In this document: positions 1-64,000 of the stretch, in pieces
Layout of the letters: each line of letters starts with the position of its first letter
Position numbering within the stretch: the first letter of the stretch is position 1
Source of the DNA: an uncultured Spirochaetales bacterium
GTDB lineage: Bacteria; Spirochaetota; Spirochaetia; Sphaerochaetales; Sphaerochaetaceae
Assembly (NCBI GenBank): GCA_944388965.1
Contig: CALXKL010000004.1
Location: forward strand, 62,001 to 126,000
DNA length: 64,000 bases
Direction: 5' to 3'
Program-made: the position numbers and the translations under genes
The notes under the pieces: generated by a model
The model's database searches: none
The model's input: only the letters and a program-made list of their open reading frames with translations
What the model was told of the DNA's origin: nothing

Positions 1-35
1 TTGGGGTTTCCTGCAAGTGCGATTCTGATTCCCAT
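1..35 (-). CDS. feoB: FeoB ferrous iron transporter, N-terminal fragment
   Basis: Only the first 11 codons lie in the window. They read MGIRIALAGNP followed by an Asn codon, which is the start of the G1 (P-loop) motif GNPN of the FeoB GTPase domain. The ATG is preceded by GGAGG, which sits inside the last codons of the upstream feoA, so the two are probably translationally linked. FeoB is the inner-membrane Fe(II) permease. The identification rests on a short motif plus its position directly after two feoA genes. Confidence 0.85.
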   Translation of the reverse strand, partial: MGIRIALAGNP

Positions 36-40
36 CTTCT

Positions 41-265
41 CTACACCTCCTTGACCTCGACGCATGCCGCGTCGCCCTTTCTGACGGACAGTTCATAACC
101 CCTGACCGTGATCTCGACAGGATCACCGAGCGGAGCGACCTTGCGTATGTGCAGCTCCGTGCCCCTGGTGATGCCCATGTCCATGATCCTCCTCTTGTAG
201 GCGCCGTCCCCGTCGATCGACAGGACACGCACGACGCTTCCAACCTGAGCTTCCCCTAGTGTCAT
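41..265 (-). CDS. feoA: FeoA-domain protein (second in operon)
   Basis: This 74-residue protein has the FeoA SH3-like fold signature: an N-terminal VGSVVRVLSI strand, the RRIMDMGITRGTEL core and a C-terminal ITVRGYELSVRKGDA segment. FeoA is a small cytoplasmic partner of the FeoB iron permease. The start has a good ribosome site (AAAGGAG, 8 nt upstream). The stop lies 5 nt before the feoB ATG. It follows another feoA-like gene by 26 nt, so the operon order is feoA-feoA-feoB, an arrangement often seen in anaerobes. Confidence 0.92.
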   Translation of the reverse strand: MTLGEAQVGSVVRVLSIDGDGAYKRRIMDMGITRGTELHIRKVAPLGDPVEITVRGYELSVRKGDAACVEVKEV

Positions 266-291
266 ACAGATATCTCCTTTGCGGACTTGCC

Positions 292-507
292 TCAGAAGTC
301 CACCATTATGTGCCTTGCCATGTCGGCGTCGATCGCGATCCTGGAATCCTTTATGCTGACGATCACGTTTCCACCCAGCCTGTTCACGATCTCCACGGGC
401 GCCTGGTCGACGAACCCGAGGTTCATCAGGTGCCTTCTCATGTCCTCTCCGCCGGAAAGTCTTGAAATCCTTGCCTTGTCTCCAATCTGCATCAATGTAA
501 GCGGCAT
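292..507 (-). CDS. feoA: FeoA-domain protein (first in operon)
   Basis: A 71-residue FeoA-family protein with the conserved RRHLMNLGFV core and the C-terminal GGNVIVSIKDSRIAI strand pair. It is divergent from its neighbour feoA, so the two are paralogues rather than a recent duplication. I place the start at the ATG at 507, with AAGGTG six bases upstream; an in-frame GTG at 516 is possible. As first gene of the feo operon it lies directly downstream of the promoter at 560-588 and the palindrome at 529-542. Confidence 0.9.
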   Translation of the reverse strand: MPLTLMQIGDKARISRLSGGEDMRRHLMNLGFVDQAPVEIVNRLGGNVIVSIKDSRIAIDADMARHIMVDF

Positions 508-528
508 CACATTCACCTTCTCAACTTG

Positions 529-542
529 TTAGCAATAGCTAA
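529..542. promoter_or_regulatory. Palindromic operator candidate 1 upstream of feo
   Basis: Perfect inverted repeat TTAGC-AATA-GCTAA, between the predicted feo transcription start (about 553) and the feoA start codon. Two related elements lie at 664-677 and 749-762. The arms resemble metal-regulator boxes of the DtxR/MntR type (TTAGG/CCTAA-like), but the regulator is not in the window, so the assignment is inference. Confidence 0.55.
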
Positions 543-559
543 TTCAAATTTCTGTTGTT

Positions 560-588
560 AGTCTATGCAAACTCATATTCATAGTCAA
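560..588 (-). promoter_or_regulatory. Promoter of the feo operon
   Basis: Reading the minus strand there is TTGACT at 588-583, a 17-bp spacer and TAGACT at 565-560. The predicted start near 553 gives a leader of about 45 nt that contains the palindrome at 529-542. A repressor bound there would block transcription. Confidence 0.65.
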
Positions 589-633
589 TGCAGAATCGTA
601 AAATTAAAGCGAATTTGTTGATTTCAAGCTGAA

Positions 634-650
634 TCACACTTCCAGTGTGA
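634..650. repeat. Perfect 7-bp inverted repeat
   Basis: TCACACT-TCC-AGTGTGA in the AT-rich region upstream of feo. The geometry suits a dimeric regulator. No partner gene can be named. Confidence 0.4.
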
Positions 651-663
651 AACTGTAATTCGA

Positions 664-677
664 TTAGAATAAGCTAA
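664..677. promoter_or_regulatory. Palindromic operator candidate 2 upstream of feo
   Basis: TTAG-AATAA-GCTAA, a near-copy of the element at 529-542 with one extra central base. It lies about 75 bp upstream of the feo -35 box. Confidence 0.45.
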
Positions 678-748
678 TATCGTCATCTGTACCTCTGCAA
701 CATATCCTTGAAATACTGATATTTACCAGAAGTCAGACTTGATTATGA

Positions 749-762
749 TTAGCAAGGACTAA
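749..762. promoter_or_regulatory. Palindromic operator candidate 3 upstream of feo
   Basis: TTAG-CAAGGA-CTAA, the third and weakest member of the group. Together the three define a loose TTAGC-N4/5-CTAA consensus spread over 230 bp. Confidence 0.4.
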
Positions 763-935
763 TATTACTGGTACAAAACGGTCTGAGAAGAACATTCTCA
801 AAGATTTCAGGTTGGGTTTCAGGCTAAATCAGCATTTTCCAACACTTTTCGCACCCTGCCACAAGTACTTGGCCTAAAGGTAATCACCTACAGTGCCTTC
901 ACTTGTCATGAACACCGTTACAAAACCCGTAGATA

Positions 936-1031
936 ATAAAAAACCCCTGTGCGGGAAAAAGGAGGTAAACCGCAGTAGGGGAACAAAAGGAGGTAAATTT
1001 ATGTGTTGGAAACTCTTTGTTTCCGTGTTAT
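936..1031 (-). ncRNA. Predicted small RNA with two anti-Shine-Dalgarno segments
   Basis: From a promoter at 1066-1038 the minus strand would give an RNA of about 95 nt. It starts with a hairpin (GGAAAC-AAAGA-GUUUCC, 1024-1008). A linker follows with ACCUCCUUUU (994-985). The 3' end is a Rho-independent terminator: stem CCCCU..UGCGG with CCGCA..AGGGG (981-944), then six U residues. The 15-nt terminator loop carries a second ACCUCCUUUU. Both copies match the 16S rRNA anti-SD tail. No ORF is visible on this strand. Promoter, hairpin and terminator are seen in the sequence; transcription and the role in base-pairing with mRNA leaders are inferred. The plus-strand alternative is a 12-codon ORF at 1001. 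Confidence 0.6.
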
Positions 1032-1037
1032 GGCCTT

Positions 1038-1066
1038 AAGATATTCGAATACGGATTTTATGTCAA
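1038..1066 (-). promoter_or_regulatory. Consensus promoter of the predicted small RNA
   Basis: Minus strand TTGACA (1066-1061), exactly 17 bp, then TATCTT (1043-1038). The -35 box is a perfect consensus match. The predicted start is near 1031. Confidence 0.65.
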
Positions 1067-1078
1067 TATTTTTTTTGA

Positions 1079-1096
1079 AAATTTGTATACAAATTT
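1079..1096. promoter_or_regulatory. Perfect 18-bp palindrome AAATTTGTATACAAATTT
   Basis: The palindrome sits 12 bp upstream of the small-RNA -35 box, a position suited to an activator or repressor. The core TTGTATACAA resembles known GntR/FadR-family sites. A FadR-type gene exists at 47030 but nothing links it to this site. Confidence 0.55.
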
Positions 1097-1211
1097 CTAT
1101 TTTTTATGCGTATTCGTTTGAAAACGGGAATCTTCGTGTCACTATTTCTTTGTAGTATAAGCAGTTAGTACAATTGTAAAATCCATATCCACTTTGTGAA
1201 ATTTTCGTTTC

Positions 1212-1225
1212 AGACCAGTCGGTCT
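1212..1225. promoter_or_regulatory. Inverted repeat AGACC-N4-GGTCT
   Basis: Perfect 5-bp arms with a 4-bp spacer. The form resembles TetR-family boxes such as that of NemR. No TetR gene is visible in the window. The rest of 1097-1293 shows a possible minus-strand -10 (TATACT, 1159-1154) and otherwise nothing I can assign. Confidence 0.3.
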
Positions 1226-1293
1226 CTCTGTTCCATCCCGTTTTTCGGACTTCCATACCAACTGAAAGGCCTGTTTCACGTGGCCGGGCACAA

Positions 1294-1321
1294 TGAAGGC
1301 CGCCCTCGCGGACGGCCTTCA
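1294..1321 (-). terminator. Hairpin after pfk
   Basis: Stem TGAAGGCCG/CGGCCTTCA with a GC-rich loop, 20 bp beyond the pfk stop codon. It has no strong T-run, so efficiency is uncertain. It probably ends the ligA-pfk operon. Confidence 0.6.
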
Positions 1322-1341
1322 CAATGCCTTGGCAAAACCGG

Positions 1342-2667
1342 TCAGTTCTTCATGCTGAACGGCTGACGGGTGTTCTCAAGCACATCCCTCCAAAGGCTGC
1401 CTTCGACGTCGACATGGCTTCTCTTGGACACGGCCTGCTTGATGGGCAGGTAGACGAACTGGTTGTTCACGCGGCTGACCAGACATCTGGTCTTTCCCGC
1501 CATGGCCGCATGCACCGCATGGGCGCCAAGACGTGCGCAGTAGATCGAGTCGTAGCTGTTGGCAGGGGCCGAGCGGATGATGTACGACGGGTCGATGTAC
1601 TTGACCGATGTCGGGATGCCCTCGTCCTTGAAATACTGCTTGATCCTCTCCTTGAGGAAGATGCCGATGTCGTGGTACTTGATGTTGCCCGAGGCATCGG
1701 TCTCGCCTGTGGGAGGCGCGAACTCCTGGCCTGCACCCTCCGCGACGAGGATTACCGCGTGTCCACGTTCCAGAATCCTCCTCTTGAGGTTCTCCAGAAG
1801 GCCGTTGGGGCCATCGAGATCGAACGGACTCTCCGGGATGAGACAGAAGTTGACATCCGACTGGGCCAGGGACGTATGTGCGGCGATGAAGCCGGATTCG
1901 CGGCCCATGACCTTCACCAGGCCGATGCCGTTGATCGAATTCTTCGCCTCCACGTGTGCTCCGCGCACGGAGGGGACCGCGGAAGCGACAGCGGTGTCGA
2001 AGCCGAAGGAGGAGTCGATGAAACTCAGGTCGTTGTCGATCGTCTTGGGCACTCCGACGACCGCGATCTTGAGTCCTCGCTTGCGGATCTCCTCGCCGAT
2101 GTCATAGGCGCCACGGAGCGTACCGTCGCCGCCGATGGTTATGAGGATGTTGATGTTCAGCCTCTCGAGCGAATCGACGATCTCCTCGACCTGCTTGCCG
2201 CCGCCGCGGGCGCTGCCCAGGATCGTGCCGCCCTTCTCCTGTATGTCGTCGACCACGTCCGGATCGAGCGGGATGAGAGGCCAGGACGAGTTCTCCAGCA
2301 GTCCGAGATAGCCGTACTGGATGCCGGAGATCCGCCTGACACCGTAGCGGTACCAGAAACAGCGCACGACCGCCCTGATGACGTTGTTCAGACCGGGGCA
2401 GATGCCTCCGCAGGTGCAGATGGCGGCATGCACATGGCTGGGGTTGAAATAGATCTTCTCCCTGGGGCCGGCGACCTCCATGGCATCCTCATGCACAGGC
2501 TGTCTTCTACCGTCGACCACCTCGGTATCCGTCGAATAGAGGACCTTGTCCTCATCCTTGACGTAGTCGGCCATGCCATCGCCGCCCTGATGGCTCATCC
2601 TTATCGGGGACTGGAGCTTGGCCTCCCCCAGCGTCTCGATATCGAAATCATACAGACGGTCACCCAT
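1342..2667 (-). CDS. 6-phosphofructokinase, clade X type
   Basis: This 441-residue protein phosphorylates fructose 6-phosphate, the committed step of glycolysis in the cytoplasm. The N-terminal nucleotide segment is CGGICPGLNN (about 86-95). The diagnostic residues are GGDGT at 179-183 and PKTIDND at 207-213. In this family Gly at the third-to-fourth position of GGDG favours ATP, whereas Asp (GGDD) marks PPi enzymes; the Lys of PKTIDND is typical of the PPi/plant/trypanosome group. The combination is that of clade X ATP-dependent enzymes, as in a second treponemal PFK. It is the last gene of the ligA operon and overlaps the wHTH gene by 8 bp. ATP use is predicted, not proven. Confidence 0.9.
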   Translation of the reverse strand: MGDRLYDFDIETLGEAKLQSPIRMSHQGGDGMADYVKDEDKVLYSTDTEVVDGRRQPVHEDAMEVAGPREKIYFNPSHVHAAICTCGGICPGLNNVIRAVVRCFWYRYGVRRISGIQYGYLGLLENSSWPLIPLDPDVVDDIQEKGGTILGSARGGGKQVEEIVDSLERLNINILITIGGDGTLRGAYDIGEEIRKRGLKIAVVGVPKTIDNDLSFIDSSFGFDTAVASAVPSVRGAHVEAKNSINGIGLVKVMGRESGFIAAHTSLAQSDVNFCLIPESPFDLDGPNGLLENLKRRILERGHAVILVAEGAGQEFAPPTGETDASGNIKYHDIGIFLKERIKQYFKDEGIPTSVKYIDPSYIIRSAPANSYDSIYCARLGAHAVHAAMAGKTRCLVSRVNNQFVYLPIKQAVSKRSHVDVEGSLWRDVLENTRQPFSMKN

Positions 2668-3028
2668 TCTCGAACTCCTCCTTCATCTGCTCCAGCCTCC
2701 TGCTGAAGCGTTCATACGGTTCCATCACCAGCCGTCTGGCCTCGTCCTGGAACTCCTGGTAGGCCTCCATGAGGCTCGTGCCGAACGGCGTGAGCGTGGC
2801 TCCATCACGGCTGCTGCCTCCCTTGCGCCTGTCCAGGACCTCCATGCCAAGCGACTCCTCCAGCCTCCTTATCATGTTGAAGGCCTTCGTATATGAGATT
2901 GTCATGTCTTTTGCGGCTTTCCGCAAGCTTCCGAGGGCCTTCGTCCTCTCAAGAAGCCAGAGGACGCCGATGCCCATGAACTTCTCCCCTTCGTCGTCGA
3001 CGATGTAGAACTTGCTCTTCAGCTCCAT
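2660..3028 (-). CDS. ModE-type winged-helix DNA-binding protein
   Basis: A 122-residue protein that matches the N-terminal DNA-binding domain of ModE/LysR-like regulators. It has the core LGSLRKAAKDMTISYTKAF helix-turn-helix followed by RRLEESLGMEVLDRR and the basic wing GGSSRDGATLT. The C-terminal molybdate-binding domains of full ModE are missing, as in many short molybdenum-regulator-like proteins. The open frame extends upstream to 3397, but that part overlaps the aminotransferase gene. The ATG at 3028, overlapping the upstream stop by 10 bp, is the sensible start. Target and ligand are unknown. Confidence 0.82.
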   Translation of the reverse strand: MELKSKFYIVDDEGEKFMGIGVLWLLERTKALGSLRKAAKDMTISYTKAFNMIRRLEESLGMEVLDRRKGGSSRDGATLTPFGTSLMEAYQEFQDEARRLVMEPYERFSRRLEQMKEEFENG

Positions 3029-4314
3029 AGCTCTTCTGCGGCCTTGTAGACCTTGTCCACCAGATCCTCCAGGCTCTCCTCCTCGACGGAGCAGTATGCC
3101 AGCCTGAGCGTCCTGTCCATGATGTTCACAGTCCCGATGCCGTAGTCGTCCAGCAGATGGCGTCTGAGCTGCTCGGCGCTGTGGCCTGTGGTGTCGAACG
3201 CCATGAAGTAGCCGGAGTTGAACGGATAGGCCCTGAGCAGCGTCTGCGGATGCGAGGCGATGGCCTGATGGATTCTCCTGTACCGTCTTCTCATCTCCTC
3301 GAACGTGCGCGCCTTGTCGGCCTGCACGTTCTCTCCTTCCCTGTATGCATGCACGAGCATCGACTGGCCGGGCCTGTCGCAGTTGGAGACGGTGCATCTG
3401 ATCATTCCAAGCGTCTTGTTCTCCAAGGCAGCCAGCTGCGCCTTGTCCAGCCCCTTCGAGGCGTAGGTGACGAAACCTATGCGGAAGCCCCAGACCATGT
3501 CCTCCTTGGTGGCACCGTCGCCCTTGATGGCGAAGATGTTCTCATGTGCATCCGCAAGGTAGGCGAACAGGCTCTCGCTTGCCGTCTCCGGCTCGAAGAA
3601 GAGCCCGAAGTAGGCGTCGTCGCTTATCACCATGACCTTTCTGCCCGAATCGGCGACCTCGACGATCGCCTTGACGATGGCATCCATCTCCCTCCTGGTC
3701 GGGGTGTAGCCCGTGGGGTTGTTGGGGAAGTTCAGCATGAGCCTGACGTGGTCGCCATCCTGGTCCATCAGGGTCTTTTTCATCCCCTCCACGTTGAAGC
3801 CGTCTCCATCGAAGAACGGGAAGGTGACGATACGAGCCCCGCGCAGCTCGCTGAAGATCAGGTCGTAGTTGTCCCAGAACAGGTCCGGCAGGACCACCAC
3901 GTCGCCTTCGTCCACGAAGAGCGTGGCGATCATGCTGATGGCATGCGTGAGACCTGCCGACACAAGACAGCCGGAGGTCGGCTTGCCTGCAAGGGAGGGG
4001 TTCTTCCTGACCATCTCCTCCTTCCAGATCGCCCTGAGGGTCTTGTCACCTCCACCCGGTGCGTAGTTGAAGATCTCGCTGGGCTTGAACACGCCTTCGC
4101 GGAACAGGCCCATGATGTCGCCAAGGTGCATCGGCTGTCCCTTGCTCGTGGCAAGGCCGACGGTGGCGTTGTACGTCTTCGCCTTTTCGCCCGCCTCGGC
4201 GCTCTGGGCGGTTATGCCCTTGGGGAAGTACATCCTCTTTCCGACCGACGAGAGGAATCCGTATGCGACGGAACCCTCAAGCGTGCTATTTAGTTCTCTG
4301 GCCAGTTCGTTCAC
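3019..4314 (-). CDS. PLP-dependent class I/II aminotransferase
   Basis: A 431-residue fold-type I aminotransferase. Visible signatures are NNPTG (about 198-202), the DDAY segment (about 232-235) whose Asp binds the pyridine nitrogen, and a Lys near 270 placed eight residues before the Arg of GFRIG, the usual Schiff-base position. I chose the GTG at 4314 because GGAGG lies six bases upstream; longer frames would run into ligA. It lies 31 bp after ligA and overlaps the wHTH gene. The substrate cannot be told; relatives act on aspartate or aromatic amino acids. Confidence 0.85.
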   Translation of the reverse strand: MNELARELNSTLEGSVAYGFLSSVGKRMYFPKGITAQSAEAGEKAKTYNATVGLATSKGQPMHLGDIMGLFREGVFKPSEIFNYAPGGGDKTLRAIWKEEMVRKNPSLAGKPTSGCLVSAGLTHAISMIATLFVDEGDVVVLPDLFWDNYDLIFSELRGARIVTFPFFDGDGFNVEGMKKTLMDQDGDHVRLMLNFPNNPTGYTPTRREMDAIVKAIVEVADSGRKVMVISDDAYFGLFFEPETASESLFAYLADAHENIFAIKGDGATKEDMVWGFRIGFVTYASKGLDKAQLAALENKTLGMIRCTVSNCDRPGQSMLVHAYREGENVQADKARTFEEMRRRYRRIHQAIASHPQTLLRAYPFNSGYFMAFDTTGHSAEQLRRHLLDDYGIGTVNIMDRTLRLAYCSVEEESLEDLVDKVYKAAEELWS

Positions 4315-4345
4315 AAGCAACCTCCTGCCATAACATATATACATA

Positions 4346-6451
4346 TCAGAACCCGAAGGAGAGCTGGCCGGAGTCTCCGTCATCCTCCTTCCCTCCGTCG
4401 CCATCCCCGCTCCAGCCGAGCATGGACAGGAAACGCGCCTCGTCCACTATCTCGACCCCGAGCGCCTGGGCGCTCTGGCGCTTCGACCCGCCGCCCTTTC
4501 CGGCAAGCAGATGCGTCGTCTTTCCGGTTACCGACGATACAGTACGCGCCCCTCTCTTTTCAAGTTCCTTGAGCGCAAGGGTGCGCGGATTGAAATGCTC
4601 GAAGGAGCCGGTGACTGCCCACACCTGTCCCTGGAAGATCTGCTTCAGGGAGCTGCTCTCCTGTTTCTGGGAGAACTGCAGTCCGGCCTCCTCCAGCCGA
4701 CGGATCCGTCCCCTCATGTCCTCGTCCTGGAGCGCCGCGATTATCAGGTTGGCGGTCTGCGGCCCGATCTGGGGTATTCTGGTGAATGCCTCCACATCGT
4801 TGTCGTCGCTTGCCTTCAGCAGCTTGTCCATGGAATCGAATCCGCCCTTGACGAGAATCTCGGCACCCTTGCCCCCGACCTCCGGAAGACCCAGGGATGC
4901 CAGGACCGTGGCAAACGGCCTGTTCTTCGAGTCCTCGACCGCATCCTTGAAGGCCCTGACCATCTTCTCTCCATAGCCCTTCTCGCCTATGAGCCGGTCG
5001 TAGTCGCATGTGTACAGGTCGGGGATATCCTTGACGAGACCCATGTCGTATAGCTTGGCGATGGCCTTCGGGCCTATGGAGTCCATGTCCATCTGGTCAC
5101 GTGCCGTGAAGAACGCGATGCGCCCCTTGACCTGGTCCGGGCACTGTCTGTTAGGGCAGAAGAGATGGGCACCGCGCTTCTCCAGCACGCTCGAGCATGT
5201 GGGACAGGTGGACGGGATGACGAACGTGGTGTTGCCCTCGCCGTTCTTCTCGAGGACCTCCTCGACCGCAGGGATCACATCCCCCCTCTTCACGACGGAG
5301 ACGCTGTCGCCTATGGCGAGTTCGAGCTCGTCTATGTACTCCTGGTTGTGGAGCGTCGCACGTCTGACGGTGGAGCCGCCCAGAGCGACCGGCTCAAGCT
5401 CCGCCACCGGGGTTATGCGCCCGGTGCGCCCGACCTGGACGGTGACGCCAAGGACCTTCGTGACGGCCTGCGGGGACTCGAACTTGTATGCGATCGCCCA
5501 GCGGGGATGATGTTCCGTGTAGCCGAGGGCTTCGCGCACGTCGAGCTCGTTGACCTTGGTGACCATGCCGTCTATCTCGTATTCGAGGGAGCTCCGCCTG
5601 AGCGTAATCTCCTCCAGGTACGATGCCAGATCGCCGAACTCCAGGGCCCTCGCCTCGATGCCGGCCTCGGCAAGAAGCTTTTCGGACTCCTCACGCGATG
5701 AAGAGAAGAGCGCCAGATGCGGGTTTATCCTGAAGCCCAGCCTCCTGAGCTCGGCAAGAATCGCGAGATGGTTGGCCGGAGTCTCGCCTTCATCGCTCCA
5801 GAAGCCCTCGTAGACGAAGATGGTCAGCGGGATGGCGGCCGTCTCGCTGCTCTTCTGCCGCCTTACGGCCCCGGCGGCCATGTTGCGGGGATTGGCGACC
5901 TCCGGATCCGCCTCCTTGAGACGTTCGAAGTCCTTCTTCGCAAGGTACACCTCTCCACGCACGGCAAGGGTGACGGGGCTGGCCAGTCTGAGCGGCACGG
6001 CCCTGATGGTCTTTATGTTCTCGCTCACGTCGTTGCCGACATATCCGTTGCCGCGTGTCAGGGCACGGACGAAAAGCCCGTCTTCGTAATAGAGGACGAT
6101 GGAGATGCCGTCTATCTTCTCCTCCTCGACGAACGACAGCCGTGAAGAGGCGCTCTTCATCGTCTTGTCCATCCAGGAGACGACCTCCTGTGCGCTGTAT
6201 GCCTTGTCGAGCGAGAGGACGGGTATCGTATGGGAGACTTCGGGGAAGTCGCCGGTCAGATCGCTGCCCACACGGTTGGTGGGACTGGTGTCGCTCCTGA
6301 GCTCGGGATGGGCGCGCTCGATGCGCACCAGCTCGTCGAACCGGGCATCGTATTCCAGGTCGCTCATGATGGGCCTGCCATCCACGTAGTAGGCCTTCTG
6401 CGCAGCCAGCAGCTCGTCTGTGAGCCGGGCGGCTCTCCGTTTCAGATCCAT
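4346..6451 (-). CDS. ligA: NAD-dependent DNA ligase LigA
   Basis: A 701-residue ligase that seals nicks in replication and repair. Visible parts in order: the Ia domain with the YYVDG motif (21-25), the adenylation motif EKIDG with nucleophile Lys112, the OB fold (GRTGRITPVAELEPV), a four-cysteine zinc finger (CPTC..CPNRQC), helix-hairpin-helix repeats (PEVGGKGAEILV, IPQIGPQTANLI) and a C-terminal BRCT domain (WAVTGSFEHFNPR, GKTTHLLAG). The length is slightly above the usual 670. The frame is open further upstream, but the ATG at 6451 follows a -10 box by six bases and fits the conserved N-terminus. First gene of the ligA-pfk operon. Confidence 0.97.
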   Translation of the reverse strand: MDLKRRAARLTDELLAAQKAYYVDGRPIMSDLEYDARFDELVRIERAHPELRSDTSPTNRVGSDLTGDFPEVSHTIPVLSLDKAYSAQEVVSWMDKTMKSASSRLSFVEEEKIDGISIVLYYEDGLFVRALTRGNGYVGNDVSENIKTIRAVPLRLASPVTLAVRGEVYLAKKDFERLKEADPEVANPRNMAAGAVRRQKSSETAAIPLTIFVYEGFWSDEGETPANHLAILAELRRLGFRINPHLALFSSSREESEKLLAEAGIEARALEFGDLASYLEEITLRRSSLEYEIDGMVTKVNELDVREALGYTEHHPRWAIAYKFESPQAVTKVLGVTVQVGRTGRITPVAELEPVALGGSTVRRATLHNQEYIDELELAIGDSVSVVKRGDVIPAVEEVLEKNGEGNTTFVIPSTCPTCSSVLEKRGAHLFCPNRQCPDQVKGRIAFFTARDQMDMDSIGPKAIAKLYDMGLVKDIPDLYTCDYDRLIGEKGYGEKMVRAFKDAVEDSKNRPFATVLASLGLPEVGGKGAEILVKGGFDSMDKLLKASDDNDVEAFTRIPQIGPQTANLIIAALQDEDMRGRIRRLEEAGLQFSQKQESSSLKQIFQGQVWAVTGSFEHFNPRTLALKELEKRGARTVSSVTGKTTHLLAGKGGGSKRQSAQALGVEIVDEARFLSMLGWSGDGDGGKEDDGDSGQLSFGF

Positions 6452-6457
6452 GCTGGA

Positions 6458-6486
6458 AGTATAGCAGGAAAGGAGCCTTTGGTCAG
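6458..6486 (-). promoter_or_regulatory. ligA promoter, leaderless type
   Basis: Minus strand CTGACC (6486-6481), 17 bp, extended -10 TGC-TATACT (-10 at 6463-6458), then six bases to the ATG. There is no room for a ribosome site, so the mRNA probably begins at or next to the start codon. The -35 box overlaps the stop codon of the upstream flavoprotein gene. Confidence 0.65.
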
Positions 6487-7718
6487 TCGCCGTCCGCCCC
6501 GCACAGACCCCTGACGTACTCGTCCATGCTCCGGGCCACCTTCTTGGCGTAGCTGACCGCCTCGACGACGGTGTGGGCTCCGAGCACGACGTCACCGGCG
6601 GCGAAGATCCCCGCCCTGGTGGTCTCGCCCTTCTCGTCGGTGAGCAGAAGACCGTTCGGGCTCGGCTTCAGTCCCGCTGTCGTGTCGACCAGCTTGCTCT
6701 TGGGCCCCTGAGAGATCGCGATGAAGGTCGTGTCCGCCTCCACCGCCACCTCGCCGGGCTCCTCGCCTATGATGCGCCCCTCCTCGTCGAGGATCGTCCT
6801 GACGAACACCGGCCCGGTCTTCTCGATGCGCACGGGCTTCATGCGGAAAGCGAAGCGGGCACCCTCCAGCCTGGCGTACTCGACCTCCTCGAGGGCGGCT
6901 TCGCTGGCATCGCGCCGGGCGTAGATGGTGACCTCGTGGCGACCCTTCATGCGCAGGACCGTCCGTGCGACGTCCATCGCGGTGTTTCCGGCGCCTATGA
7001 TGGCGACTCTGGTTCCGACGTCGTATACCGACGGATTCACCAGGAAGTCGATGGCGAAGTGGACATTGCCCAGGCTCTCGCCCGCGATGCCGAGCTTCTT
7101 CGGTCTCCACACGCCCGTGCCGATGAAGATGGCCTTGTAGCCGTCTCTCAGCAGGTCGTCTATGACGAGGGCTCCTCCGATGGTCGTATTGGGCCGTATC
7201 CTGATGCCCATGGCCTCCAGCTTGGCCTTGTAGCGTTCCAGAATGGACTTGGGGAGACGGAACTCGGGGATGCCGTAGCGCAGCACCCCTCCGATTCCGT
7301 CGCGCGAATCGAAGATGGTGACGTCATAGCCCATGCGCCTCATCTCGATGGCTATCGTGAGTCCGGCGGGACCGCCGCCGATGACGGCGATCATGTTCCC
7401 GTTTTGAGGCATCATGTCGACCTCCACCGTGTCCAGGCAGGTCTCGCTGATGTAGTTCTCGATGGACGAGATGTGTATGCCCTGTCCCTTGCGCGAGAGC
7501 ACGCAGTGCCCTTCGCACTGTCTCTGGTGGTCGCACACCAGAGAGCACACGACAGAGAGCGGGTTGTTCTCGAACAGCATCCGTCCGGCATCCTGTACCC
7601 TGTTCTCCTTGAGCAGCGCTATCATCTCGGGAATCCTGGTGGAGATGGGGCAGCCCGTCATGCACTGCGGCTTCCTGCACTGGAGACATCTTCCGGCCTC
7701 CTCTATGACATGGATCAT
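6483..7718 (-). CDS. GltD-like NAD(P)/FAD iron-sulfur oxidoreductase
   Basis: A 411-residue flavoprotein related to the glutamate synthase small subunit. The N-terminal domain holds two cysteine groups (CLQCRKPQCMTGC from residue 11, and CSLVCDHQRQCEGHC near 58-72) that bind 4Fe-4S clusters. It is followed by the FAD motif GGGPAG (114-119) and a second dinucleotide motif GAGNTAMD (near 245). It moves electrons between NAD(P)H and a partner. No large glutamate synthase subunit is nearby, so glutamate synthesis is not assured; relatives serve as general NADPH-ferredoxin modules. GGAGG precedes the start. It diverges from the xanthine-dehydrogenase-like operon 94 bp away, which may be its redox partner (inference). 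Confidence 0.85.
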   Translation of the reverse strand: MIHVIEEAGRCLQCRKPQCMTGCPISTRIPEMIALLKENRVQDAGRMLFENNPLSVVCSLVCDHQRQCEGHCVLSRKGQGIHISSIENYISETCLDTVEVDMMPQNGNMIAVIGGGPAGLTIAIEMRRMGYDVTIFDSRDGIGGVLRYGIPEFRLPKSILERYKAKLEAMGIRIRPNTTIGGALVIDDLLRDGYKAIFIGTGVWRPKKLGIAGESLGNVHFAIDFLVNPSVYDVGTRVAIIGAGNTAMDVARTVLRMKGRHEVTIYARRDASEAALEEVEYARLEGARFAFRMKPVRIEKTGPVFVRTILDEEGRIIGEEPGEVAVEADTTFIAISQGPKSKLVDTTAGLKPSPNGLLLTDEKGETTRAGIFAAGDVVLGAHTVVEAVSYAKKVARSMDEYVRGLCGADGD

Positions 7719-7776
7719 GATCGTCCTCCTGACAGAAAGTCTACATTCCCATCCATGCCCGATTCAGACCTGAATG

Positions 7777-7806
7777 TGGAAAACGGCGACATGTTTGTGC
7801 TAGACT
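7777..7806 (+). promoter_or_regulatory. Promoter of the xanthine-dehydrogenase-like operon, leaderless type
   Basis: TGGAAA (7777-7782), 18 bp, extended -10 TGC-TAGACT (-10 at 7801-7806), then six bases to the ATG at 7813. No Shine-Dalgarno sequence is present. Confidence 0.55.
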
Positions 7807-7812
7807 TCCCAC

Positions 7813-9768
7813 ATGGCAGAACACATGCGAAACAGCCAGAACAGAAGCAACAAGTTCTACGGCACGCTGGTGAGCACGGGCATGGAGAACGTGAAGCTGA
7901 CGGGAATCGGACTGCCGGAGCTCAGCGACCGCTACTTCACGCTGCGTCGCAGCGACTTTGCCGGAGACTGCGTGCTGTCCGTGTTCGACGGGACGATACC
8001 CGTCCTCAGCGAGGAGAAGATACTCTACCCCCAGCAGGCCGTCATGGCCCTGTTCGGCCCTGACAACGAGTCGGTCAAGCTGCTTGCGCGCCAGGTGACC
8101 TTCGACACCGCGGAGCTCGAGAAGGACAACTCCCTGGCGCTTGAGGAAGGCATGTCGGACGAGCTGGGCATGGGAAGCGAGGTCGAGGACAGGTCCGAGC
8201 TGCGCCGTGTCGACTCCAGCATGCACAGCGCATCAGTGCAGTACGAATCGCCTGTGCTGATGGTCTGCGAATGCTGGCAGGAGGGCGAGAGGCTCCATAT
8301 CGAGGTGCCCACCCAGTGGCCTGCCCTCATAAGACGGAACGTCGCCGCACTGCTCTCCTGTCCCGAAGCGAATGTCGTGGTCCACCAGATGCCCTGCCAG
8401 AGCCGCCATGACGAATACCTGATCCCTCCGGCGATATACGCCTACGTCGGGGCGATGGCCACGATGAAGGCGGGGCTTCCGGTCGTGCTCACGGGACATG
8501 CGTATGCGGTGACCCCGGACATCAGGATCGAACGAAGCACGTACTGCAGCGAGGACGGACATCCGGTGTGCGAGGAATGCCGCATGACGGCCTCCCTCGG
8601 GGCGTTCTCCATCGCCGACGAGGAGTTCATCCGCCAGAGCCTGACCGGTCTGATACCGAACTATCCCCTGACCCATTTCCATGCCTCCGTCGAGGTGAGA
8701 CGCTCATCCACCTTCCCTTCCGTGTTCAACGATGGAGCAGGCTACCCGGAGGCCCTGGCCTCCAGCGAGAGGCAGGCCAATGCGATAGCCGATGCGTTCG
8801 AGACCCCACCGCCCCTGTGGAGGCGGCTGGTATGCACCTCCAGACGGCCGTTCACCGACCACATACCGTCCATAGACCTGGCACAGCTTGTCTCGCTGGG
8901 GGATGACATCGTCGACGAGTGCGACTTCAACAGGAAGTGGGCCTCGTACTCCACACAGAGGGACGACTACTCTCTCCTGTCGTTCAACAGGGGCGTCGGG
9001 ATGGCCATGGGCGTCTCCATAGCCGGCTTCTCCACCAGCATGGCCAAGGACTTCTGCGCACAGGCCAGGATAACGCTCACCGAGAAGAAGAACCTGACGC
9101 TGCTCACGTCCTTCCCCTCCGACGGAGCCTTCGACGCCCTCGTCTCGAAGGTCGTCGCCAGCGAAGTGGACCTGGAAGACGAGAAGGATGTGATAATCCT
9201 GGACAACGACGGCACGGCGACCGACTCGGGCCCTGACATGCTCCAGCGCCGGATGGGCCACTTCCCGGTCCAGCTGGCCAATGCATGCGCAAGACTCAAC
9301 CTCGAAAGGAAGGACGCGGCCCTGCCGCTGTCGATAGTCTTCGACACCGACGAGAAGCTCATGCCATGCGAATTCGAGCCCAGAGGCATGGCCTGGGTGA
9401 TCGTAGAGACACGTCTCGACGACATCTCCTTCACTCCGACGGTACTGGACGTATGGGTCTCCGTCATGGTCGATGCGAACATGCCGGAAAAGGATCTGGC
9501 GCTGTCCGTCCGCCGCCAGGTGGTGTCCACCCTGGTGGAGTGCGGGGCGACGCCCAGCACCTTTGCCCAGCACCCGTTCGGCGTGCACATAAGGCGTGTC
9601 GACTCGCTCTCGGGAGGCGTCACCAGCATCGATGCTGCGATGAAGGGGCTGGTGAAGGCCGCCTTCCAGGACTCAGTCAGGATGTGCATGTCGCTCGTCG
9701 GAGACGAACTTCCGCTCACGAGCGCGGCGATCGACAAGGCGTACAGGGCAAAGGAGGACGAGCAATGA
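7813..9768 (+). CDS. Xanthine dehydrogenase/aldehyde oxidase-like large subunit, degenerate
   Basis: A 651-residue protein recognisable as a molybdenum-hydroxylase large subunit mainly from its neighbours and from blocks such as SLLSFNRGVGMAMGVSIAG (about 387-405), which matches the GxGIAxG block. It is shorter than usual (about 750). The usual GGGFGGK pterin loop seems replaced by CQSRHDE (about 195-201), the RGFG loop by NDGAG (306-310), and the catalytic-Glu region near the C-terminus reads VGDELP (629-634). These alignments are by eye. Cofactor binding is therefore doubtful: the protein may be an inactive scaffold or bind something else. No molybdenum-cofactor genes are in the window. It is followed by the iron-sulfur and FAD subunits. 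Confidence 0.72.
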   Translation: MAEHMRNSQNRSNKFYGTLVSTGMENVKLTGIGLPELSDRYFTLRRSDFAGDCVLSVFDGTIPVLSEEKILYPQQAVMALFGPDNESVKLLARQVTFDTAELEKDNSLALEEGMSDELGMGSEVEDRSELRRVDSSMHSASVQYESPVLMVCECWQEGERLHIEVPTQWPALIRRNVAALLSCPEANVVVHQMPCQSRHDEYLIPPAIYAYVGAMATMKAGLPVVLTGHAYAVTPDIRIERSTYCSEDGHPVCEECRMTASLGAFSIADEEFIRQSLTGLIPNYPLTHFHASVEVRRSSTFPSVFNDGAGYPEALASSERQANAIADAFETPPPLWRRLVCTSRRPFTDHIPSIDLAQLVSLGDDIVDECDFNRKWASYSTQRDDYSLLSFNRGVGMAMGVSIAGFSTSMAKDFCAQARITLTEKKNLTLLTSFPSDGAFDALVSKVVASEVDLEDEKDVIILDNDGTATDSGPDMLQRRMGHFPVQLANACARLNLERKDAALPLSIVFDTDEKLMPCEFEPRGMAWVIVETRLDDISFTPTVLDVWVSVMVDANMPEKDLALSVRRQVVSTLVECGATPSTFAQHPFGVHIRRVDSLSGGVTSIDAAMKGLVKAAFQDSVRMCMSLVGDELPLTSAAIDKAYRAKEDEQ

Positions 9769-10262
9769 GGATAGAAGTCACGATCGACGGCAAGTTCCTG
9801 GCCTTATCGCTTTCCAGCGACAAGCCGCTGAACCTCCTTCTGATCGACGAGATGGGCACGCGTTCGATCAGGAACAGCTGCCGGGGAGGCATGTGCGGAA
9901 ACTGCATCGTCCTTCTGGACGGCAAGGCGGTCCTCTCATGTCTGGTGCCCGCCTTCGAGATACGCGAGCGGACGATCATGACGTTCGAGGGCTTCTCGCG
10001 CACCAGGGACTACAGGGACATAGAGAAGGCCTATGCGGCATGCGACATGCATCCCTGCGAGGCGTGCCATGCCTCGCGTACACTGCTGATAGAGAGCATC
10101 GTCAGGCGCCATGAGATGGCGGCAAGCGACTTCGACGAGGCCGAGATACTCCAGGAGTCGGCGCTGATCGACTGCCACTGCATGGACAGCGCGGGCTTCG
10201 TGGAGGTCGTGAGGGAGGCCCTGGCCAACAGGAGGAAGAGGAAGAATGTACGTAGAGCTTAG
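9765..10262 (+). CDS. Xanthine dehydrogenase-type 2Fe-2S small subunit
   Basis: This 165-residue electron-transfer subunit keeps both 2Fe-2S sites of the family. The plant-ferredoxin-type cluster has Cys39, Cys44, Cys47 and Cys59 (SCRGGMCGNC..LSC). The second, helical-domain cluster has Cys98, Cys101, Cys137 and Cys139 (CEAC and CHC). Full conservation contrasts with the degenerate large subunit. The ATG overlaps the upstream stop (ATGA) with AAAGGAGG before it, so translation is coupled. It would pass electrons between the large subunit and the FAD subunit. Confidence 0.87.
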   Translation: MRIEVTIDGKFLALSLSSDKPLNLLLIDEMGTRSIRNSCRGGMCGNCIVLLDGKAVLSCLVPAFEIRERTIMTFEGFSRTRDYRDIEKAYAACDMHPCEACHASRTLLIESIVRRHEMAASDFDEAEILQESALIDCHCMDSAGFVEVVREALANRRKRKNVRRA

Positions 10263-11166
10263 GTCCCCGAACATCCATGAGCCGGCCAGCATGACGGAGT
10301 ACAACAACACGATCGTCAACTACCGCGGCACGACACCCTTCCTGTGGGCCGGGGGGACCGAGATCATGAGCGAGCCCGACTTCTACCCCGCCCTGAGGGG
10401 GAACATGGAGATCATATCCCTGGACAGGATAGAGGAGCTCCATCACTTCCTGCGCAACGACCGCTATGCGGAGTTCGGGGCGATGGTGAGCATCAACGAG
10501 ATAGCCCAGGCCGGAAAGCTGGTCCTGCCGAAGATCCTGCTGGACACGATCAACGGCACGGCGACACGTACCATCAGGGAGCGCATCACCATAGGCGGCA
10601 GCCTGTGCACCAGACGGTTCAAGACGGCCCTGGCCTCCACGCTGATGATCCTCGACGCGGCCGTAGAGCTGAGATACATGAAGAAGAGGATGCATTCGAA
10701 GTGGTTCCAGATCTCGAGGATATACGACAAGGACGGCAGGCTCGACGTGCCTGCCGGGGCGCTTCTGAGCAAGGTCCGCATCGCGATCCAGCAGTACGAC
10801 TACCAGTACCTGCGTTCCGTGGGCTCCCCCGTGAAGGACCCCTGCGACGCCTGCACTCTCGCCATGGTCGCCCGCTTCGAGCAGAACAGCATATCGTACG
10901 CCAGGCTGATCTTCACCCTCCCGGACAGGGGCTTCTGCTACAGCAGGGACCTGGACAACATGATCACCAGCATGCAGCTTCCCGTGAACATCTCCAGATA
11001 CGCGCAGATAGAGAACTTCGTGATCGACCACATCAGGGAGGGCTTTGCCGACCTGTCGCCGCTGAGGGAGGACAGGCTGCGCGGCATGATCCACGACATG
11101 ATCAAGGACATCAACGAGCGCGTGCTCTCCTACACGGGACGCGACGTGGACAGGTTCAACGGTTGA
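10246..11166 (+). CDS. Xanthine dehydrogenase-type FAD-binding subunit
   Basis: This 306-residue protein matches the medium, FAD-binding subunit of molybdenum hydroxylases. It has LWAGGTEIM at 33-41 (the AGGTDL-type flavin motif) and TIGGSLC at 115-121 (the TIGGN-type motif). A CO-dehydrogenase flavoprotein C-terminal domain follows. Length is normal. Its start overlaps the 2Fe-2S gene by 17 bp, and a purine-rich ribosome site precedes it. Conserved flavin motifs suggest that the electron-transfer half of the complex still works. Confidence 0.85.
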   Translation: MYVELRSPNIHEPASMTEYNNTIVNYRGTTPFLWAGGTEIMSEPDFYPALRGNMEIISLDRIEELHHFLRNDRYAEFGAMVSINEIAQAGKLVLPKILLDTINGTATRTIRERITIGGSLCTRRFKTALASTLMILDAAVELRYMKKRMHSKWFQISRIYDKDGRLDVPAGALLSKVRIAIQQYDYQYLRSVGSPVKDPCDACTLAMVARFEQNSISYARLIFTLPDRGFCYSRDLDNMITSMQLPVNISRYAQIENFVIDHIREGFADLSPLREDRLRGMIHDMIKDINERVLSYTGRDVDRFNG

Positions 11167-11195
11167 CGCGGCCTCTCTCCTGAGGGCGAGCCGTC

Positions 11196-12206
11196 TCAGC
11201 GGAAGATCGATGTGGATTCACGGATCATCAGCTCGCAGCCCAGATGTATGGACTCTATGTGCTCGTCATCCCCGTTTATCACCCGGACCAGCATCTCCAC
11301 GGCAAGAGTGCCCAGCTGGTCGAACGGCTGGCACACGGTGGTGATCGTGGGGTTCATCATCCTGCTGAACTGGATGTTGTCGAAGCCGACGACGGCCACG
11401 TCCTGCGGCACCCTGAGCCCTGCGGCGAGGGAGGCCTTGATCGCTGCGCATGCAAGGACATCGGATATGCAAAAGAAGGCATCCGGTCTGCCGGGCTGCG
11501 AGAGCATCCTCGTGACGTTCGCCACCGCGATGTCGTAGTCCATGTCCGCACCCACGGCGCAGATGATATCGTCGTCGATTGCAAAACCATGACTGACCAG
11601 CGCGTTCCGGTAGCCCTTGTAGCGCTCTTTCGAGTACTTGAACTCGGCGGGGCCGTTGATCAGGGCGATGCGGCGGCGCCCGAGGCTTATGAGGTACTTG
11701 ACCGCGTTCTCGCTGGCGCTCTCGTCATCGACCGTCACGTAGGGGACACCGGCCGTGGTCGCGGATTCACAGCAGGTCACCACAGGCACCACCTGTCTTA
11801 TCGTCTCGACAGTCTCGGGGACGATGGCGTTGGTCAGTATCACACCGGCCGCCCTGGAGGTCCGGATCAGGTCTATGAAGGACTGCAGGTCGGTCCCCAG
11901 CGGGTTCTCGTTGACAACCAGGTTGTAGCCGAAGCGCTTGGCCGTGCGTCTGGAGGCCTCTATTATCGGCGAGTAGAATGGGTTCTTCAGCGAGGGGACG
12001 TTGAAGATCAGCATGTTGTTCCTGGGCTGCGGCCGCAGATCCAGCGTCGAGGGGTCCACCCCCAGCTCGCGCAGCGCCTGGATGACGCGCGCCCTCTTCT
12101 CGTCGCTGACCGACTGCGATCGGTTGAACACCCTGGATATCGTGGCAATGGACAGTCCGCTCCTTTCAGCGATCGTCTGGTAGGAAAGCTTCGTCCTGTT
12201 GCTCAT
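11196..12206 (-). CDS. LacI-family transcriptional regulator
   Basis: A 336-residue regulator with the N-terminal LacI helix-turn-helix (SYQTIAERSGLSIATISRVFN, residues about 8-28), the hinge region and a periplasmic-binding-protein-like sensor domain containing the usual AAGVILTNA and VAVVGFDN blocks. It is the last gene of the sugar operon and likely controls it. Two perfect palindromes in the operon promoter region (19609-19623 and 19719-19731) are suitable LacI sites. The inducer is presumably the imported sugar or a product of it. The start follows AGGAGG at 10 bp. Confidence 0.9.
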   Translation of the reverse strand: MSNRTKLSYQTIAERSGLSIATISRVFNRSQSVSDEKRARVIQALRELGVDPSTLDLRPQPRNNMLIFNVPSLKNPFYSPIIEASRRTAKRFGYNLVVNENPLGTDLQSFIDLIRTSRAAGVILTNAIVPETVETIRQVVPVVTCCESATTAGVPYVTVDDESASENAVKYLISLGRRRIALINGPAEFKYSKERYKGYRNALVSHGFAIDDDIICAVGADMDYDIAVANVTRMLSQPGRPDAFFCISDVLACAAIKASLAAGLRVPQDVAVVGFDNIQFSRMMNPTITTVCQPFDQLGTLAVEMLVRVINGDDEHIESIHLGCELMIRESTSIFR

Positions 12207-12223
12207 CGCCTATCGTCCTCCTG

Positions 12224-13183
12224 TCATGACCCGACCGCCTCGGCAAGACGCAGGGCATGGACCACCTCGTCAGGGCACGAGGCAGGATCGCACCTGCCCT
12301 CGAGCGTGTCGACGATGCTCCTCAGCTCCTCGTAGTACCATCCAGTGGGAGGCACGTTGATGCCGGTCGATACGACTACAGGGTATTCGACAGGAAGGAC
12401 CTTTGCAACACCACCTTCGGGATAAAGCACGACTCCTGAAGGGGAGTTCACGATCACGGCATGCTCGAACACCGCACGCCATGTCGCCTCGAACGGGATA
12501 CAGGCATCCAGCCATCCGGACTCTATCAGGACCAGAGAACCTCCGGCGTCCCTGAAGGCCGCATGGTGATGGTTCCCTCCGCCACACGCACTCCACAGCA
12601 GCTCCACGGAGACGCCCAGGAGCGCGACCATCATGTCGATGTCGTGGATCATCAGGTCGAACGGGACCAGCCCGCTCCTGTCACGGTCCAGAAGCCAGGC
12701 CCCCTCGCTCCAGGCAGGCTTTTCGGAAAGCCTGGTGAAGCGCACCTCCTTCAGGCGTCCATATGCACCACCCTCCACGGCCTGTTTCAGCAGGGCGAAC
12801 TCCTTCGTGTAGCGGCACACAAGCGCCGGAATCAGCATGCGGCCTCGCCGATGCGCCTCCTCATACATGTCATATGCATCCCGGCTTGACAGCGCCAGGG
12901 GCTTTTCACATATCACGTCGCAATCCAGCGCCAGCGCCTGAAGGACGTTCTCGCGGTGCAGCCAGCTCGGCGTGGTGATGTCTATCGTGTCGATTCCGCA
13001 ATGACAGCGGACGGCATCCTCCATGTCGTCGTGGAAGTCAAGACCATGGGTCGCGGCGAACGCCCTGTCCGCATCCGTCTTTCCGACCACGGCAACGACC
13101 CGGGCCCTGTCGCCGAGGTATGCGTAGTTCGCCAGATGCACGCGCCCCATGCCGCCAAGGCCGACGAGCAGTATGTTCCTCAT
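12224..13183 (-). CDS. Gfo/Idh/MocA-family oxidoreductase
   Basis: A 319-residue NAD(P)-dependent sugar or polyol dehydrogenase. The Rossmann motif VGLGGMG lies at 6-12, and the family signature CEKPLA is near 96-101 with the catalytic-type Lys. The open frame continues upstream to 14224, but that part is antisense-like composition over a real gene. The ATG at 13183 overlaps the upstream stop by 4 bp (ATGA), which fixes the start. It is the second dehydrogenase of the operon. Substrate unknown; operons with two such dehydrogenases and two TIM-barrel isomerases often handle inositols or 3-keto sugars. Confidence 0.87.
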   Translation of the reverse strand: MRNILLVGLGGMGRVHLANYAYLGDRARVVAVVGKTDADRAFAATHGLDFHDDMEDAVRCHCGIDTIDITTPSWLHRENVLQALALDCDVICEKPLALSSRDAYDMYEEAHRRGRMLIPALVCRYTKEFALLKQAVEGGAYGRLKEVRFTRLSEKPAWSEGAWLLDRDRSGLVPFDLMIHDIDMMVALLGVSVELLWSACGGGNHHHAAFRDAGGSLVLIESGWLDACIPFEATWRAVFEHAVIVNSPSGVVLYPEGGVAKVLPVEYPVVVSTGINVPPTGWYYEELRSIVDTLEGRCDPASCPDEVVHALRLAEAVGS

Positions 13184-13995
13184 AGCACGTACCCCAGGTG
13201 CCTCAGGTATTCGCCGCTGCGTCTGACGGCATCGTCCACCTCCGCCAGATCCTTCGCTCCGCAGGAGGTGAACTCGATCTCGATGGACAGCGGGCTGTGG
13301 TTGCCGGCCCTGTCCAGAACCGAGAGTATAGACGGGAAGTCGACATATCCATCGCCAAGGGCGGGGAAGTTCCACTCGGTCCTCTCTCCGGCCTTGTCCT
13401 TGATGTGGACATAGTCGATCAGGTCCGCATTGGCCTCTACATCCTCCACGCCCTTGACGTCGCCGTAGAAGATGGCGTTGGCCGTGTCGTAACAGATACC
13501 CACGCGGGGGCTGGAGACCAGGTCGACTATCGATGCCAGCCTCGTGGCCGTCCCGTGCTCCCCATGTGTCTCCAGCACCAGATTCATGTCGTACTTCTCG
13601 AGCAGGGGAAGGAAGGTGCGGATGTTCGAGGCCACCAGATCGTCGCCTGCGCTGGTCCTGTCCTTCAGATGGGCCTCCCCTACGCTGGAGACGATGACCG
13701 GGGCCGAGAAAAAATGTGCAACCTCGATGTTGTCCACGAAATCGGCGATGCGCTCCTCGTCCATGAGATTGACATGGCCGCTCATGGCGACGACCGTCAG
13801 ACCCGCCTCCTCGAGAAGCCTTCGGGTCCTCAGTAGACGCGACAGGCTCATGTCCGGGAAGACGTGCTCCGTCCACCCCTTCGTCGCAGTGAGCTCGATC
13901 GCATGGAAGCCGGCGGCCACGATGCCGTGGACGGCCTCCTCGATCGAATAGCCGTGGTAGCAGTTGGAATTTACCGCGATTGTCCTGGGCAGCAT
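13180..13995 (-). CDS. Sugar phosphate isomerase/epimerase-like TIM barrel (AP_endonuc_2)
   Basis: A 271-residue xylose-isomerase-like TIM barrel. Metal-binding-type residues are seen in VLETHGEHG (about 140-148), ICYDTANAIFYG (about 168-179) and DYVHIKDK (about 194-201), the usual Glu/Asp/His pattern. It probably isomerises or dehydrates a sugar or keto-inositol in the cytoplasm. GGGAGG precedes the ATG. It sits 12 bp after another TIM-barrel gene of the same superfamily, to which it is only distantly similar. Confidence 0.85.
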   Translation of the reverse strand: MLPRTIAVNSNCYHGYSIEEAVHGIVAAGFHAIELTATKGWTEHVFPDMSLSRLLRTRRLLEEAGLTVVAMSGHVNLMDEERIADFVDNIEVAHFFSAPVIVSSVGEAHLKDRTSAGDDLVASNIRTFLPLLEKYDMNLVLETHGEHGTATRLASIVDLVSSPRVGICYDTANAIFYGDVKGVEDVEANADLIDYVHIKDKAGERTEWNFPALGDGYVDFPSILSVLDRAGNHSPLSIEIEFTSCGAKDLAEVDDAVRRSGEYLRHLGYVL

Positions 13996-14007
13996 GTCGG
14001 GCCTCCC

Positions 14008-14922
14008 TCAGATGACGAAGTTGCGCATGTAGCGGTACGTGATCTCCACGGAAGCCTCGACCCTTTTGCGGCTGCCCTCGTATGCCTTGTCCTCGATCTC
14101 GACACAGGCATCCCCGTCGTAGCCGCATTCGGTGAGCGCGCTTACGAACGCGCCCCAGTCGACATCGCCGAGTCCGGGAAGCTTGGGTGTCATGTAGTCC
14201 AGGGGGTATGCCATCACGCCGCACTCGGCAAGTCTGTCAGGATGCAGCTTGATGTCCTTGAAGTGCACATGGAAGAACCTGTCATGGAAGTCCCAGACCG
14301 CCTTGACGTAGTCCATGCCCTGCCAGATGAAGTGGCTCGGGTCGAAGTTCAGCCCGAAGTTGTCATAGTCGAGCAGAGCGAACATCCTCCTCCAGATCGC
14401 CGGAGAGGTGAAGATGTTCTGTCCACCGGGCCACTGGTCGGGGCCGAAGAGCATCGGACAGTTCTCGATGCCTATCCGCACTCCACGCTCCTTCGCATAC
14501 TTCAGGATCGGATCCCATGTCTTCACGGCCAGTTCGATGCTATCGTCGACCGTCATGTTCTGGTCGCGTCCGATGAAGGTGTTGACCAGGTTCACGCCGA
14601 GCTTCGCGGCTGCATCGATGCAGGCGTATATGTGTCTTATCGCGGCTTCGCTCCTGGCCTTGTCCGCATCCAGCGGGTTGGGATAGTAGCCGAGCGCCGA
14701 TATCCTCATGCCATGGCCGGACACATAGTCCAGAATGTACTTCGCCTTCGCATCGTCCAGGTTCGCCACATCGATATGGCTTACGCCGGCATAGCGACGC
14801 TCCGCCTTGCCCTGCGGCCAGCAGGCGACCTCCACGCATTCGTACCCCACCCTTGAGGCGTGGTCGATCATCTCCTCGAACGTATATCCGTCATAGATCG
14901 CACTGAGAATTCCAAGCTTCAT
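14008..14922 (-). CDS. Sugar phosphate isomerase/epimerase-like TIM barrel
   Basis: A 304-residue member of the xylose-isomerase-like superfamily. Recognisable blocks are YECVEVACWPQG near residue 27, GIENCPM (about 151-157, metal Glu), LNFDPSHFIWQG (about 193-204) and FHVHFKDIKL (about 219-228). The start has AAAGGAGG eight bases upstream. Within the operon it follows the first dehydrogenase and precedes the second isomerase. Relatives act on keto-inositol or related ring sugars; the exact substrate is unknown. Confidence 0.86.
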   Translation of the reverse strand: MKLGILSAIYDGYTFEEMIDHASRVGYECVEVACWPQGKAERRYAGVSHIDVANLDDAKAKYILDYVSGHGMRISALGYYPNPLDADKARSEAAIRHIYACIDAAAKLGVNLVNTFIGRDQNMTVDDSIELAVKTWDPILKYAKERGVRIGIENCPMLFGPDQWPGGQNIFTSPAIWRRMFALLDYDNFGLNFDPSHFIWQGMDYVKAVWDFHDRFFHVHFKDIKLHPDRLAECGVMAYPLDYMTPKLPGLGDVDWGAFVSALTECGYDGDACVEIEDKAYEGSRKRVEASVEITYRYMRNFVI

Positions 14923-14940
14923 GTCTTCTCCTCCTTTACA

Positions 14941-15972
14941 TCACGGCTCTATCTCGACTCTTCTGCCGGTACTTGCGCTTTCCAATGCCGCGAAGACCGC
15001 CTTCATGGCAGGAAGCACGCTCGTCGCATCGATCGGACAAGTTCGCTTCTCGATGGAATCCAGGAAACAGTCGATGACACCGCTCGACGTCTGGTTGTCG
15101 TTGGTCTGTATCGCATCCAGCTCGTACAGCTCGCGCGTGCCGTCCCGCCTTTCTATCACGATGGAGTATGCAGGGTCGACATAGATCTTCATCACGCCCT
15201 CGCTGCCGTCTATGCGTGTGCTGTTGTCCTCGCATCCGTAGTCGGTCCAGCTGGCGCACATGGTGCCGATGGCTCCTCCCGCCATCTCGAATATGCACAT
15301 CGCGTTGTCGTCGACCGGTATGAGCGAGCCCGAGGCATCCCTCTTGTCGATGGTCGTGACGGATGCGCTGACGGCCTTGACCGTGTCATCCAGCAGGAAG
15401 TCGATCAGGTCCGTCTTGTGGATGCCCAGATCCGCCATGGCACCCATCACCGCCTTCTTCCGGTCGAAGAACCACGTGTTCCTGCCCGGATCCACGGACC
15501 AGGTCTCCGGGCCGCAGTGGGCGAAGCGCGTGGCGAACGTCAGCGGCCGGCCGATGGCCCCGCTGCGGATCAGCTCATGGGCCTTCACATGCGTCGCGGT
15601 GAGACGCTGGTTCTGGCCGATCATGAGTATGCGTCCGCTCCTCGCGGCGGCATCGACCATCGCCTGGCAATCCTCCAGAGAAGTCGCCATGGGCTTCTCG
15701 CACAGCACGTCCAGCCCCTTGTCCAGAGCCCTGACGGCATACTCGGCATGCGTATGGTTCGCCGTGCAGATGCTCACCGCATCGAGCTTCTGGTCGAGAA
15801 GCTCGTCTATGCTCGAGCAGGCCCTGGCACCATACCTTTCCGCAAGGCCTGCCGCCCGCTCTGCGTTGATATCGTACAAGGCGGCTATCTCCGCCCTGCC
15901 GCTTGCGATGTACTCCGGGATGTGACGCACCTGGGCGATCTTCCCGCATCCGATGATTCCTATTCTGTACAC
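14941..15972 (-). CDS. Gfo/Idh/MocA-family oxidoreductase
   Basis: A 343-residue NAD(P)-dependent dehydrogenase with the nucleotide motif IGCGKIAQ (7-14), the CEKPMAT signature (about 91-97) and a catalytic segment MGAMADLGIHKTDL (about 179-192) whose Asp and His fit the active site of inositol 2-dehydrogenase relatives. The start is a GTG with GAGGAGG upstream. It is the first catabolic gene after the transporter, as expected for the enzyme that oxidises the imported substrate. Confidence 0.88.
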   Translation of the reverse strand: MYRIGIIGCGKIAQVRHIPEYIASGRAEIAALYDINAERAAGLAERYGARACSSIDELLDQKLDAVSICTANHTHAEYAVRALDKGLDVLCEKPMATSLEDCQAMVDAAARSGRILMIGQNQRLTATHVKAHELIRSGAIGRPLTFATRFAHCGPETWSVDPGRNTWFFDRKKAVMGAMADLGIHKTDLIDFLLDDTVKAVSASVTTIDKRDASGSLIPVDDNAMCIFEMAGGAIGTMCASWTDYGCEDNSTRIDGSEGVMKIYVDPAYSIVIERRDGTRELYELDAIQTNDNQTSSGVIDCFLDSIEKRTCPIDATSVLPAMKAVFAALESASTGRRVEIEP

Positions 15973-15982
15973 GTCCGCCTCC

Positions 15983-17029
15983 TCAAACCTTCTCCTTCTT
16001 CTGCAGAAGGACGGCCACTATGACGATGACTCCCTTGAACGCCTCCCTGAGGAACGGAGGGACCCCAAGCAGGTTCAGCAGGTTGTTGACCACCGCGATG
16101 ATGAGGACGCCGAGCACGGTTCCGGCGATCGTGCCCTTTCCTCCCGCCATGCTCGTCCCGCCGACGATGACCGCGGCGATTGCATCCATCTCATAGCCGC
16201 TTCCGGCGTTGGCGTAGTCCATGGAGCCGATCCTGGAGACCTGCAGGACGCTGGCGATGGCGACCAGGGCGCCCATGATGGTGTATACCGTCCTCTTGAC
16301 CGCCTGCGTGTTGATTCCGGACAGCTTGGCGGCCTTCTCGTTCGAGCCTATCGCATAGACATGGCGACCGAAGGCCGTGTGCCTGCTTATGTAGTGCATG
16401 ATGAACGCGATGACCAGCCAGTAGATGATCGGCATGAACATCTGGCCGCCGACAGACAGGTTCGCGATCTGGGTGAAGCCGCGCGGCACCGACGGATTGA
16501 CAGTCTGCATGCATTGCTGCGTGACCGACCGGCAGATGTTCATCATGCCGAGCGTCGCGATGAACGGCGGCAGCTTGCCAACCGTGATCAGGAGTCCCGT
16601 GACCTGCCCCAGGGCCAGGCCGACGACGATTCCGACCAGGATTCCGATGACATACGCCGGAGCGCCGGTGATGCCGAGCGACGTCAGAAGCCCGGTGGTG
16701 CTGCCGTCGATGAAGATCATCACCACGGCACCCACGGCAACCAGCGTGCTTCCGACGGCAAGGTCGATTCCACCGGTTATGATGACGAACGTCATGCCAA
16801 GTGCGATGATGCCTATCGTGGCGTTGTTCCTGAGTATGTTCAGCCAGTTGCGCGTCCACAGGCTGAGCCAGCCGAGGAAGCTGCCCTGGTCGAACCCGAG
16901 GGCGATGGTCTGCAGCACTATCATCACGACCAGTGCGCACAGGGTCGAGAACAGCGGGCGCTGCGACCACTGTCTTGTGAACCAGGCGACCGGCCTGGCA
17001 GATGCAATCGATTCAAGTCTATCCGTCAT
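15983..17029 (-). CDS. RbsC-type sugar ABC transporter permease
   Basis: A 348-residue inner-membrane permease of the ribose/inositol class, with about eight to ten hydrophobic segments and the typical blocks IGIIALGMTFVIITGGIDLAVG and YVIGILVGIVVGLALGQVTG. It forms the channel with the RbsA-like ATPase and receives substrate from the RbsB-like protein. The ATG overlaps the ATPase stop by 4 bp. No specificity can be read from the sequence. Confidence 0.92.
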   Translation of the reverse strand: MTDRLESIASARPVAWFTRQWSQRPLFSTLCALVVMIVLQTIALGFDQGSFLGWLSLWTRNWLNILRNNATIGIIALGMTFVIITGGIDLAVGSTLVAVGAVVMIFIDGSTTGLLTSLGITGAPAYVIGILVGIVVGLALGQVTGLLITVGKLPPFIATLGMMNICRSVTQQCMQTVNPSVPRGFTQIANLSVGGQMFMPIIYWLVIAFIMHYISRHTAFGRHVYAIGSNEKAAKLSGINTQAVKRTVYTIMGALVAIASVLQVSRIGSMDYANAGSGYEMDAIAAVIVGGTSMAGGKGTIAGTVLGVLIIAVVNNLLNLLGVPPFLREAFKGVIVIVAVLLQKKEKV

Positions 17030-18513
17030 TGTTCCTCAACTCCTGTAGCAAGTCTCATGATCTCCTTCTCGCTCATCTGCCCTGCGGACAGACAGTCCAT
17101 TATCCTGCCGTGGTACATGACGTAGCAGCGTGATGCGACCCTCATGACCTCCTGGGCCTCGCTGGACAGGACGACCACCGCCACGCCGCGCTGCGCAAGG
17201 GAAAGGATTATCTCGTAGATCTCCTCCTTGGCCCCGACGTCCACTCCCTGCGTGGGATTGTCGAGGATCAGGACTCTCGGCTGTGCGCTCAGCCACCTGG
17301 CGAGGACCACCTTCTGCTGGTTGCCCCCCGAAAGAGAGGTTATCGGGTCGTCCTCCCCGTCCATCTTTATCCTCAGTGCACGCCGCTGTGCCTGGAACTC
17401 CTCCTCCAGCCTGTCCTCGTCCATGAAGAACAGGCCCTTCCGCCTTGACGACATGGTGGCGAGCGAACCGTTCTCGAAGATGGTCATGTCCTTGACGATT
17501 CCGTTCTCCTTCCTGTTGCGCGGGACATAGCCGATGCCGAGTCCCACGGCCTGGCTGGTGGTCTTCACATGCACCTCGGACCCCTCGAGCAGCAGCTGGC
17601 CACTCGTGAAGCGCCCGGCTCCGAACACCGCCTGGAAAAGCTCGCTGCGACCATCGCCGAGAAGGCCGGTGAAACCCACGACCTCACCCTTGTGGACACA
17701 GAACGAGATGTCGGAGAAATGTCTTCCGTCCCCGAGGCCGCGGCCTTCCAGCACGAGAGGTCCTATCTCGGATGCCGTCCTGGTATGCTCGACGACGTCA
17801 TGGCCGACCATGAACGATGCGAGCCGGCTGCTCGTGACGTCCTTCACGAGACCGCTTGCGACCATCCTGCCATCCCTGAGGACCGTGTAGCTGTGGCAGA
17901 TGTCCATGACCTCGTTCAGCTTGTGGCTGATGAATATGATTCCCACACCCTGGCGGGAGAGCGTGCGCATCATCGCGAACACGCGCTCGATCTCCGGGTC
18001 GGTGAGGCTTGTGGTTGGTTCGTCCATGATGACCAGCCGGGCGTTCATCAGCATCGCCCTGCTGATCTCGACAATCTGCTTATAGGAAGCGTCGAGGTCG
18101 CGGACCATGGTGCGGGGATCGAGGTCCAGGTCCATCCGCTGGAAGACCTCCTCCGTCGCCCTGATCATCGCCTCGTGGTCCAGGAGGCGGCCGCGCCTCC
18201 TGATCTCCCTTCCTATGAACAGGTTCTCGTATATCGCAAGATCGTTGATGAGATTCAGCTCCTGGTGGATGAACGCGATCCCCGCCTCGAGGCTGTCCTT
18301 CGGACTGGAGAACGATACGCTCCTCCCGTCCAGGAATATCTGTCCTCCGTTTGCGTCTATCACGCCGCCCAGGATGTTCATGAGAGTGGACTTGCCGGCA
18401 CCGTTCTCGCCAAGCAGGGCCTTGATCTCACTGCCTTCGAGAGTGAAGTCCACCCCGTCGAGGACGAGGTTTGTCGAGAAAGACTTGGAGATGTTCCTCA
18501 TTTCAAGATTCAT
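17026..18513 (-). CDS. RbsA-type sugar ABC transporter ATP-binding protein
   Basis: A 495-residue protein with two fused ABC domains. The first has Walker A GENGAGKST (35-43), and Walker B VIMDEPTTSLT. The second has the shortened Walker A GLLGDGRSE usual for this class and the signature SGGNQQKVVLARW. It powers uptake of a monosaccharide or polyol. GGAGG precedes the ATG. It follows the binding-protein gene by 69 bp containing a strong hairpin. Confidence 0.94.
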   Translation of the reverse strand: MNLEMRNISKSFSTNLVLDGVDFTLEGSEIKALLGENGAGKSTLMNILGGVIDANGGQIFLDGRSVSFSSPKDSLEAGIAFIHQELNLINDLAIYENLFIGREIRRRGRLLDHEAMIRATEEVFQRMDLDLDPRTMVRDLDASYKQIVEISRAMLMNARLVIMDEPTTSLTDPEIERVFAMMRTLSRQGVGIIFISHKLNEVMDICHSYTVLRDGRMVASGLVKDVTSSRLASFMVGHDVVEHTRTASEIGPLVLEGRGLGDGRHFSDISFCVHKGEVVGFTGLLGDGRSELFQAVFGAGRFTSGQLLLEGSEVHVKTTSQAVGLGIGYVPRNRKENGIVKDMTIFENGSLATMSSRRKGLFFMDEDRLEEEFQAQRRALRIKMDGEDDPITSLSGGNQQKVVLARWLSAQPRVLILDNPTQGVDVGAKEEIYEIILSLAQRGVAVVVLSSEAQEVMRVASRCYVMYHGRIMDCLSAGQMSEKEIMRLATGVEEQ

Positions 18514-18538
18514 GCTTCACCTCCTGCTCTTTTCATGA

Positions 18539-18570
18539 AAGGGGTGGCCATGTCGCCAGGGCCACCCCTT
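18539..18570 (-). terminator. Hairpin between binding-protein and ATPase genes
   Basis: Perfect 11-bp stem AAGGGGTGGCC/GGCCACCCCTT with a 10-nt loop directly after the binding-protein gene. It probably protects or partly terminates the message, giving more binding protein than ATPase. Confidence 0.65.
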
Positions 18571-18582
18571 CATGGAGCCTGA

Positions 18583-19536
18583 TCAGTAGGGGCTCGTCGG
18601 GTCGAGGTACTCGGCGACGTTCGTCTTGTCGACGATGGTCGTCGGGATGATCACGACCTGCTCGACCTCCTCCCCGTTGAGGATGGAGAGGGCCATGTCG
18701 ACCGCATCGGTGACCATGGTCGGGCTGTAGAGCGCGCTCTGAACCCAGATGTCGTCATAGTCGTCCATCAGGTTGAAGTACTCCTGGCAGCCGCCACCGC
18801 CGGTGATGACCTTGACGTCGGTCCTTCCCGCCTCTTCGATGGCCTGGAGGGCGCCGATACTGGTCTCGTCGTCCATGGAGTAGACGGCATCGATGTGCGG
18901 GTTTGCGGTAAGGATGTCGGCCATGTCGGCAAGTCCGTCCTCGCGGGTGAACTGGGTGGCATAGGTCAGGATCTCGTAATCGGGTGCGATCTCTGCGACG
19001 GTGTCGAGGAAACCGGCCTTCCTGTTCGCCGCGACGGATCCGGATGTCGGCACGTCGAGGATGACGACGACACCTTCGGTTCCGATCTTGTCGACGATGT
19101 AGTGGGCACCCTGGACGCCCATGTCGTAGTTGTCACCGGAGACCCTGTAGACGCCGTCGGCCGCGATCTCGATGTCGAAGTTGACGACCGCGATGCCCTG
19201 GTCGATCGCATTCTGGATAGGAACCTCCATTCCTGTCCACTGGGGATAGCAGACGATGGCCTCGGCACCCCAGAGCATGAGGTCGTCGAGCTGGCTGGTC
19301 ATCTCCTCGGCGGAGTTCGAGGTGTAGAACCTGTAGTCGATCTCGTCTGCGAGCTCCTCGCATCTCTGCTCGGCGTAATACGCGACGCCGGCGACCCATC
19401 CATGCGTCACCGCCGGTGCAAGGACGCCGATCTTGTGCTTTCCGCCCTCGGCGGCTGCGCTCTCGCCTGCGCCCTGGGCGAAGACGGTGGAGATGCTTAC
19501 AAGTGCAATGAGAAGAATCAACAATGCTTTCTTCAT
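18583..19536 (-). CDS. RbsB-type periplasmic sugar-binding protein
   Basis: A 317-residue periplasmic binding protein of the ribose/galactose class. The signal peptide ends VFA-QGAGES at about residue 20. The mature part has the family blocks GWVAGVAYYAEQRCEE, VNFDIEIAADG and VYSMDDETSIGAL. It lacks a lipobox cysteine, so it should be a soluble periplasmic protein. AAAAGGAGG precedes the ATG, a long match to the predicted small RNA at 936-1031. First gene of the operon. Confidence 0.93.
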   Translation of the reverse strand: MKKALLILLIALVSISTVFAQGAGESAAAEGGKHKIGVLAPAVTHGWVAGVAYYAEQRCEELADEIDYRFYTSNSAEEMTSQLDDLMLWGAEAIVCYPQWTGMEVPIQNAIDQGIAVVNFDIEIAADGVYRVSGDNYDMGVQGAHYIVDKIGTEGVVVILDVPTSGSVAANRKAGFLDTVAEIAPDYEILTYATQFTREDGLADMADILTANPHIDAVYSMDDETSIGALQAIEEAGRTDVKVITGGGGCQEYFNLMDDYDDIWVQSALYSPTMVTDAVDMALSILNGEEVEQVVIIPTTIVDKTNVAEYLDPTSPY

Positions 19537-19608
19537 GGAAAAGCCTCCTTTTCATGTTTTCTTCTGAGAAAAGTCTCCCACGGGTTTTTCCGGTTGTCAA
19601 AAGATTTT

Positions 19609-19623
19609 CTGAAAACTTTTCAG
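19609..19623. promoter_or_regulatory. LacI-type operator candidate 1
   Basis: Perfect palindrome CTGAAAA-C-TTTTCAG, 73 bp upstream of the binding-protein start. The same core recurs at 19719-19731. The remaining part of 19537-19922 is AT-rich and holds no gene I can support. Confidence 0.55.
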
Positions 19624-19718
19624 AGGAAATGCATGTTTTCCTCGGTTTTGATTTTACATTCTCCTTGCATTACAAGGATTTACGAATTCAATCTTCACAT
19701 CATATTTTCAAATTTGCT

Positions 19719-19731
19719 TGAAAACTTTTCA
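19719..19731. promoter_or_regulatory. LacI-type operator candidate 2
   Basis: Perfect palindrome TGAAAA-C-TTTTCA, 110 bp from the first copy. Two spaced identical sites would allow looping by the LacI-family protein encoded at 11196-12206 (inference). Confidence 0.55.
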
Positions 19732-19909
19732 TTTTGACATGAAAATCAATCATGAAAAGAAGAAACGAACCAGTCATCAGTCACTCCTTGTCCGGCAAGG
19801 ACAGGCCCGGCCCGTCATAAGGGGCGCCGTCCTCCCCGACTGCCGGCCGTCTGGGATGAGGCAAACGCCGCCTTACGGATCCTCCTGTCCAAAGACCCCG
19901 TTTTCCCGT

Positions 19910-19915
19910 TATACT
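19910..19915 (+). promoter_or_regulatory. dnaE -10 box, leaderless type
   Basis: TATACT ends seven bases before the dnaE ATG and there is no ribosome site. A weak -35 (CTGTCC, 19885-19890) lies 19 bp upstream. Confidence 0.45.
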
Positions 19916-19922
19916 TCCCCTC

Positions 19923-22900
19923 ATGAGCGAACAGGACACGGCGATGGAGACCACGCCCAGAAGCGGCTTCATCCACCTTCACAACCATACCGACTTCTCG
20001 CTGCTGGACGGAGCGGCCCAGATTCCTTCATACATCGCCCGGTGCAAGGAATGCGGCATGGATGCACTGGCCATCACCGACCACGGCAACATGTACGGCG
20101 CGCTGAAGTTCTACAAGGCATGCAAGGCGGCAGGCATCAAGCCCATCATAGGAAGCGAGTTCTACATGAACCCCCGCGACAGAAGGGACACGAGCCCGAT
20201 GTCGGAGGGGCATAACCACATGTACCATCTGATCCTTCTGGCGATGAACGACAACGGCTACCACCACCTGATGGAGCTCACCACGCTTGCCAACACCGAG
20301 GGCTTCTACTACAAGCCCAGGATCGACGACGAGATACTGGCGAGCCACAGCGACGACCTGATCTGCCTGTCGGCATGTCTGGGAGGCGAGATCCTGCAGA
20401 ACCTGCTCAACGACCAGTGGGAAACGGCGAAGGAGCGGGCTGCATGGTTCAAGTCCGTCTTCGGCGACAGGTACTACCTCGAGTTGCAGGACCACGGACT
20501 CGAGGAGCAGAAGCGCACAAACCCGATGCTCGTGCGCCTTTCGAAGGAGCTCGACATCCCGCTGGTGTGCACCAACGACATCCACTACATAAGCCGTGAG
20601 GACGCCAACGCCCAGGACACGCTGCTTTGCATCGGCACCAACGCACGCAAGAGCGACGAGAAGCGCATGCGCTTCCCCAACGACAACTTCTACTTCAAGA
20701 GCGAGGAGGAGATGCGCAACCTCTTCTCATGGTGTCCCCAGGCCATAGAGAACACCCGCGTCATCGCCGACAGGTGCAACCTGGAGGTGAAGTTCCCCGG
20801 CCCTCTCCTGCCCGACTACGAGATTCCCGAGGGTTTCAAGGACACCGGTGAATACCTGGTGCACCTGTCGCACGAAGGCTGCATCCGCCGATACGGAGAG
20901 ATCACCGAGGCGCTGCAGAAGAGGCTGGACCACGAGCTGGAGATCATCCTCAAGATGAAGTTCGACGGCTACTTCCTCATCGTGCGCGACTACATCTACT
21001 GGGCCAAGACCCACGACATCCCGGTAGGCCCGGGGCGCGGCTCGGGAGCCGGCTCGCTGGTGGCCTACTGCGTCGACATCACGGACGTCGACCCGATCAA
21101 GTACAACCTGCTGTTCGAGCGATTCCTGAACCCCGAACGCGTCTCGATGCCCGACTTCGACATCGACTTCTGCTTCGAACGCCGCGGCGAGGTCATCCAG
21201 TACGTGACCGAGCACTACGGCAAGGACCGCGTCGGCCAGATCTGCACCTTCGGTACGCTGAAGGCGAAGGCGGTCGTCAAGGACGTGGCCCGCGTGCTCG
21301 ACATCCCCTACGACGAGTCGAACATGATCTGCAAGCTGATTCCCGACGAGCCGAAGATGACCATCGCGAAGGCCATAGCGCAGGAGCCGAAGCTGCAGGA
21401 GATCATCGCGCGTGGCGGAGTGTACGAGGAGCTGTTCGACACGGCCCGCCGTCTGGAAGGCGGAGCGAGGCACACCTCGCTGCATGCCGCAGGCGTTGTC
21501 ATCGGCAAGACCGACCTGATCGACTACGTGCCCATCTCATACGACCCGAAGACGCGTTCGATCGCGACCCAGTACACGATGGACCAGATCGAGGAGTGCG
21601 GTCTGGTGAAGATGGACTTCCTGGGCCTCAAGACGCTGACGCTGATCAAGCACACCGTCGACCTGATACACAAGAAGGACCCCTCCTTCGACATCAACCA
21701 CATCGACGAGGAGGACAAGGCGACCTTCGACATGCTCAAGCGCGGCGAGAGCGAATGCGTCTTCCAGTTCGAATCGGGAGGCATGCAGAAGGTCCTCAAG
21801 GACGCGCAGCCGGAGACGATCGAGGACCTGGTCGCATTGAACGCCCTCTACCGCCCGGGCCCGATGCAGTACATCGACCGCTTCGTCGCCTGCAAGAACG
21901 GCCTGCAGCCGATCGAGTACGCCGACCCGGAGCTGGAGAGCGTGCTCAAGACCACCTACGGGGTCATAGTCTACCAGGAGCAGGTCATGCAGGTGGCCCA
22001 GATAATCGCGGGATACTCTCTCGGCCAGGCCGACATCCTCAGACGAATCATGGGCAAGAAGAAGGTCGAGAAGCTGGCCGAGGAAAAGGTCAAGTTCGTG
22101 GCCGGCGCCGTGAAGCTCGGCCGTGACGCGAAGCATGCCGAGGAGATCTTCGAGATGCTGGAGCCCTTCGCCCAGTACGGCTTCAACAAGTCGCATGCGG
22201 TGGCCTACTCCATCGTCGCCTACCAGACGGCATACCTGAAGGCAAACCACCCCTCCGAGTTCCTTGCGGCCAACCTGACCAACGAGATGACCAACCCGGA
22301 TAAGTTCAAGGACTACCTCGCCCTTGCCGACAGCATGGGCATAAGGATCCTGCCGCCGTCGATCAACGACTCCGACATGCACTTCAACGTCGTGGACGGC
22401 GACATCGTCTACGGACTTGCGGGAATCAAGAACGTCGGAGAGAGCATCACCCGCATCATCGTCGAGGAGCGCGAGAGAAACGGCAGGTACAAGGACTTCA
22501 TGGACTTCCTGGCACGGCAGCCCGACGGCATCATCAACGGCCGCCTCATGGAGAACCTGATCAAGGCCGGATGCTTCGACTGCATGGGCTATGACAGGGC
22601 GACGCTCATGGCCAACCTGGATGCCGCGATAACCTTCGACAAGGGCAGACGCGAGACGACGGCCTACGGCCAGATATCCCTGTTCGGGGACGACGTCGAG
22701 CTGGGCAGCTTCGAGTTCCGCCCCGCCCAGCCATGGAGCAAGCGCGAGATGCTGGACATGGAGAAGGAGCTCATCGGTCGCTATGTCTCGGGCCATCCGC
22801 TGGACGGATTCAAGGAGGACATCGAGCGCTGTGTCTGGGTCGACATATCCAAGCCGGAGGAGCTGCCACTCGACAGGGACGTGTCGCTGATCTGCCAGGT

Positions 22901-23381
22901 GTCCGGTCTGAGGGTGCTCAGGACGAAGAAGGGCACCCACATGGCCACGATGACGCTGACCAACATGCAGGGCTCGATGGAGGCGGTGCTCTTCCCAAAG
23001 GACTGGGAGAAGTACGAGGACAAGGTGGCCGACGACGGCATCTACGGCTTCGTGGGCCGCTTCGACAGGAGGCGGGACAGGGGCGACGAGGTGCAGTTCG
23101 TGATATCGGCGATCTGCGAACCGCGGGAGCTGCCCAGCGAGGCCATAAGGAGGGTGTCGCTGTCGATCGACTCCGCCGCACTTGCTGAACAGTCCGGGGG
23201 GCAGTATCTTTCACAGGTGGTATCGTTCCTCATAGAGCATTCGGGAAGCCTTCCGGTGACCGTGTTCCTCGACGACAGGAGACACGAATACGTGAAGTCA
23301 TCCTTCAGCGTCGACTTCTACAAGGGCATGAAGAAGGACCTGATGTCGTTCCCGATAGTGAAGAACGTATACCTGTCATAG
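19923..23381 (+). CDS. dnaE: DNA polymerase III alpha subunit
   Basis: The replicative polymerase, 1152 residues, of normal DnaE1-type length. It begins with the PHP domain (HLHNHTDFSLLDGA, about 18-31). The catalytic palm has PDFDIDF with the two metal Asp residues (near 413), and GRGSGAGSLVAYC before it. The finger, helix-hairpin-helix and OB-fold regions follow. The C-terminus is short. The ATG at 19923 has only a -10 box upstream; a second in-frame ATG at 19944 has AGGA before it and is an alternative. No neighbouring replication genes. Confidence 0.97.
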   Translation: MSEQDTAMETTPRSGFIHLHNHTDFSLLDGAAQIPSYIARCKECGMDALAITDHGNMYGALKFYKACKAAGIKPIIGSEFYMNPRDRRDTSPMSEGHNHMYHLILLAMNDNGYHHLMELTTLANTEGFYYKPRIDDEILASHSDDLICLSACLGGEILQNLLNDQWETAKERAAWFKSVFGDRYYLELQDHGLEEQKRTNPMLVRLSKELDIPLVCTNDIHYISREDANAQDTLLCIGTNARKSDEKRMRFPNDNFYFKSEEEMRNLFSWCPQAIENTRVIADRCNLEVKFPGPLLPDYEIPEGFKDTGEYLVHLSHEGCIRRYGEITEALQKRLDHELEIILKMKFDGYFLIVRDYIYWAKTHDIPVGPGRGSGAGSLVAYCVDITDVDPIKYNLLFERFLNPERVSMPDFDIDFCFERRGEVIQYVTEHYGKDRVGQICTFGTLKAKAVVKDVARVLDIPYDESNMICKLIPDEPKMTIAKAIAQEPKLQEIIARGGVYEELFDTARRLEGGARHTSLHAAGVVIGKTDLIDYVPISYDPKTRSIATQYTMDQIEECGLVKMDFLGLKTLTLIKHTVDLIHKKDPSFDINHIDEEDKATFDMLKRGESECVFQFESGGMQKVLKDAQPETIEDLVALNALYRPGPMQYIDRFVACKNGLQPIEYADPELESVLKTTYGVIVYQEQVMQVAQIIAGYSLGQADILRRIMGKKKVEKLAEEKVKFVAGAVKLGRDAKHAEEIFEMLEPFAQYGFNKSHAVAYSIVAYQTAYLKANHPSEFLAANLTNEMTNPDKFKDYLALADSMGIRILPPSINDSDMHFNVVDGDIVYGLAGIKNVGESITRIIVEERERNGRYKDFMDFLARQPDGIINGRLMENLIKAGCFDCMGYDRATLMANLDAAITFDKGRRETTAYGQISLFGDDVELGSFEFRPAQPWSKREMLDMEKELIGRYVSGHPLDGFKEDIERCVWVDISKPEELPLDRDVSLICQVSGLRVLRTKKGTHMATMTLTNMQGSMEAVLFPKDWEKYEDKVADDGIYGFVGRFDRRRDRGDEVQFVISAICEPRELPSEAIRRVSLSIDSAALAEQSGGQYLSQVVSFLIEHSGSLPVTVFLDDRRHEYVKSSFSVDFYKGMKKDLMSFPIVKNVYLS

Positions 23382-23391
23382 GAGATAGGCG

Positions 23392-23973
23392 ATGCTGATG
23401 CAGATCGCGGGCTTCCTGGCCCGGCTTGTCGGACTCTATTCGTTCCTCATATGGGTCAGGATCATAATGAGCTGGTTCAACCCGTACCCCAGACAGGGGT
23501 CGCTGACGTGGTACTTCGCCTCGATCATAGACCCCTACCTGAACCTGTTCCGCTCCAGGCGGTTCGTGGTCGGCTACTTCGACTTCTCCCCGCTGTTCGC
23601 AGTGGGCGTGCTGTCGGTGGTCCAGTCGCTGCTGAGCCTGTACTCGGTCTTCGGACGCCTGACCCTGTCATGGGTGGTCCAGATGGTCCTGAGCGCCTTC
23701 TGGTCGTACGCGCTCTCGCTCTTTCTGATCATACTGATCATCCTGCTGGCCATCAGGACGATAGGGGCCTTCACCCACAACCCGGGCCTCTCGCGCATGA
23801 ACACGGTCACGGAGAACATCGTTCGCCGTGTACAGCTGCTGTTCTTCCCGCACAGGATCGTGAAGGAGAGCACGCTATGCCTGATAGCCCTGGCGATCTC
23901 GGTTCTCGCCTATTTCGCCTTCCGCTATGTCTTCGAGCTCATGATCGTGCTCGCGGTGAGGATACCGTTCTAG
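23392..23973 (+). CDS. YggT-family membrane protein
   Basis: A 193-residue integral membrane protein with two YggT-type units. Hydrophobic segments lie at about 5-28, 60-85, 92-120 and 160-185. The motifs IRIIMSWFNP-like (WVRIIMSWFNP, 21-31) and DPYLNLFR (47-54) are the YggT signature. The function is not settled; the family is linked to osmotic stress and envelope processes. TAGGAGAT precedes the ATG, 10 bp after dnaE, and recG begins 1 bp after its stop. Confidence 0.85.
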   Translation: MLMQIAGFLARLVGLYSFLIWVRIIMSWFNPYPRQGSLTWYFASIIDPYLNLFRSRRFVVGYFDFSPLFAVGVLSVVQSLLSLYSVFGRLTLSWVVQMVLSAFWSYALSLFLIILIILLAIRTIGAFTHNPGLSRMNTVTENIVRRVQLLFFPHRIVKESTLCLIALAISVLAYFAFRYVFELMIVLAVRIPF

Positions 23974-23974
23974 G

Positions 23975-25996
23975 ATGTTCGTCGGCGAACTGACCTTCCC
24001 CATCACGCAGATCAAGGGGGTCGGCAAGGTCACCGCCGCCGACTTCGCCTCGCTGGGCGTGGAGAAGGCGTGCGACCTCGTGACGCTCTTTCCAAGAAGC
24101 TACGACGACAGGACGGTCATGCGTTCGCTGAAGGACATGGGCGACGAGGGAGGAACGATCAACACCGCCGTCGCCATAACAGACCACAGCCACTACATGT
24201 CCAAGGGACAGAGGGTTCTGAAGATGACGGCCAGGGACCTGAACTCGGGCCGCACTCTCCACCTGCACTGCTTCGGCCGATCCTTCATGGAGAACGCCTA
24301 CCCCGTCGGCACCAGCTGGTTCATCAACGCCACGGTGACGAAGACGGGAAGCGTGTTCAGCGCATCGGCCTTCACGCTTGGCGCAAGCGAGGAGGCCGTG
24401 GGCATCGGGACGATCCTGCCTGTATACCCGCTGTCGGGCTCGCTCACCCAGAAGACGGTGCGCAAGGCCGTCGACACGATCCTGTCCAACAGGTACATGA
24501 AATTCGACGACGAGATTCCCGAGCGTCTCAGACTCGCCCATGACCTGATGCACATGGACGAGGCCGTCAGACAGATGCACCACCCCGGAAGCATGGGTGA
24601 GCTCGAGAAGGCCAGGAGGACTCTGGCCTACACCGAACTTCTCCATCTGGAGGTGAACCTCGTCAGAGGCAGACAGGAACGTGCGCCGCAGGACAGGACC
24701 GTCGTGGTCTCGCCGCTGGAGAAGAGGCTCGTATCGTCACTGCCTTTCCATCTGACGAAGGACCAGGAGAAGTGTCTGGACGAGATCAGGAGGGACCTGG
24801 ACTGGTCGACCATGAACCGACTGCTCCAGGGTGATGTCGGATCCGGCAAGACACTGGTGGCATGGATCGCCGCGCTGCACATGATAGCCAAGGGCTTCCA
24901 GGTGGCCTTCATGGCACCCACCGAGCTGCTGGCTCGCCAGCATGCAGAAGGGGCCGCAACGCTCATGGAGAAGCTCGGGGTTCATGTGGCCTTCCTCACC
25001 GGCGACGTCAAGGGCCGTGAGAGAGGCTACCTGCTTGACGCCCTGAAGAAGGGCGACATAGACCTGGCGATCGGCACCCACGCCCTCTTCTCTAAGGACG
25101 TGGTCTTCAAGTCCCTGGGGCTCGTGATCATCGACGAGCAGCATCGCTTCGGCGTCGAGCAGCGCCAGGCGCTGAGCCACAAGGGCAAGAAGGTACACGT
25201 CCTGATGATGAGCGCAACCCCCATACCCCGCACTCTGGCCATGACGGTCTTCGGCTCGATGGACATCTCCACGATAGAATCGATGCCGGAAGGCAGGAGG
25301 CCGATTGTCACGCACATAGTCGACGAGCGCAACCGCGACAGGATGTACGCATCGATCGCGGTGGAGTTCGAGCGTGGCCACCAGGCCTACTTCGTCTACC
25401 CCAGGATAGACGACGAGGGCGAGAGTGACCTGAAGGACGTGACCACGATGTACTCGTTCCTGCAGGGCAAGTACCCGGGCATACCATCGGCGCTCATACA
25501 CTCCAGGCTTCCCGAGGAGGAGAAGATCCGCATCCTGGACGACTTCAGGGCGAAGAAGCTGATGTATCTGGTCTCGACGTCGGTCGTCGAGGTCGGCATC
25601 GACATCCCCGATGCCACCTGCATGGTGATAGAGCACGCCGAACGATTCGGTCTGGCGGCGCTCCACCAGCTTCGCGGACGTGTAGGAAGAAGCAGTCTCC
25701 AGAGCTACTGCTTCCTCGTCTACTACGGCAGCCTCACCGAGGAGGCCAAGGCCCGGCTGAAGGTCATGAGGGAGTCCACGGACGGCTTCATGATCGCCGA
25801 GACGGACCTGAAGATAAGAGGGCCCGGAGAGTTCATAGGAAACAGGCAGTCCGGCTTCCTGCGTCTCAAGGTCGCCTCCCTGACCGACGACGTCGAGCTC
25901 ATGGCACAGGCCAAGGCGGATGCGGAGGAGATCGTGAAGGACGACAGGGGGCTTCTGAGGGCGGACAACGCCATGCTCAGACAGCTTCTGGGCTGA
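23975..25996 (+). CDS. recG: ATP-dependent DNA helicase RecG
   Basis: A 673-residue helicase that remodels stalled replication forks and recombination intermediates. It has an N-terminal wedge/OB domain, Walker A GDVGSGKT (about 286-293), the DEQHRFGV box (about 388-395) and motif VI QLRGRVGRS (about 565-573). Length is normal. Its ATG overlaps the region of the yggT stop (TAGGATG), so the two are probably co-translated. Confidence 0.97.
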   Translation: MFVGELTFPITQIKGVGKVTAADFASLGVEKACDLVTLFPRSYDDRTVMRSLKDMGDEGGTINTAVAITDHSHYMSKGQRVLKMTARDLNSGRTLHLHCFGRSFMENAYPVGTSWFINATVTKTGSVFSASAFTLGASEEAVGIGTILPVYPLSGSLTQKTVRKAVDTILSNRYMKFDDEIPERLRLAHDLMHMDEAVRQMHHPGSMGELEKARRTLAYTELLHLEVNLVRGRQERAPQDRTVVVSPLEKRLVSSLPFHLTKDQEKCLDEIRRDLDWSTMNRLLQGDVGSGKTLVAWIAALHMIAKGFQVAFMAPTELLARQHAEGAATLMEKLGVHVAFLTGDVKGRERGYLLDALKKGDIDLAIGTHALFSKDVVFKSLGLVIIDEQHRFGVEQRQALSHKGKKVHVLMMSATPIPRTLAMTVFGSMDISTIESMPEGRRPIVTHIVDERNRDRMYASIAVEFERGHQAYFVYPRIDDEGESDLKDVTTMYSFLQGKYPGIPSALIHSRLPEEEKIRILDDFRAKKLMYLVSTSVVEVGIDIPDATCMVIEHAERFGLAALHQLRGRVGRSSLQSYCFLVYYGSLTEEAKARLKVMRESTDGFMIAETDLKIRGPGEFIGNRQSGFLRLKVASLTDDVELMAQAKADAEEIVKDDRGLLRADNAMLRQLLG

Positions 25997-26077
25997 CCAT
26001 ACATCACACGAGGCATCGGAACCACTACATTGGGCCGCATGCTGCATCAAATGCGCCCATGGTCGGATGTCCAGATC

Positions 26078-26106
26078 TGGACCGTGCATCACAGCGGTGC
26101 TATCCT
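26078..26106 (+). promoter_or_regulatory. Promoter of the HNH gene, leaderless type
   Basis: TGGACC (26078-26083), 17 bp, extended -10 TGC-TATCCT (26101-26106), then six bases to the ATG. A perfect 12-bp palindrome TCCAGATCTGGA (26070-26081) overlaps the -35 box and could be an operator. The rest of 25997-26112 holds nothing else I can see. Confidence 0.6.
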
Positions 26107-26112
26107 GGCGAC

Positions 26113-27069
26113 ATGAACGGAATGGCGGAGAGGCAGCAGGGGTATTCCAGAAGACTGGTGAACGCACTACGCGTCGGCCAGACCTGCACGCTGTCCGACA
26201 TAGCAGGGCTTCTGGACCGGCAGACGAATGCGCTGGCTGGACGCGGAGTCTACAGAAACACAGGAGCCGACTGCTTCGTCATATTCGTCACCCTGGACAA
26301 GAAGCCTGATGCTACACAGTACCGCGATCATCTCTTCGAACCCTCCTGTCTCCTGTTCTGGGAAGGACAGACCAAGGTCAGGATGGCGGAAGACGGATTC
26401 GCAAGAGGACTGGACTGCCATGTATTCATCCACAATACGACGAAGACCCCATACAGGTACTATGGACGGGCCGTCACGCTGAGAAGCCGGATCAACCCGG
26501 TTGGGACGCCATCCCAGTTCGTCCTCTACCTGCCGGAGTACGACGCGATCCATCATGGCGCATCCACAGCGGATGGAGCTGCGGATGTCGAAATGGAATA
26601 CGGATATGGGTCGACGGATCGCAAGGGGATACAGACACTCAGGACCAGACAGAACGAATACAGGAACAATGTCGTCACCCTATGGCATGGCAGATGCGCA
26701 GTGACCGGCGTCGACGAGACCTCCTGGCTGATCGCCAGCCATATCAAGCCATGGCGGGAGTCGACGGACAGGGAGAGGGTGGATCCAAGGAACTCCTTGC
26801 TGCTGTCGCCGAACTATGACAAGCTTTTCGACCGGGGAGTCATCTCCTTCCGCCCAGACAACGGCAGAATCATCCTGCCTGCGAGCATGTCCCACAGCTT
26901 CTGGAAGAACCTGGATGCGCTTGGAATCACCGATGAAAGTACGCTGGAGTTCGTTCCACATGGAACCGACGGGTATCTGGAGTACCACCGAAGATACATA
27001 TTCGGATACAGTCCTTCCTCCAGGTTCGATGCGGATGAGCTGGTGGCACAGATGCTGCCCATCGCCTGA
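26113..27069 (+). CDS. DUF3427-like/HNH endonuclease
   Basis: A 318-residue protein. The N-terminal half (FVTLDKKPDATQYRDHLFE near 58-76; LFWEGQTK near 81-88; YRYYGRA) resembles the DUF3427 domain found with helicases and restriction proteins. The C-terminal half is an HNH nuclease: CAVTG, LIASHIKPW with His210, DPRNSLLLSP, and YDKLFDRGVISF. Such proteins are often type IV-like or stand-alone restriction nucleases. Codon and base composition look less GC-rich than its neighbours, consistent with acquisition. A longer frame starts at 26059, but the promoter geometry points to the ATG at 26113. It converges with the MntA-HepT-like gene 9 bp away. Confidence 0.8.
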   Translation: MNGMAERQQGYSRRLVNALRVGQTCTLSDIAGLLDRQTNALAGRGVYRNTGADCFVIFVTLDKKPDATQYRDHLFEPSCLLFWEGQTKVRMAEDGFARGLDCHVFIHNTTKTPYRYYGRAVTLRSRINPVGTPSQFVLYLPEYDAIHHGASTADGAADVEMEYGYGSTDRKGIQTLRTRQNEYRNNVVTLWHGRCAVTGVDETSWLIASHIKPWRESTDRERVDPRNSLLLSPNYDKLFDRGVISFRPDNGRIILPASMSHSFWKNLDALGITDESTLEFVPHGTDGYLEYHRRYIFGYSPSSRFDADELVAQMLPIA

Positions 27070-27078
27070 TGAAGTCTT

Positions 27079-27723
27079 TCACCACATCCGTTCTTTAAGA
27101 ATCCTGCACAGCCGTTTCAGCATGGGCAGATATTCGTCCCGGATTCTTGCAGCCACCTCGATCGCCACCGCCTCGTCATAGACATGGGATGTGATATTCC
27201 GGGCATTGACCATGCCGATCCACGAAGGGTTACCGTCTATAAGGCCTGCAGAGAATGCACATTTCATGACCGCTTTCGGAGAATCGATATTGTCGTACCC
27301 CTCATTGATGAGATAGTCGCGGGTGCATTTCCACATGAGATGCTGTGAGAACTCGAATCTATGGATCACTGCATCCCGGACAATCGAAAGTCTGTCGTCT
27401 GCCATCTCATCGACTGCCTCTTCAAGGCTGTCGACAGCCTTCTCGAAATGATCAAGCCTCTCATGTGCCCTATCCATGATCACCTTTCCATCCTTCAATA
27501 TGTTCTCGAGCAAGGCCGGGGACGTGGCAGGTGTGACGAACACCACGTCAAACGAGTACACGCTCTCCAGGTCTTCCATGCGGGCATGGAATTCATCCTG
27601 TCTATCTTTCCCAAGCCCGAATACGGCGATGCCCACATCGCTGTTCGCCCTCGCGTCCCCTCTTGCCCTGGAACCGAAGAGGATGACGGAAACGGCGCCT
27701 AGGTCCCCGGCTATCGCCGCCAC
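27079..27723 (-). CDS. Single-chain MntA-HepT-like protein (nucleotidyltransferase plus HEPN)
   Basis: A 214-residue fusion. The N-terminal part is a minimal nucleotidyltransferase with GS-X10-D-X-G (Gly17-Ser18, Asp29, Gly31); the usual GS-X10-D-X-D has Asp at the last position. Asp59 in SFDVVF may be the third acidic residue. The C-terminal part is a HEPN domain with R175-NITS-H180-V-Y182, the RX4HXY motif of HepT RNase toxins whose Tyr is AMPylated by MntA. In most genomes these are two genes forming a toxin-antitoxin pair. The start is uncertain: GTG at 27723 is used, but the frame stays open upstream to the -10 box and reads like a genuine helix. Confidence 0.78.
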   Translation of the reverse strand: MAAIAGDLGAVSVILFGSRARGDARANSDVGIAVFGLGKDRQDEFHARMEDLESVYSFDVVFVTPATSPALLENILKDGKVIMDRAHERLDHFEKAVDSLEEAVDEMADDRLSIVRDAVIHRFEFSQHLMWKCTRDYLINEGYDNIDSPKAVMKCAFSAGLIDGNPSWIGMVNARNITSHVYDEAVAIEVAARIRDEYLPMLKRLCRILKERMW

Positions 27724-27762
27724 CTGAGAACAGATTCTCCTGAGCCTTGCATCCGTGTGGAT

Positions 27763-27792
27763 ATGATAGCATGGATTCCCCTGTACTGTCCT
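27763..27792 (-). promoter_or_regulatory. Promoter of the MntA-HepT-like gene
   Basis: Minus strand AGGACA (27792-27787), 18 bp, extended -10 TGC-TATCAT (27768-27763). Ten bases further is an ATG (27752) that opens a 13-codon ORF ending at 27711, out of frame with the main gene. Confidence 0.45.
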
Positions 27793-27818
27793 GCCATCGG
27801 GAAGACAGGGCCCACCTG

Positions 27819-27847
27819 TGGACAGTCTGGTGAAAATTGACTATGAA
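27819..27847 (+). promoter_or_regulatory. rsmD promoter, leaderless type
   Basis: TGGACA (27819-27824), 17 bp, TATGAA (27842-27847), then seven bases to the ATG at 27855. This supports the third candidate start over the TTG at 27837 and the ATG at 27843. Confidence 0.6.
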
Positions 27848-27854
27848 TTCCGGT

Positions 27855-28400
27855 ATGAGAATCACAGGTGGACAATACGTCAGACGCACCATAGTCTGCC
27901 CTCCGGGTGTGATCCGTCCCGCCATGGACAGGATGAGGGAGAGCCTCTTCTCCATACTCGGACCTCTTGACGGCATGTCGTTCCTCGACCTCTTCTCCGG
28001 CTCTGGCTGCGTGGCCATCGAGGCGGCAAGCAGAGGGGCAAGCCCCATACACCTGGTGGAAGGGGACAGGGGCAAGAAGGAGACGATAGAAGGCAATCTC
28101 TCGTTCGTCCAGGAGGACAGGCATCTGTTCATCATGGACGTGGGCCGCTATCTGGCATCATGCACGAGAAGGTACGACATCATCTACGCCGACCCGCCCT
28201 TCCGCATGGAGGGCAAGATCGATCTTGCGCGCAAGGTGTCCGACTACGGACTGCTGGAGGATGGAGGGCTCTTCATCATCCACTTCCCCGAAGAGGAGGA
28301 CAGGTCCTGGCCCGAGACGGTCGGAGAGCTGCACCTGAGCGACAGACGCAAGTACGGACGCTCCATACTGAGATTCTACCGGAAGGAAGACAAGTCATGA
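27855..28400 (+). CDS. rsmD: 16S rRNA (guanine966-N2)-methyltransferase RsmD
   Basis: A 181-residue SAM-dependent methyltransferase that modifies 16S rRNA. It starts MRITGGQYVRR, the usual RsmD N-terminus. The SAM site is FLDLFSGSGCVAIEA (about 45-59), and the catalytic motif IIYADPPF lies near 112-119. The promoter geometry and family alignment both favour the ATG at 27855. It overlaps the thioesterase gene by 4 bp (ATGA). Confidence 0.92.
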   Translation: MRITGGQYVRRTIVCPPGVIRPAMDRMRESLFSILGPLDGMSFLDLFSGSGCVAIEAASRGASPIHLVEGDRGKKETIEGNLSFVQEDRHLFIMDVGRYLASCTRRYDIIYADPPFRMEGKIDLARKVSDYGLLEDGGLFIIHFPEEEDRSWPETVGELHLSDRRKYGRSILRFYRKEDKS

Positions 28401-29218
28401 ACATGAGAATCACGGACGAGAACAAGGCGATACTGGACTACAGTCTCACATGCGGCGACGTGGACGGACACTCCACGACCAGACTGGGAGCATACGAGAA
28501 CCTGGTACAGGAGGCTGCAGGCCTGCATGCCACCATGAGAGGCATCGGCATCTACGACCTGCAGAAGGAGAACCGGACCTGGGTCATAGCCCGCAGCCGC
28601 ATGGAGATATTCCACTACGACATGTGGCCGCACGACCTCACCGTCACGACCTGGGCACAGGACTCCACAGGCTTCAACTGCCCCCGTCATGTCGAGGCGT
28701 GCAACGCACAAGGCGAGAAGCTGTTCGAGTGCGAGACCAAGTGGGCCGTCATAGACTTCAGCACGGGACGACCTCTCAAGGCCACGCTCATCAGCGAGAG
28801 GCTGATGACCCCGCCGGCCGAGCTGCAGGGGGTCTCGAAGCTGCCTCCGCTTGGAGACGAGGATGCGGCAAGCCAGACGATACTCTTCCGCTATGCCCCT
28901 CAGATCCGCTATCTGGACACGGACCTGAACAGGCACGTGAACAACCTGACCTACTTCAACTGGTGTCTGGACGCCCTGCCCGACTCGTTCCGGGACGCCT
29001 ACAAGCCGTCGCTCGTGGATGTCAGGTGGATAAAGCAGTGCTACCGTCACGACAACCTGACCGTGATCGCCAGGGCGGCGGATGCAGCCGAGCTGGAGAA
29101 GGACGAACCCGGACTCTGGTTCGACATCATCCGCACCGAGGACAGCGGTGCGACGACCAAGGTGTTCGATGCCTGGATGACATGGAAGCGGCGCGAGGTC
29201 ATCTGCGCCCAGGCATGA
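28397..29218 (+). CDS. Acyl-ACP thioesterase
   Basis: A 273-residue double hot-dog protein of the FatA/FatB family, which releases fatty acids from acyl carrier protein in the cytoplasm. Landmarks are TWVIARSRMEIFHYDMW (first hot-dog), LDTDLNRHVNNLTYFNW (the catalytic-loop Asn/His region of the second) and LVDVRWIKQCYRHD. The ATG overlaps the rsmD stop, with GGAAGGAAG before it. The coupling to rsmD seems one of position only. Confidence 0.9.
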   Translation: MNMRITDENKAILDYSLTCGDVDGHSTTRLGAYENLVQEAAGLHATMRGIGIYDLQKENRTWVIARSRMEIFHYDMWPHDLTVTTWAQDSTGFNCPRHVEACNAQGEKLFECETKWAVIDFSTGRPLKATLISERLMTPPAELQGVSKLPPLGDEDAASQTILFRYAPQIRYLDTDLNRHVNNLTYFNWCLDALPDSFRDAYKPSLVDVRWIKQCYRHDNLTVIARAADAAELEKDEPGLWFDIIRTEDSGATTKVFDAWMTWKRREVICAQA

Positions 29219-29230
29219 CGACGGTCTTTG

Positions 29231-29267
29231 TTGACAAGTTGCGGCAGGAGGTCTAGAACTCCTGCCG
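29231..29267 (+). promoter_or_regulatory. Promoter overlapping a hairpin, upstream of the MATE gene
   Basis: TTGACA (29231-29236), 17 bp, TAGAAC (29254-29259). The -10 box lies inside a perfect 9-bp inverted repeat (CGGCAGGAG at 29242-29250, CTCCTGCCG at 29259-29267). The repeat may be an operator, or a hairpin ending the thioesterase transcript. Confidence 0.5.
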
Positions 29268-29292
29268 TATCCGTTTCATGAGGAGGACACAC

Positions 29293-30666
29293 ATGCCACT
29301 ACCCACCTCGCACAGAATCGACATGCTGCACGGGCCTCTGGTCACCAGGATCATAGCCTTCGCGCTCCCGATCGCGGCCAGCAGTCTGCTCCAGCAGCTG
29401 TTCAACTCCGTCGACCTGGCGGTCGTTGGACACTTCGCCCGGCAGGAGGCGCTGGCGACGGCGGCGGTAGGCTGCAACAGCTCGGTGATCAACCTGATCG
29501 TCAACCTCTTCGTCGGAGTCTCGGTGGGTGCGAACGTGGCGGTCTCCACCGCCATAGGCCAGAAGGACGAGAAGCGGGCCTCCAGCGCCATACACAGCTC
29601 GATGACGGTAGCCATCGTCTCGGGCGTGTTCCTGCTTGCACTCACGCTCGTCGTTGCACGTCCCATCCTCACATTGATGGACACGCCACCGGAGGTGCTG
29701 CCCATGGCGGTGGAATACCTCAGGATATATGCGCTGGGCATGCCGTTCATCATGGTCTACAACTTCGCATCGGCCATCCTCAGAAGCATAGGCGACACGC
29801 GCCGCCCGCTGTTCTGCCTCACCTGCGCAGGCGTCCTGAACGCGGGACTGAACCTCCTGCTGGTCATCGTCTTCCATCTGGACGTCGCCGGAGTCGCCAT
29901 AGCCACCGTCGTGTCGAACGTCGTGAGCTCCACGCTGGTCGTGGTCTTCCTGCTACGGGAGAAGGGCTTTGCCAGACTGGATCTCCGCAAGCTCGGCGTA
30001 AGACGGGACGATCTGTCCAGGATTCTGCGCATCGGGCTTCCCGCCGGCCTGCAGTCGGTGGTCTTCAGCCTGTCCAACGTGATCATACAGAGCAACCTCA
30101 ACGGACTTGGCGCCACTGTGGTTGCCGGATCGGCCGCCGGTGCGAACTACGAGAGCTTCGCCTACTTCGTCGTGTCGGCCTTCTGCCAGGCGGCGGTGAC
30201 ATTCACCAGCCAGAACTACGCCGCGGGGCAGTACAGGCGCTGCAACAGGATCTTCCGCTCCTGTCTGGCCTGCGCAATGATCTCCTCGGCGGCCCTGGGA
30301 TGGCTGTTCATATGGCAGCGTCCGTTCTTCGCATCGCTGTTCACAGGGGATGCGGAGGTGGCCGTGTACGCACAGACGAGGATGGCGATCACGCTCTCGC
30401 TGTACTTCATACTGCCCACATACGAGATAGGAGGCTCCGCGCTTCGCGGCATGGGCTATTCGCTCACGCCTGCGCTGATGACCGTCGTGGGCACCTGTCT
30501 GTTGAGGATATTCTGGGTCTTTGCCGTGTTCCCCATATTCGGCACGTTCGAGAGTCTGCTGGCGGTCTACCCGGTATCGTGGTCGATCACGGGTATCGCC
30601 GTCCTCACCAGCTACTTCATCCTCAGAGGCAGGGCCTACAGGAGACACCACCCCGCCCATCAATAG
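29293..30666 (+). CDS. MATE-family efflux transporter
   Basis: A 457-residue membrane protein with about twelve hydrophobic segments, in two repeated halves. Landmarks are LPIAASSLLQQLFNSVDLAVVG near the N-terminus and RIGLPAGLQSVVFSLSNVIIQ at the start of the second half. MATE exporters use Na+ or H+ gradients to expel drugs or metabolites. GAGGAGG precedes the ATG at 29293; an upstream ATG at 29278 is less likely. Substrate unknown. Confidence 0.92.
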   Translation: MPLPTSHRIDMLHGPLVTRIIAFALPIAASSLLQQLFNSVDLAVVGHFARQEALATAAVGCNSSVINLIVNLFVGVSVGANVAVSTAIGQKDEKRASSAIHSSMTVAIVSGVFLLALTLVVARPILTLMDTPPEVLPMAVEYLRIYALGMPFIMVYNFASAILRSIGDTRRPLFCLTCAGVLNAGLNLLLVIVFHLDVAGVAIATVVSNVVSSTLVVVFLLREKGFARLDLRKLGVRRDDLSRILRIGLPAGLQSVVFSLSNVIIQSNLNGLGATVVAGSAAGANYESFAYFVVSAFCQAAVTFTSQNYAAGQYRRCNRIFRSCLACAMISSAALGWLFIWQRPFFASLFTGDAEVAVYAQTRMAITLSLYFILPTYEIGGSALRGMGYSLTPALMTVVGTCLLRIFWVFAVFPIFGTFESLLAVYPVSWSITGIAVLTSYFILRGRAYRRHHPAHQ

Positions 30667-30863
30667 TGGGGCGGCCTTCTTGAAGGCCTGTTCGGGGTGC
30701 CGACCTCCTCGATCAGGGAGTTCAGCCGCTCGTCCAGACGCTCGAGCGCCAGGTTGAGCTGGTCTATCGTCCTCTGCTGTTCGACGACCACCTCGTCGAG
30801 CTCCGCAACGGTGGCCTCGAGGTAGCTTATCTTCACTTCGAGCTTCTCGATCTCTTCTTCCAT
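30660..30863 (-). CDS. slyX: SlyX-family coiled-coil protein
   Basis: A 67-residue SlyX-like protein: a single heptad-rich helix (EIEKLEVKISYLEATVAELD, QQRTIDQLNLALERLDERLN) and a basic tail RPSRRPPHY typical of the family. Function unknown. It overlaps the end of the MATE gene by 7 bp on the other strand. The ATG at 30863 follows a TAGAAT box by seven bases; a GTG at 30869 is the alternative. Confidence 0.82.
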   Translation of the reverse strand: MEEEIEKLEVKISYLEATVAELDEVVVEQQRTIDQLNLALERLDERLNSLIEEVGTPNRPSRRPPHY

Positions 30864-30870
30864 GCCCACG

Positions 30871-30900
30871 ATTCTAGCCCGCGGCGGCCCGTCTTTGCAA
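30871..30900 (-). promoter_or_regulatory. slyX promoter, leaderless type
   Basis: Minus strand TTGCAA (30900-30895), 18 bp, TAGAAT (30876-30871), then seven bases to the ATG. The -35 box overlaps the palindrome at 30896-30915. Confidence 0.6.
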
Positions 30901-30915
30901 CAAAACCTTGTTGCA
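30896..30915. promoter_or_regulatory. Operator candidate 1 of the WYL regulator
   Basis: Perfect inverted repeat TGCAACAA-AACC-TTGTTGCA. With the repeat at 30940-30957 it brackets a TAGAAT box at 30931-30936 that would serve the regulator gene. Confidence 0.6.
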
Positions 30916-30939
30916 TGTGCGTTCCTGAGTTAGAATTCT

Positions 30940-30957
30940 GTTGCAAGGTGTTGCAAC
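30940..30957. promoter_or_regulatory. Operator candidate 2 of the WYL regulator
   Basis: Perfect inverted repeat GTTGCAA-GGTG-TTGCAAC, directly after the predicted -10 box. Its arms share TTGCAA/TTGC with the first site, as expected for one regulator. Confidence 0.6.
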
Positions 30958-30989
30958 GCAAGGAGAAGGCATCAGTGAAAGGAGAACGC

Positions 30990-31943
30990 GTGGCACAGCT
31001 GGAGCTTCTGCTCCGAAGCCATCCCGAAGGACTCAGGAGAGCCGAGATCGCCAGGAGACTGGGTGTACACCGCTCCACGATATCGCGCTATGTCGAGGAC
31101 CTGTCGAAGCACATAGACATCTACGAGGAGAACAACCTCATCAAGATCAGGCAGAAGGACGACGAGGAGAGCATGGCGCTGTCGGTATACGAGAGCCTGG
31201 CCTTCAACATGAGCGCAGAGATCCTCGCATCAAACGCCGACATCCAGAACCCCCACCTTGCATCGGGCCTGCGCAAGATCGCGATGAACATGCACTCCTA
31301 CGCCCCCAAGGTCAGCGAGAACATACTGCAGGTGGCGGAGAGGATCGACCAGCAGGTGGCAAGCAACAGGAGCCTGTCCACCCGCTTCAACAAGATACTA
31401 GAGGTGCTCATAGACGCCTGGGTCACAGGCCGCATGGTGCGCCTGACGACCACGGGCAAGGACGAGGAGATAGAGCTCGCCCCCTACTTCATCGGCTTCA
31501 GGGAGGACGAAGAGGAGGCGCGCCGCCCGATAACCGTCACCGGAAGGCTACGCCACACGAAGGACGTCGTCACGCTGGACATCTCCACGATAGAGGAGGC
31601 GGTCCTCCTGGACGAGACCTACACGATCCCGGACAACCTCAAGCCCTTCCGCATGACGAAGGACGAGGAGGGCGGCTACGACGCCATAGACATGATCCCG
31701 CTCGTGCTCCGCCTGAAGGAGAAGTCGGCCCTGAACGCCTTCTCGGGCATCGTCCACACCCCGTTCTCCTTCTCGCATGACGAGGACGGCTGTCTCGTGT
31801 GCTCGTTCAAGGCGGAGAACTCGATCGAGCTGATGATGCGCCTGTTCCAGTGCGGCACCGCCCTGGCCGTGCTATCGCCTGAAGGCTACAGGAGGAAGTA
31901 TCTGACGTACATGAAGGACATCCTGTCGCAGTACGACGAGTAG
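30990..31943 (+). CDS. YafY/WYL-type transcriptional regulator
   Basis: A 317-residue regulator. The N-terminal helix-turn-helix is GLRRAEIARRLGVHRSTISR (about 13-32). The middle and C-terminal parts fit the WYL sensor and WCX extension, though the W-Y-L residues themselves are not obvious. The frame is open from 30915; I chose the GTG at 30990 since AAAGGAG lies five bases upstream. Two palindromes flank its promoter and suggest autoregulation, perhaps with slyX. WYL proteins respond to nucleotides or nucleic acids; the ligand here is unknown. Confidence 0.8.
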   Translation: MAQLELLLRSHPEGLRRAEIARRLGVHRSTISRYVEDLSKHIDIYEENNLIKIRQKDDEESMALSVYESLAFNMSAEILASNADIQNPHLASGLRKIAMNMHSYAPKVSENILQVAERIDQQVASNRSLSTRFNKILEVLIDAWVTGRMVRLTTTGKDEEIELAPYFIGFREDEEEARRPITVTGRLRHTKDVVTLDISTIEEAVLLDETYTIPDNLKPFRMTKDEEGGYDAIDMIPLVLRLKEKSALNAFSGIVHTPFSFSHDEDGCLVCSFKAENSIELMMRLFQCGTALAVLSPEGYRRKYLTYMKDILSQYDE

Positions 31944-32726
31944 TCAGATCCGCTCGACCTCCAGGACGTCGTCGCCAAAGGGCACGATCCTGTCCGCATC
32001 CAGACCATATGCGCTATCCTCGTCGAGACAGAGCGTCCAGCGGGGATGGGTCCTGAGCAGCGTCGCCGGGACATCGGCCGTCACTTCCGGTGCGTATAGC
32101 GTGTTCCTGACGGCTGTCCGCTTGACCTCATGAGGTACGGCGCTGACGATTGCGCGACACTTCATGATCTGCCGGCATGACATCGACACCGCCTGGCGCG
32201 GCACGTCATCCACGCAGGAAAACCACCCCTCCCCGACCTGCTGTCTCCTGCATGCATCGTCGAGCGTGACAACGATGTAGGGCTCATCCGTCTCCATGTC
32301 CGCAGGAGGATCGTTGAAGGCTATGTGGCCGTTCTCTCCGATGCCTATGAGGCCGAGGTCCACAGGACGGCGAGAAAGCTCCTCCGACAGCACCTCAAGA
32401 TGCTCGGGCACCCCGTCCACGGGATGGAACGCCTTCAGGGGGACCTTGGAGACGAAACGTTCCATGAGGTAACGCCTGAAGCTGGCAGGATGGCTCTCAT
32501 CAAGGCCGACGTACTCGTCAAGATGGAACATCTCGACCTTCCTCCAATCGACGTCCTCTTCGACGAGGCTGGCAAGCGTCTCGAACTGGCTGGCCCCTGT
32601 CGAGAGGATCATGCGGGCACTCCCGCTTTGGGCAATCGCATCCCTGATGATTCCGGCCGCCTCGCATGCGGCCCTCCTTCCGAGACACTCGGCGTCATGG
32701 CATATCACAAGTCTCATGCCATACAT
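31944..32726 (-). CDS. nagB: Glucosamine-6-phosphate deaminase-like protein
   Basis: A 260-residue NagB/RpiA-fold enzyme. Motifs are LSTGASQFETL (about 39-49), FHLDEYVGL (about 68-76, catalytic Asp), the IGENGHIAFNDP block (about 146-157) and the late segment RNTLYAPEVTADVPATLL. The enzyme turns glucosamine 6-phosphate into fructose 6-phosphate and ammonia, feeding amino-sugar carbon into glycolysis. It converges with the WYL regulator without a gap and diverges from the sulfatase, fitting the glycan theme. The start is MYGMRL; a second ATG at 32717 is possible. Confidence 0.88.
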   Translation of the reverse strand: MYGMRLVICHDAECLGRRAACEAAGIIRDAIAQSGSARMILSTGASQFETLASLVEEDVDWRKVEMFHLDEYVGLDESHPASFRRYLMERFVSKVPLKAFHPVDGVPEHLEVLSEELSRRPVDLGLIGIGENGHIAFNDPPADMETDEPYIVVTLDDACRRQQVGEGWFSCVDDVPRQAVSMSCRQIMKCRAIVSAVPHEVKRTAVRNTLYAPEVTADVPATLLRTHPRWTLCLDEDSAYGLDADRIVPFGDDVLEVERI

Positions 32727-32761
32727 CTTCGCACATGACAGCCGGTGGTGCCAGACGGCTC

Positions 32762-32790
32762 CTGCAACTGCACTCCACTTGTGCTATCCT
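32762..32790 (+). promoter_or_regulatory. Sulfatase promoter, leaderless type
   Basis: CTGCAA (32762-32767), 17 bp, extended -10 TGC-TATCCT (32785-32790), then seven bases to the ATG at 32798. No ribosome site. Confidence 0.6.
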
Positions 32791-32797
32791 ATGCCGT

Positions 32798-34240
32798 ATG
32801 GATAGACAGAGAAACGTATTGTTCATATGCGTCGACGAGTGGCCCGGCAATCTTGTCGGCTACAGGGGCAGGACGGACGTCATGACGCCCACGCTCGACT
32901 TCCTGGCCGCGAACGGCGTCGCGATGGAGAACGCCTACAGCGAATGCCCCGTGTGCATACCGGCGCGCAGGAGCCTCATGACGGGGCTCAGCCCCCACCA
33001 CCATGGAGACCGGGTATACAGCGACAGGATGACGATGCCCGATGTCCAGACCCTTGCCGGGGCCTTCCGTGATGCCGGCTGGCAGACGATGGCCGTAGGC
33101 AAGCTCCACGTCTATCCCCAGCGCGACAGGATAGGCTTCGACGACGTCGTCCTGCTCGAGGAGGGGCGTTGCGAGTTCGGCGTGATGGACGACTACGAGA
33201 CCTGGCTGGGCGAGCGTGGCCAGGCCGGAAGGCAGTTCATGCACGGCATGGGCAACAACACGTACTACACCAGGCCCTGGCATATGGACGAGGACAGCCA
33301 CGAGACCAGCTGGGTCACCCGCGAGATGATGCGCCAGATTGCGCGCAGAGACCCGACCCGCCCTGCATTCCTCTTCGCGTCTTACACCTATCCGCATCCG
33401 CCACTGGTTCCGCTGCAGACGTTCCTGGACAAGTACCATGACGTCGAACTGCAGGCCCCGCTTGGCGACGACTGGGACGACGAGTGGGTGATCAGACGCT
33501 TCCGGTCGATCGCATCATGCTATTCGCCCCGGGAGGTCGATGCGGCGCGCAGGGCGTTCATGGCGCAGTGCACACACATCGACTACAGCATCAGGATGCT
33601 GATCGGCTCGCTGAGGGAGCACGGCATGCTGGACGACACGATCATGGTCTTCATGAGCGACCACGGCGACATGCTCTTCGACCACGGCATGGTGGCCAAG
33701 AGGCTCTTCTACGAATCCAGCGCCTCGATTCCGCTCATCTTCTCCGGCAAGCCCATGCAGGAATACAGGAACCGCGGCTTCGAGCACAGGCTGTGCTGTG
33801 TACAGGATGTCATGCCGACGCTCCTCGACCTTTGCGGCATCAGGTCGCCGGAAGGCATCGACGGCATGCCGGTCTTCGGTGACCACAAGAGGGAATACAT
33901 CTACGGCGAGATAAGCGAAGGACCTCTTGCCACGAGGATGGTCAGGGATGAACACCACAAGCTGATCTACTACCCCGCAGGCAATGTGACACAGCTGTTC
34001 GACATGGAAGGCGACCGCGGCGAGGAGCATGACCTTTCCCGCGACAAGGCCTTTGCAGGCGTGAAGGAGGCCCTTGAGAAGAAGCTTGTCGACAACCTTT
34101 ATGGAGACGACCTAAACTGGATCCGCGATGGCAGGCTGGCAGGATTCGAGCCGCCTGAAAAGGAGCCCGGACCCGACTTCGGCCTGCTCAACCAGAGAGG
34201 CCTGCACTGGCCGCCACCGCCTGCCGGCTACGCCCATTGA
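32798..34240 (+). CDS. Type I sulfatase
   Basis: A 480-residue arylsulfatase-fold enzyme that removes sulfate from glycans. The formylglycine motif is CIPAR at 53-57 (C-X-P-X-R). Metal ligands are expected from the N-terminal VDEWPG segment and from MSDHGDMLFDHG (near 286-297). A Cys-type enzyme in an anaerobe needs a radical-SAM maturase (anSME), which is not in the window. No signal peptide is seen, so it should act in the cytoplasm on imported oligosaccharides. It lies between nagB and beta-glucuronidase. Substrate not determined; a sulfated hexosamine or uronic acid is plausible. Confidence 0.92.
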   Translation: MDRQRNVLFICVDEWPGNLVGYRGRTDVMTPTLDFLAANGVAMENAYSECPVCIPARRSLMTGLSPHHHGDRVYSDRMTMPDVQTLAGAFRDAGWQTMAVGKLHVYPQRDRIGFDDVVLLEEGRCEFGVMDDYETWLGERGQAGRQFMHGMGNNTYYTRPWHMDEDSHETSWVTREMMRQIARRDPTRPAFLFASYTYPHPPLVPLQTFLDKYHDVELQAPLGDDWDDEWVIRRFRSIASCYSPREVDAARRAFMAQCTHIDYSIRMLIGSLREHGMLDDTIMVFMSDHGDMLFDHGMVAKRLFYESSASIPLIFSGKPMQEYRNRGFEHRLCCVQDVMPTLLDLCGIRSPEGIDGMPVFGDHKREYIYGEISEGPLATRMVRDEHHKLIYYPAGNVTQLFDMEGDRGEEHDLSRDKAFAGVKEALEKKLVDNLYGDDLNWIRDGRLAGFEPPEKEPGPDFGLLNQRGLHWPPPPAGYAH

Positions 34241-34261
34241 CGCATCCGGCGGCGCCTGGGC

Positions 34262-36040
34262 TCAGATGATGCTCTCGTAGAAGCCGGCCAGCACATCAAA
34301 TGCCATCTTCCTGTGCACCCGGTCGCTGTCCACCAGGCCTTTCCTGTTGAAGCCCTCCTGCCAGATGTTCTGCCGTCTTGGCGCGCGGAAGTCGTACAGG
34401 ATCCAGGGCGTCATGCCGCGTATGTAGTCCGTCCGCGATATCTCGTCGACCTGGCGCCGGTACACCTCCGCCTGGGCCTCCTCGGTCCACTTCATGTAGA
34501 TGGTGCCATGGTTGCCGTAGCGGGCGTCCGCTCCGCATTCGCTGATGACCACCGGCCTGTCTGGAGCAGAATTGTCGATCAGGCGTCCCAGCTCGCTGAA
34601 GTCGGGCTTGTACCAGCCGTAGTACTCGTTCAGCCCTATGATGTCCAGAACGGACGAAAGCCTGTCCTCTATCCTCAGCTCGACCTCGTTCACGAGACAG
34701 GCCGCGCTGATGCACCTGGTGCCGTCCATCTCGCGGGCCCTTGCGGCAAGCGCGCCCATGAATGCAAGGCGCTCGTCGGTGTCGGGGTTCTCGTTGCCGA
34801 CCGACCATACGATGACGCTGGCCCTGTTGCGGTCGCGGAGGACAAGCTCCTCAAGCTGGTTGCGGGCATCTGCAAGAGTATCATCGTCGTCGAAGGCGAT
34901 CGCCCAGTAGACCGGCACCTCCTCCCACAGCAGGACGCCCATCTCGTCCGCGATTCTGGAAAAGAGCCTCGAGTGGGGATAGTGCGCCAGACGGATGAAG
35001 ACCCCATGAAGATCGTCCTTGACCAGTCTTATGGTGCGTCTGATCGACTCCTCCGTGGTCGTCTTGCCAAGTTCGGTGTCGTCCTCGTGGACGCTGATGC
35101 CCTTCAGGAAGACGTCCTCGCCGTTGAGCAGTATGCGCATGCCCTCCACGCGGATTTCCCGGAAGCCGACCCTGTCGTGCACCTCGTCGTCACCGACGCT
35201 CAGCGAGACGTCGTACAGCTTCGGCCCAGCCGGCGACCAGAGCTCCGGCTTCACATCGAAGACGGCATGTCCTTGTCCGTCGGAGAAGACGACGTCCTCC
35301 TCCAGGCCCAGCTCTCTGAGCGCCAGGTGTGCACTACCCTGTCCACAGCCGTCCACGCTGAAGTCCAGTGCGACATGGCTGAACGTCGAGTCGGGCACGA
35401 GGCGGATGAAGAAGTCCCTGACGAACACGGCAGGTGTCCTGACCAGATACACGCTACGATAGATGCCGCCGTAGTTGAACCAGTCCGTGTTGCTCATCGG
35501 CACCCGGCGGTCCGAGCGCGAGGCGTCGACGGCGACGACCAGCCTGTTGTCCCTGCGCACGCTGTCGGTGATCTCCACGCTGAAGGGCGTGGAGGCGCCG
35601 TCGTGCATCGCCACCTGCACTCCGTTGAGGAAGACATAGGCCCGGTAGGCCACACCTTCGAAATGGAGGAAGAGCCTCTCGTCATCACGCCTTCTCTCAT
35701 AGCGGAACGTTCGCGAGTAGACGCCCATGTTCTCGTAGTAGAACAGCTCCGGCCTTGCCATGTTCCAGCAGGAGGGGACGTCCATGGTCCCACCACGGTC
35801 GAAGTCGAAGTCGACGGGAAGCTGTCTGCCGTCCGCGCTCTCGTACACCTCATCGAACCACCGGCTTCTGAGACACGTCTCATACGGGTCCACGGTGAAG
35901 TTCCACCGTCCGTCGAGACTTTCCATGTCGCGTCCGTCGATGCACATCAGCGACCGGGATGTCATGCGCACAGTCTCGTACCGTCTCCTGTAGTCGACAT
36001 CATGCATGTTGGCGGAGAAGTTCGCGGCCTTCGTCTTCAT
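34262..36040 (-). CDS. Beta-glucuronidase (GH2)
   Basis: A 592-residue glycoside hydrolase family 2 enzyme. It has the sugar-binding domain, the immunoglobulin-like domain and the TIM barrel. The acid/base is Glu417 in WSVGNE and the nucleophile is Glu501 in ISECGAD. Asn565-Arg-Lys567 is the N-x-K motif that recognises the glucuronate carboxylate. The block NEYYGWY is also typical of glucuronidases. These positions almost equal those of E. coli UidA (413, 504, 566, 568). No signal peptide. AAGGAGGGG precedes the ATG at 36040, so the earlier ATG at 36055 is rejected. It is the last gene of the yesM-yesN group. Confidence 0.93.
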   Translation of the reverse strand: MKTKAANFSANMHDVDYRRRYETVRMTSRSLMCIDGRDMESLDGRWNFTVDPYETCLRSRWFDEVYESADGRQLPVDFDFDRGGTMDVPSCWNMARPELFYYENMGVYSRTFRYERRRDDERLFLHFEGVAYRAYVFLNGVQVAMHDGASTPFSVEITDSVRRDNRLVVAVDASRSDRRVPMSNTDWFNYGGIYRSVYLVRTPAVFVRDFFIRLVPDSTFSHVALDFSVDGCGQGSAHLALRELGLEEDVVFSDGQGHAVFDVKPELWSPAGPKLYDVSLSVGDDEVHDRVGFREIRVEGMRILLNGEDVFLKGISVHEDDTELGKTTTEESIRRTIRLVKDDLHGVFIRLAHYPHSRLFSRIADEMGVLLWEEVPVYWAIAFDDDDTLADARNQLEELVLRDRNRASVIVWSVGNENPDTDERLAFMGALAARAREMDGTRCISAACLVNEVELRIEDRLSSVLDIIGLNEYYGWYKPDFSELGRLIDNSAPDRPVVISECGADARYGNHGTIYMKWTEEAQAEVYRRQVDEISRTDYIRGMTPWILYDFRAPRRQNIWQEGFNRKGLVDSDRVHRKMAFDVLAGFYESII

Positions 36041-36051
36041 ATCCCCCTCCT

Positions 36052-37623
36052 TCACTGCACTTCCTGCAGCTGCTTCTGGTATTCGCTCGGGCTCATGCCC
36101 GTGACCCGTCTGAAGACCTTCGAGAAGTAGTAGATGTTCTCGAAGCCAAGGGCGATCGCGACCTCCCCGACCCTCATATGCGGCGAGGCGGCCATCATCT
36201 CCCTGGCCCTGTCCACCTTCATGTCGTTCACGTAGTCGACAAGGCTCCTGCCCATGACGCGCTTGAAGCTCTTGGACATGTAGCCCAGCGACACTCCGGC
36301 ATAGGAGGCGACATCCGAAAGCGTTATCCTCTGCGTCACATGGGAAAGGACGTATTCGCGCGCCTTGTCTATGATCGGACTGGAGGACGCGGAGCCTATG
36401 CCCTTGAGAAGGCTCTCGATCTCGTCACGCACGTCCTCGAGCGTATGCACCGCCCAGGAACGGGAGAGGATGAACGGGGTGAAGGCGAACAGGTCGTCCA
36501 CCATCTCCTCGTCGAGCATCCCGATCGCGCCAAGGCCCGCCCTGACGGCCGACGAGAGGGCCGAGAGTATGAAAGAGGCCTGCCCCGGGCCATGGTCCTT
36601 CGTGGACAGCGTCGTGACCAGAAGGCGCATGCATGCCGCGAAGCCCACGGTATTGCGCTGGGCTATCGTCTTCTCGATCTTGGGATACACGCTGTCCAGG
36701 TCGAGGTCCTCCAGCTCGAAGTCGTCACGCCCGAGATAGTGGGCCGTCACGGCCCTCTCCACCTCGTCGCGTGCCTCGACCAGAGCCGATGCAGACGTAT
36801 GGATGGAGCTGGAGACCACGTAGCTCTCCAGTCCCGTAACCATGCCGCTGGCCTTGCGCACCTTCTCTCCAAGTCTGTTGACAAGGGAGCGCCACATGTC
36901 GCCGCGTGTGTCGTGGATGAAGTATATGAACATGCCGTAGCGGGCGCACTGCGGCGTGACGCGCACGCTGTCGGGAAAGACGGAGGGAAGGACCTTGGCG
37001 ATGATGTCAGCCTGCCATTCGTACAGTCTCATGTAGTCGTCGATGCTCCAGCTGGTCTCGAGCGTCGACGAGGGATAGCGCAGCAGGAAGGCGACGAAGC
37101 CGTACGAATCCATCAGTCCCTTGTCCTCGAGGCGGACCCTGACCGATGCGGACACGTCCCTCATGAGGAACAGGTTCTGCACCATCTGCTCGACGCCCTG
37201 CACGCCCTCGGCACCGGTCTGCTGCGGGCTGTAGATGCTCCGCCTCCGCTCGACCTCCCTGACCGCCTTGGCGACCACGCGCGTGAGGACGGCCTCGTCC
37301 AGCTCCGTCTTCACGATGTACTCGCTGACGCTGTAGCGGATGGCCTCCTTCACGAGGCGGAACTCCTCCAGGCTGGTGAGGATGACGAACACGGTCTGCG
37401 GATGGCTCGAGGCGCATTTCGTGACCAGCTCCAGACCGTCCATGACCGGCATCTTGATGTCGGTGATGACTATGTCGGCAGGATGGCGGACGATTGCATC
37501 GTACGCCTCCTTGCCGTTGCGGAAGCAGCCTGCTATTTCACATTCGAGCTTCGACCAGTCCAGCAGATGGGTTATCCCGGACAGGATGATCGGCTCGTCG
37601 TCCACGACGTATACGCTATACAT
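36052..37623 (-). CDS. YesN-type response regulator (receiver plus AraC)
   Basis: A 523-residue two-component regulator. The N-terminal receiver has the acidic pair DDEP and phospho-acceptor Asp in TDIKMP (about 55). A long central region follows. The C-terminal AraC domain (last 100 residues) has ITLSDVASYAGVSLGYMSKSF and the second helix-turn-helix VGEVAIALGFENIYYFSKVF. It is encoded with its kinase (TGATG overlap) and beside beta-glucuronidase, which suggests that it activates the glycan genes. The repeated 19-bp motif at 39380 and 40793 is its candidate site. Confidence 0.92.
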   Translation of the reverse strand: MYSVYVVDDEPIILSGITHLLDWSKLECEIAGCFRNGKEAYDAIVRHPADIVITDIKMPVMDGLELVTKCASSHPQTVFVILTSLEEFRLVKEAIRYSVSEYIVKTELDEAVLTRVVAKAVREVERRRSIYSPQQTGAEGVQGVEQMVQNLFLMRDVSASVRVRLEDKGLMDSYGFVAFLLRYPSSTLETSWSIDDYMRLYEWQADIIAKVLPSVFPDSVRVTPQCARYGMFIYFIHDTRGDMWRSLVNRLGEKVRKASGMVTGLESYVVSSSIHTSASALVEARDEVERAVTAHYLGRDDFELEDLDLDSVYPKIEKTIAQRNTVGFAACMRLLVTTLSTKDHGPGQASFILSALSSAVRAGLGAIGMLDEEMVDDLFAFTPFILSRSWAVHTLEDVRDEIESLLKGIGSASSSPIIDKAREYVLSHVTQRITLSDVASYAGVSLGYMSKSFKRVMGRSLVDYVNDMKVDRAREMMAASPHMRVGEVAIALGFENIYYFSKVFRRVTGMSPSEYQKQLQEVQ

Positions 37624-39323
37624 CACGTCACCTCCCTCTCGAGGAGTATCCTCACGCTCGCCACCGTCCCACGGCCCTTGTGCGAGGTGAAGGACAGCCC
37701 GCAGCCCTCGCCGTAGTACAGTCTTATCCTCTCGTCTATGTTCCTGATGCCGACGCCTGTCATGTTGCCCTTGAAGTGCTGCCGGGGCTCGAACACGCGC
37801 TCAAGCTCGGCTTCGTCCATGCCCACTCCGTCGTCGGCGACGCTGACCACGAGATGGTCACCCTCGATACGCGAGGAGACGGTTATCGTGCCGCATCCGC
37901 CTGTGGGTTCTATGCCGTGGAAGATGGCGTTCTCGATCAGAGGCTGGAGCGTGAACTTCTGTATAAGCAGGTCCATGTGCTCCTCGGGGACGGCGTAGAC
38001 TATGTCGTACATGCCCATGTAGCGCACCTGCTGGATCTCGTCGTACTCCCTCACCAGCTCCAGCTCGTCTGAAAGCCGTATGCGCTCCCCGTTGCCCTTG
38101 GCCATGTTCTTCAGCAGATGCGACAGCCCCCGGCTCATCGACGCAATGCCCTCCGCCTTCTGTATCTTCGCCAGGTAGTGTATGGACTCCAGCGTGTTGT
38201 ACAGGAAGTGCGGGTTGACCTGCATCTGCAGCATGCTCAGCTCCGTCTCCCGCTTCTCCTCGTTGAGCTTCTCGTTACGCTCCAGCAACTCGGCGATCGA
38301 CAGGCTCATGCTGTTCACCGTACGCCCCACCCTGGCGATCTCGTCATCGCCCTCCTCTATGGACGGGTCCACCTCGCCGAAGGCGTTGTCGGCGGCCAGA
38401 TGACCCATGTGGTCGACCAGCTTGTCGGTGGAGCGCGTCAGGAAGCGCGAGATGATCACCGAGACGACGGCGAACAGCACGGTGCTTCCCGCAAGCAGCA
38501 TGACGAACGCACCCAGGCCGTATGCCGAACCCAGCCCCACGGGGGTCCTGTTCTCGAAGTGGACGATGCTGGCGCCGGGTATCGAGAGCGCAATGCTCTC
38601 GCTTGCGTATGACGACGAGTCCAACATGTCGGCCTCGGGGTCGGAGGGCCACATGAAGGCCCCGTCATCCCCTACGATGTACAGACCGTCCACCAGGGCG
38701 TCCTCGAACAGCGGATCGAAAACACCCATGTCGACCTCCGCGTACACGTAGGCGTCCATGTCGTCCATTCTGCCATAGGCGACGACGGCATCCTCGTACG
38801 GACTGTTCAGGGTCTGCGAGAACATCAGCTTGACGTAGCTTCCCGTATCGTATTCGACGCTGCTGTACTCGTCCCTGAGACGCAGGATGTCGACGTCCGA
38901 GAGCGTGCCGTATCTGTTCTTGGTGAATGTGAAGGATACTCCGTCCTCGTTGAACACGACGATCTTGTTCATGTCGTCCCATGCCGGGGATCCCGCCATG
39001 TAGGCCGACAGGCTGTCCTGGGCGGCGAACACAGCAAGCGTCTCGCCGCTGGTCAGGGGTGCGTCGAAGCCCATGGCGCTCTTCACGTTCTCGTTGAAGC
39101 ATATCCAGGAGACGGCCTCGATGACCGCATCCAGACTCCTGTTGACCTCGCCCGCCGCATCGGCCACCCAGTTGCGGTTGACCCTGGCGACCTGGTCAAA
39201 GACCAGACCGTTCATGTAGCGGTACAGCGCGACGAGGGCAGGAAGTCCTATGCAGATGAAGCACAGCAGGACCGCCATGACCAGCCTTGACTTCAGAGTC
39301 CTGAGAAACCTTCGCCTTGCCAT
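37623..39323 (-). CDS. YesM-type sensor histidine kinase
   Basis: A 566-residue membrane sensor. One membrane segment lies near 15-38, then an extracytoplasmic sensing domain of about 240 residues, a second membrane segment (AFVMLLAGSTVLFAVVSVII) and a HAMP linker. The kinase core has QVNPHFLYNTLESIHYL (phosphorylated His) and the ATP motifs DDGVGMDE and GVGIRNIDERI. It probably senses an extracellular glycan and phosphorylates the adjacent YesN. I use the ATG at 39323, which has TACAAT eight bases upstream; a longer frame starts at 39407. Confidence 0.91.
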   Translation of the reverse strand: MARRRFLRTLKSRLVMAVLLCFICIGLPALVALYRYMNGLVFDQVARVNRNWVADAAGEVNRSLDAVIEAVSWICFNENVKSAMGFDAPLTSGETLAVFAAQDSLSAYMAGSPAWDDMNKIVVFNEDGVSFTFTKNRYGTLSDVDILRLRDEYSSVEYDTGSYVKLMFSQTLNSPYEDAVVAYGRMDDMDAYVYAEVDMGVFDPLFEDALVDGLYIVGDDGAFMWPSDPEADMLDSSSYASESIALSIPGASIVHFENRTPVGLGSAYGLGAFVMLLAGSTVLFAVVSVIISRFLTRSTDKLVDHMGHLAADNAFGEVDPSIEEGDDEIARVGRTVNSMSLSIAELLERNEKLNEEKRETELSMLQMQVNPHFLYNTLESIHYLAKIQKAEGIASMSRGLSHLLKNMAKGNGERIRLSDELELVREYDEIQQVRYMGMYDIVYAVPEEHMDLLIQKFTLQPLIENAIFHGIEPTGGCGTITVSSRIEGDHLVVSVADDGVGMDEAELERVFEPRQHFKGNMTGVGIRNIDERIRLYYGEGCGLSFTSHKGRGTVASVRILLEREVT

Positions 39324-39331
39324 ACTGATGG

Positions 39332-39360
39332 ATTGTATCAGCAAAATCCTGTCTTCGGAA
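39332..39360 (-). promoter_or_regulatory. Histidine-kinase promoter, leaderless type
   Basis: Minus strand TTCCGA (39360-39355), 17 bp, TACAAT (39337-39332), eight bases to the ATG. The -35 match is weak. Confidence 0.45.
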
Positions 39361-39379
39361 GGTTGTTCAGGGTATCGGC

Positions 39380-39398
39380 AGTGCAGGATTTTACCAAT
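39380..39398 (+). promoter_or_regulatory. Shared 19-bp motif, copy 1 (candidate YesN site)
   Basis: AGTGCAGGATTTTACCAAT between the divergent kinase and fucosidase genes. It matches the copy at 40793-40811 at 18 of 19 positions. ACCAAT is followed after 10 bp by the inverted ATTGGT (39409-39414). Confidence 0.6.
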
Positions 39399-39462
39399 GG
39401 ATTTCATGATTGGTCATTTCTCAGCGGTGTATGATGTGATGTAATCGACCGAGGAGGATGAC

Positions 39463-40776
39463 ATGTACAGTTTCGACAGGAAGGAATACGAGAGGAGGAT
39501 CGGCTGGTTCACCGATGCACGCTTCGGCATGTTCATACACTTCGGTCTCTATTCGATACCGGCCAGAGGGGAATGGCTCAGAAGCGACGAACGCGTGGAG
39601 GCGGAGGACTACGAGCCGTATATCGAGGAGTTCACCGCAGAGGGCTTCGACGCCGGGCACATCGTCCGCCTCGCGAAGGCCGCGGGCATGAAGTACGCGG
39701 TGCTGACGACGAAGCATCATGACGGCTTCTGCCTGTTCGACAGCGCGCACACGGACTTCACAAGCATGAAGGCTCCCTGCCACAGGGACCTGACGAGGGA
39801 GTTCGTCGAGGCCTGCAGACAGGAAGGCATCAGGGTCGGGCTGTACTACTCGCTGATCGACTGGCACCACCCCGACTACCCCCACATGGGCGACGAGCTG
39901 CATCCCATGCGCGGCAGGAAGGACCATGCAGACGAGGGAAGATGCTGGAGCCGCTACCTCGAGTACATGCATGCCCAGGTCCGCGAGCTGATGACGGCCT
40001 ACGGCAGGATAGACATGCTGTTCCTGGACTATTCATACGGGGACATGCGCGGCGAGAAGTGGGATGCGGCGCATCTGGTCGACATGGTCAGGACCCTGCA
40101 GCCCGGCATCGTCATCAACAACAGGCTCGAGGTCGGCGGCACGGGATACGGATCCCTGGTCACGGACAGTCCCCTGCCCTGGCATGGCGACTACGTCACG
40201 CCTGAGCAGATCATCCCGCCTGATGGCATCAGGGACAGCGCCGGACGTCCCGTGGCCTGGGAGAGCTGCGTCACGATGAACAGGCATTGGGGCTATCATG
40301 CACAGGACCTGTTCTACAAGTCGCCCAGGGCCCTTGTGCGCAAGCTGGTCGAATGCGTCTCGAAGGGCGGGAACATGATACTGAACATCTCGCCCGACGG
40401 GCATGGACGCATCCCTAAGGAGCAGGAGGACACGCTGAGGGAGATCGGACGCTGGATGGAGAGCAACGGGGCAAGCATATACGGCTGCACCATGGCCGGT
40501 CTCCCGAAACCGGAATACGGACGCTTCACCAGACGTGGCGACAGGCTGTACTTCCACATCCTGGACGATGCGCTGGGCGCCGTCCCGATCCAGGGCATCG
40601 ACAGGAGGAGGATCGCCGGCATAAGGGACCTGGCCCACGGCAATGTCGTCCCGGTGGCGACCCATTTCACCTACGCCGATTATCCGGACGTCGTCTTCGC
40701 CGACCTCGGCCCCGACCCCAGGGTCATCGACGGCATCGACCATGTACTGGAAATCCGGCTGAAGGACGATATCTGA
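39463..40776 (+). CDS. Alpha-L-fucosidase (GH29)
   Basis: A 437-residue glycoside hydrolase family 29 enzyme. It starts with the characteristic WFTDARFGMFIHFGLYS (15-31). TTKHHDGFCLF (about 82-92) is the conserved active-site His pair, and IDMLFLDYSYGD (about 184-195) holds the likely nucleophile Asp. It cleaves terminal fucose from host-type glycans such as mucins. No signal peptide, so it is probably cytoplasmic. GGAGG precedes the ATG. It lies between the sensor kinase and the sugar transporter. Confidence 0.93.
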   Translation: MYSFDRKEYERRIGWFTDARFGMFIHFGLYSIPARGEWLRSDERVEAEDYEPYIEEFTAEGFDAGHIVRLAKAAGMKYAVLTTKHHDGFCLFDSAHTDFTSMKAPCHRDLTREFVEACRQEGIRVGLYYSLIDWHHPDYPHMGDELHPMRGRKDHADEGRCWSRYLEYMHAQVRELMTAYGRIDMLFLDYSYGDMRGEKWDAAHLVDMVRTLQPGIVINNRLEVGGTGYGSLVTDSPLPWHGDYVTPEQIIPPDGIRDSAGRPVAWESCVTMNRHWGYHAQDLFYKSPRALVRKLVECVSKGGNMILNISPDGHGRIPKEQEDTLREIGRWMESNGASIYGCTMAGLPKPEYGRFTRRGDRLYFHILDDALGAVPIQGIDRRRIAGIRDLAHGNVVPVATHFTYADYPDVVFADLGPDPRVIDGIDHVLEIRLKDDI

Positions 40777-40792
40777 CAACAGCCGATGTCCG

Positions 40793-40811
40793 AGTGCAAG
40801 ATTTTACCAAT
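40793..40811 (+). promoter_or_regulatory. Shared 19-bp motif, copy 2 (candidate YesN site)
   Basis: AGTGCAAGATTTTACCAAT, 82 bp before the binding-protein start. A long T-tract and the palindromic segment TACATGTGGTACATG lie between it and the gene. Confidence 0.6.
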
Positions 40812-40892
40812 TTTCACCTTTTTTTTTCATTCATGATACATGTGGTACATGATGGAATCATAAGAAGGAAAAACCCAAAAGGAGAGAAATCA

Positions 40893-42158
40893 ATGAAGAA
40901 AGCTCTTACAGTTCTTCTCATCGCACTTGTCGCGATGACCAGCGTCTTCGCAGGTGGCAGCTCCGAGAGCAGCTCCGGCGACGGGACGACGAAGCTCACG
41001 CTCGCATTCTGGGACGTCTCCCAGAACAACTACATCAACGAGGTCATCGCAGCCTTCGAGGCCGCGAACCCCGGCATCACGATCGAGCTGCAGGACACCC
41101 CTTCGACAGAGTACATCACCAAGCTGAACACCCAGCTCAACGGCGGTAGCGATGTCGACATGTTCTTCGTCAAGGAGGCCGACAAGACCAAGACCTTCTA
41201 TGACAGGGGACAGCTGGCGGACCTCACTCCGTACATCGAGGCAGCAGGCATCGACATGAGCACCTACAACGGCACCGATGCCAACTTCATCTTCGACGGC
41301 AAGACCTATGGCATGCCCGTCAGGACCGACCAGTACGTCCTGTTCTACAACAAGGACATCTTCGATGCGGCCGGCCTTCCCTATCCCGACAACGACATGA
41401 CCTGGACCGAGTTCGAGCAGCTTGCTGCACAGCTCACGAGCGGCGAGGGAGCCAACAAGGTCTACGGCGCACACTTCCACAGCTGGAACGCATGTGTCCA
41501 GAACTGGGGCGTCCAGGACGGCGAGCACACCATCATGTCCGGCGAGTACTCCTTCTTCAAGCCTTACTATGAGATGGTCCTGAGGATGCAGGAGGCCGGT
41601 TCCTGCATGGACTACGGCACGATCCAGGGCTCCGGCATCGGCTACACCGACGTCTTCGCCCGCGGCCAGGTCGCGATGCTTCCGATGGGTTCCTGGCTGA
41701 TCCAGACCATGATCCAGCGCTGCAGCACCGGTGAGTCCACGGTCAACTGGGGCGTCGCGGTCATTCCTCACGCCGAGGATGTGCCCAACGGCTACACTGT
41801 CGGTGCAACGACCCCGATCTGCATCAACAACGCATCCAAGAACAAGGACGCCGCATGGAAGTTCGTCGAGTTCCTGACGGGCCCCGAAGGCGCACAGATC
41901 CTGGCCGAGTGCGGACAGGTTCCCGCCCTCTCCGGCAACTACCTTGACGTCTTCGCGGCAGTCGAGGGCATGCCCGAGGGAGTCGTGGACGGACTGTACG
42001 CGACCCACATCTCCCCTGACCGCCCCGCAATGGACAAGGTCACGGAGATCGACCAGATGCTGCTTGCAGAGCATCAGCTGATCCTCCTCGGCGAGGAGAC
42101 TGTCGATGAAGGCATCGCCAACATGAACAGGAACTACGCCGAGATCATGGGCAACTGA
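40893..42158 (+). CDS. ABC transporter sugar-binding protein (family 1)
   Basis: A 421-residue extracellular solute-binding protein of the MalE/oligosaccharide class. Signal peptide cleavage is predicted after SVFA (residue 20), with a Ser/Gly-rich start of the mature protein and no lipobox Cys. Family blocks are LTLAFWDVSQNNYINEVI, GKTYGMPVRTDQYVLFYNKD and KDAAWKFVEFLTGPEG. It captures oligosaccharides for the two permeases that follow. AAAAGGAG lies before the ATG; a longer frame upstream has no support. No ATPase is encoded in the operon, so a shared MsmK-like ATPase is expected elsewhere. Confidence 0.93.
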   Translation: MKKALTVLLIALVAMTSVFAGGSSESSSGDGTTKLTLAFWDVSQNNYINEVIAAFEAANPGITIELQDTPSTEYITKLNTQLNGGSDVDMFFVKEADKTKTFYDRGQLADLTPYIEAAGIDMSTYNGTDANFIFDGKTYGMPVRTDQYVLFYNKDIFDAAGLPYPDNDMTWTEFEQLAAQLTSGEGANKVYGAHFHSWNACVQNWGVQDGEHTIMSGEYSFFKPYYEMVLRMQEAGSCMDYGTIQGSGIGYTDVFARGQVAMLPMGSWLIQTMIQRCSTGESTVNWGVAVIPHAEDVPNGYTVGATTPICINNASKNKDAAWKFVEFLTGPEGAQILAECGQVPALSGNYLDVFAAVEGMPEGVVDGLYATHISPDRPAMDKVTEIDQMLLAEHQLILLGEETVDEGIANMNRNYAEIMGN

Positions 42159-42177
42159 TCCAGGTCTTTGACATCAT

Positions 42178-42206
42178 AAGGGCTGCCTGTCGGGCAGCCC
42201 TTTTTT
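42178..42206 (+). terminator. Rho-independent terminator/attenuator after the binding-protein gene
   Basis: Stem AAGGGCTGCC/GGGCAGCCCTT with a 4-nt loop and a T-run. It lies within the operon, so it should give partial termination and excess binding protein. Confidence 0.8.
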
Positions 42207-42241
42207 CCCAAGAGACAAAAAACAGACAAAGGAGGAAACGG

Positions 42242-43162
42242 ATGGCTGAAAAGAAGGAGAAGACCATAGCCGAGATGAAGGCGACCTCGCTCAGGCGCAA
42301 GAACGCACTCATCGGCTATTCGTTCATAGCCCCCAATTTCATCGGCTTTGCAATATTCATACTTTTCCCTGTCCTGTTCACCATCGCCCTGTCGGTAATG
42401 GACTGGGACGGATTCAACGCCATGCAGTTCGCGGGACTGGACAACTTCCAGTCGATATTCCGCGACCGCGTGTTCAGGTCGTCGTTCTGGCTTACGCTGG
42501 TGTATGTGGTATTCACGGTCGCACTGACCCTGCTGGCCTCGCTGGGCCTGGCATGCGCCCTGAACAAGAAGATCACGGGACGCGACGCCTTCAGGGCGGC
42601 GATCTTCTTCCCGTACGTCGCATCGATGATCGCCATCGGCGCCGTGTGGAAACAGCTCTTCGAAGCGAGCAACGGTCCGATCAACCATCTTCTCAGGACG
42701 ATCGGCATATCCAACCCGCCGGGATGGTTCTCTTCGACGGACTGGGCGATCTGGGGCGTCATCATCGTCGCGATCTGGAAGTACATGGGCTACTACATGC
42801 TGATCTACCTCGCAGGACTGCAGGACATTCCGGCCCAGCTGTACGAGGCGGCCACCCTGGACGGAGCCACCGGCTGGCAGCGCTTCATGAAGATCACCCT
42901 TCCCATGCTCACTCCCAGCACGTTCTTCGTCTTCATAATGCTGACGATCAACAGCTTCAAGAGCTTCGACCTGATCTATGCACTGACACAGGGCGGACCG
43001 GGAACCAGCACGACGCTGCTGTCCAACTACATCTACAACCAGACGTTCGTGTACTGGGACTACGGAAAGAGCGCTGCGGCATCGATCATACTCTTCGTCA
43101 TCGTACTGGCGGTCACGATCGTCCAGTTCCGCGGTGAGAAGAAGTTCACCGACTACCTTTGA
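42242..43162 (+). CDS. Sugar ABC transporter permease (MalF/UgpA type)
   Basis: A 306-residue inner-membrane permease with six hydrophobic segments and the EAA loop YEAATLDGATGWQRFMKITLP (about 201-221) that contacts the ATPase. The N-terminus is cytoplasmic and Lys-rich. CAAAGGAGG precedes the ATG. It pairs with the next permease. Confidence 0.93.
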   Translation: MAEKKEKTIAEMKATSLRRKNALIGYSFIAPNFIGFAIFILFPVLFTIALSVMDWDGFNAMQFAGLDNFQSIFRDRVFRSSFWLTLVYVVFTVALTLLASLGLACALNKKITGRDAFRAAIFFPYVASMIAIGAVWKQLFEASNGPINHLLRTIGISNPPGWFSSTDWAIWGVIIVAIWKYMGYYMLIYLAGLQDIPAQLYEAATLDGATGWQRFMKITLPMLTPSTFFVFIMLTINSFKSFDLIYALTQGGPGTSTTLLSNYIYNQTFVYWDYGKSAAASIILFVIVLAVTIVQFRGEKKFTDYL

Positions 43163-43177
43163 TGGAGGGATAGCGAA

Positions 43178-44011
43178 ATGATGATTGAAAAGAGAAGCCC
43201 CGTCAAAACAGTGCTCATCTACGTTCTTCTGATCGTGCTGACCATCGTCACCCTCCTGCCGCTGGTATGGATGCTCTCGGCGTCCTTCAAGCTCTCCAGC
43301 GAGGTCTTCACCTTCCCGATCAAGTGGATTCCCGAGACGTTCCACTGGGAGAACTACGTCACCATCTGGCAGAAGATCAACCTGGCCACCTACACGTTCA
43401 ACTCGTTCAAGCTGTCGATAATAATCACGCTGATACAGCTGATCACAAGCTCGTTCGCGGCCTACGGATTCTCCAAGTGCCGCTTCCCCGGCCGCAACGG
43501 ACTGTTCCTGGCCTACATCGCCACGATCGCCATCCCATGGCAGGTCTACATGCTCCCGCAGTACATCATGATGCAGAAGATGCACCTGATCGACACGCAC
43601 CTGGCCATCATCCTGCTGCAGAGCTTCACGGCCTTCGGCGTGTTCCTCCTCAGACAGTTCTACATCTCGATTCCGGACGAGCTTCTGGAGGCCGCCAGAA
43701 TCGACGGACTGTCGGAGTACGGCACATTCGCCCGCATCGTCCTGCCCCTGACAAAGCCGGCCATGGCCACGCTGACCATCATGAGCTTCGTCACCGTGTG
43801 GAACGACTACATGGGACCGATGATCTACTTCAACAGCGACAGGAACAAGACGATCCAGCTGGGAATCCAGATGTTCACTGGAATCTACTCCACAGAGTAC
43901 GGCCTGATCATGGCGACCAGCGTGCTGGCAATCATACCGGTCCTGGTCGTCTTCCTCGCCTTCCAGCGCTTCTTCGTCGAAGGCATCGCATCGAGCGGAC
44001 TCAAGGGCTGA
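43178..44011 (+). CDS. Sugar ABC transporter permease (MalG/UgpE type)
   Basis: A 277-residue permease with six hydrophobic segments, the motif LPLVWMLSASFKLSSEVF near the N-terminus and the EAA loop LLEAARIDGLSEYGTFARIVLP (about 170-191). It ends in the typical FVEGIASSGLKG. GGAGG precedes the ATG. It is clearly similar to the permease at 62644-63480. Confidence 0.93.
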   Translation: MMIEKRSPVKTVLIYVLLIVLTIVTLLPLVWMLSASFKLSSEVFTFPIKWIPETFHWENYVTIWQKINLATYTFNSFKLSIIITLIQLITSSFAAYGFSKCRFPGRNGLFLAYIATIAIPWQVYMLPQYIMMQKMHLIDTHLAIILLQSFTAFGVFLLRQFYISIPDELLEAARIDGLSEYGTFARIVLPLTKPAMATLTIMSFVTVWNDYMGPMIYFNSDRNKTIQLGIQMFTGIYSTEYGLIMATSVLAIIPVLVVFLAFQRFFVEGIASSGLKG

Positions 44012-44029
44012 GCCGTTCACGACCCGAAC

Positions 44030-44064
44030 AGAAGGTCCCAGGGGTGTACATCCCGGGGCCTTCT
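44030..44064 (+). terminator. Hairpin after the permease genes
   Basis: AGAAGG/CCTTCT outer stem with nested CCC/GGG pairs. It has no clear T-run. It separates the transporter genes from the lyase gene 15 bp further on. Confidence 0.5.
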
Positions 44065-44078
44065 GTCATGATAAAGAC

Positions 44079-46004
44079 ATGAGAAAGAGAATCTACCTGG
44101 ACGATACGCTTTCGTACATCCGCCACTGCTCGCAGGATCCCGACTGGACAAGGCAGCTGCTGGATATCGCGGACAAGGCAGTCGACAACACCTTCATCTT
44201 CACCGACCGCTACGAGATGGAGCGCTGCACGAGGCCTGTGCACTTCGACGGCGCTATAGACTGGAACCACATCCCCTTCGGCGACCAGGAGTGGTGCTTC
44301 GCCTTCAGCAGGCACACCTTCCTGGTGAACCTGGCAAGGGCCTACTCGCTCACGCGGGACGAGAAGTACCGCGACGCCTGGATCAGGCTGTTCGAGGACT
44401 TCTTCCACAACACGACGATTGACGAGACCACGAGAGAGAGGTCCTGGCGCACATTGGAGTGCGGGATAAGGATCGAGAACTACATCAGGAGCATCGAGAT
44501 CTTCGAGGATGCGAAGGCGCTGCCTGACGACGTCATGAGAGACATCGACGCCTTCCTCGCCACCCATGTCGACTACCTACTGGAGGCCCACACGGCCTTC
44601 CACAGGCTGTCCAACTGGGGCGTCCTGCAGGACCACGGGCTGCTGCTTGCCGCATCCTGGCTGTCGATGGAGGATGTCCAGAAGGAGGCGCTCAGGCGTC
44701 TGGACGAGGAGATCCGGTTGCAGACCATGGACGACGGTATCCACTGGGAGCAGAGCACCACATACCATGCGGAGGTCCTGCATGCCGTGCTCGACAGCCT
44801 GCTGGTCGCGACCCGTCTGGGTCTGGACATCCCCTCCTCCCTGATGGAGCGCACACACCTGCTGGCCAGGGGCCTTGCCGGCATCGTTAGGCCTGACGGA
44901 ATCTGCCACCTGTTCGGTGACAGCGACGAGATGGATGTACGCGACATCCTGATGAAGGCCGCCGTGCTGTTCGACGACGGCGAGCTGTCCTGGATCGCAC
45001 AGGGCGGAGCCGACAACGACTTCTACGCCTCCTTCCCTCTGGACCAGAGGCTCCCGGAACCCGTCGCCATCGCGGACCGCTCGCGCTTCTTCCAGGACAC
45101 GGGCAACGTCATACTCGCCCTGTCGTCGGACAGCGAGGTGCGCTTCCACTGCGGTCTGTACGGAAGCGGGCACGGACACTTCGACCAGCTCCACTTCGAC
45201 ATCTGGCACAAAGGCGTGGAAATCATCACCGACAGCGGCCGGTACACCTACGTCGACGGGAAGGAACGCAGGCATCTCAAGGGGAGCTTCGCCCACAACA
45301 CCATCATCGTAGACGGACAGGAGATGGCCAAGATGACGGACAGCTGGGGGGTCGAGGACTTCGCCGAACCGCTTGCGATGGAGGCGAAGGTGACCGGAGC
45401 GGTCAAGTACGCATCGTCGGCGCATCTTGGCTACATGAAGCGTGGCGCTCTTCCACGGCGCAGCATCCTTACGCTGGGCAGCCGTTACGTCATCGTGTTC
45501 GACAATGTCGCATCGTCAGACGAATGCGACATCGACACGCTGTTCCACATCGACGAGGGGACTGACGTGAAGAGGCTCGGCGATGACGTCTTCTCGCTTT
45601 CAAAGGGGAATGCGAAGGCTTATATGGTGTTCGCAACGCCCTGTACGACCACGCTTGGAGAGAGCGTGATGTCGAAGCGCTACAACGAGCTGCTGCCATG
45701 CCCTCTCATCACGGCAAAGACGAAATGCACGGGAAGGCTTGTCAACCTGACGGTGATCTGTCTGACGGATGACCTGCCGACGATCAAGAGGGAGAAGGTG
45801 TACAAGCCGCTGTCCGGCCTGCAGCTCGACGAGTCCGTCGCAGCCGGTCTCGTTATAGAGGACAAGGAGGACCGCTGGACGGTCTGCACTGCCGCCACCG
45901 AAATCCCATCGGGAGGCTTCCTCACCGCCTGCGGCGATGCCCAGTGCTACGCCAGGGTGTTCGTGAAGAGGAACGACGAGCCCGTGACAGTGCTCAAGTA
46001 CTGA
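44079..46004 (+). CDS. Heparinase II/III-family polysaccharide lyase
   Basis: A 641-residue protein with an N-terminal alpha/alpha toroid (TLECGIRIENYIRSIEIF, NWGVLQDHGLLLAAS) and a C-terminal beta-sandwich heparinase II/III-like domain (CGLYGSGHGHFDQLHFDIW, SDSGRYTYVDG-like, GSFAHNTIIVDG). Such lyases cut uronic-acid glycosaminoglycans by beta-elimination. No signal peptide is visible, so it would act on imported oligosaccharides. The next genes are unrelated. A weak -10 (CATGAT) lies six bases before the ATG. With the sulfatase and glucuronidase it points to heparan- or chondroitin-like substrates. Confidence 0.86.
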   Translation: MRKRIYLDDTLSYIRHCSQDPDWTRQLLDIADKAVDNTFIFTDRYEMERCTRPVHFDGAIDWNHIPFGDQEWCFAFSRHTFLVNLARAYSLTRDEKYRDAWIRLFEDFFHNTTIDETTRERSWRTLECGIRIENYIRSIEIFEDAKALPDDVMRDIDAFLATHVDYLLEAHTAFHRLSNWGVLQDHGLLLAASWLSMEDVQKEALRRLDEEIRLQTMDDGIHWEQSTTYHAEVLHAVLDSLLVATRLGLDIPSSLMERTHLLARGLAGIVRPDGICHLFGDSDEMDVRDILMKAAVLFDDGELSWIAQGGADNDFYASFPLDQRLPEPVAIADRSRFFQDTGNVILALSSDSEVRFHCGLYGSGHGHFDQLHFDIWHKGVEIITDSGRYTYVDGKERRHLKGSFAHNTIIVDGQEMAKMTDSWGVEDFAEPLAMEAKVTGAVKYASSAHLGYMKRGALPRRSILTLGSRYVIVFDNVASSDECDIDTLFHIDEGTDVKRLGDDVFSLSKGNAKAYMVFATPCTTTLGESVMSKRYNELLPCPLITAKTKCTGRLVNLTVICLTDDLPTIKREKVYKPLSGLQLDESVAAGLVIEDKEDRWTVCTAATEIPSGGFLTACGDAQCYARVFVKRNDEPVTVLKY

Positions 46005-46028
46005 ACCGGAGACAAAACATATCGGTCC

Positions 46029-46061
46029 ACAGGGGGAGACGGGGCACCAGGCTCCCCCTGT
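46029..46061. terminator. Bidirectional terminator hairpin
   Basis: Perfect 10-bp stem ACAGGGGGAG/CTCCCCCTGT between convergent genes (lyase and ferredoxin-flavodoxin protein). Confidence 0.65.
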
Positions 46062-46067
46062 TCCGTC

Positions 46068-46829
46068 TTATAGAAGGAAGATCTCGTTCTTCCGTCTCCC
46101 GGAACACTTTGCAGCGAAGGTTGTCTCCGCCGCCCTGTACGCCTCGTCATGGTAGCCTCTCGAGGAGACGGGACAAACGTCGATGCATGCGCCGCAGGAG
46201 ATGCACGCCGAAGTGTCGCTCATGCGCGGGTCGGCCCTGTCGACGGCTCCTGTGGGACAGATGCCGGCACAGGCCATGCACCGGATGCACCTGTCATCGC
46301 CACAGGGGTGGAACGAGGAGCCCTTGAAGACAAGGCTGTCATGGTCCTCCCGGCCTGGAAGCGCAAGGCGCCCCGTCCTGCCGATGGACTCCAGAGCCCT
46401 TTTTGCAAACGAACGGGCCTCATCGAGGTCGTCGTCATCCGGACGGTCAGCCGCCACTGACGGGAAGATGGAATGACGGGCCACGAAGGCTGCACCGGCA
46501 ACGACTGTGAACCCCCTCTCCTCCAGGAGGGTGCGCATCTGGACAAGGGCGTCGTCGTAGTGCCTGTTGCCGTAGACGGCGACGATGATCGCAGGAGTGT
46601 CATGTCCCAGGAGAAGCACCGCGCTGTCGCGGCACAGTGCGGGGATGAAGCCTCCGTACACAGGCATGGAGAAGACAAGAAGATCGTCATGGGAGATGTC
46701 CGCCTCCCTTCGCTCTTCCCTCCTCAGCCAGTTCGAGGAGATTGTCGGCAAGCCGATGGCGGTGCATACCGCCCTGGCGTACGAAGCGGTGGTTCCGCGG
46801 GCGCTGAAATGTATGTCGTGGACTGTCAT
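46068..46829 (-). CDS. EFR1-family flavodoxin-ferredoxin protein
   Basis: A 253-residue fusion. The N-terminal flavodoxin-like domain begins IHFSARGTTASYARA (phosphate loop, about 6-20) and has FSMPVYGGFIP (about 52-62). The C-terminal domain has two 4Fe-4S motifs, CIRCMACAGICP and CISCGACIDVCP. It probably shuttles low-potential electrons in the cytoplasm. A longer frame starts at 46859, but the ATG at 46829 fits the family and has TAGAAT seven bases upstream. Confidence 0.9.
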   Translation of the reverse strand: MTVHDIHFSARGTTASYARAVCTAIGLPTISSNWLRREERREADISHDDLLVFSMPVYGGFIPALCRDSAVLLLGHDTPAIIVAVYGNRHYDDALVQMRTLLEERGFTVVAGAAFVARHSIFPSVAADRPDDDDLDEARSFAKRALESIGRTGRLALPGREDHDSLVFKGSSFHPCGDDRCIRCMACAGICPTGAVDRADPRMSDTSACISCGACIDVCPVSSRGYHDEAYRAAETTFAAKCSGRRKNEIFLL

Positions 46830-46836
46830 GATACGG

Positions 46837-46866
46837 ATTCTACCACATGGGCCGGCCATGTTTCAG
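46837..46866 (-). promoter_or_regulatory. Promoter of the flavodoxin-ferredoxin gene, leaderless type
   Basis: Minus strand CTGAAA (46866-46861), 18 bp, TGG-TAGAAT (46842-46837), then seven bases to the ATG. No ribosome site. Confidence 0.6.
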
Positions 46867-47029
46867 GCGCTTCTTATGTCACAAGTCGGGAACACCGTGT
46901 CATGGCGGAGAGCCGGAACCGCCTTCTCCTATGGAGAAGCGGGTACACCACATGAAGGACGCCTTCCTGCCCTGTATGGCATTTCCATCACATATGGTGT
47001 ACACTTGAGTGCAACTGGAGCGAATACTT

Positions 47030-47788
47030 ATGACACGACTCAGGACGGATGCATCGCGGTCGATGCCCAAGGCCACGCATATCGCGGGACTTCTTGAAAA
47101 GGCGATTCTCAACAACGAGTACAGACAGGGGGACTATCTGCCCAGCCAGAAGGAGCTGAGCGAGAAGTTCTTCGCCTCGTCGCGCTCCCTCCGCGAAGCC
47201 TTCAAGATACTGGAGGCCAAGGGGCTGATCGAGGTCAGCCAGGGCAAGAGGGCCTACGTGAAGACGAACCGCCTGGACCAGTACGTCGAGTCGCTGTCCA
47301 TGTCCATGTTCGCCCAGGACAACCCCGACAGGAAGCTCTATTCGGACCTTCTCGAGGTCCACATAACCCTCGAAGTGTCGGCGGCGAGGGAGCTCAGCCG
47401 TTCGCCGGAGCGCATCGCCATCGTGAAGAACATGGAGAGCACTCTGGACCAGATGAGCCGCGACCTCGCCATCATAGAGACCAGCGGAGACAAGGACGCC
47501 ATCCAGGACTTCCAGACCTGCGACTTCAACTTCCACCTGGCGGTGGTCGGTTCGAACGACAACATCGTCTTCCGCTCCATCTACAACTCGCTCTCGCCAC
47601 AGCTGAAGAAGATAATGGCATCCCTGCCGGAGACTCTGGACGAGAGGCGCAAGAAGGTGCGCGAATACGGCTATCTCGTGGATGCGCTCAGGGACGGACT
47701 GACCGACCTGGCCGTCGCCATGACGCTGGTATACACCACGAATCTCAGACAGAAGTTCAACTCCACCTACGAGGACGGCAGGAAATGA
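47030..47788 (+). CDS. FadR/GntR-family transcriptional regulator
   Basis: A 252-residue regulator. The N-terminal winged helix is GDYLPSQKELSEKFFASSRSLREAF (positions about 30-54). The C-terminal FCD ligand domain has the metal-type His/Asp residues in the segments DFQTCDFNFHLAVVGS and the later helices. The start is the ATG at 47030 with GGAG nine bases upstream and a TACACT box at 47000-47005. It overlaps the ABC ATPase gene by 4 bp, so they form one transcript. Ligand unknown. Confidence 0.87.
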   Translation: MTRLRTDASRSMPKATHIAGLLEKAILNNEYRQGDYLPSQKELSEKFFASSRSLREAFKILEAKGLIEVSQGKRAYVKTNRLDQYVESLSMSMFAQDNPDRKLYSDLLEVHITLEVSAARELSRSPERIAIVKNMESTLDQMSRDLAIIETSGDKDAIQDFQTCDFNFHLAVVGSNDNIVFRSIYNSLSPQLKKIMASLPETLDERRKKVREYGYLVDALRDGLTDLAVAMTLVYTTNLRQKFNSTYEDGRK

Positions 47789-48570
47789 GCGGCACGCCCC
47801 TGCTCTCGATTGCGCATGCAAGCGTCAGGAGAGGCGGCAAATACATTCTGGACGACGTCTCCTTCGACCTGTACGAAGGGCAGAACACCGCGATCATAGG
47901 CCCCAACGGTGCCGGCAAGAGCACTCTCGTGAACGTCATGTGCCGCGAAGTGCACCCTCTGGCAAGGGTCGAGTACTCCTATTCGCTGTTCGGAAGCACC
48001 CGCTGGCCGGTGGCCCGGCTGCGTCTGGTGCTCGGCCATGTAAGCCAGGCGGAGACGATGCTCATCGACACGACCTACACCGTATACGAGATCGTGCTGT
48101 CGGCACTGTACTCGGCCATCGGGCTGGACTTCCACATCACCCCCACCGACGAGGACAGGAGAAAGGCCCTGGAGGCCATCGCCAAGGTCGGGCTGACACA
48201 TCTGATGGACAAGCCGGTCAACACCCTCTCCTCCGGTGAGAAGGCCAAGACCCTGATCGCGCGCAGCGCCGTCAACGACCCTCCCGTCATGCTCCTGGAC
48301 GAAGCCAGCAACGCCCTGGACTTCCCAAGCCGTGCGGAGTTCAGACGCACCGTCTCCTCATACGCACGCGAGGGCAAGACGATCGTCATGGTCACCCACG
48401 AACTGGCGGAGATCATCGAGGAGGTCAGCCGCGTGGTCGTCATGAAGGGTGGACGCATCGTCGCCGACGGCCCCAAGGAGGAGATCCTGGACGAGGACCT
48501 GCTGAGCGAGGTGTACGGCCAGAGGGTCTACATCGACCGCCGTGGCGGCCTGTACACCGCCTGGTGCTAG
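47785..48570 (+). CDS. ABC ATPase without a partner permease
   Basis: A 261-residue single ABC domain with Walker A GPNGAGKST (39-47), the signature LSSGEKAKTLIAR (about 147-159), Walker B VMLLDEASNALDF and the switch His in VTHEL. No permease or binding protein is adjacent, and the protein resembles ModF/YlmA-type stand-alone ATPases. It is coupled to the upstream GntR gene (ATGA). It may pair with a distant permease or act in regulation; its role is unknown. Confidence 0.85.
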   Translation: MSGTPLLSIAHASVRRGGKYILDDVSFDLYEGQNTAIIGPNGAGKSTLVNVMCREVHPLARVEYSYSLFGSTRWPVARLRLVLGHVSQAETMLIDTTYTVYEIVLSALYSAIGLDFHITPTDEDRRKALEAIAKVGLTHLMDKPVNTLSSGEKAKTLIARSAVNDPPVMLLDEASNALDFPSRAEFRRTVSSYAREGKTIVMVTHELAEIIEEVSRVVVMKGGRIVADGPKEEILDEDLLSEVYGQRVYIDRRGGLYTAWC

Positions 48571-48645
48571 CGGAAAAAGACGCAGGTGCGACAGCATATG
48601 TCGTCGTGAATCCCTCACAATGGTCCATGAAGGGAGGTCTCCTGC

Positions 48646-48873
48646 ATGGATGATGTAAGAATCGACGAAGAGGATATCGCGGTCTTCAGGAAGGTGCTGG
48701 CGTACTATTACCTGTGCGACGCCTTCACGTGGTGCCGCAGGAACGGGCTCGAGTGCGACGGGAATCTTGCACGCAACATGGCTTCCGCCATGCAGTGCGA
48801 TGATGCACGCGGTCCCTGGTACTGGTCACGTTTCGAACAGGCGTACGAAAAGTGCCGCGACCTGCTCATCTAG
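48646..48873 (+). CDS. Small hypothetical protein
   Basis: A 75-residue acidic protein with four Cys (CDAFTWCRRNGLEC near 25-38, and one at about 51) and aromatic C-terminus (GPWYWSRFEQAYEKCRDLL). GGGAGG precedes the ATG. I do not recognise it. The spacing and coding bias make it a likely real gene, 60 bp before the flavoprotein gene. Confidence 0.6.
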   Translation: MDDVRIDEEDIAVFRKVLAYYYLCDAFTWCRRNGLECDGNLARNMASAMQCDDARGPWYWSRFEQAYEKCRDLLI

Positions 48874-48932
48874 CGCCCCTCATCCCTTCCATTCCTCCAC
48901 CCTTGGTTTATAATTCATTCAAGGAGGGACTC

Positions 48933-49523
48933 ATGAAGCGATGCAGTCTCATAATCCACTCCGTGAGTGGGAACATCTACATAATCGGTGAATACCTCAG
49001 GCAGAAGCTCGTCGAGCTCGGCGTGGACGCCAGACTCTACAGGGTCGAGGACAGCGACCTGCACATACTGGCCAACAGGATGGACAGCGTGAACCAGTAC
49101 TACGAGGACATCCTGGAGCTTCCGGTGGCCAGCGAAGAGACGCTGCTGAAGTCTGACATGATAATACTCGGCGCCCCAACCCGCTTCGGCAACATGACGG
49201 CGGAGATGAAGGCCTTCATCGACAGCACGTTCCCGCTGAGCGAGACGCGCGCTCTGGAAGGGAGGCTGTTCGGCTGCTTCACCAGCTGCACGCATTCGAT
49301 CTGCGAAGGAAGCCATGCGCTCGACTCCATGCTCTACTGGGCGCAGAACATGGCGCTGATACACATCCCATATGGAGTGCATACTGAGATACAGCTGTCC
49401 AACCAGCCGGTGGCCGGAATCGTCCATCTCGAGGGCAAGGAGAACGCGATCAGGCCATCCGACCGTCTTGGCGGCGTCATAGAGACATACGCAAGGGCCG
49501 TGGCGGAGTACCTTGCCGACTAG
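48933..49523 (+). CDS. Flavodoxin-like NAD(P)H-quinone oxidoreductase family protein (WrbA-like)
   Basis: A 196-residue flavodoxin-fold protein. The phosphate loop is HSVSGNIYIIGEYL (9-22), in which SGN replaces the usual STGN. APTRFGNMTAEMKAFID (about 82-98) is the typical WrbA block. It binds FMN and probably reduces quinones by two electrons. The ATG at 48933 has AAGGAGGG before it and TATAAT at 48909-48914. A frame open from 48852 is not supported. Confidence 0.87.
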   Translation: MKRCSLIIHSVSGNIYIIGEYLRQKLVELGVDARLYRVEDSDLHILANRMDSVNQYYEDILELPVASEETLLKSDMIILGAPTRFGNMTAEMKAFIDSTFPLSETRALEGRLFGCFTSCTHSICEGSHALDSMLYWAQNMALIHIPYGVHTEIQLSNQPVAGIVHLEGKENAIRPSDRLGGVIETYARAVAEYLAD

Positions 49524-50425
49524 CGGCGCCTGAAACGGTCGCGGACCAGATCGATCCAGCGCCTGAGCACAGAGGCCGACGACTCCTTCTTGAGCTTGTC
49601 CGCAGCCTCCTTGATGGAGGTGTCGGCCTTGGTCTTCTTCATCTCGTCCCAGCGCCTGACCAGCCACATGTACAGGTCCCCCTCGGCGTTGCCGGGGAAG
49701 TAGAACATGAGGTTGTCCTCCCTGATCTGCCTGACTATGGGCGCATAGACGTTGGCGTACCAGCTTCTTGCCGCATCCTCGAACGAGATCTCCTCCTTCA
49801 CGTTCTGATTGATGTAGTACTTGTGCACCAGGATGTGGTTGACCATCTCCGGATACGAACCGGGAGTCGTGAAGGAGATCTCGCCCATGGGAAGGTAGGA
49901 CGGCTTGTACTGCTCTATGAAGGCGTTGCGTTCGTACTGTACGACCCTCTGCTTGAGCTGACGCGTGGTCATCCCCGGCTCCAGGGGGATCTCGCTGTCC
50001 AGCTCGACGACCTCGGCGTCGATGTATTCGACTCCCATGCTGCGTGCGACGGAGACACGGTGGTTGCCGTCGCGCACGAAGTAGTAGCCTCCCAGCTCGA
50101 AGACGGAGATCGGGGGGAGCACGACATCGCTCAGCCTCGCCTGGTCGACGCTGGTCCAGCGGGCGCGCAGCATCTCCCTCTTGGGCAGGAAGGCCGCGGA
50201 GAAGTCGCGATAGCGCCCTTCGCTGCCGATGATCCTGTCGATCTCGATGGTCTTCATGCCCAGATAGGTCTCCTTCTTTGGCTTTATTATGCTGGTGACC
50301 TCGTACAGCGACATGAGGTCCGGGTTCTTCCATGTGAGCTTGTCGAACAGCGAATGCATGCGCGCCCTGTTCTTCGCCTTGTGGAAGTCGTCGAGCGACT
50401 GCTGCGTGATGAAGTCATTTGCCAT
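49520..50425 (-). CDS. ParB-like nuclease-domain protein
   Basis: A 301-residue protein. The middle has a ParB/Srx-like fold with YYFVRDGNHRVSVARSMG (about 119-136), the DGNHR motif of this family. A helical C-terminus ends in a basic tail RDRFRRR. It also carries a coiled region near the N-terminus. Its function is not known; the fold occurs in partition proteins and in stand-alone DNA-binding or phosphotransfer proteins. It starts at 50425, overlapping the stop of the phosphoesterase gene by one base. The long open frame upstream of this start is out-of-frame noise. Confidence 0.72.
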   Translation of the reverse strand: MANDFITQQSLDDFHKAKNRARMHSLFDKLTWKNPDLMSLYEVTSIIKPKKETYLGMKTIEIDRIIGSEGRYRDFSAAFLPKREMLRARWTSVDQARLSDVVLPPISVFELGGYYFVRDGNHRVSVARSMGVEYIDAEVVELDSEIPLEPGMTTRQLKQRVVQYERNAFIEQYKPSYLPMGEISFTTPGSYPEMVNHILVHKYYINQNVKEEISFEDAARSWYANVYAPIVRQIREDNLMFYFPGNAEGDLYMWLVRRWDEMKKTKADTSIKEAADKLKKESSASVLRRWIDLVRDRFRRR

Positions 50426-51117
50426 CAGATGTCTCCTAGAAGGGGATCGTCCAGGATGTAGCTCTTGTATACGTTGATGATCGTAGTATCCCCATGGTGG
50501 AATATCCTGTTCGCATTCTCGTCGAACAGATGGACATGCCCGTGGAGCATGTATCTTGGCCTGTAGGTCTCGATGAACGAGAGGAAGGTCTGGAAGCCAC
50601 GGTGGCACAGATCCTCGCCATCTCCGTAGCCGAAGGCGGGTGCGTGCGTCACCAGGATGTCCAGATAGCGTCCATAGCGCTTCTTGTTGTACAGCAGACG
50701 CGGAATCAGCCTGGCGATCCTCCATTGCATCTGGCGCTCGGTGTACTGGCTCTTGCCGTAGTTGTAGAGCATCGAGCCTCCCAGACCCATTATTATCAGT
50801 CCGGTGCGCTTGTCGCGCACGACCCTGCCGTCGACCAGATTGCCCCCGAAGGCGGGCATGAGGGCGGGCCGTCCCGTCTTCCCGTATTCGATTGCAGGGT
50901 CGAAGCCGCCCCGTCTCATGACCTGGTCGAAATGCTCCAGGTTGTGGTTGCCGTAGACGTAGAAGAAGTCCTTGCCCAGGATGGTCATTATGTAGTCGTA
51001 GTAGCGCACGGGAAGATCCCCGGCGCTGATTGCAAGGTCGCAGTCCCTGAACAGCGTCTTCGCCTGGCTCGAGTAGATCAGAGGTTCGGTCTCGTCGGCG
51101 ACGCACAGAATCTTCAC
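50425..51117 (-). CDS. Calcineurin-like metallophosphoesterase
   Basis: A 230-residue phosphoesterase with the metal-binding order DE (residues 8-9), SAGDLP (about 35-40), YGNHNLEHF (about 56-64), VTHAPAFGYG (near 160) and HGHVHLF (about 195-201). The substrate may be a nucleotide or phosphodiester. A GTG at 51117 gives the typical MKILCVADE start and has AGGA before it; a GTG at 51123 is an alternative. It is co-transcribed with the ParB-like gene. Confidence 0.88.
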   Translation of the reverse strand: MKILCVADETEPLIYSSQAKTLFRDCDLAISAGDLPVRYYDYIMTILGKDFFYVYGNHNLEHFDQVMRRGGFDPAIEYGKTGRPALMPAFGGNLVDGRVVRDKRTGLIIMGLGGSMLYNYGKSQYTERQMQWRIARLIPRLLYNKKRYGRYLDILVTHAPAFGYGDGEDLCHRGFQTFLSFIETYRPRYMLHGHVHLFDENANRIFHHGDTTIINVYKSYILDDPLLGDI

Positions 51118-51154
51118 AACCACAATCCTATAGCAAGACGGGGATGATGAAAAG

Positions 51155-51625
51155 CTAGGCCTCCAGCAGCGACGAGCGGACCTTGATCACCACCTTGCGG
51201 TACTCCCCGACCCCGCTTCTTGCTATGGCAGGGCGATGGATGTCGCCAGGCAGGAGGATGCAGAAGTCACCCTGATGGCAGGGGATGAGGATCTCGTCGT
51301 CCTGGGTGTGGCGGAGAAGATAGAGGTCGCCTTCGCCGCTGACCAGGTCGTAGTCCATCTTCCGCCTCGGGCACCAGCCCATCAGCTCGCCGCCCTCGAT
51401 CCAGTACTGCACGTCGATGTAGTCGACATGGTACTCGGGATGGGTGTCGTTGATGTCCTTGCCCGTGACATGGAACACGCGTGCCCGGATGTCGCGTCCC
51501 TGGATCTCGTATTCGCCGTCCTCCAGTGTGGAGAAGTCGGTGTTCTTCAGGTATTCAAGCGCCCTGGCAAGCGGCGCAGGGTATTTTGATATGTCCTCGA
51601 TGGACGTGATGTTCTGCAAGATCAT
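51155..51625 (-). CDS. YhcH/YjgK/YiaL-family protein
   Basis: A 156-residue cupin-fold protein of the YhcH family with HVDYIDVQYWIEG (about 67-79) and CHQGDFCILLPGDIHRPAI (about 117-135), which hold the metal-binding His and Glu-type residues. Family members are tied to sialic-acid and other sugar catabolism, possibly as sugar isomerases. GGAAGGAG precedes the ATG at 51625. It stands alone here. Confidence 0.87.
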   Translation of the reverse strand: MILQNITSIEDISKYPAPLARALEYLKNTDFSTLEDGEYEIQGRDIRARVFHVTGKDINDTHPEYHVDYIDVQYWIEGGELMGWCPRRKMDYDLVSGEGDLYLLRHTQDDEILIPCHQGDFCILLPGDIHRPAIARSGVGEYRKVVIKVRSSLLEA

Positions 51626-51716
51626 GTCATGTCTCCTTCCTCTGGGGATTATCATCCATATCCCGCATCCATGAAAAGACTTGTGACGGAGTCACGGAGA
51701 ACACGTGGGCGAAATG

Positions 51717-51744
51717 TTGCAAAATCCGTGGAAAAGGATATCAT
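51717..51744 (+). promoter_or_regulatory. copA promoter
   Basis: TTGCAA (51717-51722), 16 bp, TATCAT (51739-51744). The predicted start near 51751 lies just before the operator at 51756. Confidence 0.55.
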
Positions 51745-51755
51745 ATATGCTAAAG

Positions 51756-51772
51756 ACACCCCCACGGGGTGT
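51756..51772. promoter_or_regulatory. CsoR-type copper operator
   Basis: Perfect inverted repeat ACACCCC-CAC-GGGGTGT. GC-rich CCCC/GGGG palindromes are the known type of CsoR site, and a csoR gene ends the operon. Copper would release CsoR and allow copA expression. Confidence 0.75.
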
Positions 51773-51789
51773 AGGTATGGAGGTTTCGA

Positions 51790-54384
51790 TTGAAACACGA
51801 ACAGTACGATGTCACAGGCATGACCTGCGCCGCATGTTCGGCAAGAGTCGAGAAGAGCGTCTCGTCCCTCTGTGGCGTGAACGCATGCTCGGTGAATCTT
51901 CTCAAGAACACCATGAGCGTCGACTACGACGAGAGCGCCCTGTCCAGCGACGACATAGTGGACACCGTCACCAAGGCAGGCTATGGAGCCGCCTTGGAGG
52001 GCGACGGAAAGAATACAGTCAAAAGTGCAGGACGGAGCGAGCCGGGGGATGCGGCACGCAAGGCGTATCTGGCGATGAAGCAGCGCCTCACCTGGTCGAT
52101 CGTCTTCACCGTGCCCCTGTTCTACATATCCATGGGACACATGATGGGCTGGCCTCTGCCCTCCTTCTTCCTGGGAACGCAGAACGCCATGATCTATGCC
52201 CTCACCCTCTTCCTGCTTGCCCTCGTGGTCGTTGTCATAAACTCCAGATACTACACGAACGGCTTCAAGACGCTGTTCCACGGCTCGCCGAACATGGATT
52301 CGCTGATCGCACTCGGCTCGGGGGCATCCATGCTGTACGGCGTCTATGCGCTGTACAAGATCGCATACGGCTTCGGGCACGACGACCTGGCCATGGTGGC
52401 TCAGTTCTCGCATGACCTCTACTTCGAAGGCGCCGGCACCATCCTCACCCTCATAACCCTTGGCAAGTTCTTCGAGGCCCGGGCAAAGGGGCGCACCACG
52501 GACGCAATCAATAGGCTCCTGGACCTTGCGCCGAAGACGGCGAGAGTCGTGAGGGACGGCAAGGAGACCACCATCGCAGCCGAGGACGTCGTGAAGGACG
52601 ACATCCTCATAGTCAAGGCCGGGGAGTCGGTACCGGTGGACGGCGTCATCATCTCCGGCCACGGTGCCCTGGACGAGTCGGCGATCACAGGCGAGTCGAT
52701 TCCCGTCGACAAGGGCGAAGGGGACAAGGTCACAGGGGCGACGATCAACACATCAGGCTACTTCACCATGAAAGCCACAAGGGTCGGCGATGAGACCGCG
52801 CTTGCCCAGATCATACGCCTTGTAGACGAGGCCACCAGCTCAAAGGCCCCAATCGCGAAGCTCGCGGACAAGGTGGCCGGCGTGTTCGTGCCCGTCGTCA
52901 TCGTCATCGCACTGGTCTCTGCAGCGGCCTGGATGATCGCAGGCGCCTCTTTCGAGTTCGCCCTCACCATCGCCGTGTCCGTGCTGGTTGTCTCATGCCC
53001 CTGCGCACTCGGGCTTGCGACACCCACCGCCATCATGGTGGGTACCGGACGCGGAGCCGCCAACGGAGTGCTCGTGAAGTCCGCACAGGCGCTGGAGACG
53101 GCTCATGCCGTGAAGACCGTCGTGATGGACAAGACAGGGACCATCACCCAGGGACGGCCAGTCGTGACAGACATCGTCACGATGAACTCCCAGAACGAAG
53201 ACAGACTGCTTTCGATCGCCTTCTCGCTCGAGAGGCTGTCGGAGCATCCACTTGCCGGCGCCATAGTCGCCGAAGCACAGAAGCGCGGCGTGAAGGCCGC
53301 CGTTGTAGAAGACTTCGCACAGGTCCCGGGACAGGGCCTCAGGGGCACGATAGACGGCAGACCGTGTCTTGGCGGCAACATGAAGATGATGGAGGCGGAG
53401 GGGATCGAAGCCCCATCCTCTCTTTGCGACAGGATGGCGGAGGAAGGCAGGACGCCTCTGTTCTTCACCTATGACGGACAGCTCGTGGGCATGATCGCCC
53501 TTGCCGACGTCGTCAAGCCGACCAGCCGCCAGGCGATAGCAGACCTCAAGGACATGGGCATCGAGGTGGTCATGCTCACCGGGGACAACGCAAAGACCGC
53601 CGAAGCCATCAGGAGGCAGGTCCCGGTGGACCGCGTCATCGCCGAAGTCCTACCCCAGGACAAGGAGAAGGTCATCCAGGACCTGCAGAAGGAGGGCAAG
53701 ATCGTCGCCATGGTCGGGGACGGAATCAACGACGCCCCTGCCCTCGCCAGGGCGGATGTGGGCATCGCGATCGGTGCCGGCACCGACGTGGCGATGGAGA
53801 GTGCGGACATCGTGCTGATGAGAAGCGACCTGATGGATGTGACCGGGGCGATCGAGCTGAGCAGGGCCACGATACGCAACATAAAGGAGAACCTCTTCTG
53901 GGCGTTCTTCTACAACACGATCTGCATACCGGTCGCGGCCGGATGCTTCTATGCTGCATTCGGCTTGAAGATGAACCCCATGGTCGCCGCCCTGGCCATG
54001 AGCTTCTCGAGCGTGTTCGTGGTATCGAACGCCCTGCGCCTGCGCTTCTTCAAGCCCAGGCACTCGGCAAAGGCGGTCGGTGCGGAGTCCCCAGACGGGG
54101 CCTGCCCGACTGAAACAGTTGAAAACGATGCGGCGATTCAAACCGCTGATGAAGGAGATGAGAAGATGAGAAAGGAAATCACAGTCGAAGGAATGATGTG
54201 CATGAACTGCGTGAAGCATGTCACCAAGGCGCTCGAGGCGCTCAAAGGTGTCAGTGATGTGGCAGTCAGCCTGGAAGACAAGAAGGCGACGGTCAGCGTC
54301 GAGGCCGGTGTCACGGACGACATGCTCAGGGATGCCATCGTCGAGGAAGGCTACACCGTCACGGAAATAAGGGATCTGGCATGA
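51790..54384 (+). CDS. copA: Copper-exporting P-type ATPase with C-terminal CopZ domain
   Basis: An 864-residue P1B-type ATPase that pumps Cu(I) out of the cytoplasm. N-terminal metal domain GMTCAAC (10-16), the transmembrane CPC motif (VVSCPCALG), phosphorylation motif DKTGTIT, the HP motif of the nucleotide domain (SEHPLAGAI) and GDGINDAPAL. Unusually, the C-terminus (from residue 793) is a second metal domain, GMMCMNC, that equals a CopZ chaperone. The start is a TTG with GGAGG six bases upstream. csoR overlaps its end by 4 bp. Confidence 0.95.
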   Translation: MKHEQYDVTGMTCAACSARVEKSVSSLCGVNACSVNLLKNTMSVDYDESALSSDDIVDTVTKAGYGAALEGDGKNTVKSAGRSEPGDAARKAYLAMKQRLTWSIVFTVPLFYISMGHMMGWPLPSFFLGTQNAMIYALTLFLLALVVVVINSRYYTNGFKTLFHGSPNMDSLIALGSGASMLYGVYALYKIAYGFGHDDLAMVAQFSHDLYFEGAGTILTLITLGKFFEARAKGRTTDAINRLLDLAPKTARVVRDGKETTIAAEDVVKDDILIVKAGESVPVDGVIISGHGALDESAITGESIPVDKGEGDKVTGATINTSGYFTMKATRVGDETALAQIIRLVDEATSSKAPIAKLADKVAGVFVPVVIVIALVSAAAWMIAGASFEFALTIAVSVLVVSCPCALGLATPTAIMVGTGRGAANGVLVKSAQALETAHAVKTVVMDKTGTITQGRPVVTDIVTMNSQNEDRLLSIAFSLERLSEHPLAGAIVAEAQKRGVKAAVVEDFAQVPGQGLRGTIDGRPCLGGNMKMMEAEGIEAPSSLCDRMAEEGRTPLFFTYDGQLVGMIALADVVKPTSRQAIADLKDMGIEVVMLTGDNAKTAEAIRRQVPVDRVIAEVLPQDKEKVIQDLQKEGKIVAMVGDGINDAPALARADVGIAIGAGTDVAMESADIVLMRSDLMDVTGAIELSRATIRNIKENLFWAFFYNTICIPVAAGCFYAAFGLKMNPMVAALAMSFSSVFVVSNALRLRFFKPRHSAKAVGAESPDGACPTETVENDAAIQTADEGDEKMRKEITVEGMMCMNCVKHVTKALEALKGVSDVAVSLEDKKATVSVEAGVTDDMLRDAIVEEGYTVTEIRDLA
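54166..54384 (+). CDS. copZ: Possible internally started CopZ copper chaperone
   Basis: In frame within copA, an ATG preceded by GAAGGAG at 8 bp would give a free 72-residue protein starting MRKEITVEGMMCMNC. This is a full-length CopZ fold with the CxxC copper site. The good internal ribosome site suggests that both CopA-CopZ and free CopZ are made. Seen: the site and the domain. Inferred: its use. Confidence 0.6.
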   Translation: MRKEITVEGMMCMNCVKHVTKALEALKGVSDVAVSLEDKKATVSVEAGVTDDMLRDAIVEEGYTVTEIRDLA

Positions 54385-54647
54385 AGGCGGACAGGGACAA
54401 GGTGTCCCGCTCGATCAGAATCGCACAAGGTCAGCTCGACGGCGTGCTGAAGATGATCGAGGAGGACCGCTACTGCGTGGACATCTCGAACCAGCTTCTT
54501 GCGACGATCGCGATTCTGCGCAAGACGAACCAGGAGATCATGCATGCACACATAAGAAGCTGTGTGAAGGAAGGTCTCCATTCAGACGAGCCGAACGAGA
54601 AGCTGGAGGAGGCCCTGAACCTCATGGACAGGATGATCCAGAACTGA
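54381..54647 (+). CDS. csoR: CsoR-family copper-sensing repressor
   Basis: An 88-residue all-helical repressor. The Cu(I) ligands Cys32, His57 and Cys61 have the same spacing as in M. tuberculosis CsoR (36, 61, 65). The block CVDISNQLLATIAILRK is typical of the family. ATGA overlap with copA. It should repress the operon at 51756-51772 until copper binds. Confidence 0.94.
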   Translation: MKADRDKVSRSIRIAQGQLDGVLKMIEEDRYCVDISNQLLATIAILRKTNQEIMHAHIRSCVKEGLHSDEPNEKLEEALNLMDRMIQN

Positions 54648-54668
54648 AAAGGCGTACCTCCTGTGCGG

Positions 54669-54705
54669 AAGGAGAGGCGGGCCAGTCTGGTCCCGCTTCT
54701 CCTTT
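54669..54705 (+). terminator. Terminator of the copA-csoR operon
   Basis: Thirteen-pair stem AAGGAGAGGCGGG/CCCGCTTCTCCTT with one G-T pair, followed by a short T-run. Confidence 0.75.
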
Positions 54706-54761
54706 CATGTTGTCGCACTACGGTCCAAGACAGGCAGGCGGAGCGACATACGCCAGTGGTC

Positions 54762-54800
54762 ATCCGACGATTTGCAGGCGTTTTATCCGACGATTTGCAG
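54762..54800. repeat. Tandem direct repeat, 16 bp x 2
   Basis: ATCCGACGATTTGCAG occurs at 54762-54777 and again at 54785-54800, exact, 23 bp apart, just beyond the SDR stop codon. Function unknown. Confidence 0.7.
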
Positions 54801-54804
54801 AAAA

Positions 54805-55464
54805 TCAACGCAGAGTGAAGCCGTTGTCGATGGTGATGCACTGGCCGTAGATGCCTGTCGATGTAGCCAGGAAGTACACGAGGGCGGCTATCTCGGCAGG
54901 GTCCATCATGGCGGCGCGCACACTGTGGCCGTTCCAATACTCCTCGAGTCCACTTCCAAGGAGACCATCCCTCGAGATGAGCCCCGGCTGCACCGCGTTC
55001 ACCCTGAGTCCGGTCTGTGCAGCCAGCGAGCGGGTGAATGCGGACACAGCGCCTTTCGATGCATCGTAGTGGCTGGTGAATCCGAAGCCGGGATGGACGG
55101 CGTTCATCGAGGAGATGTTGACGATGCTGCCATCGCACCTCCTTATGGCGGGAAGCAGTGCCTGCGTGACTCTTATGAGCCCCTTCACGTTCAGATCGAA
55201 GACGGTGTCCAGGTCGTCCTCGCCTATCGAGCCGACAGGGGCCTCGGTGAACACGCCTGCGTTGTTGACCAGGACGTCCAGCTCGTCGATCCCGTCGAAC
55301 GAAACCTCACGCGACGACAGGTCCATGACGAATGTACGCTCGATCTCAGGCGATTTTCGCTCACACGTGCTCGTCCCGTATACGACGTATCCATTCTCGT
55401 GGAAGGTGTGCACGATTGCACGTCCAAGATTGGAATAGGCTCCCGTGACCAGCACGCTAGGCAT
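54805..55464 (-). CDS. Short-chain dehydrogenase/reductase
   Basis: A 219-residue SDR. The cofactor motif is TGAYSNLGRA (7-16), the structural motif NNAG is at about 68-71, the catalytic residues are Ser (about 118) and YDASK (Tyr and Lys, near 134-138). The NAD(P)H-dependent substrate is unknown. It ends the nucleoside operon, overlapping the cupin gene by 8 bp. Confidence 0.87.
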   Translation of the reverse strand: MPSVLVTGAYSNLGRAIVHTFHENGYVVYGTSTCERKSPEIERTFVMDLSSREVSFDGIDELDVLVNNAGVFTEAPVGSIGEDDLDTVFDLNVKGLIRVTQALLPAIRRCDGSIVNISSMNAVHPGFGFTSHYDASKGAVSAFTRSLAAQTGLRVNAVQPGLISRDGLLGSGLEEYWNGHSVRAAMMDPAEIAALVYFLATSTGIYGQCITIDNGFTLR

Positions 55465-55885
55465 TCAGATACTCCTTGAGAAACGGATGGTCCTCCAGCA
55501 GCCGCGCCGGAGGCGACGAATACATCGACTCGTCGTAATGCGGACTCATGACGGTCGAGAACAGTGCCCAGCGTCCGCCTTCGACCAGTTTCGTGGCCTG
55601 CCACAGCCCGCCCTTGACGAGCGATGTGCGGTGGTCCCTGTCCAGAGGAACCGATACGCCATGCCCCGTCTCCTCGTCGAACGTCAGCTGTATGGCATCA
55701 TCCCCATCCAGGAAGAACCACAGCTCGTCGTCGACGAGGCGATGCAGGGACGAGAAGCTGTCGCTCGTCACGAGGTAGAATATGCACCCGGCATCGGCAC
55801 CGAAGCGTGAGATGAAGCGGAAGAAGCCGCCTTCACCGGGAAGCGGCTCCAGAGCGTATCGTCTGATGACCTCGCTCACATCCAC
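55457..55885 (-). CDS. DUF985 cupin protein
   Basis: A 142-residue cupin_5 (DUF985) protein with the order GGFFRF, FYLVTSDSFSSLHRL (about 36-50), ELWFFLDGD (54-62) and LWQATKL (94-100). The His and Glu positions suit a metal site. The function of the family is not established. It overlaps the phosphorylase gene by 10 bp and is co-transcribed with it. Confidence 0.85.
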   Translation of the reverse strand: MDVSEVIRRYALEPLPGEGGFFRFISRFGADAGCIFYLVTSDSFSSLHRLVDDELWFFLDGDDAIQLTFDEETGHGVSVPLDRDHRTSLVKGGLWQATKLVEGGRWALFSTVMSPHYDESMYSSPPARLLEDHPFLKEYLNA

Positions 55886-56700
55886 GTCCTGACGATCTCC
55901 CTCACGAGGGCCGTGAAGGCGCCCTTGACCCTCTCGCCGGTCTCGAGGACCTCCTCATGGTTGAGCTTCTGGTCCAGTATTCCCGCACCCATGTTGGTCA
56001 GGCAGCTTATGCCCAGCGTCCTCATGCCCATGTGGCTTGCGGCTATCGCCTCGGGCACCGTCGACATGCCGACGGCATCAGCGCCCAGGATGCGGGCAAG
56101 ACGCACCTCGGCCGGGGTCTCGAACTGTGGGCCGCCGAAGAGCATGTACACGCCCTCCCTCAGCGTCGTGCCGCACTTCCTGGCAGCACTTCGCGCAACA
56201 TCCTGCGCCGCCTTGTCCCAGGTCGTGCTCATGTCGAAGAAGCGGGGACCGAGCCCATCCGGGTTGCGCCCTCTGAGCGGGCTGTCCCCCATCAGCTTGA
56301 TGTGGTCCGTGATCAGCATGAGGTTCCCCGGTCCCCAGGATGTGTTGACACAGCCTGCGGCATTGGTGAGGAACAGCCTGTCGATTCCCATCACATGGAA
56401 GGTCTGCACAGGGTAGACGACCTCCTGCAGCGACCAGCCCTCGTAATAGTGGAAGCGGCCCTGCATGCACAGTACGCGCCGCCCCTCGAGACGACCGGCA
56501 ACCAGGCGCCCCTTGTGCCCCGGCACCGTCGACACCGGGAAGTGCGGGATGTCGTGGTAGTCCACCACAACGGCATCCTCGAGGCTGTCCGCCAGGTCTC
56601 CGAGTCCGGAGCCGAGGACGATCGCGATGTCGACCTTCTCATCTCCTATCCTGCCGACTATATAGTCGGCGCTCTGTGCCAGCTTGTCCATCAGATCCAT
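55876..56700 (-). CDS. Purine nucleoside phosphorylase
   Basis: A 274-residue trimeric-type PNP that splits purine nucleosides with phosphate. Motifs are VLGSGLGDLA (about 28-37, phosphate-binding Ser), PVSTVPGHKG (near 55-64), QGRFHYYEG (about 76-84), TNAAG (about 108-112) and GPQFETPAE with the purine-binding Glu (near 191). The position after a PnrA-type nucleoside transporter supports the role. I chose the ATG at 56700, after the permease stop, with AGGAGAG 10 bp upstream. The longer frame to 56778 overlaps the permease gene. Confidence 0.95.
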   Translation of the reverse strand: MDLMDKLAQSADYIVGRIGDEKVDIAIVLGSGLGDLADSLEDAVVVDYHDIPHFPVSTVPGHKGRLVAGRLEGRRVLCMQGRFHYYEGWSLQEVVYPVQTFHVMGIDRLFLTNAAGCVNTSWGPGNLMLITDHIKLMGDSPLRGRNPDGLGPRFFDMSTTWDKAAQDVARSAARKCGTTLREGVYMLFGGPQFETPAEVRLARILGADAVGMSTVPEAIAASHMGMRTLGISCLTNMGAGILDQKLNHEEVLETGERVKGAFTALVREIVRTWM

Positions 56701-56701
56701 G

Positions 56702-57652
56702 TCAGAAAGGCTCTCCTGAAGCCAGAGGAGCGGCGCTGCGGCGGCTGGAGACGACCAGCGCGACGAGTGTCGCCACATATGGGAAAAGTCCGAGATAGCC
56801 GGTCGGGATGCTCTGGAAGAGCGGAATGACGCGACCCATGTTGGCTATCGTCATGCAGATGCCGAAGAAGAACGTGGATGCAAGTATTCCAAGCGGTTTC
56901 CACTGTCCGAAGATCAGCGCGGCGATCGCGAGGAATCCCAGTCCGTTTATTCCGCTGGTGGAGTTGTACTCTCCGGCGTATGTGACCAGGATGCAGGCGC
57001 CGCCAAGTCCTGACAGCAGTCCCGACATCAGCACTCCGATGTATCGCATCCTGTGCACGTTCACACCTGCGGATGCAACTGCGGAGGGGTGCTCGCCGCA
57101 GGCGCGCAGCCTGAGGCCGAAGCTGGTCCTGTACAGGAGGAAGAACGACACGCCCCACACCACCAGACAGATCCAGGTCGTCCAGTATGTCCGGCAGAAG
57201 AACAGCGGCCCGATCACCGGGATCTTCGACAGCAGCGGGATGTCGGAGCGGATGATGCCGCGAAGGACGGTCACGTTGCCGCTTCCCGTGATGGTCTGGG
57301 CGAGGAACAGCGTGAGAGCCGTGGCGAGCATGTTGATCGCCGTACCGGATATGACCTGGTTGCTCTTGAGGTTGATCGCGGCGAATGCATGCAGCATAGA
57401 CAGCAGGCCGCCGGCCGCTATCGCCGCCAGGATGCCTACGACTATCGCGGCATTATAGCCCATGCCTGCGCTCTGCAGCAGGTATATCGTGGTAGCCGAA
57501 GCGAAGCAGCCGGTGAGCATCAGGCCCTCGATGCACAGGTTCGTGACGCCGCTGCGTTCGGAGTACAGCCCGCCCAGAGCGCCCATGAGAAGCGGCATCG
57601 TGTAGGCGATCGCCGCCGGAACGATTGAAGATATGACGCTGAAGAATTCCAT
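56702..57652 (-). CDS. Nucleoside ABC transporter permease (second)
   Basis: A 316-residue membrane protein of the BPD-transporter-2 class, with about eight to nine hydrophobic segments. SERSGVTNLCIEGLMLTG and FGLRLRACGEHPSAVASAG are blocks of PnrE/NupC-like permeases. Its ATG overlaps the stop of the first permease. It forms a heterodimer with the first permease. Confidence 0.92.
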   Translation of the reverse strand: MEFFSVISSIVPAAIAYTMPLLMGALGGLYSERSGVTNLCIEGLMLTGCFASATTIYLLQSAGMGYNAAIVVGILAAIAAGGLLSMLHAFAAINLKSNQVISGTAINMLATALTLFLAQTITGSGNVTVLRGIIRSDIPLLSKIPVIGPLFFCRTYWTTWICLVVWGVSFFLLYRTSFGLRLRACGEHPSAVASAGVNVHRMRYIGVLMSGLLSGLGGACILVTYAGEYNSTSGINGLGFLAIAALIFGQWKPLGILASTFFFGICMTIANMGRVIPLFQSIPTGYLGLFPYVATLVALVVSSRRSAAPLASGEPF

Positions 57653-58884
57653 CACCTGCCCTCCTTTCCTGCCCTGGTCCTCGCCTTGAGAAGCGGAAGG
57701 CCGGCCTTTCTCAGATTCTTGCGCTCCTGGCTGGACAGCGTCGTCAAATCGACGTCGGATCGACCCTCGCTCTCCAGGGCGAGCCCTATCGCCTCCTCAG
57801 TCTTCTCGAAGGCGTTGTGGAACCGCCTGTTCCAGAAATTGGCCAGGATCACGCTGGTGGCGGTGAAGTAGATGATCGTCGCGATGATCGTGTCGGCTAT
57901 CTCGGTCGGGATTCCCGTGGCGGCCAGAGATCCGCGTCCCATCTTCAGTATGCCGAAGAACACGGCGGAGAAGAACACGCCCACGGGGGAGCAGTTGCCA
58001 AGCAGGGCCACCGCGATTCCGTCGAAGCCCTCGTTGGGCATCTTGCCCATCTCCATTATGTTCGAGTAGCCGCAGTAGTATGTAAGACCGGCAAGGCCTG
58101 CAAGGGCTCCGGCTATCGTCATGGAGATGATGATCGAGCGGTTGACCCTTATTCCGGCGTACTCGGCGCAGAAGCGGTTGCTTCCCACGGCCTTGAGCCT
58201 GAAGCCGAGCGTGGTCTTCTGCAGTATGAACCAGATAACGATGCAGGCGATGATGGCGATGAAGAAGCCGTAGTTGAGCGTCGAGAAGCCGGTGAGGTCC
58301 GTCAGCCAGTCGGCACGGAGGGTATGGGCGTTCTCGATCGGCTTGGACTTGACGACGATCGTCGGGTCGACGATGAAGCGCTGGATCCAGTCGTAGACAA
58401 GCCAGTAGGCGGTCCAGTTGAGCATGATGGTCGAGACGACCTCATGCACGTTGAACTTCGCCTTGAGGAATCCTGAGATCATGCCCCAGAAGGCTCCCAC
58501 AAGGCCGCTGGCCATGATGACCACCAGCAGATACAGCGGACGCGGCATGGTCATCGGAAGGTAGTATGCGAGGATGCTGCCCGTGATGCCTCCCATCAGC
58601 ATCTGTCCGCTGGCGCCGATGTTGAACAGTCCGGTCTTGAACGCGAACGCCACCGACAGTCCGATGAGTATCAGCTGGGTAGCCATGCCCAGCGTGTTGC
58701 CCACTCGTCTGGTGTTGGAAAGCGCGCCGAAGATGATGCGGTCGAAGCCTGTGATCGGGTTCTTGCCGATCAGAAGGATCAGAAGCGCCCCTGCGATGAT
58801 TCCAAGGACGACGGCGGAGAGGCTGACCAGAAGAGGAGAGGCCTTCCTCGCCTCGAGAGGTCTGTTATCTGTTCTGCGCTTCAC
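57652..58884 (-). CDS. Nucleoside ABC transporter permease (first)
   Basis: A 410-residue membrane permease of the same class, with the motif TLGFRLKAVGSNRFCAEYAGI in a cytoplasmic loop and a C-terminal basic tail. It overlaps the ATPase gene by 20 bp. The start is a GTG with AAGGAGG upstream. Confidence 0.92.
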   Translation of the reverse strand: MKRRTDNRPLEARKASPLLVSLSAVVLGIIAGALLILLIGKNPITGFDRIIFGALSNTRRVGNTLGMATQLILIGLSVAFAFKTGLFNIGASGQMLMGGITGSILAYYLPMTMPRPLYLLVVIMASGLVGAFWGMISGFLKAKFNVHEVVSTIMLNWTAYWLVYDWIQRFIVDPTIVVKSKPIENAHTLRADWLTDLTGFSTLNYGFFIAIIACIVIWFILQKTTLGFRLKAVGSNRFCAEYAGIRVNRSIIISMTIAGALAGLAGLTYYCGYSNIMEMGKMPNEGFDGIAVALLGNCSPVGVFFSAVFFGILKMGRGSLAATGIPTEIADTIIATIIYFTATSVILANFWNRRFHNAFEKTEEAIGLALESEGRSDVDLTTLSSQERKNLRKAGLPLLKARTRAGKEGR

Positions 58885-60397
58885 TTCCGTCCTCCTTCCT
58901 TATTCCGGCCATCATGAGGCCGACTGCATGCTCGTCGGTGTCCTTCGTGTCGACGATGTCGATCAGGCGGCCGGCGTTCATGACGGCGATCCTGTCGGAC
59001 AGGTTGAAGATCTCGTCCAGCTCGAAGGAGACCAGCAGGACGGCCTTGCCGCTGTCGCGCTCCTTGACAAGCTCCTTGTGGATGAACTCGATCGCTCCGA
59101 CGTCCAGTCCCCTGGTCGGCTGCACGGCGATCAGCAGATCAGGGTCGGCCTCGACCTCGCGGCCGATGATCGCCTTCTGCTGGTTTCCTCCGGACAGTTT
59201 GCCCGCAAGGGAGGTTATACCCTCGCCGCTCCTGACGTCGAACTTGTCGATGATCTTCTGCCCGTACTCCACGATGGCCTCCTGGTTGAGGATTCCATGC
59301 TTCGAATACGGCTGCTTGTAGAACTCCTTGATGACGAAGTTGGTACTGAGGGGCTCGGCGAGGATGAGACCGCGCTTCTGCCTGTCCTCAGGGATGTGGC
59401 CCAGGCCCATCTCGTTTCGCTCCTGGATGCTGGCATTCGTGATGTCCTGGCCTTTGAAGACGATCTGTCCGCCCTCCACCTTCCTCAGGCCGCTGAGGGC
59501 CTCGACCAGCTCGCTCTGGCCGTTGCCGTCGACACCTGCGATGCCGACGATCTCACCGCGCCTTATCGTGAGGCTGAAGTCCTTCACCCCAAGCACGTGC
59601 TTGTTGTTCAGGACATCAAGGTTCCTGATCTCCAGGACGGCCTCTCCTATCCTGGGCTCGCCCTTGTCGACCTTGAAGCTCACGGGGCGTCCCACCATGA
59701 GGGCCGCCATCTCCTCCACCGAGGTGCCTGCGACGTCCACAACGCCGATGAGCTTTCCACGGCGGATGATCGTGCACTTCTCCGCGACGGCCTTGATCTC
59801 CTCGAGCTTGTGGGTGATCAGGATGATCGACTTGCCCTCCGCGGCGAGGTTGCGCATGATCTGCATCAGCTCGTCAATCTCCTGAGGCGTCAGGACGGCG
59901 GTGGGCTCGTCGAATATGAGTATGTCCGCATCGCGGTAGAGCATCTTGAGAATCTCCACACGCTGCTGCATGCCGACCGTGATGTCCTCGATGACCATGT
60001 CGGGGTCTATGGAAAGACCATATCGGTCCGAAATCTCCTTTATCTTCCTGCTGGCGGTCCTTATGTCGTATACGAAGCCGCCCTCGCGTCCGAGTATTAT
60101 GTTCTCGGCGACCGTGAAGTTGTGGACAAGCTGGAAATGCTGGTGCACCATGCCGATGCCCAGGTCGAAGGCATCGTTCGGGCTGGAGATGGAAACCTCC
60201 TTCCCTCTTACCTTTATGACACCCCTGTCGGCCTTGTACAGTCCGAAGAGGATGCTCATGAGCGTGCTCTTGCCGGCTCCGTTCTCGCCGAGGATCGCGT
60301 GGATCTGGCCTTCCTCGACCTGCAGTGTGATGTCGTCGTTGGCGACTATGCCGGGGAACTCCTTGCGGATGCCGATCATCTCGATTACGTGACTCAT
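58865..60397 (-). CDS. Nucleoside ABC transporter ATP-binding protein
   Basis: A 510-residue protein with two ABC domains. Walker A GENGAGKST (36-44), Walker B ILIFDEPTAVLT, and a second half with the degenerate GVDGNGQSE loop plus the signature SGGNQQKAIIGRE. The sequence is of the PnrC/YufO kind that energises uptake of purine nucleosides. AAGGAGAACTG precedes the ATG. Confidence 0.93.
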   Translation of the reverse strand: MSHVIEMIGIRKEFPGIVANDDITLQVEEGQIHAILGENGAGKSTLMSILFGLYKADRGVIKVRGKEVSISSPNDAFDLGIGMVHQHFQLVHNFTVAENIILGREGGFVYDIRTASRKIKEISDRYGLSIDPDMVIEDITVGMQQRVEILKMLYRDADILIFDEPTAVLTPQEIDELMQIMRNLAAEGKSIILITHKLEEIKAVAEKCTIIRRGKLIGVVDVAGTSVEEMAALMVGRPVSFKVDKGEPRIGEAVLEIRNLDVLNNKHVLGVKDFSLTIRRGEIVGIAGVDGNGQSELVEALSGLRKVEGGQIVFKGQDITNASIQERNEMGLGHIPEDRQKRGLILAEPLSTNFVIKEFYKQPYSKHGILNQEAIVEYGQKIIDKFDVRSGEGITSLAGKLSGGNQQKAIIGREVEADPDLLIAVQPTRGLDVGAIEFIHKELVKERDSGKAVLLVSFELDEIFNLSDRIAVMNAGRLIDIVDTKDTDEHAVGLMMAGIRKEDGSEAQNR

Positions 60398-60452
60398 CAG
60401 TTCTCCTTAATGAGGGTGCATCCATCGATGCACAGTTGTCCAGAGTCCAAAA

Positions 60453-60476
60453 GGGCCGCCATATGCACGGCGGCCC
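60453..60476 (-). terminator. Hairpin between binding-protein and ATPase genes
   Basis: Stem GGGCCGCC/GGCGGCCC with an 8-nt loop; on the minus strand TTTT follows. Within the operon it would give partial termination after the binding-protein gene. Confidence 0.7.
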
Positions 60477-60497
60477 GTATTCATCATTTCAGACTGG

Positions 60498-61556
60498 TTA
60501 TCTGATCAGTCCGTCTCCCGTATCCTGGACGACGATGGTTCCATCGGCGACGAGGGCTGCGACCTCGGCGACCTTGGCCTCGATCTCAGGAGTGAGGTTC
60601 GGGTTGGATGCAGGGATTCCCGCTCTTCCGTCGGAGACGCCCAGCTCGATGTGGACTCCGCCCTGGAAGGTTCCCTTGGCTGCGGCGGATGCCTGGTCGT
60701 ATGCAACGCCGGCAACGTCCTTCATTGCAGAGGTGAGGATGCAGGACTCGCCGTTGCCCATGTCACCGACCGAATACTGGTCGACGTCGACGCCGATCGC
60801 CCACACGTCCTCTCCGGACAGCCTTCTGTTCTTGGCCTCGTTGATGACGCCGACACCTGTGCCGCCGGCTGCTGCGAAGATCGCGTCGACTCCGCTGTCA
60901 TACATTGCCGTCGCCAGCTGCTGGCCGAGGGCGAGGTCCGCAAAGGAACCGGAATAGGTGAAGTTGTTGGCGTTCATGGCGATGTTGGTGCCGAGGTTGT
61001 CGTTGGCGTATGCGACACCCTGCTGGAAGCCCCAGTTGAACTTCTGGACGGCGGGGATCTCGAGTCCGCCTACGAAGCCGACTTCGCCGTCGACGAGCTT
61101 GAGAGCGGTCGCGACGCCTGCCAGGAATCCGGCCTCGTGCTCACGGAACGTGATGGCGACCGTGTTGGCTCCGATTCCAGTTGCAAGAGGATCGTCGATG
61201 ATGATCAGCATCAGGTCGGGATACATCTCCTGGGCCTGGGTGACGGCCTCGACGAAGAGGTAGCCGGGGCATGCGATGAAGCGGTAGCCCTGGTCATACA
61301 GGTCGCTGATCGCCGTCAGGTAGTCGGTCGTGGTGGTTCCGGCCGGGCGAAGGTATGTGCACTCGAGACCGAACTCCTCTGCGGCCTGGGCTACACCCTC
61401 GTATGTACCCTGGTTGAACGACCTGTCGTCGATCGTTCCCGCATCGGTGACCATGCCAACCTTGAGAGCGTCCCCGCTGGACTCTCCGGCACCCTGGGCG
61501 AACACGCTGGTCATCGCCATGAGGACGACGAGAAGCAATGCGATAGTCTTCTTCAT
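60498..61556 (-). CDS. BMP/PnrA-family nucleoside-binding protein
   Basis: A 352-residue periplasmic binding protein. Signal peptide ends SVFA-QGAGES (residue 20). The mature part has DRSFNQGTYEGVAQAAEEFG (about 44-63) and GGTGVGVINEA (about 235-245) as in PnrA of Treponema, which binds purine nucleosides. Unlike PnrA, no lipobox Cys is present, so it should be soluble. It is the first gene of the nucleoside operon, with AAAGGAG before the ATG. Confidence 0.93.
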   Translation of the reverse strand: MKKTIALLLVVLMAMTSVFAQGAGESSGDALKVGMVTDAGTIDDRSFNQGTYEGVAQAAEEFGLECTYLRPAGTTTTDYLTAISDLYDQGYRFIACPGYLFVEAVTQAQEMYPDLMLIIIDDPLATGIGANTVAITFREHEAGFLAGVATALKLVDGEVGFVGGLEIPAVQKFNWGFQQGVAYANDNLGTNIAMNANNFTYSGSFADLALGQQLATAMYDSGVDAIFAAAGGTGVGVINEAKNRRLSGEDVWAIGVDVDQYSVGDMGNGESCILTSAMKDVAGVAYDQASAAAKGTFQGGVHIELGVSDGRAGIPASNPNLTPEIEAKVAEVAALVADGTIVVQDTGDGLIR

Positions 61557-61585
61557 AGGTTTCTCCTTTAGTTATAGGTAGCTCC

Positions 61586-61615
61586 ATTCTACAATCACAA
61601 CAGGCGTCTAGTCAA
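61586..61615 (-). promoter_or_regulatory. Promoter of the nucleoside operon
   Basis: Minus strand TTGACT (61615-61610), 18 bp, TAGAAT (61591-61586), then a 23-nt leader with a ribosome site. Confidence 0.7.
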
Positions 61616-61726
61616 ACGGAAACGCAGAATGATGTATTGGGCTAAATCCTTACAACACAAGGAGAAACCTCACTGCAACAAAAGGCAACAGGCATCTTTT
61701 GCACAAAATCCATACAGGTGTGCATC

Positions 61727-61756
61727 TTAACTCCAGGACGCCTGCCGGACTATAAT
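61727..61756 (+). promoter_or_regulatory. Promoter of the small hypothetical gene, leaderless type
   Basis: TTAACT (61727-61732), 18 bp, perfect TATAAT (61751-61756), then seven bases to the ATG at 61764. No ribosome site. Confidence 0.6.
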
Positions 61757-61763
61757 CCCCTGC

Positions 61764-62081
61764 ATGACGAAATGCACACATGGAACCATTGACGGCCTGA
61801 GTGTCAGTGCGGCATGCACAGGGGGGACCACCTGGCAGGTGGATGCGTCGTTCACGTTCACGAGCGATGAGGACATCCGAGTGCCAGTCACGTTCACCGT
61901 CCTGTCCGCAGCAAGGACGAGGCTTGTCACGCTGGAAAAAGGCATGAACGCTCTCGAGTTCAGTCTGCAGCTCGAAGACCCGAAGAGGAACAACCCGTTC
62001 TCGTTCCTCGGTACCGACGAGGCCGAGGCGCTGATACGCATCGACGGCGCCGAGATCAGCGCACCCGTATCGTTCGCATGA
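61764..62081 (+). CDS. Small hypothetical protein
   Basis: A 105-residue protein with alternating hydrophobic stretches (VDASFTFTSDED, VPVTFTVLSAARTRLVTL) suggesting a small beta-sandwich. No signal peptide or recognised motif. A perfect -10 box just upstream supports it as a real gene. It precedes the Nudix gene by 43 bp. Confidence 0.62.
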   Translation: MTKCTHGTIDGLSVSAACTGGTTWQVDASFTFTSDEDIRVPVTFTVLSAARTRLVTLEKGMNALEFSLQLEDPKRNNPFSFLGTDEAEALIRIDGAEISAPVSFA

Positions 62082-62110
62082 CGGGTCTGCCCTTTTCCAG
62101 GCCGATCCGC

Positions 62111-62116
62111 TATCCT
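62111..62116 (+). promoter_or_regulatory. -10 box of the Nudix gene, leaderless type
   Basis: TATCCT with eight bases to the ATG at 62125 and no ribosome site. The -35 region is weak. Confidence 0.4.
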
Positions 62117-62124
62117 TGGCAGCC

Positions 62125-62523
62125 ATGAAGACGATCAGAGTGAGCGCCGCGGTCATACACGACCATGGAATGGTCTACGCGACACGTCGCGGCAGGGGCG
62201 AGTTCAAGGGCGGCTGGGAGTTCCCCGGCGGCAAGAGGGAGGAAGGCGAGGACGGAGAACAGACGGTCGTACGCGAGATCCGGGAGGAGCTCGGTGCACT
62301 GGTCGAAGTGGAGAGGCTGCTCGGGACCGTGGAATGGCAGTACCCCGCATTCCTCCTCGTGATGGACTGCTACCTGTGCCACGTGAAGGACGGCAGTCTT
62401 ACCCTTGGCGAGCACGACGAGGCCAGATGGCTCTCTCTGGAGGACATAGACAGCGTCGGCTGGCTTCCTGCCGACGTCCTGGCGGTGGATCTGGTGCGCA
62501 AGCACTTCGCTTGGAAGCCGTGA
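62125..62523 (+). CDS. MutT-type Nudix hydrolase
   Basis: A 132-residue Nudix protein. The Nudix box runs from about residue 35 to 57 as GGKREEGEDG..REIREELGA, matching G-X5-E-X7-REUXEEXGU. EFPGGK just before it is typical of MutT/8-oxo-dGTPase relatives, and the C-terminal EHDEARWLSLEDI block fits this subgroup. It probably sanitises oxidised nucleotides; other nucleotide substrates are possible. The ATG at 62125 is preferred over a TTG at 62116. Confidence 0.92.
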   Translation: MKTIRVSAAVIHDHGMVYATRRGRGEFKGGWEFPGGKREEGEDGEQTVVREIREELGALVEVERLLGTVEWQYPAFLLVMDCYLCHVKDGSLTLGEHDEARWLSLEDIDSVGWLPADVLAVDLVRKHFAWKP

Positions 62524-62594
62524 ATCGGATCCAGCTTGACATGTAATCGGGAATCTCCCTTCCGACCGGCGCAAGAGGTCGAAGAGCAAAAAGA

Positions 62595-62617
62595 GAGGAC
62601 GGCACGTGGCCGTCCTC
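62595..62617 (-). terminator. Terminator of the sugar permease operon
   Basis: Perfect 9-bp stem GAGGACGGC/GCCGTCCTC, followed on the minus strand by CTCTTTTTG. Confidence 0.75.
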
Positions 62618-62643
62618 CCGTTTGCACTGCGATGCGCCTGTCC

Positions 62644-63480
62644 TCAACCCTTGAGGCCGCTGGAGGCGACTCCTTCGACGAAGTACTTCTGCAATGCAAG
62701 GAACACGGCTATGACGGGGATCATGGTCACCACGCTGCCCGCCATGATCAGGCCGTATTCCGACGAATACTGTCCGATGAAGCTTCTCAGTCCCAGCTGG
62801 ATCGTCTTGAGCTGGTCCCTCGTCAGGTAGATGTAGGGGCCGAGGAAGTCGTTCCAGGTGTTGACGAACGTGAAGATCGTCAGCGTGGACAGGGCCGGTT
62901 TGGCAAGAGGCAGCATGATCCTGGCGTAGATGCCGTACTCGGTCATGCCGTCGATCCGGGCCGCCTCGCACAGCTCGGTCGGAACACCTTCGTAGAACTG
63001 CTTCATCATGAAGACGCCGAACGCGCTGAAGGCCTGCAGGATGATGATGGCCAGATGGGTGTTGTTGAGTCCCATGCTGCGCAGCATCATGAACTGCGGG
63101 ACCATGTAGGCCTGCCATGGCACGGCTATGGTCGCGATATAGCCCAGGAAGAGGGCGTTGCGCCCCTTGAAGCGGAGCTTGGAGAACGCATAGGCCGCGA
63201 ACGAACTGGTGAACAGCTGCAGCAGCGTCACGATTATCGTGAGCTTGACTGTGTTCAGGATGTACGTCAGAAGCGGAATCTGCGTCCATATCCTGCTGTA
63301 GTTGGCCCACTCGGGCTCGGCGGGTATCCACTGGATCGGGAACGTGAACACGTCCCTGTCCTGCTTGAGCGAGGCCGAGAGCATCCACAGGAACGGCAGC
63401 AGCATGATGGCGGCCGTTATGATGAGGAAGACGTAGAGAAGCACCTTCAAGACCTTCTGGCCTGTTGATTCGATCATCAT
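62644..63480 (-). CDS. Sugar ABC transporter permease (MalG/UgpE type)
   Basis: A 278-residue permease with six hydrophobic segments, LPFLWMLSASLKQDRDVF near the N-terminus and the EAA loop LCEAARIDGMTEYGIYARIMLP (about 170-191). It is clearly similar to the permease at 43178-44011, including the FVEGVASSGLKG end. It is the last gene of a second oligosaccharide transporter that extends beyond the window. Confidence 0.93.
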   Translation of the reverse strand: MMIESTGQKVLKVLLYVFLIITAAIMLLPFLWMLSASLKQDRDVFTFPIQWIPAEPEWANYSRIWTQIPLLTYILNTVKLTIIVTLLQLFTSSFAAYAFSKLRFKGRNALFLGYIATIAVPWQAYMVPQFMMLRSMGLNNTHLAIIILQAFSAFGVFMMKQFYEGVPTELCEAARIDGMTEYGIYARIMLPLAKPALSTLTIFTFVNTWNDFLGPYIYLTRDQLKTIQLGLRSFIGQYSSEYGLIMAGSVVTMIPVIAVFLALQKYFVEGVASSGLKG

Positions 63481-63493
63481 ATGACTACCCTCC

Positions 63494-64000
63494 TCAATCC
63501 TTGTCCAGCCTGAACTGGACGATCGTCACGACGAGCACGATGGCGAACAGGACCAGGGCCTCGGCGGATGCCACGCCCAGTCTCCAGTAGCGGAACGCGC
63601 TGTTGTAGATCTCGTACACGAGGACCGTGGTCGCCTCGCTGAGCGCACCGGATCCGGCGCCGGCCAGCATGTACACGATGTCGTATACCTTGAAGCACTG
63701 GATCGTGAGCATGATCAGGATGAAGAACGTGGTGTTCTTCAGCTGCGGCAGCGTGACGTACCAGAACTTCTGCCAGGTGTTGACGCCGTCGATCGACGCG
63801 GCCTCGTACAGCTCGCTGTTGATGCCCTGCAGTCCTGCAAGGTAGATGACCATGTAGTAGCCCATGTACTTCCACACGGAGAACAGCACGATGGTGAACA
63901 TGGCCCAGTCGTTGTCGGCGATCCAGCGCGGCGGGTTCTCCACGCCGAGCCTGATCAGAATCTCGTTCACCGGTCCCATGGACGGGTTGAACAGCATGTT
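63494..64000 (-). CDS. Sugar ABC transporter permease (MalF/UgpA type), partial
   Basis: The C-terminal 168 or so residues of a permease; the start lies beyond the window. The EAA loop YEAASIDGVNTWQKFWYVTLP is present, as are three membrane segments. It resembles the permease at 42242-43162 across the shared part (PSMGPVNEIL, PPRWIADNDWAM). Gap to the next gene is 13 bp. Confidence 0.92.
   Translation of the reverse strand, partial: NMLFNPSMGPVNEILIRLGVENPPRWIADNDWAMFTIVLFSVWKYMGYYMVIYLAGLQGINSELYEAASIDGVNTWQKFWYVTLPQLKNTTFFILIMLTIQCFKVYDIVYMLAGAGSGALSEATTVLVYEIYNSAFRYWRLGVASAEALVLFAIVLVVTIVQFRLDKD

Follow-up and report, generated by a model that had tools for sequence, protein, structure and literature searches.

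A xanthine dehydrogenase-fold complex of the Spirochaetia, probably free of molybdenum

What is a xanthine dehydrogenase-like operon kept for when its large subunit has lost the residues that bind molybdenum? The question is raised by three genes in a window of 64,000 nucleotides, the whole stretch of DNA analysed here, from an uncultured Spirochaetales bacterium. They encode an XdhA/MoCoBD-like large subunit (7813..9768, +, 651 aa), a 2Fe-2S subunit (9765..10262, +, 165 aa) and an FAD subunit (10246..11166, +, 306 aa). The large-subunit and 2Fe-2S genes overlap by ATGA at 9765 and the 2Fe-2S and FAD genes by 17 bases at 10246, an arrangement resembling that of a translationally coupled operon. 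The original prediction had read the locus as an intact pair of electron-transfer subunits beside a degenerate molybdenum subunit, and had expected a new activity or a redox scaffold rather than simple decay.

The large subunit and its former molybdenum site

At the level of domains the operon matches the molybdenum hydroxylases, as XdhABC, PucCDE and 4-hydroxybenzoyl-CoA reductase are likewise built from three genes, with FAD_binding_5 and Fer2/Fer2_2 subunits. In the window, Pfam assigns Fer2 to the small subunit, FAD_binding_5 to the third (66 bits) and to the large subunit only MoCoBD_1, as a weak and partial match of 36.7 bits, while no NCBIfam model reaches its cut-off for any of the three. 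Used as a single sequence, the large subunit found no matches in the PDB with phmmer, and AlphaFold with a four-sequence input gave a pLDDT of 41.5. The family profile matched only molybdenum hydroxylases in the PDB, and a profile of the window's relatives aligned with that of canonical spirochaete XdhA in hhalign (100 %, E 4e-53, 623 columns). Judged by these profiles, the large subunit is genuinely homologous to XdhA over its full length.

As a yardstick we used a canonical XdhA encoded elsewhere in the window's genome (L032:13486-15681, -), which aligns with bovine xanthine oxidase and has all motifs present. In the alignment of the two proteins, canonical TTGGAFGGKEHF is replaced by PCQSRHDEYLIP in the window, SDAFRGFGAPQ by SVFNDGAGYPE, LCGQTEMGQGF by LTSFPSDG-AF, TAASRS by DMLQRR, HGQVNGG by ALSVRRQ and KGMGEL by TSIDAA. 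Thus GGAFGGKE, FRGFG, MGQG, TAASRS, HGQV and GMGEL are all lost, and the Gln of TQWP, the equivalent of bovine Gln767, is kept. This agrees with the earlier reading that the pterin loops GGGFGGK and RGFG are unrecognizable and the C-terminal Glu region altered, and a complete cofactor site, one of the findings that would have spoken against that reading, does not appear in the aligned sequence.

The loss extends well beyond the window. Among 79 non-redundant family members, compared with 36 canonical rows, the cofactor-binding loops GGxFGGK, FRGFG, MGQG and GQ survive only as scattered single positions: the Gly of the fourth loop is present in 3/79 against 36/36, the Arg880-like residue in 2/79 against 34/36, and the Gln of GQV in 2/79 against 35/36, a difference far beyond chance. 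Two other positions have fared better, the Gln767-like residue being kept in 54 of the 79 members and the Glu1261-like residue, absent in the window, in 18 (canonical: 35/36). Some members thus retain a portion of the old pocket, which weighs against a molybdenum-free complex. The remaining Glu residues belong mostly to Treponema-like and deep lineages, which suggests that the Glu was lost later than the loops.

Distribution, gene order and constraint

How old is this degenerate form, and is it decaying? Of 61 related genomes, 55 were matched in a search with the window protein, canonical paralogues accounting for some of the weak matches, and a profile search matched 226 of the 393 genomes of the phylum. 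As the profile matches mix degenerate and canonical proteins, and the score on profile A2 is insufficient by itself to tell family members from canonical XdhA, residues were read locus by locus. Inside the class, every large subunit retrieved from the operon was degenerate, and the profile matches retrieved from outside the class were canonical; a contig scan with the single window protein matched only close relatives. The complex spans the class Spirochaetia except for family f19, Borrelia-like by its genome size of 0.9-1.8 Mb, in whose listed genomes it is absent, and a few other genomes. In a tree of the large subunits, quickly made and with several long branches, so that only the split between family and canonical proteins is used, the family occupies one side of a branch with an SH-aLRT of 100 against 21 canonical XdhA sequences. 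The complex thus differs from the known molybdenum hydroxylases in forming a separate clade, in lacking the cofactor ligands and, in the window, the catalytic Glu, and in reaching no NCBIfam cut-off.

Gene order is conserved along with the complex. Across the class the core reads [capD-degT]-large subunit-FeS-FAD-dnaE-yggT-recG, and in the deep families it extends to ligA, a SPOR-domain protein, wzz, a NusG-like gene, capD, degT, the three operon genes, dnaE, yggT, recG and rsmD. The window's family has no capD or degT at the locus and retains ligA (here 4346..6595, -), as do several other families of the class, and dnaE (19923..23381, +), which is followed by yggT (23392-23973) and recG (23975-25996). 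In the window this ancestral downstream neighbour is displaced by about 8.8 kb, and the stretch at 11196-19700 is an insertion, as most relatives have dnaE next to the FAD gene. It carries a LacI-type regulator as well as sugar-epimerase/oxidoreductase-like and transporter-like genes, assigned by reading only. In the deep families the operon is immediately preceded by the NusG-like gene (L044:5578-6126, +, and its equivalents) together with wzz, capD and degT, which suggests antitermination of the operon's transcription unit.

Could the operon nevertheless be the decaying remnant of a molybdenum hydroxylase, as the loss of its catalytic residues and of the cofactor pathway might indicate? The matches in relatives contain no internal stop codons, and in each of the three genes close pairs give a Nei-Gojobori dN/dS of 0.04-0.20; some pairs are near synonymous saturation, and the low-divergence pairs L007/L008 and L043/L055 agree. 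Purifying selection acts on every subunit of the complex. Together with the conserved gene order and the presence across the class, these open frames and low ratios lead us to reject decay as scarcely conceivable, as the original prediction had already judged. As the molybdenum site was lost long ago and the genes are nevertheless intact in most of the class, the complex must do some other job.

Cofactor supply and the electron path

Is there any molybdenum cofactor for the complex to use? The window's genome (97 % complete) yielded no MoaA C-terminal domain, MoaC or MoeA_N in searches in which control genomes behaved as expected, and so the proposed search for moaA and moeA ended in their absence. 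MogA/MoaB-type MoCF is missing as well, the single MoCF_biosynth match sitting in a CinA-length frame. More widely, the degenerate protein is the only MoCoBD_1 protein in 24 of 27 complex-bearing genomes checked, many of them closed (in four of the 24 it shows as two fragments of one frame). MoeA was found in none of these 24, none of them is MoaC-positive, and MoeA is missing from 30 of the 31 genomes checked. In this the complex again differs from the molybdenum hydroxylases, being kept where cofactor synthesis is not. Given the loss of the molybdenum ligands and the retention of the complex without MoeA or any other MoCoBD_1 protein, it very probably has no need of molybdenum.

A complication comes from the window's genome itself (G000), which encodes three canonical molybdenum hydroxylases despite the lack of a detectable cofactor pathway: the yardstick XdhA and the proteins at L031:8523-11075 and G000:C3:195686-196411, all on the minus strand. 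The cofactor may thus be imported there, which counts against a molybdenum-free reading. The situation recurs in the closed genomes G017 and G397, so that each of the three has three or four canonical molybdenum hydroxylases, with intact cofactor motifs where read, and neither MoaC nor MoeA; G000 and G017 have no MoaA or MogA either. These organisms may take up the cofactor, or a precursor of it, from outside; alternatively, the genes for its synthesis escaped detection. SelD-like and XdhC/CoxI-like genes lie near the canonical hydroxylases in the window's genome.

One could imagine that the large subunit still belongs to a true hydroxylase, or to another enzyme, with a non-canonical mode of binding for the molybdenum cofactor or some other one. 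The surviving Gln767-like and Glu1261-like residues, the constraint on the large subunit and the other hydroxylases of the window's genome would all fit such an enzyme. We consider it improbable, because the pterin loops, Arg880, MGQG and GQV are lost throughout the family and the complex persists in genomes without MoeA or another molybdenum hydroxylase. That the complex is both molybdenum-free and maintained by selection is a claim we hold with high confidence.

What, then, of the remaining cofactors? In the window the 2Fe-2S subunit keeps all eight Cys as ligands for two clusters (CRGGMCGNC...SCL and CEAC...CHC), and the FAD subunit keeps both flavin motifs, WAGGTE and TIGGSL, exactly as first described. 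The accompanying notion of a preserved electron path holds for the window's family, the Sphaerochaetaceae, where 29 of 30 members have the eight Cys, and fails for the class, where the path has been broken repeatedly and at different points: all eight are present in 61 of the 79 family members, and at least one is missing in the other 18. The N-terminal cluster has lost its ligands in G114 (all four Cys), G322, G395/G371 and members of f12; G186 and G036 have lost the ligands of both clusters, and a group of g49 genomes has lost one C-terminal ligand. G114 is apparently Treponema pallidum Nichols, G186 Spirochaeta africana and G036 Parasphaerochaeta coccoides; the genomes analysed presumably also include T. 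denticola (G220), T. primitia (G266) and Sediminispirochaeta smaragdinae (G060). The FeS subunit genes at L033:11856-12410 (+) and L065:7262-7798 (+) are open although nearly all their cluster Cys are gone. The GG of FAD motif 2 is kept in 75/78, and motif 1 is more variable. Flavin features are therefore retained best, with FAD motif 2 the most constant of all, Fe-S features next and molybdenum features worst. With 18 of 79 members lacking Fe-S ligands, an unbroken electron path cannot explain why every lineage retains the complex, and the class-wide function must be compatible with cluster loss.

This repeated loss invites the view that the complex has no redox turnover whatever and survives purely as a scaffold or as a regulatory pseudoenzyme, whether its role is structural, in binding or in flavin sensing, and perhaps tied to envelope-glycan synthesis. 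The operon stays in place where the N-terminal cluster (G114) or both clusters (G186, G036) are gone, and the wzz, NusG-like, capD and degT genes that were linked to it ancestrally would account for the glycan connection. However, eight Cys in nearly all of the window's family make little sense without a redox use there, FAD motif 2 is kept almost everywhere, and the locus of the window's family has neither capD nor degT. We regard such a scaffold as the less likely reading, while giving it more weight than any other alternative.

The same linkage could be read differently, with the complex as an E3-like electron donor for a neighboring DegT that acts as a PMP/2Fe-2S sugar 3-dehydrase, since in most families other than the window's the gene immediately before that of the large subunit is degT. 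Yet DegT proteins with a readable motif keep the aminotransferase lysine (SFYATKxITTGEGG), several lineages have lost Fe-S Cys and still keep degT, and the window's family has no degT at the locus, all of which makes this role very improbable. Such an E1/E3 CDP-sugar 3-dehydrase system would call for a DegT-fold partner that lacks the PLP lysine, and we reject it because the readable DegT motifs have this residue.

A proposed flavin-centered function and its significance

Our analysis favors, with moderate confidence, a scenario in which the class keeps an ancestral, vertically inherited complex of the xanthine dehydrogenase fold that is free of molybdenum and has a flavin-centered core, with a new, selected function retained even in the highly reduced genome G114, while individual lineages strip the Fe-S clusters successively. 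The heterotrimer would assemble as xanthine dehydrogenase does, without the molybdenum cofactor. A precedent is recombinant rat xanthine oxidoreductase without molybdopterin, which was isolated as a dimer and crystallizes (PMC4832347), so that the cofactor is not necessarily required for assembly; this protein, too, combines the xanthine dehydrogenase fold with FAD and Fe-S and no molybdenum. The rat protein is a laboratory apo-form with an intact molybdenum site, whereas the spirochaete complex would represent an evolved loss.

FAD would be the core cofactor of the trimer, to which two 2Fe-2S clusters are presumably added in the window's lineage, making it an NAD(P)H/FAD/2Fe-2S electron-transfer unit, most likely diaphorase-like; for this particular role we see the chances as evenly balanced. 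Electrons would be exchanged with a protein or small-molecule partner, possibly bound by the remodeled large subunit, and lineages without clusters could retain only the flavin or scaffold part of the function. An alternative partner may be the divergently oriented GltD/NfnB-like NAD(P)H flavoprotein with Fer4_20 (6483..7718, -, 411 aa), whose gene lies 94 bases from the operon and, by the loci read (one of them cut at a contig end), adjoins it in 8 of the 16 genomes of the genus. We regard it as a possible candidate only, and our confidence in naming any partner is very low.

The idea of a redox carrier on a molybdenum-enzyme scaffold has a parallel in the NuoG-like domains of complex I and in StnC, where such a fold is reused as an electron conduit, StnC also carrying a GltD-like NADPH module (PMC10482914). 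The parallel is one of analogy, as their superfamily is formate dehydrogenase-like and the large subunit studied here xanthine dehydrogenase-like. In the open-licence literature we found no paper describing a molybdenum-free xanthine dehydrogenase-like complex of spirochaetes. If our interpretation is correct, a molybdenum hydroxylase complex would here have been kept in nature beyond the loss of its metal site, a case that can be compared with NuoG in complex I, and its lineages would make successive degrees of cofactor loss accessible to study.

The complex also bears on an existing annotation. TPASS_0079 and TPASS_0081 of T. pallidum are described as parts of a 'xanthine dehydrogenase' by bioinformatic annotation only (PMC5951579), and a search of the open-licence literature for TP0080 or 'quinoline 2-oxidoreductase' in T. 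pallidum gave no matches. The annotation fits the order at the G114 locus, capD-degT-large subunit-FeS-FAD, and if G114 is indeed T. pallidum these proteins belong to the same family, with the same gene order, as the window complex, differing from it in the loss of the four N-terminal Fe-S Cys. Going by its residues and cofactor genes, with no MoeA and the complex as its only MoCoBD_1 protein, G114 does not support a molybdoprotein. If the scenario holds, the T. pallidum proteins that bear this annotation are probably devoid of molybdenum activity, and their survival of genome reduction would point to an unrecognized flavin-dependent or structural function in spirochaete pathogens, apparently including the bacterium of syphilis.
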